Shown: positions 1 through 33,439 of the stretch, one piece after another | Layout of the letters: every line of letters starts with the position of its first letter | Numbering within the stretch: the first letter of the stretch is position 1 | Origin: Phyllobacteriaceae bacterium | Lineage (GTDB): Bacteria; Pseudomonadota; Alphaproteobacteria; Rhizobiales; Rhizobiaceae | DNA length: 33,439 nt | Direction of reading: 5' to 3' | NCBI GenBank assembly: GCA_023954255.1 | Contig: JAMLIH010000033.1 | Location: forward strand, 1 to 33,439 | Notes under the pieces: model-generated | Databases searched by the model: none | What the model was told of the DNA's origin: nothing | Seen by the model: the letters and a program-made list of their open reading frames with translations, nothing else | Made by a program: the position numbers and the translations under genes

Positions 1-153
1 GCGGCGCGCGCGCTCGGTATTGACGACGCCGGGACGATCGCACCGGGCATGCGGGCCGATCTTGCCATCTGGGACGTGCAGCATCCGGCGGAGTTGTCCT
101 ATCGCATCGGTTTCAATCCGTTGTGGAAGCGGGTCTTCGGAGGTCAGCTATGA
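1..153 (+). CDS. hutI: Imidazolonepropionase, C-terminal fragment (gene runs off the left edge)
   Basis: The first frame is open from base 1 to a TGA at 151-153 and gives the last 50 residues of an amidohydrolase-type protein, with the typical closing segment [11 protein letters not shown] followed by a short strand and the ending [19 protein letters not shown]. Imidazolonepropionase hydrolyses imidazolone propionate to N-formimino-L-glutamate, the third step of histidine breakdown. The catalytic metal-binding part lies outside the window. The assignment rests on this tail and on the stop codon overlapping the hutH start (ATGA at 150-153), which indicates one hut operon entering from the left. 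Confidence 0.85.
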
Positions 154-1691
154 CGGTGGTTCTCATTCCCGGCGAAGCGCGGCTTGAAGAGCTGGAAACA
201 ATCTGGCGCGAGGGCCGGGCCGTGAAGCTCGATGATCGAGCGAAGCCCGCCATCGAGGCGGCGGCGGCGCTGGTGCGTGAAGCAGCCAATGGCAATGAAG
301 CGATCTATGGCGTCAATACCGGCTTCGGCAAGCTGGCGAGCGTCCGCATCAAGCCGGAGGATACCGAGCAGTTGCAGCGCAATCTGGTGCTCTCCCATTG
401 CTGCGGCGTTGGCGAACCGCTCGACATCGATACCACGCGGCTGATGCTGGCGCTGAAACTGCTTTCCATCGGGCGCGGCGCATCTGGCATCCGCTGGCAG
501 ACGGTGCAACTGCTGGAAGGCCTGCTGGCGAAAGGCGTCACGCCGGTCGTTCCCTCGCAAGGGTCTGTCGGCGCATCGGGCGATCTGGCACCGCTTGCGC
601 ACATGGCGGCAACGCTGATCGGAGAGGGCGAGGCCTGGTTTGAAGGGAAGCGTCTTTCCTCGGCTGAGGCGCTCAGGGAGGCGGGGCTTGTGCCGGTAAC
701 GCTCGGCCCCAAGGAAGGGCTCGGGCTGATCAACGGCACGCAGTTTTCAACTGCCTGCGCGCTGGCCGGCTATTTCAACGCCATGCGCAATGTGCAAGCC
801 GCAATCGTCTCCTCCTGTCTTTCGACCGATGCGATCATGGGGTCTACCGCACCGCTGCGCGAAGGCATTCACAGCTTGCGCGGCCACAGGGGCCAGATCG
901 ATGTCGGCAACGCCATGCGGCAGATCATGGAAGGTTCGGAAATCCGCGAAAGCCATCGCGAAGGCGACACGAGGGTGCAGGATCCCTATTGCATCCGCTG
1001 TCAGCCACAGGTGACGGGTGCGGCGCTCGACCTGCTGCGCTTTGCCGGGCAGACGCTCGAAACCGAAGCCAATGCGGTTTCCGACAATCCGCTGGTTCTG
1101 GTGGAGGAGCGATGCATCGTTTCCGGCGGCAACTTTCATGCCGAGCCGGTCGCTTTTGCCGCCGACCAGATAGCACTTGCCATAGCCGAGATCGGAGCAA
1201 TCGCCCAGCGCCGGGTGGCGCTGATGGTCGATCCGACGCTTTCCCATGACCTGCCGCCCTTCCTGACGCCGGAGCCGGGGCTCAATTCCGGCTTCATGAT
1301 CGCGGAAGTCACCACGGCGGCGCTGATGAGCGAGAACAAGCATCTCGCCAATCCCTGTTCGACGGATTCGACGCCGACTTCCGCCAATCAGGAAGATCAT
1401 GTGTCGATGGCCGCCCATGGCGCGCGGCGGCTTGAGCGGATGAACACGAACCTCAATGTCATTATCGGCGTCGAAACCATGTGTGCGGCGCAGGGGATAG
1501 AGTTCCGCGCACCGCTTGCGACCAGCCCCGTTCTGCAGCGGGTGATGAAAACCCTGCGTGACAGCGTACCGGCCGTCGGCGCGGACCGGTTCATGGCAGG
1601 CGATATTCAGCAGGCGGCAATGCTGGTGGCGGATGGCGTGCTTGGTGCTGTGGGCGGTGTGCCGCAACTGCTTGCCGGAGAAGCAGCATGA
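150..1691 (+). CDS. hutH: Histidine ammonia-lyase
   Basis: Cytosolic enzyme that deaminates L-histidine to urocanate and ammonia, the first step of histidine use. The 513-residue product has the family's usual length. The Ala-Ser-Gly triad that cyclises into the MIO electrophile is at residues 142-144 ([14 protein letters not shown]), and the conserved YGVNTGFG loop with the catalytic Tyr is at 53-60. The NQEDHVSM motif is near the C-terminal third. The ATG at 150 was chosen over an upstream GTG at 123 because it forms an ATGA overlap with hutI and begins the protein at the usual place. The stop overlaps the hutG start in the same way, so translation of the operon is coupled. Confidence 0.97.
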
Positions 1692-2500
1692 AGCCGGTCG
1701 AGGTCATACAGGGCAGTGGCCCGGTGGTGCTCGGCATGCCGCATACGGGCACCCATGTGCCGGAGGATATTTTCGAGCGGCTGACACCACTCGGCAAGAC
1801 GCTTGGCGACACCGACTGGCATATCGACCGGCTTTACGAAGGTCTGCTGGAAAACGTCACCGTGGTGCGGGCCAGTTTCCATCGCTATGTGATCGACGCC
1901 AATCGCGATCCTTCGGGCGAGAGCCTCTATCCCGGCCAGAATACGACCGGGCTGGTACCATTGACGGATTTCGACGGCGGGCCGCTCTGGGAAACCGAGC
2001 CCGATGCCGGGGAGATCGAGGCAAGGCGCAAGGCCTGGCATGAACCCTACCATGCCGCGCTGGCGGCGGAACTGGAGCGCGTGCGCAACCTGAACGGCGT
2101 GGCGATCCTCTATGACTGCCACTCCATCCGCTCAATCATTCCCTTCCTGTTTGAGGGAGTGCTGCCCGATTTCAACATCGGCACGAATGAAGGCCGAACC
2201 TGCGCGCCGGAGATCGAACAGGTGGTGGCAGAAGCCTGTCAGGCTGCCAGGGGCTATTCGACTGTTGTCAATGGCCGCTTCAAGGGCGGGTGGACAACCC
2301 GCCATTATGGCCAGCCGGAAGACGGCATTCACGCCATCCAGATGGAGCTAGCTCAGAAAACCCATCTTGGCAGCGAAACCGTTCCCTTTGAATATGACAT
2401 GGAAAAAGCCGCAGGTTTGCGGGTGCACCTGAAAGCCATTCTTGAACGGCTGGAAGCCCTGGCACCCAGGCTGGCAAGATTCACCGGAGAGAAGTCATGA
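1688..2500 (+). CDS. hutG: N-formylglutamate deformylase (N-formylglutamate amidohydrolase)
   Basis: Hydrolyses N-formyl-L-glutamate to glutamate and formate, the last step of the five-step histidine route that passes through HutF. The 270-residue product has the FGase family motifs [41 protein letters not shown] and IQMEL; the His, Asp and Glu residues in them are probable metal ligands. This is not the arginase-like formiminoglutamase that shares the name hutG. The gene overlaps hutH by ATGA at 1688-1691 and hutU by ATGA at 2497-2500. The family choice implies that free formate is made in the cytoplasm, which gives a possible metabolic link to the formate dehydrogenase operon downstream. 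HutF is not visible here. Confidence 0.93.
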
Positions 2501-4188
2501 GCAATCCCAGCAATCCGAGACACAATACCCGCGATATCTACCCGCCGACGGGAACGGAGATCACGGCCAAGAGCTGGCTGACCGAAGCGCCAATGCGCAT
2601 GATGATGAACAATCTGCATCCTGATGTGGCGGAGAACCCGCACGAACTGGTGGTCTACGGCGGCATCGGGCGCGCGGCGCGCACCTGGAACGACTTCGAC
2701 CGGATCGTCGCAAGTCTCAAGTCGCTGGAAGAAGACGAAACGCTGGTGGTACAGTCCGGCAAGCCGATTGCGGTGGTGCGCACGCACACTGATGCGCCGC
2801 GGGTGCTGATCGCCAATTCCAACCTGGTGCCACACTGGGCGACCTGGGAGCATTTCAACGAACTCGACCGCAAAGGCCTTGCCATGTACGGCCAGATGAC
2901 GGCGGGCTCGTGGATCTATATCGGAACCCAGGGCATCGTGCAGGGGACCTATGAGACGTTTGCCGAGGCGGGCCGCCAGCACTATGGGGGCGATCTCTCC
3001 GGCAAATGGATTCTGACCGGCGGGCTGGGCGGCATGGGCGGCGCACAGCCGCTTGCCGCCGTCTTTGCCGGTGCCTGCTGTCTTGCCGTCGAATGTGATG
3101 AGACCCGCATCGATTTCCGTCTGCGTACGAAATATCTCGACGACAAGGCCAAAACGCTCGACGAGGCGCTGGCGATGATCGAAAAATGGACCAGGGCGGG
3201 TGAGGCGAAGTCCGTCGGCCTGCTCGGCAATGCGGCGGAAATCTTCCCGGAACTGGTTGCGCGGATGAAGGCGGGCGGCATCCGGCCGGACATCGTCACC
3301 GATCAGACCAGCGCGCACGATCCGCTGCATGGCTATCTGCCGGAAGGCTGGAGCGTTGCCGAATGGCGCGAGAAGCAGGAGAGCGACCCCAAGGCCGTCG
3401 AAAAGGCGGCGCGTGCCAGCATGAAGAAGCATGTCGCCGCGATGGTCGATTTCTGGAATGCCGGCGTGCCGACGCTCGACTACGGCAACAACATCCGTCA
3501 GGTGGCGCTGGAAGAGGGGCTTGAAAACGCCTTCGCCTTTCCGGGTTTCGTGCCGGCCTATATCCGGCCGCTGTTCTGCCGCGGCATCGGGCCGTTCCGC
3601 TGGTGCGCATTGTCGGGCGACCCCGAGGATATCTACAAGACCGACCGGAAGATGAAGGAGCTGTTTCCCGAAAACACCCATCTTCACAACTGGCTCGACA
3701 TGGCGCGCGAGCGCATCGCCTTTCAGGGCCTGCCGGCACGCATCTGCTGGATCGGGCTGGGCGACCGCCACCGGGCAGGCCTTGCCTTCAACGAGATGGT
3801 GGCATCCGGCGAACTGAAGGCGCCGGTCGTCATCGGTCGCGATCATCTGGACTCCGGTTCCGTCGCCTCGCCCAACCGCGAGACCGAGGCAATGAAGGAC
3901 GGCTCGGACGCCGTCAGCGACTGGCCGCTGCTCAACGCGCTGGTCAACACGGCTTCCGGCGCCACCTGGGTTTCGCTGCATCATGGCGGCGGTGTCGGCA
4001 TGGGTTTTTCACAGCATGCCGGCGTCGTGATCGTTGCAGACGGCACGGAAGCGGCAGCCAAACGGCTCGAGCGTGTCCTCTGGAACGATCCGGCTTCCGG
4101 CGTCTGGCGCCATGCCGATGCCGGCTACGAAATCGCGCTCGATTGCGCCCGGGAGCACGGGCTCAACCTGCCGGGCATTCTCGGCTGA
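2497..4188 (+). CDS. hutU: Urocanate hydratase
   Basis: NAD+-dependent enzyme that converts urocanate to imidazolone propionate, the second step of histidine degradation, in the cytosol. The 563-residue product is full length for the family. It begins with the characteristic [13 protein letters not shown] region, contains the glycine-rich nucleotide-binding segment [31 protein letters not shown], and the active-site cysteine motif [13 protein letters not shown] (Cys417 by my count). It is the last gene of the hut operon in this window; 75 bases separate it from the TRAP gene downstream. A weak five-base-pair hairpin follows the stop, too short to call a terminator. Confidence 0.97.
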
Positions 4189-4263
4189 AGGCGTGTGACG
4201 CCAATCCTGTTTTGGGCAGAATCAACCACAAGAACCAACTCTTGGCAGATAAGGAGAACTGAC

Positions 4264-5358
4264 ATGAAGAGAAGACAATTCCTTTCCGGCGGGGTCGCCG
4301 GCGCTGCGGCGGTTTCGACAGCCGCTCTGGCAACTCCGGCAATTGCGCAGGATGTGCGCCAGTGGAAAATGGTTACCGCATGGCCGAAAAACCTGCCGGG
4401 CCCGGGTGTTGCTGCCCAGATGCTTGCAGACCGCATTACCGCTCTTTCGGGCGGACGTATCGAGGTCAAGCTGTTTGCTGCCGGTGAACTGGTGCCGGGC
4501 AATGGCGTGTTCGATGCCGTTTCCGAGGGGACGGCCGAACTCTATCATGCCGTCCCCGCCTATTGGGGCTCGAAGTCGAAGGGCATTCTGCTGTTCGGTT
4601 CGCAACCCTTTGGCCTGCGTGCCGACGAGCAGTTCGGCTGGATGCAGCATGGCGGCGGCCAGGCACTGTACGATGAAATGTATGGCCGCTTCGGCATCAA
4701 GCCGTTCCTGTGCGGCAATTCCGGCCCGCAGATGGCCGGCTGGTTCCGTACGGAAATCAATTCGGCGGAAGATCTCAAGGGCCTGAAGTTCCGCACCACC
4801 GGCCTTGCCTCGGAAATGGCAAGCAAGCTCGGCATGGCAGCCCAGGCGATGGGTGGCAAGGACATGTTCCAGGCGCTGCAGACCGGTGCGCTCGATGCCG
4901 GCGAGTTCATCGGCCCGTGGACGGATTCCGCCCTCGGCTTCTATCAGGTCGCAAAGAACTACTACTGGCCGGGCGTGGGCGAACCTTCCTCGGCAGAGGA
5001 ATGCGGTGTCAACGCGACGGTGTTCGGCGAACTCCCGGACGATCTCAAACAGGCCGTCTCGCTTGCCTGTGAGAGCCTCTACAATCCGGTCTGGACGGAG
5101 TACACCACCAAGCACGCCCAGTCGCTCAAGGCGCTTGTCGCCGAGCATGGCGTGCAGGTGAAGAAACTGCCGGACGATGTGATCGCAGCCATGGGCAAGG
5201 CGGCCGCTGAAGTCATCGACGAACTTCGCCAGAACGATGACGAACTGGTCAAGCGGATCACGGAAAGCTTCGTTGCCTACCGCGACCTCGTCGGCGGTTA
5301 CATGACCTATGCCGACAATGGGCAGATGAATGCCCGTGCAACCGTTATGGGTTATTGA
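4264..5358 (+). CDS. dctP: TRAP transporter solute-binding protein, TakP-like (probable 2-oxo acid or monocarboxylate)
   Basis: Periplasmic receptor of a tripartite ATP-independent transporter; it delivers an organic acid to the DctQM membrane complex, driven by an ion gradient. The 364-residue product starts with MKRRQFLSGGVAG, a twin-arginine signal with cleavage expected after an AIA or AIAQ stretch near residue 30. The mature part follows the DctP/TakP pattern: WKMVTAWPKNLPG at the start, the DLKGLKFRTTG segment whose Arg usually binds the substrate carboxylate, and DAGEFIGPWTDSALGFYQVAK. The start was placed at 4264 because AAGGAGAACTGAC precedes it; an upstream in-frame start lacks this site. 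The substrate is inferred from family resemblance only. Its place after hut could suggest a related carbon source. Confidence 0.9.
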   Translation: MKRRQFLSGGVAGAAAVSTAALATPAIAQDVRQWKMVTAWPKNLPGPGVAAQMLADRITALSGGRIEVKLFAAGELVPGNGVFDAVSEGTAELYHAVPAYWGSKSKGILLFGSQPFGLRADEQFGWMQHGGGQALYDEMYGRFGIKPFLCGNSGPQMAGWFRTEINSAEDLKGLKFRTTGLASEMASKLGMAAQAMGGKDMFQALQTGALDAGEFIGPWTDSALGFYQVAKNYYWPGVGEPSSAEECGVNATVFGELPDDLKQAVSLACESLYNPVWTEYTTKHAQSLKALVAEHGVQVKKLPDDVIAAMGKAAAEVIDELRQNDDELVKRITESFVAYRDLVGGYMTYADNGQMNARATVMGY

Positions 5359-5364
5359 TCAAAC

Positions 5365-5394
5365 TGCCGGTGCGTGGAAAGCTGCGCACCGGCA
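5365..5394 (+). terminator. Hairpin after the TRAP receptor gene (attenuator or partial terminator)
   Basis: A perfect ten-base-pair stem (TGCCGGTGCG at 5365-5374 with CGCACCGGCA at 5385-5394) encloses a ten-base loop and is followed by CATTTTC. It lies six bases after the receptor stop and 29 bases before dctQ. In binding-protein operons such hairpins commonly stop part of transcription or protect the upstream message, so that the receptor is made in excess over the membrane subunits. The structure is seen; the role is inferred. Confidence 0.65.
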
Positions 5395-5423
5395 CATTTT
5401 CTGAAAACCATTCCGGAGCATCA

Positions 5424-5921
5424 ATGAGCAAGCTGGCCGACATGCTGGACGGTGTCAGCAAGGTAACGGCCAGCCTTGTGCGGTGGCTTGCGCTTGCGAT
5501 GGTGCTCGTCCAGTTCGCCATTGTCGTCGGGCGCTATGTCTTCGGTGTCAATTCCATTGCGGTGCAGGAGAGCGTGCTCTACATGCACTCCGCCCTGTTC
5601 ATGCTGGGGGCAGCCTATACGTTGCTGGTCGACAAGCATGTTCGCGTCGACGTCTTCTATGCCAAGTGGGAGGAGGAAGGTCAGCGGCGGCTCAACATTT
5701 TCGGCCATCTGCTGCTGCTCATGCCTTCCATGCTGGTGCTGCTCTACTGGTCGTGGCCATCGGTCGCCAGTTCATGGCGCATTCTCGAAGGACCGATTTC
5801 GGTCGGCGGCATCAAGGCCGTTTTCCTGCTGAAGTCGCTCATCCCGGCCTTCTGTGTTCTGCTGATGCTGCAATCCCTGTCGCTGCTGATCCGGATGACG
5901 CTTGTGCGGGGCGACAGATGA
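5424..5921 (+). CDS. dctQ: TRAP transporter small membrane subunit
   Basis: Small integral membrane subunit that joins the DctM channel of the TRAP system. The 165-residue product shows four hydrophobic segments (about residues 17-37, 49-68, 93-112 and 129-151) and the family pattern VGRYVFG...AVQE, then an HVRVDVFYAKW loop. ATG 5424 is preceded by CCGGAGCATCA; an earlier in-frame ATG at 5355 overlaps the dctP stop but would add 23 residues covering the hairpin, so I rejected it. The stop overlaps the dctM start by ATGA at 5918-5921. Confidence 0.9.
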   Translation: MSKLADMLDGVSKVTASLVRWLALAMVLVQFAIVVGRYVFGVNSIAVQESVLYMHSALFMLGAAYTLLVDKHVRVDVFYAKWEEEGQRRLNIFGHLLLLMPSMLVLLYWSWPSVASSWRILEGPISVGGIKAVFLLKSLIPAFCVLLMLQSLSLLIRMTLVRGDR

Positions 5922-7468
5922 GCCAGTATCTCGACCTGCTGATGTTCGCCTCGCTGGTGGGTGCGATCCTGCTGGGCTTTCCCGTGGCGTTTTCCATTGC
6001 CGGCGTTGCCGTGGCCTTTGCCTATCTCGGCTGGGTGCTGGGTGTCATGGACATTTCCCTGCTCGGCGCGGTGGGGCCGAGGGTTTTCGGTCTTTTGAGC
6101 AACCAGGTTCTGATTGCCATTCCGCTGTTCGTGCTGATGGGTGCCGTGCTGGAAAAGAGCCGGATCGCCGAGGAACTGCTCGATACCTCGGCGCGCATCT
6201 TCGGCCAGTTGCGCGGCGGGCTAGGCATTTCCGTCGTGCTGGTGGGTGCCCTGCTTGCCGCCTCGACCGGCATTGTCGGAGCGACGGTCGTCGCCATGGG
6301 ATTGATAGCGCTGCCGACCATGCTGCGGGCGGGTTACGATCCGCGTATTTCTTCCGGCATCGTCTGCACGGCGGGAACGCTCGGCCAGATCATTCCACCC
6401 TCGACGCTGCTGATCATTCTGGCCGATGTGATGTCGAATGCCTTTCAGCAAGCGCAATACGAGCAGGGAAAGTTCGCCGTGGAGGCGCTTTCGGTGGGAC
6501 AGTTCTTTGCCGCGGCGCTCGTTCCGGGCTTCGTGCTGGTTGGGCTGTATCTCATCTACATTCTGGCGCGCGGCATCCTGCGTCCCAATGACATGCCGCC
6601 CGCCAGCCTCGCGGAGGGCCGGCCGGAGCTGGGCGTGGTGCTTTCCGCCATGGTGCCTCCGATCCTTCTCATCGTGGCGGTGCTTGGCGCCATTCTCGGT
6701 GGTGTCGCAACGCCCACGGAGGCAGCTTCCGTCGGCGCAGTCGGTGCGATCCTGATGGCGGGTATCCGGGCGGGCTTCAACCCGCGTCTCATTCTTCTTG
6801 GCACCGTTGCGCTGGTGGTGCTTGGTGTGGGGGCCGGTCTCTTTCCCGTCCGTCTCCAGCGCAGCGACCTCGGTATCGGTTCCTATCTTGCCGGTGGCGC
6901 CTACATCCTGCTGACGGTGGCAGGTGGCGTTGCCATTCTCCTGGCGTTGTGGGCGCTGTGGCACAAACGCGTTTTGCATGGCGTCGTCGATTCAACCCTC
7001 ACCATGACATCGATGATCTTCGCCACCATTCTTGCCGCCGGCATGTTCTCGCTGGTCTTCATAGGGCTGGGCGGTGAGGAGAGAGTTGCAGAAATCCTTC
7101 AGTCCATGCCGGGCGGGGCCACGGGCGCGTTACTGTTCTCCATGGTGTTCATCTTCATTCTGGGTTTCTTCCTCGATTTCGTGGAAATCTCGGTAATCGT
7201 TCTGCCGCTGGTGGCGCCGACGCTGATCCTGATGGGGCATGATCCGCTATGGCTCGGGATTCTGCTGGCGATCAATCTGCAGACCAGCTTCCTGACGCCG
7301 CCTTTCGGTTTTTCGCTGTTCTATCTGCGCGGCGCAGCGCCAAAGGAAGTTACCACAGGCCATATCTATGCCGGCGTTGCGCCGTTCATTGGACTGCAGA
7401 TCATTGGCATGCTGCTGGTGTGGATCTGGCCTGCGGTTTCGACCTGGCTGCCACGGGCGCTGTTCTAG
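5918..7468 (+). CDS. dctM: TRAP transporter large membrane subunit
   Basis: Channel-forming subunit of the TRAP importer, with the DctM hallmarks FPVAFSIAGV, IPLFVLMGAVLEKS, the GTLGQIIPPSTLLIIL loop and ATPTEAASVGAVGA. The product has 516 residues, clearly longer than the roughly 430 of typical DctM proteins. The extra part is an insertion at about residues 290-350, holding two more hydrophobic segments joined by a short polar loop. I have seen similar long versions with TakP-like receptors, so this is probably a subfamily trait and not damage. The gene ends four bases before the convergent lyase gene, with no terminator visible between them. Confidence 0.92.
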   Translation: MSQYLDLLMFASLVGAILLGFPVAFSIAGVAVAFAYLGWVLGVMDISLLGAVGPRVFGLLSNQVLIAIPLFVLMGAVLEKSRIAEELLDTSARIFGQLRGGLGISVVLVGALLAASTGIVGATVVAMGLIALPTMLRAGYDPRISSGIVCTAGTLGQIIPPSTLLIILADVMSNAFQQAQYEQGKFAVEALSVGQFFAAALVPGFVLVGLYLIYILARGILRPNDMPPASLAEGRPELGVVLSAMVPPILLIVAVLGAILGGVATPTEAASVGAVGAILMAGIRAGFNPRLILLGTVALVVLGVGAGLFPVRLQRSDLGIGSYLAGGAYILLTVAGGVAILLALWALWHKRVLHGVVDSTLTMTSMIFATILAAGMFSLVFIGLGGEERVAEILQSMPGGATGALLFSMVFIFILGFFLDFVEISVIVLPLVAPTLILMGHDPLWLGILLAINLQTSFLTPPFGFSLFYLRGAAPKEVTTGHIYAGVAPFIGLQIIGMLLVWIWPAVSTWLPRALF

Positions 7469-7472
7469 GCAA

Positions 7473-8378
7473 TCACCCGGTTTCGAATTTGCGAAAGGCT
7501 GCTGCGCGCTCCAGCAGCCGCTTTGCCGCCGTGTAGGTGGGTACTTCCAGCAGCGAGCCTTCCAGTTCGACATTGGCGCTTTCGGCGGCCTTTGCTGCCT
7601 CGAAGGTGGCAACGATGCGCTCTGCTGCGTCCACGTCCTCGCTGCCCGGGGTGAAGACGGTGTTGATCAGCGGGGCGTGACCAAGGGAAACAGCGCTCTT
7701 TGCCCGATAGCCCCAGCGCCGGGCACGTTTGGCATCTGCCACAACACCATCCGTATCAGCCCAGGTGAAGGGGCAATCGACGGCGATGATATCGGCGGCC
7801 CGGCATTCGATCAGAAAGCGCTGGCGGGCATAATCGAGTTCGCAGCAATCAGGCAGGCGTTCGGCACCGAGGTCAGCGGCAAGATCTTCCGACGCCAGCA
7901 GGCAGCCGATGACGCGCTCGCTCGCCGTTGCAATGGCAAGCGTATTCACCAGTCCTTCGGCCGACTCCACATTGGGCAGCAGTTTCGTCCTACCGGCTGC
8001 GATGCCGAGCCGGTTCTCATGCTCGCTCACGGCTTCATCCAGTTCAAGGATATGGCCGGCATGGCGCACCTTGGGCAGGGCGACGACATCGGGTCTGCCT
8101 TCCATCGCGGCGGCAAGATCATCATGCCCGTCACCTGAAAGCGGATTGATGCGAACGGCTGCGATGGCTCCAACGCCGCGCCAGGCATCGTAGATATCCT
8201 TCGCGAGCAAACGTGCTGCTTCGCGCCTTTCAGGCGGGGTGAAATCCTCCAGTTCTTGAATCAGCACGTCGGCGCCGCAGCTTGCTGCCTGTTTCAGCAG
8301 CGCTTCATCGGCGCCCGGCACAAACATCCAGGAACGGCAGAGAGAAAAGGGACGGATGGCCCGGGCTTCAGCGGGCAT
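7473..8378 (-). CDS. HpcH/HpaI aldolase / CitE-like CoA-ester lyase family protein
   Basis: The 301-residue product belongs to the TIM-barrel family of citrate lyase beta subunits, malyl-CoA lyases and HpcH aldolases. These cleave or form C-C bonds next to a CoA-ester or keto acid using a divalent metal. Visible family features are RSWMFVPGAD at the start, the acidic DVLIQELEDFTPPE stretch, VRINPLSGDGHDDL, VVALPKVRHAGH, and a Glu followed by GLLASEDLAADLG-like metal-binding residues. The start at 8378 lies two bases after the dppF stop; a longer frame from 8420 would run into dppF and was rejected. It is the last gene of the peptide-importer operon. The substrate is unknown; the operon position suggests that it acts on something the importer brings in. 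Confidence 0.85.
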   Translation of the reverse strand: MPAEARAIRPFSLCRSWMFVPGADEALLKQAASCGADVLIQELEDFTPPERREAARLLAKDIYDAWRGVGAIAAVRINPLSGDGHDDLAAAMEGRPDVVALPKVRHAGHILELDEAVSEHENRLGIAAGRTKLLPNVESAEGLVNTLAIATASERVIGCLLASEDLAADLGAERLPDCCELDYARQRFLIECRAADIIAVDCPFTWADTDGVVADAKRARRWGYRAKSAVSLGHAPLINTVFTPGSEDVDAAERIVATFEAAKAAESANVELEGSLLEVPTYTAAKRLLERAAAFRKFETG

Positions 8379-8380
8379 GC

Positions 8381-9346
8381 TTATCCACTTGGCTGCTCCA
8401 TCTGGTTGAAGCAGGCGCATTTGTGGTCGCCTTTGCCCTCAAGCGCGGGTTCCGTTTCCCGGCACTTGTCGAGCACCCGCCAGCAGCGCGGGTTGAACGG
8501 GCAGCCCGGCGGCGGATTGAGCGGGGAGGGCAATTCACCCTCAAGCTGGATGCGATGTTTTTCCCCTGCCGGGTCGGCCGAAGGCGTCGCTGAAAGCAGC
8601 GCGGCTGTATAGGGATGGCGCGGGTTGGCAAACACCGCTTCGGCGGGGCCGGTTTCCACCGGCTTGCCGAGATACATGACCATGATGTCGTCGGCGATGT
8701 GGCGCACCACCGACAGGTCATGGCTGATGAAGATATAGGCGAGCCCCAACTCCTGCTGGAGATCCATCAGGATGTTGAGCACCTGCGCCTGGATGGAAAC
8801 GTCCAGCGCGGAGACCGGCTCGTCCAGCACGAGGATTTTGGGGTTGAGCATGAGCGCGCGGGCGATGGCAATGCGCTGGCGCTGGCCGCCCGAGAACATG
8901 TGCGGATAGCGCTCGTAATGTTCCGGCCTCAACCCCACGCGCTCCATCATGGCAAGCGCCTTCTGACGGCGCGTGGCGGCATTGTCGCCGGTGTTGATCT
9001 TGAGCGGTTCTTCCAGAATGGAACCGACCTTCTGTCGCGGATTCAGCGACCCGTAGGGGTTCTGGAAGACGATCTGGATCTTGCGGCGAAGTTCTGCATC
9101 ACCCATGCGTACCGGTTTGCCGTCGATGAGCAGCTTGCCGTCAGTGGGCTCCTCGATCATGGTGATGAGCCGCGCCAGGGTAGACTTGCCGCAGCCCGAC
9201 TCGCCGACGACCGCCAGCGTCTTGCCGGCTTCGAGCGAGAAGGAGGCGCCGTTCAGCGCCTTGACGGTCGCCTGCTCGCGGAACATGCCCTGATTGACGG
9301 TGTAATAGCGTTTGAGGTTTTCAGCTTCGGCGACGACGTTGCTCAT
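8381..9346 (-). CDS. dppF: Dipeptide/oligopeptide ABC transporter ATPase, DppF/OppF type
   Basis: Second ATPase of the importer, at the inner face of the membrane. The 321-residue product has Walker A GESGCGKST at 48-56, a Q-loop in IVFQNPYGSLNPR, signature FSGGQRQRIAIARAL and Walker B ILVLDEPVSALD. Its C-terminus is the oligopeptide-specific extension GCPFNPRCWRVLDKC with further cysteines, a region that in DppD-type proteins has been shown to hold an iron-sulfur cluster. It overlaps the dppD stop by ATGA (9343-9346) and is followed after two bases by the CitE-like gene. The gene is intact. Confidence 0.95.
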   Translation of the reverse strand: MSNVVAEAENLKRYYTVNQGMFREQATVKALNGASFSLEAGKTLAVVGESGCGKSTLARLITMIEEPTDGKLLIDGKPVRMGDAELRRKIQIVFQNPYGSLNPRQKVGSILEEPLKINTGDNAATRRQKALAMMERVGLRPEHYERYPHMFSGGQRQRIAIARALMLNPKILVLDEPVSALDVSIQAQVLNILMDLQQELGLAYIFISHDLSVVRHIADDIMVMYLGKPVETGPAEAVFANPRHPYTAALLSATPSADPAGEKHRIQLEGELPSPLNPPPGCPFNPRCWRVLDKCRETEPALEGKGDHKCACFNQMEQPSG

Positions 9347-10345
9347 GCCGTGACCTCCTCATGGCCCGGATGGTTCCGGGGAACGCCCTGGACCAGCGGA
9401 TAATTGCAGAGCGCAAAGCCAAGCTTGCCGCCCTGGCGCTTCGGCTCACTGTTGCATTTTTCAGTGGCAAAATCGCAGCGTGGCGCGAACAGGCAGCCGG
9501 GAGGCCGGTCATCCTGACCCGGCACGACGCCGGGGATGGAAGGCAGCCGGCCCCGCCTCAGCGCTCGTTCCGGCAAGGCAGACAACAGCGCTGCCGTATA
9601 GGGATGGTGCGGGTCGGAGAACAGGCCCCTGACCGGCTGTTCCTCGATCTTCTGGCCCGCATACTGGACCTGCACCCGTTCGGCGGTCTCGGCGACCACG
9701 CCCATGTCATGGGTGATCAGGATCAGCCCCATGCCCTTTTCGCGCTGCAGGGAGACCAGCAGGTCGAGAATCTGTGCCTGAATGGTGACGTCCAGCGCCG
9801 TGGTCGGCTCGTCGGCGATCAGCAGCTTGGGATTGCAGGACAGTGCCATGGCGATCATGACGCGCTGGCTCATGCCGCCCGAAAGCTGATGGGGAAATTG
9901 CGAAAGCCGGTCCTCGGGGGCAGGAATGCCGACCAGTTTCAGCAGTTCGATGGTACGTTGCCGCCGGGCGGTGCGGTCCATGCCCATATGCAGACGCAGC
10001 ATCTCTCCGATCTGGAAACCAACGGTAAAGCAGGGATTGAGGCTCGACATCGGTTCCTGGAAGATCATCGAGATGTCCTTGCCGATGATCCTTGCGGCGC
10101 TCGCGGGCAGTCAGGTCCAGCATGTCATGGCCGTCAAACTGCATGCGGTCGGCAGTTACCGTGGCCGTCCACGGCAGAAGTCCCATCAGCGCCAGCATGG
10201 AAACCGATTTGCCGGAACCCGACTCGCCGACGATCGACAGGATTTCGCCTTCATCGCAGGTGAGCGAAACGCCGTCGACGGCCTTGAACGGACCTGCGGA
10301 GGTCTTGAAGCTGACGGTAAGGTTTTCAATCTCAAGCAGTGCCAT
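9343..10345 (-). pseudogene. dppD: Dipeptide/oligopeptide ABC transporter ATPase DppD, split by a one-base frameshift
   Basis: First ATPase of the importer, read from ATG 10345. The frame opens normally ([15 protein letters not shown], Walker A GESGSGKS, ...DLTARERRK) and then changes to unrelated sequence until a stop at 9707. From about 10090 the correct continuation ([19 protein letters not shown], signature [15 protein letters not shown], Walker [13 protein letters not shown], and the Cys-rich tail GCLFAPRCDFATEKC) lies in the next frame and ends at 9343. Deleting one base of the CC at 10090-10091 would join the halves into a normal 333-residue protein. Both halves keep full family conservation, so the lesion is either very recent or a sequence error. 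If real, the first frame makes a 212-residue protein without Walker B. The stop overlaps dppF by ATGA. Confidence 0.85.
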
Positions 10346-10348
10346 GGC

Positions 10349-11266
10349 TCAACTCTGCTTCAGCTTGGGATCGAGGGCATCGCGCAGCCCGTCGCCCATC
10401 AGGTTGATGGCCAGCACGGTAGTCAGGATGGCGAGGCCCGGAAAGGTGACCACCCACCAGGCACGCAGGATAAATTCGCGCGCCTCCGCCAGCATGGTGC
10501 CCCATTCGGGCGTCGGCGGCTGGGCGCCCATGCCGAGAAAGCCGAGTGCTGCGGCGTCGAGAATGGCGGTCGAGAAGGACAGCGTTGCCTGAACAATCAG
10601 CGGCGCAAGGCAGTTCGGCAGGATGGTGATGAACATCAGCCGGGCAATGCCTGCGCCGGCCACCCGCGAGGAGATGACATATTCCCGCTCCCGTTCGCTC
10701 AGCACCGCAGCGCGCGTCAGCCGCACGAAATGGGGCTGCAGGATCAGTGCGATGGCAATCATGGCGTTTACCAGTCCGGGGCCCAGAATGGCTACCAGCA
10801 CGAGTGCCAGCAGCAGGGAGGGAAAGGCGAGAATGACATCCATCAACCGCATGATGACGGTGTCGATCCAGCCACGGAAGAAGCCTGAGATCAGGCCGAC
10901 AAGAACGCCAACCGACATGGACAGGGTTACGACCATCACACCGATGAAGAGCGAAAATCGAGCGCCATAGATCAGTCTCGACAGGATGTCGCGGCCGACC
11001 GGATCGGTGCCCAAGGGATAGGTGATCGAGCCGCCTTCCTGCCAGAAAGGAGGCAGCAGGAAGGCTCCACGATTCTGCAGGGTGGGGCTGTGCGGCGCAA
11101 TGAGGGGGGCTGCGAGTGCGATCAGCACAATCAGCATGAACACGGCAAGGCCGATGACGGCGCCCTTGTTCTGGGCAAAATAGAACCAGAACTCCCGGAG
11201 CATCGCCCGGCGCACGGAGCCGGTTCTGGAACCCGAAGCGGTGGTCGAGGTGTCGGCTGTTGTCAT
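10349..11266 (-). CDS. dppC: Dipeptide/oligopeptide ABC transporter permease DppC
   Basis: Inner-membrane permease of the importer, 305 residues, with a short cytoplasmic N-terminus (to about residue 33), a first membrane segment IGLAVFMLIVLIALAAPLIAP, a periplasmic loop containing the DppC-type PLGTDPVGRDILSRLIYGAR, and five further segments. The EAA-type loop that docks the ATPases is EYVISSRVAGAGIARLMFI. It starts nine bases after dppB, with AGGGGG in front of the ATG, and ends three bases before dppD. Confidence 0.94.
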   Translation of the reverse strand: MTTADTSTTASGSRTGSVRRAMLREFWFYFAQNKGAVIGLAVFMLIVLIALAAPLIAPHSPTLQNRGAFLLPPFWQEGGSITYPLGTDPVGRDILSRLIYGARFSLFIGVMVVTLSMSVGVLVGLISGFFRGWIDTVIMRLMDVILAFPSLLLALVLVAILGPGLVNAMIAIALILQPHFVRLTRAAVLSEREREYVISSRVAGAGIARLMFITILPNCLAPLIVQATLSFSTAILDAAALGFLGMGAQPPTPEWGTMLAEAREFILRAWWVVTFPGLAILTTVLAINLMGDGLRDALDPKLKQS

Positions 11267-11275
11267 TATTGCCCC

Positions 11276-12280
11276 CTATCGCCTTATCCGCGGGTTGATC
11301 AGCCCGTACATAACGTCGACCAGCAGGTTGACGATCATGACGATGCCGGCGATCAGCAGCAAACCGCCTTGGACGACGGAGTAGTCACGCTTGGAGACGG
11401 AATCGAGCATCCACTTGCCGATGCCGGGCCAGGAGAAAATCGTTTCGGTCAGGATGGCGCCCGCCAGCAGCACACCGACCTGGAGGCCGATGGTGGTAAC
11501 GACCGGGATCAGCGCATTCCGGAGTGCGTGCAGGCCGATGACCCGGTAAGGCGAAAGCCCCTTTGAGCGGGCAGTCCTGACATAATCCTCGCCCAGCACT
11601 TCCAGCATGGCAGAGCGGGTCTGTCGCGCGATGACGGCCAGTGGAATGGTTGCCAATACGATGGTGGGCAATATCAGGTGGCTTGCGGCAGACGCAAAGG
11701 CACCCTTCTGCCCCGACAGCAGGCTGTCGATCAGCATCAGTCCGGTGACCGGCTCGAAGAAATAGATCAGCGAGATCCGCCCTGAAACCGGCGTAAGCTG
11801 CATGATGCCGGAGAAGAAGATGATGAGCAGCAGACCCCACCAGAAGATCGGCATGGAATAGCCGACAAGTGCTGCCCCCATGATGGACTGGTCGAGCCAG
11901 GAACCGCGCTTTACCGCGGCAATGATGCCTGCGGGAATGCCGATTGCGGTGGCGACGATGATGGCGCAGAGCGACAGTTCGATGGTCGCGGGCAATCGCG
12001 TCAGGAATTCCTCGAGAACAGGCCGCTTGGTGACGGTTGAGGTGCCGAAGTCGCCCGAGAGTATGTCGGTGAGATAATTGAAATACTGAACGATCATCGG
12101 CTTGTTGAAGCCGTAAAGAGCCTGAAGCTCGGCGTATCGTTCCTCGGACATCCCGCGTTCTCCTGCAAGCAGCAGGATCGGATCACCGGGGATCAGGCGA
12201 ATGAATGCGAATGCCACCAGCGACACCCCGATGAAAGTGGGGATCAATACCGCCAGCCGGTAGAGCAGAAAACGAAACAT
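11276..12280 (-). CDS. dppB: Dipeptide/oligopeptide ABC transporter permease DppB
   Basis: Partner permease of DppC, 334 residues. It starts with the typical MFRFLLYRLAVLIPTFIGVS membrane segment and FIRLIPGDP, then LYGFNKPMIVQYFNYL, and has the ATPase-docking loop EDYVRTARSKGLSPYRVIGLHALRNALIP near residue 235. It ends with INPRIRR, which is usual. I set the start at ATG 12280; a 20-residue extension to 12340 would cover the hairpin that follows dppA and lacks homology. The ribosome binding site in front is weak, consistent with lower expression than dppA. Confidence 0.93.
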   Translation of the reverse strand: MFRFLLYRLAVLIPTFIGVSLVAFAFIRLIPGDPILLLAGERGMSEERYAELQALYGFNKPMIVQYFNYLTDILSGDFGTSTVTKRPVLEEFLTRLPATIELSLCAIIVATAIGIPAGIIAAVKRGSWLDQSIMGAALVGYSMPIFWWGLLLIIFFSGIMQLTPVSGRISLIYFFEPVTGLMLIDSLLSGQKGAFASAASHLILPTIVLATIPLAVIARQTRSAMLEVLGEDYVRTARSKGLSPYRVIGLHALRNALIPVVTTIGLQVGVLLAGAILTETIFSWPGIGKWMLDSVSKRDYSVVQGGLLLIAGIVMIVNLLVDVMYGLINPRIRR

Positions 12281-12343
12281 GAGGTAATTCCGCCCCCATT
12301 CCCGGCGTAACCCAAATCGGGAGACATGCCGGGATTGCAAACC

Positions 12344-12365
12344 GGGGCGGAATTGCTTCCGCCCC
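12344..12365 (-). terminator. Hairpin between dppA and dppB (attenuator or message-stabilising)
   Basis: A perfect nine-base-pair stem (GGGGCGGAA at 12344-12352 with TTCCGCCCC at 12357-12365) with a four-base loop lies 26 bases after the dppA stop in the 110-base gap before dppB. It has no long U run on the minus strand (it is followed by GGTTTGC), so partial termination or protection of the dppA message from 3' decay is more likely than full termination. Confidence 0.65.
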
Positions 12366-12390
12366 GATCAAAGGGTTTCAGGAGCGCCGG

Positions 12391-13983
12391 TTATTCGGCG
12401 AGGTCAACGCCGTCGAACCAGTGGCCGCCGAGCGGGTCCATCACATAACCGGAGACTTTCTTGCTCATCGGCATGAAGACGACCGAGTGGGCGATGGTGG
12501 CCCATGGTGCCTCGCGCTTGAAGACGACCTGAGCCTCTTCATAGAGCTTGGTGCGCTCTTCCTGGGAGCCGGACTTGGCTTTCTGGACCAGGCCGTCGAA
12601 CTCCTCGTTGCACCACTGGGCGCGGTTCGAGCCGCCAACGGCGTCACAGCCGAGCAGAACGGCAAGGAAGTTGTCCGGGTCGCCGTTGTCGCCGGTCCAG
12701 CCGAGCAGGACTGCACCGTCGCGGTCTTCGGCTTTCGAGCGCTGCAGATACTCGCCCCATTCATAGGAGACGATTTCCACGGTCACGCCGATCTTGGCGA
12801 AGTCTTCCTGGATCAGTTCGGCCATGCGGCGGGCATTCGGGTTGTAGGGACGCTGCACCGGCATTGCCCATACTTTCATGGAAAGACCGCTGACGCCTGC
12901 TTCCTCGAGCATCGCCTTGGCGCCATCGGGATCATACGGATCGTCCTCGACGGCGTTGTTGTACGACCACATGGTTGGCGGGATCGGGTTCTTGGCTGCC
13001 TGGCCGGCACCCTGGAACACGGCGTCGAGGATCGCCTGCTTGTTGATCGCCATGTTGAGCGCCTTGCGCACCTTGGCGTTGTCGAACGGTGCAACCTTGG
13101 TGTTGTAGGCGAGGTAGCCGACGTTGAGGCCCTGCTGCTCCATCATCTGCAGGTCGCCATTGGCTTTCAGCCCTTCGATGTCGGCCGGGTTCGGATAGGG
13201 CATGACATGGCATTCGCCGCCGGTCAGCTTCTGCTGGCGTACCGAGGCGTCCGTCGTGATGGCGAATACCAGATCGTCGATCGGCTGCTTGCCGCCCCAA
13301 TAGTCGGCATGGGCCTTGTAGCGGATCACCGCGTCAGGCTGATAGTCGACGAACTGGAACGGGCCGGTGCCGACCGGCTTCTGGTTGAGGTCGGAAGTTG
13401 CGCCGGAGGCTGCCAGGCTATCTGCATATTCCTTCGACACGATGGAAGCGAAGTCCATGGCCAGGTTGGCAACGAACGGAGCTTCCGGACGGTTGAGCAC
13501 GAACTTCACCGTCATGTCATCGACCTTTTCGATCGACTTGATGAGGTCCGGCATGGACATGCCGTTGAAGTATTCCCAGCTTGCACCGTCGACATAGGCG
13601 TTGAACGGGTTTTCGGCGTTCATCTGGCGTTCGAACGAGAAGATCACGTCATCGGCGTTGGCATCGCGCGAAGGCGTGAAGAAGTCCGTCGTGTGGAATT
13701 TCGCGCCGGCACGGATCTTGAAGGTGTATTCCATGCCGTCGTCGGAAACCGACCAGCTTTCAGCGAGACCGGGTATGACTTCGGTGGTGCCACGCTTGAA
13801 TTCGACGAGACGGTTGTAGACCGTCTTGGAAGAGGCGTCGAAGGTGGTGCCGGCGGTATAGAGCGCCGGGTCGAAGCCTTCCGGCGAACCTTCCGAGCAA
13901 TAGACGAGCGTTTTCGCGCTTGCTCCCGTGGCCAGTCCCGCAGCGAGAATGGTCGTGGCAAGCAATGTCTTGATCTTGGTCAT
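12391..13983 (-). CDS. dppA: Peptide-type ABC transporter periplasmic binding protein DppA
   Basis: Periplasmic receptor of the importer. The 530-residue product has a Sec signal (MTKIKTLLATTILAAGLATGASA, cleavage after ASA) and the DppA opening KTLVYCSEGSPEGFDPALY. The family 5 signature region is VYNRLVEFKRGTTEVIPGLAESW, followed by PVGTGPFQFVDYQPD and NNAVEDDPYDPDGAKAML. The resemblance is to DppA and not to the nickel-binding NikA; the real ligand (dipeptide, haem, or another small compound) cannot be read by eye. ATG 13983 has GGGAGAACC upstream; an upstream in-frame start at 14109 would add residues with no signal-peptide character. It is the first gene of the operon. Confidence 0.94.
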   Translation of the reverse strand: MTKIKTLLATTILAAGLATGASAKTLVYCSEGSPEGFDPALYTAGTTFDASSKTVYNRLVEFKRGTTEVIPGLAESWSVSDDGMEYTFKIRAGAKFHTTDFFTPSRDANADDVIFSFERQMNAENPFNAYVDGASWEYFNGMSMPDLIKSIEKVDDMTVKFVLNRPEAPFVANLAMDFASIVSKEYADSLAASGATSDLNQKPVGTGPFQFVDYQPDAVIRYKAHADYWGGKQPIDDLVFAITTDASVRQQKLTGGECHVMPYPNPADIEGLKANGDLQMMEQQGLNVGYLAYNTKVAPFDNAKVRKALNMAINKQAILDAVFQGAGQAAKNPIPPTMWSYNNAVEDDPYDPDGAKAMLEEAGVSGLSMKVWAMPVQRPYNPNARRMAELIQEDFAKIGVTVEIVSYEWGEYLQRSKAEDRDGAVLLGWTGDNGDPDNFLAVLLGCDAVGGSNRAQWCNEEFDGLVQKAKSGSQEERTKLYEEAQVVFKREAPWATIAHSVVFMPMSKKVSGYVMDPLGGHWFDGVDLAE

Positions 13984-14253
13984 GTTGATTGGTTCTCCCA
14001 GTGAGAATTTCTTTTTTTGATAGTTACACACCGCCCGGGAAGGCGGCGGGTTGCGACGGTTGTCGTGCAACATTGCGAAAAGAAAAGCCCATTCCACGGA
14101 CAAAAGCAACAGGCTTTGCAGATTCGCAAAACCCGGCCAGCGGCTAGGTTAAAGGCTCTCGAAAGCCGGTTGTTTGAACAGGGAAAGCATATCCTCGGCG
14201 CCGTGCGCCGTGGGCCGGCCTTTCAGTTTTGCAGGAAGTAAAAATCAATTTTA
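13984..14253 (-). other. Gap upstream of dppA; probable promoter region
   Basis: This 270-base stretch separates the multicopper oxidase stop from dppA and must hold the promoter for the peptide operon if the upstream genes are not read through. I see no convincing -35/-10 pair. There is a small dyad TTTGC-N6-GCAAA at 14115-14130, a possible operator, and a six-base-pair hairpin CGGCGC/GCGCCG at 14196-14210 with no U run. An AT-rich stretch at 14239-14253 directly follows the oxidase stop. No small gene with a ribosome binding site is evident. Confidence 0.4.
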
Positions 14254-15660
14254 TCAGCCAGATATGTCAATCCAGCTCATCATGCCGGCAGCCTGATGGG
14301 AGAGCATGTGGCAGTGGAACATCCACTTTCCGGGATTGTCGGCAACGAAGGCGATTTCGCGCTCTTCCTGCGGCATCATCAAAATCGTGTCGCGCAGCGG
14401 GCCAAGGGTCTCGCCTGTCACTTCCTGAAAGTGATGGCCGTGCAGATGCATGGCATGGGGCCATGCGGTCTGGTTGACGAGGCGGATGCGAACGTCTTCT
14501 CCCCGCGCCAGTCTGGCCAGTGGCTGATCCGTCATTCCGGCGGTTCCGTTCAAAGCCCAGGCCATGCCGTGGCCGATCAGTTCGCGCATGGAACGGGTCT
14601 CGCCGTCCGCCATGCGGGCGGTTGCCATACGGCCCATCGCACCCCCCTCCATGACAAGATCGAGCTTGCGGGCATCATCAAGCCGGGGTGCTGCAACGGG
14701 ATTGGACGGCAAAGCTTTCGGTGCCGGCCGGACTGTGCTTGAGGCAGCGCTCTCGACGGGAAATGCGGCAAGCGAAAAGGTTCCGTCACGCTCGATGGAT
14801 GTCAGATGCGCGGTTTCTCCCGCACCTGCCGTGACATCGGCAAAAATGTCTGCGCGCTGGGCCGGTGCCAGCATGATGTCGCCGAAAGGCTCCGGCTGGC
14901 CAAGCGGCATGCCGTCGAGTGCCATGACATGACCGGCAAGGCCCTGCGCTCCAAGTCGCAATATGCGATCGGAGGCGGTGTTGATGATGCGCAGCCGCAG
15001 GCGTTGTCCGGTTTTTGCCGGCCTGGCATATGCCTGTTCGCCATTGACCGTGAGGTGGTTGCCGATGCGCCCGGCATGGGCCATGTCGTGCATGTTGGCA
15101 AAATCGGACACGATCTGCGCATCGGAGTCGAGCCGCCAGTCCTGTATCAGCAGGATGAGATCATCATCGACATCAGGGGTTTCGGCCTCTTCCACGATGA
15201 GAGCGCCGGAGAGGCCGCGGGAGACCTGCTCCAGCGAATTGCGGTGAGGGTGATACCAGTAGGTGCCTGCATCCTTTGCTGTGAAGTCGTAGATGAAGCG
15301 CCCGCCCGGAGCCACGGCCTCCTGGGTCAGACCGGCTGCACCATCCATGGCGTTTTCAAGCCGGATGCCGTGCCAGTGAATGGTCGTCGGCTGGTCAAGG
15401 CGGTTGACGAGAACGCGGCGCAGCCTCTCGCCCTGGCGCAACCGCAGAAGCGTGCCCGGAACCGCTCCGTCATAGGCCCAGACATCGGTCCTGCCATATT
15501 CGGACGGCACAAGCTGCGCCGAAGCCGGCTTTGCCTCTATGGCAACATCGTTTGCCTGTGCGCCGGCCATTCTGGGCAGGGCAGGCAACAGGAGACCCGC
15601 TGCAGCGCCGGCAACGAACCCGCGGCGGTTAAAGCGCGGCAAGTCTGGCTTTGCGCTCAT
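14254..15660 (-). CDS. Tat-exported multicopper oxidase
   Basis: Periplasmic blue copper oxidase, which takes four single electrons from a substrate at the type 1 copper and reduces O2 to water. The 468-residue product has the twin-arginine signal FNRRGFVAGAAAGLLLPALP (Arg12-Arg13). All four copper motifs are present: HWHG at 95-98, HPH at 137-139, HAMHLHG at 402-408, and HCHMLSHQAAGM at 449-460 with an axial Met. It resembles the CueO/CumA group, but I see no Met-rich insert like that of CueO. It begins 10 bases after the stop of a 42-residue peptide and is the last gene of the formate dehydrogenase operon. That position suggests that its electron donor could be the cytochrome encoded just upstream, not only a metal ion or phenol. 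ATG 15660 was chosen because the Tat signal begins there. Confidence 0.93.
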   Translation of the reverse strand: MSAKPDLPRFNRRGFVAGAAAGLLLPALPRMAGAQANDVAIEAKPASAQLVPSEYGRTDVWAYDGAVPGTLLRLRQGERLRRVLVNRLDQPTTIHWHGIRLENAMDGAAGLTQEAVAPGGRFIYDFTAKDAGTYWYHPHRNSLEQVSRGLSGALIVEEAETPDVDDDLILLIQDWRLDSDAQIVSDFANMHDMAHAGRIGNHLTVNGEQAYARPAKTGQRLRLRIINTASDRILRLGAQGLAGHVMALDGMPLGQPEPFGDIMLAPAQRADIFADVTAGAGETAHLTSIERDGTFSLAAFPVESAASSTVRPAPKALPSNPVAAPRLDDARKLDLVMEGGAMGRMATARMADGETRSMRELIGHGMAWALNGTAGMTDQPLARLARGEDVRIRLVNQTAWPHAMHLHGHHFQEVTGETLGPLRDTILMMPQEEREIAFVADNPGKWMFHCHMLSHQAAGMMSWIDISG

Positions 15661-15670
15661 CGAATGCCGG

Positions 15671-15799
15671 TCAGTTGTCCAGACGCACGGCAGCGCTGGT
15701 GTTGTTTTCGGCGCTTGAGAAGCCCATGCCGTCGAGGACGAGGTTTGCACCTACGGAGATGACGACAATGGCAACAAAGGCAAACAGCATGGCTTTCAT
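15671..15799 (-). CDS. Small membrane peptide of 42 residues, unknown function
   Basis: A short gene sits exactly between the WD40-cytochrome gene and the multicopper oxidase. It starts at ATG 15799 behind a good ribosome binding site (GGGAGGG, seven bases upstream) and ends with TGA at 15671-15673. The product opens with MKAMLFAFVAIVVISVGANL, a single membrane segment or uncleaved signal anchor at about residues 3-22, followed by a polar tail with SSAENNTSAAVRLDN. The 16-base and 10-base spacing to its neighbours and the conserved-looking design argue for a real gene. No cysteine or histidine is present, so it is not itself a redox carrier; a subunit or assembly role is a guess. Confidence 0.75.
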   Translation of the reverse strand: MKAMLFAFVAIVVISVGANLVLDGMGFSSAENNTSAAVRLDN

Positions 15800-15815
15800 G
15801 ACAAGCCCTCCCGGC

Positions 15816-17162
15816 TCATTTGGTTGCTTCCTTCAGAAATTCGACAAGATCCTGGCGATCTTGTGGTCCCGTAATGCGCTGCATGGGCATCTTGCTGCCC
15901 GGAATGTATTCGTCCGGCCCTTCCGCAAACAGCAGGTCGACGGTTGTTTCGTTCCATACCACTTTCGAGTTCACAAGGGTATCGGAGTAATTGTAGCCCG
16001 ACAGCGTGCCGGCCTTCCGGCCGAAGAGCCGGTGCAGGCTGGGGCCCGCCTTTCGCGCACTGCCGCCGGTCAGGGAATGGCAGATGGAGCATTTGCGGGC
16101 GAACTGGCGTTCGCCATTGCTCATTTCCTCCGGCGCCCGCAGGAAGCTCGGCGTGCTGGCTGCCATCGGCTCGTATTCCGCAAGGTTTTCGATGGGCCAG
16201 GCATAAACGATGTTCTCGATGCCGCCGGCCAGGATGCTGCTGCCGTCGGCGGAAAAGGCGAGCGCCCAGATAGGACCCTTCAGTGCGGCGCGGAAATCCC
16301 GCTCGATACGCCAGTCCCGTGTGTTGAAAACGGTGATGTAGCCGTGGCCATCGCCGGTTGCCAGCCGCCCGCCTGACGGATCGAAGGCCATGGACAGGAT
16401 CGGCCTGCGGTCGAAGGTAAAATCATGCAGCACGTGGCCGGACTCGATATCGACGATGCGGGTGATGCCGTCGACGGTGCCGTAGGCAAGCCATTGCGTC
16501 TTTGCCTGTTCGTCCTGCCGGCCGAGAGAGATCACGTTGATACCGAACCCGTTCTGGACGAGGATCCGTTCCTCGCTTTGCTCTGTCAGGTTCCACAGGC
16601 GGATGGTGCCATCGACGGAGGCCGAATAGAGTTTCCCGCCGTCTGCGGTAAAGGCGAGCGCGTTGACGCCGGCAGTGTGTCCGTTGAGGAAGACGGCTGC
16701 GCCGTCAGTGCTCCGTCCAGCGTCGTCGAGTGGCCAGAGGCCGATGGTACCGTCCCAGCTTGCTGAGGCCAGCAGGCGTTTGTCCGGGGAGATGGCAAGC
16801 TCCATGACCTTGCCCTTGTGGCCGGCCAGGCGTTGGTGATTGCCGTTGGCAAGATCCCACAGGATGACGGAGAAATCGTCACCGGCGGAGGCGATCCGCC
16901 CGGGGGCGATGAATTCCACCACATTGACGGCTGCCTTATGGGCTTCCAGCCATTTCGGCGTGCTGTTGTTCCAGACGCCGACGGAGTTGTCGAAACTGGC
17001 TGAACCGATTTCGCCGGTTTCGGGGGAAACGGCGATGTCCATTACCGGGCCGCCATGCCCCTTCAGTGTATAGAAGTCGGCCGCCTGCGCCATGTTGCAG
17101 CCAAGTAGCAGGGAGAGGACGGCGGCGATGGCGGGAAACGCGCCGTGTGAAGGCATTGCCAT
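15816..17162 (-). CDS. WD40 beta-propeller fused to a C-terminal cytochrome c domain
   Basis: The product of about 448 residues has a signal peptide (to about residue 28, ending NMAQAA). It is followed by a series of about seven WD40-like blades, with recurring phrases such as GHGGPVMDIAVSPETG, ASASWDGTIGLWPLD and YSASVDGTIRLWNL. The C-terminus is a class I cytochrome c with haem motif CSICH near residues 358-362 and a likely axial Met in PGSKMPM near 425. It should be a periplasmic electron carrier or scaffold. It lies 66 bases after fdoI in the same direction and directly before the small peptide and oxidase, so it is the natural link between formate dehydrogenase and the oxidase. The start is uncertain: ATG 17162, GTG 17168 (closer to the GGAG site) or ATG 17156 are all possible. 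Confidence 0.9.
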   Translation of the reverse strand: MAMPSHGAFPAIAAVLSLLLGCNMAQAADFYTLKGHGGPVMDIAVSPETGEIGSASFDNSVGVWNNSTPKWLEAHKAAVNVVEFIAPGRIASAGDDFSVILWDLANGNHQRLAGHKGKVMELAISPDKRLLASASWDGTIGLWPLDDAGRSTDGAAVFLNGHTAGVNALAFTADGGKLYSASVDGTIRLWNLTEQSEERILVQNGFGINVISLGRQDEQAKTQWLAYGTVDGITRIVDIESGHVLHDFTFDRRPILSMAFDPSGGRLATGDGHGYITVFNTRDWRIERDFRAALKGPIWALAFSADGSSILAGGIENIVYAWPIENLAEYEPMAASTPSFLRAPEEMSNGERQFARKCSICHSLTGGSARKAGPSLHRLFGRKAGTLSGYNYSDTLVNSKVVWNETTVDLLFAEGPDEYIPGSKMPMQRITGPQDRQDLVEFLKEATK

Positions 17163-17228
17163 GTCCACGAAAACTCCGCTTGGCTTCCTTCCCGGGCTTG
17201 CCGTTACACCGCGGCGGCGGGCTGCCTG

Positions 17229-18446
17229 CTACTCGGCAGGCGCCGGTTTTGCCGCCGGAGCCTTCTTGCCGCCGGAACTCTTCATTTCTTCCACCCACAG
17301 GGCGTGGTGCTCGCGCGCCCACTGTTCCTCGACCTCGCCCGAGCCCATCGCCTCGAACGCGCCTTCCATGCCGATCGAACCGATATAGATATGGGCAATG
17401 ATGATCGCCATCATGAGGAAAGCGACGATGGCGTGCCACAACTGGGCGTACTGCATCTCCTCATGAGGTGCCAGTTCGGTGCGCAGTTCCCCAAGGCCGA
17501 TCAATTGCGGAATGCCGATCGCGTTGAGCTTTTCGAAGGTTGCCGCAAACATCGGCAATTCGAAGGGGAACAACAGGGAAAGCCCTGAAGCCGACACCGA
17601 GACCCCGAGCAGGATTACCGCCCAGAAGATGAATTTCTGACCGGCGTTGAATTTCTTTGCGGGCGGATGAACGCCCTTCTTGAACAGACCGCCGCCCTTG
17701 GCGAGCCAGTTCAGGTCCGTGCGGTCGGGCAGGTTGTGGACAATCCACATCGCGAAGATCATGACGAGGGCGAGCATGAAGGCCCACGACACGTTGTTGT
17801 GGACCCACTTCGAGCCGATGGCGAGCGTTGCAAAGGCATCCTTGCCGATCAGCGGAATGAGGCCGAACCGACCGAAAAGGGTGACCAGGCCGGTAACGCC
17901 GAGCAAGATGAACGATCCTGCCAGAAGCCAGTGGCCGAAGCGCTCGATGGTCTTGAAGCGGGTGATGGTGCGTCCGGTCTTCTTGCCGTCGATGCGGATG
18001 CGGCCGCGGATCAGGTAGAACAGCACGAGAAGAGCCAGGGTCGCCAGCAGCAGATAGCCGCCCCAGCTTGCCAGCGGTCCCTTGCGCCAGTTGAGCCAGC
18101 GCATGCCGCCATCCTGCATGAGAACCGTCGCGACCTCTCCGCCGGACGAGACCGTGATGTCGGCCGAACCGTAACGCAGGGCACGCCAGAGTTCCGGGTC
18201 GGAGGAGCCGCCGAGCGTACCGAGCTGGGAGGCGATGCCGGCAGCCGAGTCTGGATCGCCCGTCGCATCGCGCCGGAAGGAATCATCGACCTTCTCGCCA
18301 CGTTGACGCTTCAGAATGTCTTCCAGTGTCTGGGCACCGCCGGTCGATGACCGGTCCGTTACGCCATCGCTGCCGCCTGATTCCTGGGCAAGTGCCTGGA
18401 AAAAAAGTCCGATCACAAAGACGAGGGCAAGTGTCAGCCGAGCCAT
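17229..18446 (-). CDS. fdoI: Formate dehydrogenase membrane cytochrome b subunit
   Basis: Gamma subunit that anchors the dehydrogenase to the inner membrane and passes electrons through two b haems. The 405-residue product is about twice the length of E. coli FdnI. It has a signal peptide (residues 1-21), a periplasmic domain to about residue 125, one membrane segment (129-147), then the canonical four-helix core (172-193, 218-239, 272-292, 336-356). Candidate haem ligands are His172, His216, His237, His338 and His352. It ends in a Lys/Pro/Ala-rich tail. The long N-terminal part is seen in the proteobacterial group that pairs with a short beta subunit. ATG 18446 has AAGGGGACC upstream, which decides against the ATG at 18470. 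Confidence 0.93.
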   Translation of the reverse strand: MARLTLALVFVIGLFFQALAQESGGSDGVTDRSSTGGAQTLEDILKRQRGEKVDDSFRRDATGDPDSAAGIASQLGTLGGSSDPELWRALRYGSADITVSSGGEVATVLMQDGGMRWLNWRKGPLASWGGYLLLATLALLVLFYLIRGRIRIDGKKTGRTITRFKTIERFGHWLLAGSFILLGVTGLVTLFGRFGLIPLIGKDAFATLAIGSKWVHNNVSWAFMLALVMIFAMWIVHNLPDRTDLNWLAKGGGLFKKGVHPPAKKFNAGQKFIFWAVILLGVSVSASGLSLLFPFELPMFAATFEKLNAIGIPQLIGLGELRTELAPHEEMQYAQLWHAIVAFLMMAIIIAHIYIGSIGMEGAFEAMGSGEVEEQWAREHHALWVEEMKSSGGKKAPAAKPAPAE

Positions 18447-18495
18447 GTCTGGTCCCCTTCTGCTCATCAATCAGTATGGTCCGAAATGCCGCAGA

Positions 18496-18519
18496 CGGAG
18501 CGGCCCGTGGGCCGCTCCG
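18496..18519 (-). terminator. Strong hairpin between fdoH and fdoI
   Basis: A perfect ten-base-pair GC-rich stem (CGGAGCGGCC at 18496-18505 with GGCCGCTCCG at 18510-18519) with a four-base loop sits in the 138-base gap inside the operon. On the minus strand no U run follows, so it is more likely to tune expression or protect the fdoGH message than to end it. On the plus strand it is followed by CTTGTTTT, which would suit a terminator for antisense transcription. Confidence 0.6.
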
Positions 18520-18584
18520 CTTGTTTTCCTGCCATCAGTTGCCCGATTTGCGGGGGGCAATGGTGGTTGGGGGCTGCCGTGCGG

Positions 18585-19178
18585 TCAGCCGCCCTTCTGG
18601 CCATAGGCCGTACCCCATCCCCAGGCACCGGAGCCGAAGCCGCGGGCAACGACGCGCTCGCGGTAGATGCCTGACACCACATCGCCGTCGCCGGCGAGCA
18701 GTGCCTTGGTCGAGCACATTTCGGCACAGATCGGGAGTTTTCCTTCCGCGATACGGTTGCGACCGTACTTCTGGAATTCCGCCTGGGAGTTGTTCTCCTC
18801 CGGACCGCCGGCGCAGAAGGTGCACTTGTCCATCTTTCCGCGCGAGCCGAAATTTCCGGCCTGAGGATATTGCGGCGCACCAAAGGGGCACGCGTAGAAG
18901 CAATAGCCGCAGCCGATGCAGAGGTCCTTGGAGTGGAGCACCACGCCGTCGTCCGTCTGGTAGAAGCAATCCACCGGGCAGACCGCCATGCAGGGCGCAT
19001 CCGAACAGTGCATGCAGGCCACGGAGATCGACCGTTCGCCCGGTTTGCCATCATTGATGGTGACCACCCGGCGGCGGTTGATGCCCCACGGCACCTCATG
19101 CTCGTTCTTGCAGGCCGTGACACAGGCGTTGCACTCGATGCAGCGTTCGGCGTCACACAGGAATTTAGCTCTAGCCAT
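18585..19178 (-). CDS. fdoH: Formate dehydrogenase iron-sulfur subunit
   Basis: Beta subunit that carries electrons from the catalytic subunit to the cytochrome b. The 197-residue product has four cysteine groups, each suited to a [4Fe-4S] cluster: CIECNACVTAC (13-23), CMHCSDAPCMAVCP, CIGCGYCFYACP, and a split set CTFC...CAEMC. It lacks the C-terminal membrane helix of E. coli FdnH/FdoH, so contact with the membrane must be through fdoI alone. It has no signal of its own and presumably rides out with the Tat-targeted alpha subunit. It starts 11 bases after fdoG with AAGGAGAAACACG as ribosome binding site. Confidence 0.95.
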   Translation of the reverse strand: MARAKFLCDAERCIECNACVTACKNEHEVPWGINRRRVVTINDGKPGERSISVACMHCSDAPCMAVCPVDCFYQTDDGVVLHSKDLCIGCGYCFYACPFGAPQYPQAGNFGSRGKMDKCTFCAGGPEENNSQAEFQKYGRNRIAEGKLPICAEMCSTKALLAGDGDVVSGIYRERVVARGFGSGAWGWGTAYGQKGG

Positions 19179-19189
19179 CGTGTTTCTCC

Positions 19190-22099
19190 TTAAGCTGCCC
19201 AGATTTTGCAGAGAGTCGCTTTCGTCTCCTGCATCTGTGTTACCGAGTCATAGCCATAGGTCTGGGCGGTGTTGGTACTTTCGCCCAGTACGAAGGGATC
19301 GGCGCCGTCGGGATACTTGTCCCGCAGGTCCTTGCCCTCGAAATGGCCGCCGAAGTGGAACGGCATGAAGGCTACGCCCTCGCCGACCCGCTCGGTCACC
19401 ATTGCCATGACCTTCACCTTGGCGCCTTCCGGCCCCTCAACCCAGACCTGCGCGCCATCACGGACGCCCAGATTGTTGGCATCGCGAGGATTGATCTCGA
19501 CGAACATGTCCTGCTGAAGTTCGGCCAGCCACGGGTTGGAGCGGGTTTCATCGCCGCCGCCTTCATATTCCACGAGGCGTCCCGAAGTCAGGATGATCGG
19601 ATAATCCTTCGAGAAATCCTTCTTCTGGATCGATGCGTAGAGGGTCGGCAAGCGGTAGAACTTGCGGTCCTCATAGGTCGGATAGTCGGCGACCAGATCG
19701 CGACGCGGCGTATAGAGCGGCTCGCGATGCAGCGGCACCGGATCGGGGAAGGTCCAGACCACGGTGCGCGCCTTGGCGTTGCCGAACGGGGCGCAGCCAT
19801 GCTTGATGGCAACGCGCTGGATGCCGCCCGAAAGGTCGGTCTTCCAGTTGATGCCGCCAACCTTGTCGGCTGCTCCTGCCACCTTCTCGATTGCAGCCCG
19901 CTCGTCCGCCGTCAGGTCGCCGTCCCATCCCAGATCCATCAGCATCTGCATGGTGAATTCAGGATAGCCGTCCTGAATCTCGGCGCCAGGGTTGGAGACC
20001 CCCTCGGCGAGCAGGTTGTCGCCATCGCGTTCCACGCCGAAACGGGCGCGGAAGCAAAGGCCGCCCTCGGCCACCGGCTTCGACATGTCGTAGAGGTTCG
20101 GCGTTCCCGGATGGCCCATTTCCGGCGTTCCCCAGCAGGGCCAGGGCATGCCGTAATATTCGCCGTCATTGGGGCCGCCAATCGCCTGCAACGTCGTCTT
20201 GTCGAAGGTGTGCTGGTTGGCCATGTGCGACTTGATGCGTTCCGGAGACTGCCCGGTGTAGCCGATGGTCCACAGCCCGCGGTTGAACTCGCGGGTGGTG
20301 TCCTCGATGTTCGGCTCGTCGTTTTCGTCTACCGCAATGTTGCGGAAGAAGCGGTCCGCCCAGCCGAACTTCTTCGCGAACTTTGCCATGATCGTGTGAT
20401 CGGGCAGGCTTTCGAAGAGCGGTTCGACCACCTTGTCGCGCCACTGCAGCGAGCGGTTGGACGCGGTTACCGAGCCATAGGTCTCGAACTGGGTCGCAGC
20501 CGGCAGCAGGTAGACACCGTCAGTGCGGTCGTGAAGCACGGCAGAAACGGTCGGATACGGGTCGATAACGACCAGCATGTCGAGCATTTCCATCGCGGTC
20601 TTCATTTCCTTCATGCGGGTCTGGGAGTTCGGGGCATGGCCCCAAAGCACCATGGCGCGCACCTTGTTGGGCTGGTCGGTATTGGCCGGGTCCTCGAGGA
20701 CGCCGTCGATCCAGCGGCTGACCGGAATGCCGGTCAGGGTCATGAGGTTCTTGTCCTTGCCTTCGGCATCCTTCACCGTGGCAAACTGGCCTTTCAGCCA
20801 GTCGAAGTCCTCTTCCCAGACGCGTGCCCAGTGGGCCCAGGAGCCGGCGGCAAGGCCGTAATAGCCCGGCAGGGTGTGGCTGAGCACGCCCAGGTCGGTT
20901 GCGCCCTGAACGTTGTCGTGGCCGCGGAAGATGTTGGTTCCGCCGCCGGAGACACCCATGTTGCCGAGTGCCAGCTGCAGGATGCAGTAGGCGCGGGTGT
21001 TGCTGTTGCCGGTCGTGTGCTGGGTACCGCCCATGCACCAGATCACGGTGCCCGGACGGTTGTTGGCCAGCGTGCGGGCGACCCGCTTCAGCTGGCTGCC
21101 CGGCGTGCCGGTAACGCGTTCGGTTTCCTCCGGTGTCCATTTGGCGACTTCGGCCCGGATTTCATCCATGCCCCATACACGGGTGCGGATGAACTCCTTG
21201 TCTTCCCAGCCATTTTCGAAGATGTGCCAGAGAATGCCCCAGATCAGGGCAACGTCCGTACCGGGACGGAAACGGACGAATTCATCGGCATGGGCCGCGG
21301 TGCGCGTGAAGCGCGGGTCGCAGACAATGAGCGGGGCATTGTTCTGCTCCTTGGCCCGCAGCACGTGCAGCAGCGAGACCGGATGGGCCTCGGCCGGATT
21401 GCCGCCGATGATGAAGATGGCCTTCGAGTTGTGGATATCGTTGTAGGAGTTGGTCATGGCGCCGTAGCCCCATGTATTGGCAACGCCAGCAACGGTGGTG
21501 GAGTGACAGATACGGGCCTGGTGGTCGACGTTGTTCGTGCCCCAATAGGCGGCGAACTTGCGGAACAGATAGGCCTGTTCGTTGTTATGCTTGGCGGAAC
21601 CAAGCCAATAGACGCTGTCGGGCCCGCTTTCGTCGCGGATTTTCATCATGCCATCGCCGATCTCGTTGATGGCATCTTCCCAACTGATGCGCTTCCACTC
21701 GCCGCCTTCCTTTTTCATCGGATATTTAAGGCGGCGTTCGCCATGGGCGTGTTCACGCACCGAAGCACCCTTGGCGCAATGCGCCCCGAGGTTGAACGGG
21801 CTGTCCCAGCCGGGCTCCTGCCCGACCCAAACGCCGTTGGAGACTTCGGCGATGACGGTGCAGCCCACCGAGCAGTGGGTGCAGACGGATTTCACGGTTT
21901 GAACGGCGTCACCATTCGTGCTTTGAGCCTGGGCCTTGGTGACTGAACCGCCGGTGGCGGTAATCGCGGCAAGGCCGCCTACCGCAATTCCCGAGCCTTT
22001 CAGAAAAGCCCGGCGGTCAACCGGCTTGTTGACCGTTTCGTGCAGGATACTTGCACCTTGGGGGCGTCGCGCAACCCCATTGGTCTTTTTCCTAAGCAT
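19190..22099 (-). CDS. fdoG: Formate dehydrogenase catalytic subunit, Cys-type molybdenum/tungsten enzyme
   Basis: Periplasmic alpha subunit that oxidises formate to CO2 at a bis-pterin-guanine-dinucleotide Mo or W centre. The 969-residue product has a Tat signal (VDRRAFLKGSG, Arg29-Arg30) and one [4Fe-4S] cluster site CTHCSVGC with a fourth Cys at 108. The active-site motif is ARICHSTTVAGV, where Cys198 replaces the selenocysteine of E. coli FdnG and is followed by the conserved His199. The fold is complete to the C-terminal cofactor-binding domain (GDETRSNPWLAELQ...). ATG 22099 has AGGAGGAAACC before it, which sets the start. The Cys form together with tupABC downstream makes tungsten or molybdenum both possible; the sequence alone does not decide. 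Confidence 0.96.
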   Translation of the reverse strand: MLRKKTNGVARRPQGASILHETVNKPVDRRAFLKGSGIAVGGLAAITATGGSVTKAQAQSTNGDAVQTVKSVCTHCSVGCTVIAEVSNGVWVGQEPGWDSPFNLGAHCAKGASVREHAHGERRLKYPMKKEGGEWKRISWEDAINEIGDGMMKIRDESGPDSVYWLGSAKHNNEQAYLFRKFAAYWGTNNVDHQARICHSTTVAGVANTWGYGAMTNSYNDIHNSKAIFIIGGNPAEAHPVSLLHVLRAKEQNNAPLIVCDPRFTRTAAHADEFVRFRPGTDVALIWGILWHIFENGWEDKEFIRTRVWGMDEIRAEVAKWTPEETERVTGTPGSQLKRVARTLANNRPGTVIWCMGGTQHTTGNSNTRAYCILQLALGNMGVSGGGTNIFRGHDNVQGATDLGVLSHTLPGYYGLAAGSWAHWARVWEEDFDWLKGQFATVKDAEGKDKNLMTLTGIPVSRWIDGVLEDPANTDQPNKVRAMVLWGHAPNSQTRMKEMKTAMEMLDMLVVIDPYPTVSAVLHDRTDGVYLLPAATQFETYGSVTASNRSLQWRDKVVEPLFESLPDHTIMAKFAKKFGWADRFFRNIAVDENDEPNIEDTTREFNRGLWTIGYTGQSPERIKSHMANQHTFDKTTLQAIGGPNDGEYYGMPWPCWGTPEMGHPGTPNLYDMSKPVAEGGLCFRARFGVERDGDNLLAEGVSNPGAEIQDGYPEFTMQMLMDLGWDGDLTADERAAIEKVAGAADKVGGINWKTDLSGGIQRVAIKHGCAPFGNAKARTVVWTFPDPVPLHREPLYTPRRDLVADYPTYEDRKFYRLPTLYASIQKKDFSKDYPIILTSGRLVEYEGGGDETRSNPWLAELQQDMFVEINPRDANNLGVRDGAQVWVEGPEGAKVKVMAMVTERVGEGVAFMPFHFGGHFEGKDLRDKYPDGADPFVLGESTNTAQTYGYDSVTQMQETKATLCKIWAA

Positions 22100-22196
22100 G
22101 GTTTCCTCCTGTAACGACGCCAAAGCGCCGTGGAGCCTCTTTGATCCGGCCAGCGGGCGTCACGCAACCATAGGCCGGGGTTAGCAGGGTCCGGTT

Positions 22197-22400
22197 CTAG
22201 AACCGGGCGCTGTCGTAGTAGGCGCGGGTATGCGCGGTGTCCTGGATCGTTTCCGATGCCAGGTCCGGCGTTGCCGCTTCGGCTTCGGCACCCATCGTGC
22301 CGGCGGCAGCAACCGCGGCAGGTGCAGACAGGGCAGCCATCTTCAGGAAGTCGCGGCGGCCCTTGCCCTTTTCGGAAATCGCCTCGGTGGTTTTGCTCAT
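22197..22400 (-). CDS. Small Tat-signal protein of the formate dehydrogenase region (formate_TAT family)
   Basis: The 67-residue product is mostly a twin-arginine signal: GKGRRDFLKMAALSAPAAVAAAG (Arg15-Arg16), with likely cleavage after AEA near residue 42, leaving only about 25 residues (TPDLASETIQDTAHTRAYYDSARF-like tail). It matches the known family of tiny Tat targets found beside formate dehydrogenase and a TorD-like chaperone. GGGAGG precedes the ATG. The role is not established; it could be a small periplasmic subunit or could help the folded dehydrogenase reach the Tat machinery. It lies 97 bases before fdoG, and that gap shows no strong signal by eye. Confidence 0.85.
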   Translation of the reverse strand: MSKTTEAISEKGKGRRDFLKMAALSAPAAVAAAGTMGAEAEAATPDLASETIQDTAHTRAYYDSARF

Positions 22401-22478
22401 AGAGGATGTTCCTCCCTTCCGGTTTGCGGCGGCTCCCGTTTGTCTCAGTTGCCGCCAGTCTTCAAAAAACGCGCTTAC

Positions 22479-23087
22479 TCAGCTTGCCAGCATCCGGAAT
22501 GCCTCCTGCTCGATTTCCATGAACTGCCGGCCGATTGTGCCGACGGCAGCATAGAAAACCGAGGATCTGGAGCCTTCCAAATCGGTGAAAAAGTGAATGG
22601 CCCAGGGGCCGATATGGGAATCGAAAAACGCCTTCTGGTCTTCAAGCGGCGTGACCGTGCCAAAGCGGCCGACGATCATCCCGCCCATCATTTCCATCAG
22701 CGAAGCGATGTTGTCCTCGGGCTCGTGCTTGCCGGCGGCCCGGACGATGCCGCGCCTGGCCATCTCACCGCGCAACTTGGCAAGCGGCTTCTCGTTGAGG
22801 AAGCCGGTCAGATAGTAACTGGCGAAGGGAAGCAGTTCACCGCGGCCAAGGCCGATGAACAGGGCATTGAATTCGCGTTCCGCCGTTTCGGCAGTGGTAA
22901 CACCGGCAAGCCGCGAAAGGGTATCCATGGTCTGGCCGAGCGGCGAATTGCCGGGCTTCAGATTGGCGATCTGGTTGAGCAGGGATGCATCGGCGGGCTT
23001 GGCCAGAAGAAGGCCAAGAAAATCATAGAGATCGGCGCGCGCCTGATCCTCAGGGTCGACAACATGCAGCTTGTGGACTGCTGACAT
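22479..23087 (-). CDS. TorD-family molybdoenzyme chaperone
   Basis: Cytoplasmic chaperone thought to bind the Tat signal of the catalytic subunit and hold it open for cofactor insertion. The 202-residue helical product shows the family pattern: RADLYDFLGLLLAKP near the N-terminus, EREFNALFIGLGRGELLPFASYYLTG in the middle, and PEDNIASLMEMMGGMI followed by FFDSHIGPWAIHFFTDLE. The ATG at 23087 fits the family start. It is followed by the tiny Tat protein and fdoG, so its client is almost certainly FdoG. Confidence 0.9.
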   Translation of the reverse strand: MSAVHKLHVVDPEDQARADLYDFLGLLLAKPADASLLNQIANLKPGNSPLGQTMDTLSRLAGVTTAETAEREFNALFIGLGRGELLPFASYYLTGFLNEKPLAKLRGEMARRGIVRAAGKHEPEDNIASLMEMMGGMIVGRFGTVTPLEDQKAFFDSHIGPWAIHFFTDLEGSRSSVFYAAVGTIGRQFMEIEQEAFRMLAS

Positions 23088-23161
23088 ACAGCCTGCGCCT
23101 CCCAACGCATGGCGGTGGCTGCAGGTTTCCGGCGCTATTCCCTTCTGTCAGGTAAAGCTTG

Positions 23162-23839
23162 CTACGAGTAGGTGAATCGCATTCTTCGTCTTGGGATCAC
23201 CTGTCCCGCGTCTTCCATTTCGCCGGCTGCTGCCTGTGTTTCTTCCTTGTCTGATGCGACATTTTCGCCCGATTCACTTTGCAATGGAAGGTTTGAGCCG
23301 GTCAATAGGTCATTTTCTGTTTCTTCTCCGGCGATTTCCCCATCGGAAGAGCTGTTTCCGGAGGCGGAATCCTCCGCCGGGCCGTCGCCTTCCGCCGGGC
23401 TCTGGCCGGCCTCTTCCTGTTTTTCCGCCTCGGCCAGCTTCATTACGTGCTCAAGCATTCCCTTGCCGACTTGATAGGTGGTCTGCAGGTTTTCGATGAC
23501 GGTAGCCGTGTCGGTATAGTCCTCGCCATACTCTATCAGCCCGTCGAGATTGGCGAGCGCCGGATTGACTGCCCAAAGGCGGCGCAGGGCACGGCGGCGC
23601 AGCCGTTGCGGCACGGCAGCGGCCAGAAAGGCCGAAAAATCGTCACCTTCCTTCATGCTGTCGGGGTCGGGAAGGCCCAGTTGCTCGAGAATCTCCTCGT
23701 CGGTCTTTTCCTCAATCGCGGCCTGCTCGGCAGCGACGGCCTCGGCTTGCGCCTCGCCGGTTTCCTTCGCCTCCGCCTCACGCACGGCGGCCTTTCGCCG
23801 GCTCCAGAAGTCGCCGCCTGTCTTTTCGCCGGTGCTCAT
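23162..23839 (-). CDS. DUF3306 domain protein
   Basis: Unknown function; 225 residues, no signal or membrane segment. The N-terminal half carries the recognisable family core (FWSRRKAAVREAE, EEILEQLGLPDPDSM, DFSAFLAAAVPQRLRRRALRRLWAVNPALANLDGLIEYGEDYTD). The C-terminal half is a low-complexity acidic tail rich in Glu, Ser and Gly, ending RRRMRFTYS. It overlaps the DUF3305 stop by ATGA (23836-23839). The family is known only from formate dehydrogenase regions and is presumed to help assemble that enzyme. Confidence 0.88.
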   Translation of the reverse strand: MSTGEKTGGDFWSRRKAAVREAEAKETGEAQAEAVAAEQAAIEEKTDEEILEQLGLPDPDSMKEGDDFSAFLAAAVPQRLRRRALRRLWAVNPALANLDGLIEYGEDYTDTATVIENLQTTYQVGKGMLEHVMKLAEAEKQEEAGQSPAEGDGPAEDSASGNSSSDGEIAGEETENDLLTGSNLPLQSESGENVASDKEETQAAAGEMEDAGQVIPRRRMRFTYS

Positions 23840-24408
23840 AGCAGTCGTTTCCCGCGTTTCGTGCCGGGCGTGCGGTAGACATCGCTCAACTGGCGGATAC
23901 GCGCATCGCCGACGCCGTCCTCCGTCTTGTCGACGCGTGTCTTGTCGCGGCGGCGCTTGACGAACTGTTCATCCTCGTGATGCTGCCTGACGAATTCGTT
24001 GATCCAGGCGATGACGCCCGGCGGCATCGGCACTTTCTCGACGATCTCCTCGCCGGTATCGGCATAGTCCTGGCCCTCGTAGGGAGATGCGGTGACGAGT
24101 AGCACCTCCATGGGATGCCGCGGCGTTTCGCTTTGTCGCAGAACGACATAGAGCGAGGGCATCCGCTCTGACAGGGCGGTAAGATAGGCCTCGGTATCGG
24201 TGCGGAAGAGTTCGAGCGGCACGGTGGCGGCATGATACTCCACGGCGCTGTCCTCCTCCCGCAATATCTGCCATTCCGCTGGCCCCGCACCGGGCAGCAC
24301 CGAGACAGGCTTCCATACCCATTTCGCCCAGCGGGTCACGCCCGGCAACCGGCGTATGACGACGCCCATGGGCATGGATTGGGACTTCGGCTGCTCCAAC
24401 TTCGGCAC
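23836..24408 (-). CDS. DUF3305 domain protein
   Basis: Unknown function, about 190 residues. Family features are MPMGVVIRRLPGVTRWAKWVWKP, YHAATVPLELFRTDTEAYL, PSLYVVLRQ, VTASPYEGQDYADTGEEIVEKVPMPPGVIAWI and a basic EQFVKRRRDK region. The start is uncertain. GTG 24408 gives the usual ten or so residues before MPMGVV; ATG 24375 would remove them, and GTG 24495 would add 29 residues with poor codon bias. It is the first gene of the long minus-strand formate dehydrogenase operon and is divergent from the large ferredoxin gene, a layout shared by many alphaproteobacterial clusters. Confidence 0.82.
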   Translation of the reverse strand: MPKLEQPKSQSMPMGVVIRRLPGVTRWAKWVWKPVSVLPGAGPAEWQILREEDSAVEYHAATVPLELFRTDTEAYLTALSERMPSLYVVLRQSETPRHPMEVLLVTASPYEGQDYADTGEEIVEKVPMPPGVIAWINEFVRQHHEDEQFVKRRRDKTRVDKTEDGVGDARIRQLSDVYRTPGTKRGKRLL

Positions 24409-24488
24409 TTTCCATCTGCTTTGGCCGCCCGCATCCGCGAGCACGGCATTGAGCCAATCTGCTAGATGTTGGCGCCGGTTGTAAAGGC

Positions 24489-24518
24489 TTGACACGGACT
24501 GCCCAACTCAACCTAGAT
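24489..24518 (+). promoter_or_regulatory. Candidate sigma-70 promoter for the large ferredoxin gene
   Basis: TTGACA at 24489-24494 (in the context CTTGACA favoured by alphaproteobacteria) is followed 18 bases later by CTAGAT at 24513-24518, a partial -10 match. It would start transcription about 65 bases before ATG 24593. The -35 is good, the -10 only fair, and the spacing is one base long. Confidence 0.4.
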
Positions 24519-24592
24519 GGCTGCGAGGAAATATTGCTGCGGCCCGCGGCGCAGGAAACGATCTCTCGTGCGGGCTGCCTGAAAGGGAATGC

Positions 24593-26572
24593 ATGGCCGA
24601 GCGCAAGCTCATTTTGTGCGATTGTCTGGGAAGCCAGGCCATCGATCCGGACAGACTCGAAGCTGCAACGGGAATAGCCTGTTCGCGTGTCCACAACGCG
24701 CTGTGCATGGAGCAATCCCAGTTGGCGGCAAAGGCGATCGAGGCTGGCGGTGCGATCATCGCCTGCCAGCAGGAGCGCCATTTTTTCGAGGAACTTGCCG
24801 GCGATCTCGATGTGGAACTGCCCGATTTCGTCGATATCCGCGACCGGGCGGGCTGGTCGCAGGACAGCCGGCCCAATGCGCCGAAAATGGCAGCGCTGGT
24901 TGCCGATGCCGTGCTTGAAGCATCTGCCACCAAGGTGATGGACGTCGAATCATCGGGACTGTGCCTCATCCTCGGCGACCCTGATGTGGCATTGAGCGCT
25001 GCGCGGCAGTTGGGCGACATGCTCAACGTAACCGTTCTGCTGGCGCCCGGCTCGAATGCTGGCGATGGCGACGACCGGCGCTTCGACATTGTTCATGGCA
25101 GGCTTGCCGGTGCCACCGGCGCCTTTGGCGGTTTCGAGGTCAGGATCGATGCGCTTCAGGAACGCATTCGCGGGGGGCGGGGCGAACCTGCCCTGACACC
25201 GCCGAAGGACGGTGCACGGTCGGTTTGCGATATCATTCTCGACCTTTCCGGGGGCAATCCGCTGTTTTCCGCTCATGAGAAGCGGGAAGGCTATCTGCGC
25301 GCCGATCCGAAAAATACTGAAGCCCGGATTGCTGCCATTATCGAAGCCTCGCAACTGGTGGGCACGTTCGAAAAGCCGCTTTATGTCCGGCTTGAATCAT
25401 CGCTTTGCGCCCATTCGCGGGCACAGAAGACCGGTTGCACACGATGTCTCGACCTGTGTCCGACCGGCGCGATTACGCCCAATGGCGATCATGTCGAGGT
25501 CGATGCCATGGTCTGCGCAGGCTGCGGTGCGTGCTCGGCGGTCTGTCCCTCGGGCGCGATTTCATACGATGCGCCGCCGGTCTCGTCCGTGTTCAAGCGC
25601 ATCGAGGTGTTGGCGAGCACCTGGCGGAAACTGTCGGACGATGCGCCGCGCCTGCTGGTGCATGATGCCGGTTTCGGTGCAGAGGCCATCCGGCTGTCCG
25701 CACGCCATGGCAGGGGGCTGCCCGCCGATGTGATCCCGATGGAGATTTCCTCGCTGGCGGCCTTCGGCCATGCCGAAATGCTGGCATCGCTGGCAAGCGG
25801 TTTTGCCACCGTGACAACGCTTGTCTCGCCGACCACCGAGAAAGACGGGCTTGGCTTCGAAGTCGAACTGACCAATGCAATCGGGGCAGGGGCCATTGGC
25901 GGAGGAGGGAAGGCATTCCTCATCGAGCCGGGCGATCCCGATGTACTGGAGGAGGCGCTCTGGATTGATGAGACGCCGGATGCGGTGACAGAACCGATCC
26001 TGCCGCTCGGAAACCGCCGGCAGGTCACCCGGCTGTCGGCCAAGGCGCTCAACAGAGACGACACCGTCATCGCATTGCCGCAACGCGCACCCTATGGCTC
26101 GCTTGATGTGGATACAGCGGCCTGTACGCTCTGCCTCTCCTGCGTGTCGCTTTGCCCCTCCGGCGCGCTGGCCGACAATCCGGACATGCCGCAACTGCGT
26201 TTTCAGGAAGATGCCTGCCTGCAATGCGGCATCTGCGCCCATGCCTGTCCGGAGAATGCCATCTCGCTGGTGCCGCGGCTGAACCTTGCCAGTGAGGCGC
26301 TGTCGCACCGTGTCGTGCATGAGGAAGAGCCGTTTGCCTGCATCGAGTGTGGCGCACCTTTCGGCGTACGCTCGACGGTGATGCGGATTACCGAGAAGCT
26401 GGCCGGCAAGCACTCGATGTTTGCCAGCAAGGATGCGATCCGGATGATCCAGATGTGCGACAATTGCCGGGTCAATGCGGCGTATCACTCGGAGAACAAT
26501 CCGTTTGCCGCCGGAGAACGGCCAAAGGTGCGGACCACCGAGGACTATCAGTCCAAGCGCAAGGACCACTGA
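24593..26572 (+). CDS. Large 4Fe-4S ferredoxin-like protein of the formate dehydrogenase cluster
   Basis: The 659-residue product carries two ferredoxin pairs: cysteines 272/282/285/289 with 308/311/314/318, and 511/514/517/521 with 542/545/548/552, each followed by the usual Pro. That predicts four [4Fe-4S] clusters. A final set CIECG (583-586) and CDNCR (622-625) looks like a zinc or Fe-S knuckle. The N-terminal 60 residues hold five more cysteines (9, 11, 30, 38, 58) in an HdrA-like opening, LILCDCLGSQ. No signal peptide is visible, so it should be cytoplasmic. It may supply electrons or clusters for maturation of the exported enzyme, or couple formate oxidation to a cytoplasmic acceptor. 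GAAAGGGAATGC precedes ATG 24593. It converges on the cytochrome gene, nine bases apart. Confidence 0.88.
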   Translation: MAERKLILCDCLGSQAIDPDRLEAATGIACSRVHNALCMEQSQLAAKAIEAGGAIIACQQERHFFEELAGDLDVELPDFVDIRDRAGWSQDSRPNAPKMAALVADAVLEASATKVMDVESSGLCLILGDPDVALSAARQLGDMLNVTVLLAPGSNAGDGDDRRFDIVHGRLAGATGAFGGFEVRIDALQERIRGGRGEPALTPPKDGARSVCDIILDLSGGNPLFSAHEKREGYLRADPKNTEARIAAIIEASQLVGTFEKPLYVRLESSLCAHSRAQKTGCTRCLDLCPTGAITPNGDHVEVDAMVCAGCGACSAVCPSGAISYDAPPVSSVFKRIEVLASTWRKLSDDAPRLLVHDAGFGAEAIRLSARHGRGLPADVIPMEISSLAAFGHAEMLASLASGFATVTTLVSPTTEKDGLGFEVELTNAIGAGAIGGGGKAFLIEPGDPDVLEEALWIDETPDAVTEPILPLGNRRQVTRLSAKALNRDDTVIALPQRAPYGSLDVDTAACTLCLSCVSLCPSGALADNPDMPQLRFQEDACLQCGICAHACPENAISLVPRLNLASEALSHRVVHEEEPFACIECGAPFGVRSTVMRITEKLAGKHSMFASKDAIRMIQMCDNCRVNAAYHSENNPFAAGERPKVRTTEDYQSKRKDH

Positions 26573-26581
26573 TACCGGCTG

Positions 26582-27337
26582 TTACTGCACCTTGAGGGGT
26601 GAGCCCAGGTCGGCCGGTTCGATCGTGCGAACAAAGGCGAGGATCGCCTCGATATCCTGCAGCGACAATTCGAGCGGCGCGATCGGCGGCGGACGCGTTT
26701 CGTCGAACGGCTCGGTGACCTCCGCGACAATGGTGAAGGCGGGGTGCGGGTTGAGTGCATAAAAGGCCTCGAAGCGGTTGCTCCAGTCGGGAAAGCCACG
26801 CATCAGGGCAAAGGACGGCGTAGAGCCGATGGTGGTCATGCGGGTCTTTTCGTTGACCATGTGGCAGCGCCCGCAATGGCGCTCGGCAAGGTTCTCCCCC
26901 TGCACCGCATCGCCCGTGGCAACAACATTCACCTTCTGAGCCTTTTTTGCGGCGGCAGGTGTGAAAGGCTGTTTTCCATTGGCGGAAAAGGAAGCCAGGG
27001 TACGCTGGCCGACGTCACCGGCAAGCCATTCCTCGAATTTTCCTGCGTTTTCGCTGTCCGGCTCGGTTTCGAGATACCAGTCGTTTTCGGGACCGGAGAA
27101 GACCAGTCTGCCTTTGCCTTCGCTGTTGAGGCGGAGGGACGCGGTTTCAGTTTCGCCCACCAGCTCCAGCCTTGTGCCGGTCTTCAGCGAATACCTCGGA
27201 AGGAGATATTTCAGCAGCCCGGTTTCCACCAGGTTTGCCGGCGCGCTGAACCGCAAGGCGCTTTCTTCCGCCATCAAATCCTGTGCAGCAAAAGCCGGCA
27301 TTACAAATGCCAGCATGGCTGCCGCAGCCCTGCGCAT
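26582..27337 (-). CDS. Cytochrome c with an N-terminal TupA-like mini-domain
   Basis: Periplasmic protein of 251 residues. A signal peptide (1-18, ending AFA) is followed by a domain of about 100 residues and a class I cytochrome c domain with haem motif CGRCH at 155-159 and the phrases GSTPSFALMRGFPDW, NPHPAF and RPPPIAPL. Residues 38-60 resemble residues 39-61 of the TupA encoded at 30959-31795 (9 of 23 identical by my count, including YLLP). Residues 101-128 resemble TupA 241-268 (10 of 28 identical, including WL, GQ and the F-x-P ending). These two TupA segments pack together in lobe I of binding proteins, so the domain may be a shrunken binding-protein lobe. ATG 27337 has GGGAGGAGACATC upstream. 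It is transcribed alone, divergent from DUF6494. Confidence 0.85.
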   Translation of the reverse strand: MRRAAAAMLAFVMPAFAAQDLMAEESALRFSAPANLVETGLLKYLLPRYSLKTGTRLELVGETETASLRLNSEGKGRLVFSGPENDWYLETEPDSENAGKFEEWLAGDVGQRTLASFSANGKQPFTPAAAKKAQKVNVVATGDAVQGENLAERHCGRCHMVNEKTRMTTIGSTPSFALMRGFPDWSNRFEAFYALNPHPAFTIVAEVTEPFDETRPPPIAPLELSLQDIEAILAFVRTIEPADLGSPLKVQ

Positions 27338-27429
27338 GATGTCTCCTCCCATGCTGCTGGTATTGTTCCAAGGCTAAGGTTATATGAGCGGACTCGTCAA
27401 TGTAGCGGCAGAAACGACAGGAGAAAGTG

Positions 27430-27624
27430 GTGAGCGAAGACTTCAACATGTCCATGCGCAAGTTCCTCAAGCAGGTGGGGGTTACTTCCCAGCAGGCGAT
27501 CGAGGAAGCGATGCGCAAGGCCGGTGATACGTCCGGCAAGACGTTCAAGGTGAAAATGGTGCTGACCATCGAAGAGCTTGACTTAAAGCATGAAGTTGAT
27601 GGCGCCATCGAGGGGCAGTCCTGA
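27430..27624 (+). CDS. DUF6494 family small protein
   Basis: Unknown function; 64 residues, charged and soluble, with the family pattern FNMSMRKFLKQVGVTSQQAIEEAMRKA, then KTFKVKMVLTIEELDLKHEVDG. GTG 27430 is six bases after AGGAG and is preferred to the GTG at 27427, which is only three bases away. One base separates its stop from the mrp start, so the two are co-translated. The steady pairing with an Fe-S carrier ATPase suggests an accessory role in Fe-S or cofactor delivery, which is inference. Confidence 0.85.
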   Translation: MSEDFNMSMRKFLKQVGVTSQQAIEEAMRKAGDTSGKTFKVKMVLTIEELDLKHEVDGAIEGQS

Positions 27625-27625
27625 C

Positions 27626-28711
27626 GTGGCACTCGGGCGAGAGACCGTCCTTGAAGCGCTGAAGGCGATCCTCGATCCGGCAACGGGGGAGGACATCGTC
27701 TCGGCGGGCATGGTGCGTGCCCTGCAGGTCAATGGGAATTCCGTCCGGTTCGTTCTGGAAGTCCCGGCGGGCAGGGCCGATGAGATGGCAGCGGTTCGCG
27801 ATGCTGCGGAGGCAGCCCTTGCTGCGCTGGAAGGCTGCAGTTCGGCGCAAGTCGTCATGACGGCGCATTCCGCCACACCGCAACCCGAACCAAAACGCGA
27901 GCCGCAGCCGATCCGCCCCGATCCGGCACCTGCGGCGGCAGGCCCTCAGAAAGTTCCGGGGATCGGGCGCATCATTGCAATTGCGTCCGGCAAGGGCGGC
28001 GTCGGCAAATCGACCGTCGCGGCAAACCTTGCCTGTGCGCTTGCCGCGGAGGGCCGAAAAGTCGGCCTGCTCGATGCTGACGTCTACGGTCCCTCGCAGC
28101 CGCGCATGCTGGGGGTTTCCGGCAGACCGTCCTCGCCGGACGGCAAGACCATTCTGCCCTTGCGCAATCACGGCGTGACGATGATCTCCATCGGGCTGAT
28201 GACCGATGGCGACAAGGCGGTTGCCTGGCGCGGGCCGATGCTGATGGGGGCGTTGCAGCAGATGATGAGCCAGGTGCAGTGGGGGGCGCTCGACGTTCTG
28301 CTTGTCGACCTTCCGCCGGGCACGGGCGACGTGCAGATGACACTCGGCCAGAAATTCAAGGTGGATGGCGCGGTCATTGTCTCTACGCCGCAGGACATTG
28401 CGCTGATCGATGCCCGCAAGGGCATCGACATGTTCCAGCAGATGGGCATTCCGATCGCCGGTATGGTGGAGAACATGTCGACCCATATCTGCTCGCAGTG
28501 CGGCCATGAGGAGCATCTCTTCGGCCATGGCGGCGTGGCAGCGGAAGCGGAAAAGCTGGGCGCGCCCTTGCTGGCGGAAATCCCGCTGCATCTCGATATC
28601 CGCACCGCCGGCGACGGTGGGGCGCCTGTTGTCGTGGCACGACCCGAATCACGCGAAGCAGAAGTATTCAAGGCAATGGCCCGCAGGCTGGTGGAAGGCG
28701 GCTACGCATGA
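27626..28711 (+). CDS. mrp: Mrp/NBP35-family Fe-S cluster carrier ATPase
   Basis: Cytoplasmic P-loop ATPase that binds and transfers a [4Fe-4S] cluster. The 361-residue product has an N-terminal MIP18/DUF59 domain (about 1-85), a Pro-rich linker, deviant Walker A SGKGGVGKST at 121-130, DADVYGPSQP, LLVDLPPGTGD, and the cluster-binding pair Cys289-x-x-Cys292. The GTG start at 27626 gives the normal DUF59 opening (GRETVLEALKAILDP) and lies one base after DUF6494; ATG 27590 would overlap that gene by 35 bases. In most proteobacteria mrp is solitary, so its presence inside this cluster suggests a copy dedicated to the formate dehydrogenase. Whether another mrp exists elsewhere cannot be seen. Confidence 0.93.
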   Translation: MALGRETVLEALKAILDPATGEDIVSAGMVRALQVNGNSVRFVLEVPAGRADEMAAVRDAAEAALAALEGCSSAQVVMTAHSATPQPEPKREPQPIRPDPAPAAAGPQKVPGIGRIIAIASGKGGVGKSTVAANLACALAAEGRKVGLLDADVYGPSQPRMLGVSGRPSSPDGKTILPLRNHGVTMISIGLMTDGDKAVAWRGPMLMGALQQMMSQVQWGALDVLLVDLPPGTGDVQMTLGQKFKVDGAVIVSTPQDIALIDARKGIDMFQQMGIPIAGMVENMSTHICSQCGHEEHLFGHGGVAAEAEKLGAPLLAEIPLHLDIRTAGDGGAPVVVARPESREAEVFKAMARRLVEGGYA

Positions 28712-29409
28712 GTGAGCCGACCTTTCCGCCGTTGTTTGCCGGGGAGGAACTGACCGGCCGGGGCGATCCTTTCGAGCGGGCGAAGGCGCAGGCTATTGCC
28801 GGATGCGATCCGGGCACGATTATCTACAATCTTTCCAACGAGGCGCTTCGGGCTGCCATCGTTTTCGGCCCGGAAGTGCCGCTTGAAGATGCGATGGCAA
28901 TGCTGCCTGCCTGCGGTGTCGGGTTTCAGAATGCGCTCGGCTCGCTGGCGCCGCCGGAGGTTGCGGTGCATCTCGAATGGGACGGCAATATCCGCGTCAA
29001 TGGTGCGCGTTGCGGATATCTGAAGGCAGGTGCCTCGACGCAGGAGAGCGGTACCGAGCCGGACTGGCTGCTGATCGGCCTTCATCTCGACCTGCTGCCT
29101 GCCGGCGACTCGCCAGGCGACAATCCTGACCGCACGGCGCTTTACGAGGAAGGGTGTGCCGATGTCGAGGCGCAGGCGCTGCTGGAAGCATGGGTGCGGC
29201 ATACGCTCTACTGGATCAACCGCTGGAGTGACGAGGGCCCCCGCCCGCTGCATGCCGCATGGCGGGAACTGGCGCATGATCTGGGCGAGCCGGTTGGGTT
29301 CTGCGGCGTCGCGGGAACCTTTGTCGGTGTGGACGAGCAATTCGGCGCCTTGCTAAGGGATGGCGAAAAGACCCATCTTGTCCATCTGAGCCAACTGCTG
29401 GAGAAGTGA
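28708..29409 (+). CDS. Biotin/lipoate-ligase-like protein with DUF4444
   Basis: The 233-residue product matches the BPL_LplA_LipB_2 family with a C-terminal DUF4444 part (NPDRTALYEEGCADVEAQALLEAWVRHTLYWINRW, then GTFVGVDEQFGALLR). The ligase core is recognisable at EWDGNIRVNGARCGYL (90-105), which corresponds to the KWPNDI-VNG-K-GG-L motif of true biotin ligases. The catalytic Lys is replaced by Glu90 and I find no GRGRRGR loop. Ordinary ligase activity is therefore doubtful; it may bind a cofactor or partner instead. It overlaps mrp by ATGA at 28708-28711 and is followed after two bases by DUF6505, so it works with them. Confidence 0.83.
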   Translation: MSEPTFPPLFAGEELTGRGDPFERAKAQAIAGCDPGTIIYNLSNEALRAAIVFGPEVPLEDAMAMLPACGVGFQNALGSLAPPEVAVHLEWDGNIRVNGARCGYLKAGASTQESGTEPDWLLIGLHLDLLPAGDSPGDNPDRTALYEEGCADVEAQALLEAWVRHTLYWINRWSDEGPRPLHAAWRELAHDLGEPVGFCGVAGTFVGVDEQFGALLRDGEKTHLVHLSQLLEK

Positions 29410-29411
29410 GC

Positions 29412-29891
29412 ATGAAGCTTGCCCGCGCCATCCATCTCGACGAAAGCGACCGCAATGTCTTTTTTTCTCCGGCGCGCACTGGGGAGTGGTGCATTGCCGG
29501 CGGTTTCGAATTCTCCGACTGGACGCAGGGCGATCTCGTCGGCAAGGCGCGGCAGGCGTTCGCCAATGGCTGGCTTGGACTGGAGACCTTCGGCAGGGTA
29601 ACCTTCGTTGCCGTGACGCCGGTCGAGGCGGGCGAGTTCGAGATGCTGGCGGACCGGCTGGCGCAGCATTTCGTCGATGTCTATGGCGCGCCGGACATGG
29701 GGCAGGCGCGGCCGGCAGCGCTGGAGGAACTCAACTTCATGGCGGAACTCTGCAGCGAACATGATGCCAACACGCTGCTGACGGTGCAGCGCGAACTTGC
29801 CGATGAGGGGGTTCGCGAGAGCTTCCGGGCGATCGAGCCGCAGGCAGCCGAACTGGAACAGGTGGCCGTTCACGGCTCCCTTGATGGGTAG
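29412..29891 (+). CDS. DUF6505 family protein
   Basis: Unknown function; 159 residues, soluble and acidic. Recognisable pattern: KLARAIHLDESDRNVFFSPA, GEWCIAGGFEFSDW, GKARQAFANGWLGLETFGR, and AALEELNFMAELC near residue 108. ATG 29412 is eight bases after GGAG; GTG 29406 is possible but poorly spaced. It lies between the ligase-like gene and the regulator. The family appears to be restricted to this type of cluster, which suggests an assembly factor. Confidence 0.83.
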   Translation: MKLARAIHLDESDRNVFFSPARTGEWCIAGGFEFSDWTQGDLVGKARQAFANGWLGLETFGRVTFVAVTPVEAGEFEMLADRLAQHFVDVYGAPDMGQARPAALEELNFMAELCSEHDANTLLTVQRELADEGVRESFRAIEPQAAELEQVAVHGSLDG

Positions 29892-29906
29892 GCGGGCGGC
29901 CAGGCC

Positions 29907-30791
29907 ATGACGGAATTCCTGACAACCAAGGAAGTCGCCAGCCTGCTGCGCATCAAGGAGCGCAAGGTCTACGATCTGGTCTCATCCGGTGTGCTTCCCT
30001 GTACGCGAGCGATCGGGAAGCTGCTTTTCCCGCGCGAGCAGATCGAGGCCTGGCTTGCCAGCAATTCGGAGATGCCTTCTCCATCTGTTGCAACGTCCAA
30101 AGCCATTCGCCCCGATGTCTTTCTGGGCAGCCACGATCCGCTGCTCGAATGGGCGATCCGTGAATCGCGTTGCGGGCTCGCCATGCTGTTCGACAGCAGC
30201 CGCGACGGACTGGAAAGGTTCGCGGGTAGTGGCGGAATTGCCACCGGACTGCATCTTCCGGGCAGGAAGCAGGGCGACTGGAATGTGGACGATGTGAAGG
30301 CCCGATTCGCGGCAAGCCCCACCGTTCTGGTCGAGTGGGCCAGACGGCAGCGCGGACTGGTGTTGCGCAGCGATCTTTCCCCGTTGCCCGGCGAACTGTC
30401 GGAGATCCGGGGATTGCGTTTCGTGCCGCGCCAGACCAAGGCGGGCTCACAGGTGTTTTTCGAGCGGCTGCTCGGCGAGGCGGGCCTCACCATGGAGGAT
30501 CTCGATCCATGCCGCGAGGTTCTGAGCGAGCAGGACGTGGTGCAGACGGTTGCTGCGGGAAGGGCGGACGCCGGGTTCGCACTGGCAAGCCTTGCTGCGG
30601 GGTTCAAGCTGCCATTCGTGCCGCTGGGCGAGGAGCGGTTCGATCTTCTGGTTGACCGGCGGGCCTGGTTCGAGCCGCCGTTCCGGAAGCTGCTTGCCTT
30701 CTGCCGCAGCGCTGCCTTTGGCGAGAAGGCGGCCGAGCTGGGCGGTTACGACGTTTCCGGTTTCGGGACTGTCCATTTCAACGGAGCCTGA
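29907..30791 (+). CDS. HTH regulator with a periplasmic-binding-protein-like sensor domain
   Basis: Cytoplasmic DNA-binding protein, 294 residues. Residues 1-55 are an excisionase/MerR-type helix-turn-helix (LTTKEVASLLRIKERKVYDLVSSG, then FPREQIEAWL). Residues from about 70 on form a PBP_like domain of the kind found in molybdate-linked regulators and MoeA-like proteins (DPLLEWAIRES, GSGGIATGLH, FVPRQTKAGSQVFFERLL, GRADAGFALASLA). The position directly before tupABC, converging on it, suggests that it senses tungstate or molybdate, or a pterin cofactor, and controls the island. The candidate operator is the inverted repeat at 33267-33308. It starts 15 bases after DUF6505. Confidence 0.85.
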   Translation: MTEFLTTKEVASLLRIKERKVYDLVSSGVLPCTRAIGKLLFPREQIEAWLASNSEMPSPSVATSKAIRPDVFLGSHDPLLEWAIRESRCGLAMLFDSSRDGLERFAGSGGIATGLHLPGRKQGDWNVDDVKARFAASPTVLVEWARRQRGLVLRSDLSPLPGELSEIRGLRFVPRQTKAGSQVFFERLLGEAGLTMEDLDPCREVLSEQDVVQTVAAGRADAGFALASLAAGFKLPFVPLGEERFDLLVDRRAWFEPPFRKLLAFCRSAAFGEKAAELGGYDVSGFGTVHFNGA

Positions 30792-30799
30792 AACTGCAA

Positions 30800-30823
30800 A
30801 GAGGCCGGGAAAACCCGGCCTCT
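30800..30823 (-). terminator. Terminator hairpin between the regulator gene and tupA
   Basis: A perfect ten-base-pair stem AGAGGCCGGG/CCCGGCCTCT (30800-30809 and 30814-30823) with an AAAA loop lies nine bases after the regulator stop. On the minus strand it is followed by TTTGCAGTTT, so it could end the tup transcript; on the plus strand it could end the regulator operon with a weak tail. The position between convergent genes supports a two-way terminator. Confidence 0.65.
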
Positions 30824-30861
30824 CGAACTGACTCCAATCGGGGTTCCGCATCCCGGGCTAG

Positions 30862-30888
30862 ATCGTTTCACCGTCAGGCGAAAACGAT
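30862..30888. repeat. Imperfect palindrome in the convergent gap (rhizobial-type intergenic element)
   Basis: ATCGTTTC at 30862-30869 is mirrored by GAAAACGAT at 30880-30888, with CC/GG pairs inside, forming a stem-loop. It lies in the 167-base gap between the regulator and tupA. Palindromes of this ATCGTTTC...GAAACGAT type recur between genes in many Rhizobiales. The rest of the gap, to 30958, is AT-rich and shows no gene. Confidence 0.45.
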
Positions 30889-30958
30889 ATCTCCCGAAAA
30901 ACAACCGGAATAGATTACGCATTTCGATTTTGCCGATTTCGACAAGATCGAGACTGCT

Positions 30959-31795
30959 CTAGCCGGCTTTCTTCATCTGGCCTGGATCAGCATTGGGGAA
31001 GAACAATTGCTGACCGTCGACCTGATAGGAGCGGATGGCATTCTGGCCCTCCGCCGACAACAGCCAATCGATAAAGGCCTGGCCTTCAGCCTGTTTCACG
31101 CTCGGGCATTTCTCCGGATTGACGAGAATGACGCCATACTGGTTGAACATCGCTTCATCGCCTTCGACGGCGATTTCATAATCGCCCTTGTTGCCGAAGC
31201 TGATCCAGGTGGCGCGGTCGGTCATCACATAGGCGCCCATGCCGACCCCGGCGTTGAGCGTAGCGCCCATGCCGGAGCCGGTGGAGCGGTACCACTCACC
31301 ACCCGGTTCGATGCCTGCGGTCTTCCACAGTGACATTTCCTTCTTGTGGGTGCCCGAATCATCGCCGCGCGAGGCAAACGGCGCCTTGGCCTCGGCGAGC
31401 TTGGTCAGCGCGGCCTTGACGTCGTTCATGCCTTTCACGCCGGCGGGGTCGCCGGCCGGGCCGACGATGACGAAGTCGTTGTACATCAGGTCGAAACGCT
31501 GAACGCCATAGCCTTCACTGACGAATTTTTCCTCCGACGCCTTGGCATGAACGAGTAGCACGTCGGCATCGCAGTTCTGGGCGTTCTTGATCGCCTGGCC
31601 GGTGCCGACGGCAACCACGTTGACCGTGATGCCTGACTTGCCGGTAAAGGCCGGCAACAGATAGTCATAGAGGCCGGAATTGGCTGTCGATGTGGTCGAC
31701 TGGACCAGGATCGACTTGTCCTGGGCATTTGCCAGACCACCTGCCAGCGTGATTGTCATCGCGCCAGCGATTGCAAGCTTGTGGATGATCTTCAT
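30959..31795 (-). CDS. tupA: Tungstate ABC transporter periplasmic binding protein
   Basis: Periplasmic receptor that binds tungstate with high affinity (molybdate in some relatives). The 278-residue product has a Sec signal (cleavage after ANA near residue 24), the TupA anion-binding motif TTSTANSG at 34-41, and the second diagnostic motif SRGDDSGTH at 142-150. It ends with the lobe-closing helix FIDWLLSAEGQNAIRSY. These two motifs separate TupA from ModA and WtpA. There are two adjacent ATGs; I chose 31795, five bases after AAGGAGG, over 31798. It is the last gene of the tup operon, 11 bases after tupC, with the strongest ribosome binding site of the three, as expected for a receptor. Confidence 0.95.
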   Translation of the reverse strand: MKIIHKLAIAGAMTITLAGGLANAQDKSILVQSTTSTANSGLYDYLLPAFTGKSGITVNVVAVGTGQAIKNAQNCDADVLLVHAKASEEKFVSEGYGVQRFDLMYNDFVIVGPAGDPAGVKGMNDVKAALTKLAEAKAPFASRGDDSGTHKKEMSLWKTAGIEPGGEWYRSTGSGMGATLNAGVGMGAYVMTDRATWISFGNKGDYEIAVEGDEAMFNQYGVILVNPEKCPSVKQAEGQAFIDWLLSAEGQNAIRSYQVDGQQLFFPNADPGQMKKAG

Positions 31796-31806
31796 CATAT
31801 CCTCCT

Positions 31807-32571
31807 TCAGTTTTTCGATGGGTGTTGATGGGTTTCCGGCAGCCGGCCTTCGAGATAGGCAGCTGCTTGACCGGATTTGGGGTTGGCGAAAAACAGCCTG
31901 GCCGGTGCCTGTTCGAGGACGCGGCCGCGATCAATGAAGATGACCTCGTCGGAAAGGCGGCGGGCCTGGCCGACGTCATGGGTCACCATGATGATCTTGG
32001 TTCCTTCTGCGCTGGCTGCCAGCACGATCTGCTCGATGGCATGCACGGAAGCCGGATCGAGGCTGGCCGTGGCCTCGTCCAGAAACAGGACGTCCGGCTT
32101 GCAGCCGATTGCCTGGCCGAGGGCGAGGCGTTGCTTCTCGCCGCCGGAGAGCAACCGGGCAGGACGGTTTTCGAGGCCCGAAAGCCCAACGCCTTCCAGT
32201 GCCGCCAATGCCTGCGCCCTGTCATGGATGCCGCGGCTTGCAAGTGCAAAACGAATATTGTCGAGAACGGTACGGCGCAGGATGACGGGCTTCTGAAACA
32301 CCATGGCCTGGCGATGCCGGACTGTTGCCGTCAGCGGTGTGCCATTCCACAAGACCGAGCCTTCGGAAGGCTCGAGCAATCCGTGCAGCAGACGCAGGAG
32401 CAGGCTCTTGCCGGCGCCGTTGTAGCCGACAATGGTGCTGATGCCGGACGAAAGGAAATCAAGGTCGATCGCATCGATGAGGCGCCGCTCTCCCGCACGA
32501 TACACCAGCCCCTGGCAGGAAAGGGCATGCCGTTGATCCGTGGCTGGCATGGTGCCGGTCCGCTCAAGCAT
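31807..32571 (-). CDS. tupC: Tungstate ABC transporter ATPase
   Basis: Cytoplasmic ATPase of the importer. The 254-residue product has Walker A GYNGAGKS at 49-56, a Q-loop in MVFQKPVILRRTV, signature LSGGEKQRLALGQAI, Walker B VLFLDEATASLD and the switch His in MVTHD. It lacks the C-terminal regulatory TOBE domain found in ModC. ATG 32571 overlaps the tupB stop by eight bases; ATG 32550 is the other choice. Confidence 0.94.
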   Translation of the reverse strand: MLERTGTMPATDQRHALSCQGLVYRAGERRLIDAIDLDFLSSGISTIVGYNGAGKSLLLRLLHGLLEPSEGSVLWNGTPLTATVRHRQAMVFQKPVILRRTVLDNIRFALASRGIHDRAQALAALEGVGLSGLENRPARLLSGGEKQRLALGQAIGCKPDVLFLDEATASLDPASVHAIEQIVLAASAEGTKIIMVTHDVGQARRLSDEVIFIDRGRVLEQAPARLFFANPKSGQAAAYLEGRLPETHQHPSKN

Positions 32572-33271
32572 AACCGAGCCTCGATGCGGACAGTCTCAGG
32601 CTTGCGACCATTGCGTTGACGATGAGGGCAATCGCCAGCAGCACGATCCCCAGTGCGACGGCAAGCGACAGGTTGCCCTTGGAGGTCTCCAGTGCGATTG
32701 CCGTCGTCATGACGCGGGTGAGATGCTCGATATTGCCGCCAACGATGATGACGGCGCCAACTTCCGCCACCGAGCGGCCGAAAGCGGCGAGCGCCACGGT
32801 GATCAGCGAATAGCGGCCGTCCCAAAGCACGGCTCTGATCTGGGCAGGCATGCCGAGACCGAGCGAGGCGAAATGTTCGCGGTATTCGTCGTGCAGGTCT
32901 TCCAGCACCTGACGGGAAAGGGCGGCGACGATGGGCGTGATCAGGATCGTCTGGGCAATGATCATTGCCGTTGGTGTGTAAAGCAGGCCAAGCCAGCCCA
33001 AAGGACCGGCGCGTGACAGGTTGAGATACACGAACAGGCCGACAACGACCGGCGGAAGGCCCATCAGGGCATTGAGCAGGATGATGCATCCCTGCCGGCC
33101 GCGAAACTGTGAAACCGCCAGAAAGGCGCCGAGGACGAGGCCGATCAGGCAGGAAAGCGCCGTCGCCGAAAGGCTTACCCGCAACGACAGGCCGATGATT
33201 TCGAGAAAGCCCGAATCCATCGACAGGATCTGCGTCAATGCGCCTTTCAATTCGGATGCAAAATCCTGCAT
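32564..33271 (-). CDS. tupB: Tungstate ABC transporter permease
   Basis: Inner-membrane channel of the importer, 235 residues, with about five membrane segments (near residues 23-55, 64-85, 97-118, 150-180 and 197-225) and the ATPase-docking loop EYREHFASLGLGMPAQIRAVLW. The family phrases GLPPVVVGLFVYLNLSRAGPLG and GRSVAEVGAVIIVGGNIEHLTRVMTTAIALE are those of TupB. It is the first gene of the operon. Its ATG at 33271 is buried in the inverted repeat described separately. Confidence 0.94.
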   Translation of the reverse strand: MQDFASELKGALTQILSMDSGFLEIIGLSLRVSLSATALSCLIGLVLGAFLAVSQFRGRQGCIILLNALMGLPPVVVGLFVYLNLSRAGPLGWLGLLYTPTAMIIAQTILITPIVAALSRQVLEDLHDEYREHFASLGLGMPAQIRAVLWDGRYSLITVALAAFGRSVAEVGAVIIVGGNIEHLTRVMTTAIALETSKGNLSLAVALGIVLLAIALIVNAMVASLRLSASRLGYA

Positions 33272-33308
33272 AATTTTCCGAGTTTTCCTCCCGTTCGGAA
33301 ATTATGCA
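33267..33308 (-). promoter_or_regulatory. Inverted repeat around the tupB start: operator or translational hairpin
   Basis: TGCATAATTTTCCGA (33267-33281) and TCGGAAATTATGCA (33295-33308) are inverted copies, perfect over 14 bases apart from one extra T. On the minus strand the 13-base loop contains the ribosome binding site GGGAGGA, and the 3' arm contains the tupB start codon. As DNA it is a good operator for a dimeric regulator; as RNA it could hide the start codon of tupB. Confidence 0.6.
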
Positions 33309-33439
33309 ATTCAGTGGCATGGAATCGGAAGGGGATGCAAGCCCCGGAGGGCATTTACCTGGCGCAGGGCCGCAGCCCGCTGGTAGCGCGTGCGCGGGTC
33401 TGTCGTTCAGAGCATGGTGGAAATTTGGTGCCCCCCGCC
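33309..33439. other. Right edge upstream of tupB
   Basis: This 131-base stretch reaches the window edge. It must contain the promoter of tupBCA but I see no clear -35/-10 pair on the minus strand. The outer half is GC-rich, with a CTGGTAGCGCG piece that recalls a tRNA D-arm but does not complete a tRNA. No gene can be supported. Confidence 0.3.

Follow-up and report, generated by a model that had tools for sequence, protein, structure and literature searches.

A cytochrome c encoded in a formate dehydrogenase gene cluster of a Phyllobacteriaceae bacterium was found to consist of two domains. The N-terminal one (here called the N-domain) derives, with near certainty, from a TupA-type tungstate-binding protein, of which lobe A is kept and lobe B is missing, and the C-terminal one is a haem domain. 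The lobe has lost the tungstate site and is nevertheless well conserved in many alphaproteobacteria, hence it probably has a new job such as docking.

Organization of the Cytochrome and of Its Gene Neighbourhood

The features of the window, i.e., the whole stretch of 33,439 nucleotides that was analysed, are collected in Table 1. The gene, its position and the two TupA-like segments of its product were all as described in the original prediction, and the identities counted there by eye (9/23 and 10/28) proved exact in an ungapped count. The TupA residue numbers used here are higher by one, since the reading frame retains an extra start Met. The two-domain architecture was defined on an alignment of 51 sequences, the window protein included, and runs in the order signal, N-domain, short linker and cytochrome c domain. 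The first TupA-matching segment corresponds to the first strand, the first helix and the second strand of the TupA-derived domain, and the second one to its last helices, with the WL and F-x-P motifs.

Table 1. Features of the two-domain cytochrome and of the genes around it in the window.
Feature	Position	Strand	Basis
Two-domain cytochrome gene	26582..27337	-	251 aa plus stop; reading-frame translation
Sec-type signal peptide (putative), about residues 1-23	27269..27337	-	Basic start and hydrophobic run, by eye
TupA-derived half domain, residues 26-128, ~105 residues	26954..27262	-	Profile searches, hhalign, Foldseek
First TupA-matching segment, residues 26-60	27158..27262	-	BLASTP, hhalign, shuffling
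Residues 33-35 (P-A-N), aligned with the T-T-S motif of TupA	27233..27241	-	Alignment
Residues 48-56 with basic R48, K52 and R56	27170..27196	-	Kept in the family, not in TupA
Second TupA-matching segment, residues 98-128	26954..27046	-	BLASTP, PDB profile search, hhalign, shuffling
Cytochrome c domain, residues 142-245	26603..26914	-	PF00034, 24.9 bits (cut-off 21.3)
Haem-binding C-G-R-C-H, residues 155-159	26861..26875	-	C155, R157, C158 and H159 invariant in 81/81
His198, putative second axial haem ligand	26744..26746	-	Invariant in 81/81
FdhC, cytochrome b subunit	17229..18470	-	PF01292
FdhB, 4Fe-4S subunit	18585..19178	-	Family search
FdhA, formate dehydrogenase catalytic subunit	19190..22123	-	TIGR01591, E 6.5e-142, 473.9 bits (below the 666-bit cut-off)
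TorD/NarJ-type chaperone	22479..23105	-	PF02613
DUF3306 and DUF3305 proteins	23162..24495	-	Family search
659-aa multi-4Fe-4S protein	24593..26572	+	Family search
DUF6494, Mrp/ApbC ATPase, lipoate-ligase-like protein, DUF6505	27430..29891	+	Family search
HTH plus PBP-like regulator	29907..30791	+	PF12728 and PF12727
TupA, tungstate-binding protein	30959..31798	-	NF041772, E 5e-67, 226 bits (cut-off 400); PDB TupA 5my5, E 7.1e-72
ABC ATPase, here named TupC	31807..32571	-	ABC motifs, by eye
ABC permease, here named TupB	32564..33271	-	PF00528

The cytochrome gene is a member of the formate dehydrogenase gene cluster, and its product would belong to a membrane-bound, periplasm-facing formate dehydrogenase system. 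A Tat-type signal was recognized by eye in FdhA. The cytochrome gene is convergent (tail to tail) with the gene of the 659-aa multi-4Fe-4S protein and divergent (head to head) with the DUF6494 gene.

Directly after fdhC, at 15816-17168 (-), a WD40 beta-propeller is fused to a cytochrome c domain; the same gene follows fdhC in several relatives, so that the cluster holds another unusual haem fusion. The lipoate/biotin-ligase-like protein (28708-29409, +; PF16917, DUF4444) is encoded beside the cytochrome in most of the clusters seen. The gene for the HTH plus PBP-like protein adjoins tupA, and its product is perhaps a molybdate- or tungstate-responsive regulator.

Derivation of the N-Domain from TupA

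BLASTP of the cytochrome against the TupA of the window gave two colinear segments (E 3e-4 and 6e-4), and the real score was reached by none of the 5000 shuffled sequences for either segment (0/5000 and 0/5000). The NCBIfam TupA family (NF041772) matched the cytochrome in two stretches with an E value of 4.3e-7 and 29.6 bits, below the 400-bit cut-off for membership. This cut-off is strict, because the TupA of the window itself and all TupA matches in 70 genomes with the two-domain cytochrome also fell below 400 bits. When the N-domain profile was aligned with 82 TupA rows in hhalign, the probabilities were 97.1 for the first segment and 96.2 for the second. A chance match of the N-domain to TupA was ruled out by the shuffling and by the profile searches.

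Run against all PDB chains, the N-domain profile (45 sequences) returned as its first five matches 3muq (E 1.6e-6), 5my5 (1e-4), 3cvg and 3lr1 (2.7e-4 each) and 3kn3 (0.037), exactly the five that the TupA of the window finds at E 0.01 or better; tungstate binding is named in the titles of 5my5 and 3lr1 only. Among the N-domains of the 45 relatives, 34 matched NF041772 with E values of up to 1; the five other families listed had one matching member each. The Pfam scan of the N-domain of the window protein gave no match, and in the relatives it gave weak matches to solute-binding families in two and in one of the 45 members. A phmmer search with the window protein picked out three frames of TupA size in other genomes, each matched in two stretches in the correct order, and two of them (G208 and G301) are TupA. 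In a search of 190 genomes, the N-domain profile found matches in 55; three exceeded 114 bits, all of them two-domain cytochromes, and the remaining ones, at 36.6 bits or less, often appeared as paired ends in frames of TupA size.

A side observation from this search is G016:C48:12870-14539, with four N-domain profile matches (the first being locus L214) in two adjoining frames of 569 and 366 aa, which look like two tupA-like genes in tandem.

Foldseek aligned 5my5 to the N-domain with 24% identity over 106 structurally aligned residues. With the full-length model as the query, no match reached E 0.001, and the first three matches were of TupA type (E 3.8e-3, 6.5e-3 and 1.8e-2). It had been proposed that deletion of the middle of TupA left a compact half domain, with a fold prediction and a profile search named as the checks. 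The proposal is supported by both: the predicted fold of the N-domain matched TupA-type proteins best, and both segments gave TupA matches above background. The N-domain does not have two lobes and a ligand cleft; about 105 of its residues align to both ends of TupA, which leaves no room for lobe B (about 110 residues).

The residues between the two segments, about 62-95, showed no clear sequence match of their own. A five-strand reading, in which the third and the central strands of lobe A are kept, suits the strands predicted there; alternatively, the profile sometimes continues unbroken into the last ~68 residues of TupA (positions 43-109). Over much of residues 61-100, the relatives differ in sequence and length.

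Loss of the Ligand Site and Gain of Basic Positions

The tungstate contacts described for the D. alaskensis TupA are Thr9-11, Ser12, His59, Arg118, Thr124 and Asp170 (PMC5517513), to whose numbering we matched the TupA of the window by inference. Arg118, Thr124 and Asp170 belong to lobe B and are therefore missing from the N-domain. The T-T-S motif, nearly universal in the TupA rows (Thr in 82/82, Thr in 82/82 and Ser in 81/82), occurs in 0/51 rows of the two-domain family, so the loss of the TTST oxyanion motif noted earlier for the window protein extends to all 51 aligned sequences. The first place of the motif is taken by Pro in 41/51, and Thr stands at the first or second place in 0/51. 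His59 of TupA aligns into the stretch without a clear match (residues ~62-95); the N-domain of the window protein has no His, but a His occurs within positions 61-97 in 30/51 family rows, 22 of which have it at position 88. All 51 rows keep a Ser or Thr at position 39 and Gly40; both lie near the ligand site of TupA, where helix 1 begins. It is very likely that the N-domain does not bind tungstate.

Seven residues of the N-domain are identical in 51/51 rows (G40, P47, R48, K52, W104, L105 and G110); G40, P47, W104 and G110 are near-invariants common to the N-domain and TupA. Several basic positions set the family apart. Lys or Arg is found at position 48 (R48) in 51/51 family rows vs 15/82 TupA rows, at position 52 (K52) in 51/51 vs 29/82, and at position 56 (R56) in 48/51 vs 6/82; the corresponding counts for position 112 (R112) are 41/51 and 12/82. 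A single turn separates R48 from K52 where the first helix ends; in binding proteins of this class, we take that end to be the one facing away from the ligand.

The Haem Domain

In an alignment of 81 haem domains (51 from two-domain and 30 from one-domain proteins), C155, R157, C158, H159, P174, S175, F176, F192, P197 and H198 were invariant. The CxxCH motif and a Pfam Cytochrom_C match above the cut-off agree with a class I cytochrome c; the conserved distal Met of that class was not found in the 81 aligned sequences, the best Met column (167) having Met in 38/51 two-domain and 10/30 one-domain sequences. As H198 is invariant and no Met column is, H198 is the candidate second ligand. The haem is likely His/His-ligated (H159 and H198), the whole family being likely bis-His, and such a haem is here likely to be of low potential. 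The model of the haem domain had a mean pLDDT of 46, and the full-length model mostly 26-44 by blocks in this region. A PDB search with the haem domain gave weak partial matches, with the best E value of 0.0022.

Loci of Relatives and Origin of the Lobe

Among 29 two-domain loci of other genomes, FdhA was present within the fetched stretch, which is short, in 23, Mrp/ApbC in 27, and TupA or TupB in 6. Three of the six loci without FdhA (L001, L002 and L128) stop at contig ends, and in L100, L107 and L132 FdhA is not in the fetched stretch, although this was not truncated there. Cluster genes accompanied the one-domain cytochrome in 7/12 stretches (L104, L118, L120, L121, L122, L124 and L127) and were absent from 5/12 (L117, L119, L123, L125 and L126). 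In two close relatives, L104 (G096) and L117 (G782), the cytochrome lacks the lobe and the haem domain follows almost directly after the signal. The lobe-less cytochrome of G096 lies inside a complete cluster; the lobe is thus dispensable in such relatives. At L099, L108, L113, L128 and L133, about 1.2 to 3.7 kb of extra DNA separates the iron-sulphur and cytochrome genes.

A tree was built from 65 haem domains (113 columns), 34 of them taken from the 51 two-domain sequences and 31 from one-domain ones; the two-domain rows needed one change of state on it. A branch with 100/99 support parts 29 one-domain rows from the other 36, i.e., all the two-domain rows together with G096 and G782. The branch dividing the two-domain rows from these two had a support of 56/0, and a single change of state occurred in 58% of bootstrap trees. 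The one change of state suggests that the lobe was gained once, which we consider likely, within one lineage of the cluster.

Relation to the TupA Genes

TupA was present in 70/70 two-domain genomes tested (of the 75 found; G812, G868, G869, G870 and G873 were left out), in 39/39 genomes with the lobe-less cytochrome, chosen by us among the one-domain matches of the class and order searches, and in 23/40 genomes of the G331 order without a cytochrome match (20 listed as unmatched and 20, G702-G730, taken as unmatched because they were absent from the match list). Tungstate uptake thus goes with the cytochrome, with or without the lobe, and the co-occurrence, as frequent without the lobe, is uninformative on a contact between the lobe and TupB. 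We infer that it fits a tungsten formate dehydrogenase.

In a tree built on 70 aligned columns, few in number and leaving many unresolved forks, 26/51 N-domains formed one group with SH-aLRT 99. Identity to these 26 was compared for 76 distinct of the 82 TupA rows. The mean was 28.4% for the 22 rows encoded within 40 kb of a two-domain cytochrome, 30.0% for the 12 unlinked rows of two-domain genomes and 30.3% for the 42 rows of other genomes. TupAs encoded close to the cytochrome are no more similar to the N-domain than the others; the N-domain would seem to be an old derivative of TupA, and a recent copy of the neighbouring gene is not supported.

A minor observation concerns L103 (G154), where TupC- and TupB-like matches (12636-14032) lie beside the cluster with no TupA match between them and DUF6505; the TupA match of this genome is 2.6 Mb away. 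The transporter is there parted from its binding protein, beside a lobe-bearing cytochrome.

Possible Role of the Two-Domain Cytochrome

Enzymes of this class oxidize formate in the periplasm by FdhA and pass the electrons via FdhB to FdhC and quinone, and the enzyme encoded here would do the same. The cytochrome may serve the system as a soluble, periplasmic mono-haem carrier or as a branch point, with the His/His haem (H159 and H198) carrying the electrons. The lobe would no longer bind an oxyanion and would act as a docking or adaptor domain instead. Docked through a basic patch peculiar to this family (R48, K52 and R56, where helix 1 ends), it could keep the haem domain close to the formate dehydrogenase or to the redox partner of that enzyme. 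A formate dehydrogenase cytochrome with TupA lobe A as a docking or adaptor domain is the best explanation we can offer and has an even chance of being correct; docking itself, judged from the conserved residues, is the best role for the lobe and is about evenly balanced against all others. The lobe-less cytochromes of G096 and G782, the lack of FdhA at L100, L107 and L132, the 56/0 support of the dividing branch and the His of 30/51 rows speak against this explanation.

The protein might instead assist in maturing or activating the formate dehydrogenase, as MxaJ/XoxJ may do for methanol dehydrogenase, with the lobe binding a subunit in its apo or partly folded form and the haem domain playing a secondary part. 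According to published descriptions, periplasmic dehydrogenases require XoxJ, MxaJ and their relatives, which are binding-protein-like, and probable maturation genes (NarJ-type chaperone and Mrp/ApbC) abound in the cluster. However, lobe-less versions of the cytochrome serve the more divergent clusters. Moreover, Tat-exported enzymes receive their metal cofactor in the cytoplasm, so that any action of a factor in the periplasm would have to follow export, and we regard such a role as conceivable though unlikely. That the lobe is a mere stabilizing spacer left by an accidental fusion agrees with the variability of much of residues 61-100, but a passive spacer does not explain the seven residues identical in 51/51 rows, two of which (R48 and K52) are not conserved in TupA; this we consider quite improbable.

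It could also be argued that the lobe imitates TupA at TupB, or at TupA, and that the cytochrome tunes tungstate import to the redox state of the formate dehydrogenase chain, given that every two-domain genome tested has TupA and that the distance from the cytochrome to the best TupA match is no more than 5 kb in 21/70 genomes and no more than 20 kb in 44/70. Yet TupA is equally universal with the lobe-less cytochrome, and tup genes also stand beside the lobe-less clusters L118, L120, L121, L124 and L127; the link to TupA therefore follows the metal need of the enzyme and not the lobe. Besides, the TupA match is on another contig in 19/70 genomes and more than 100 kb away in five more, and R48, K52 and R56, not being conserved in TupA, are no inherited contact to TupB. 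Imitation of TupA is thus very unlikely, and it is highly improbable that the TupA-like lobe lets the state of the haem in the formate dehydrogenase chain gate the import of tungstate; if true, a probable tungsten enzyme would thereby exert redox feedback on the supply of its own metal. We give hardly any credence to the lobe alone still binding an oxyanion or another small ligand, with the protein as a sensor or scavenger: the conserved Ser/Thr 39 and Gly40 and the His of 30/51 rows would be compatible with it, but lobe B with its three contacts and the TTS motif are both gone.

Comparison with Known Systems

The N-domain resembles TupA (5my5 and 3lr1; NF041772) in the first strand-helix-strand unit and the last helices, and differs from it in the absence of lobe B and of the TTS motif and in being joined to a haem domain. 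The single-domain cytochromes of the divergent clusters (e.g., L118, L120, L122 and L124) share with the window protein the haem domain, CxxCH, His198 and the cluster genes, but are without the TupA lobe.

A haem protein derived in part from a metal-oxyanion receptor had been thought new, and this stands in part. We found no description of a two-domain TupA-lobe cytochrome in the open PMC papers searched. A precedent for joining a cytochrome to a binding protein is XoxG/J (cytochrome cGJ) of Methylacidiphilum, described as XoxG fused to the binding protein XoxJ and as taking electrons from methanol dehydrogenase (PMC8170126, PMC8498564). With such a fusion already on record, the present protein is new only as a variant. 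Both proteins combine a cytochrome c with a domain derived from a periplasmic binding protein, and both go with a one-carbon dehydrogenase. They differ in that XoxJ is taken, by description, as a whole binding protein and the present domain is a single lobe, and in that XoxG/J serves methanol dehydrogenase and the neighbour here is formate dehydrogenase. By analogy, XoxG/J, together with XoxJ/MxaJ, may be seen as a close functional parallel of the present cytochrome. To our knowledge, XoxJ is not of the TupA kind.

For XoxJ, MxaJ and their relatives, help with cofactor insertion or with the contact between dehydrogenase and cytochrome has been proposed (PMC12997753, PMC7391723). As presented in these papers, MxaJ, XoxJ and PedG likewise re-use the binding-protein fold as a dehydrogenase accessory, and they are separate proteins with no haem mentioned for them, unlike the two-domain cytochrome. 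Through our results, a common formate dehydrogenase cluster gains a two-domain cytochrome that is widespread and unnamed, and a redox protein is seen to re-use a binding protein of which a single lobe is left. The results also make it testable why receptor folds for metals and solutes have been recruited repeatedly (XoxJ, MxaJ and now the TupA lobe) beside periplasmic dehydrogenases and cytochromes.

Distribution of the Two-Domain Cytochrome

All distribution searches were run with the full-length window protein as the query. At the class level, 33/385 genomes gave a match, 7 of them over both domains, and in the order of the window 65/297 did so, with 8 over both domains; both counts include the window's own genome. 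The order of G331 gave matches in 61/195 genomes, 59 of which were counted as two-domain (G782 has the haem domain only, G694 a TupA-like fragment, and G823 has the lobe), and the order of G366 in 8/14, all two-domain. In the phylum sample of 398 genomes, two-domain matches were confined to 7 alphaproteobacteria, the window's own included, and four matches outside the class were partial. Relatives were also found in draft genomes of Nitratireductor, Ahrensia and Roseovarius, and on plasmids of Tateyamaria, Sulfitobacter and Sagittula. The five plasmid-borne relatives are labelled 'hypothetical protein' (four) and 'c-type cytochrome' (one).
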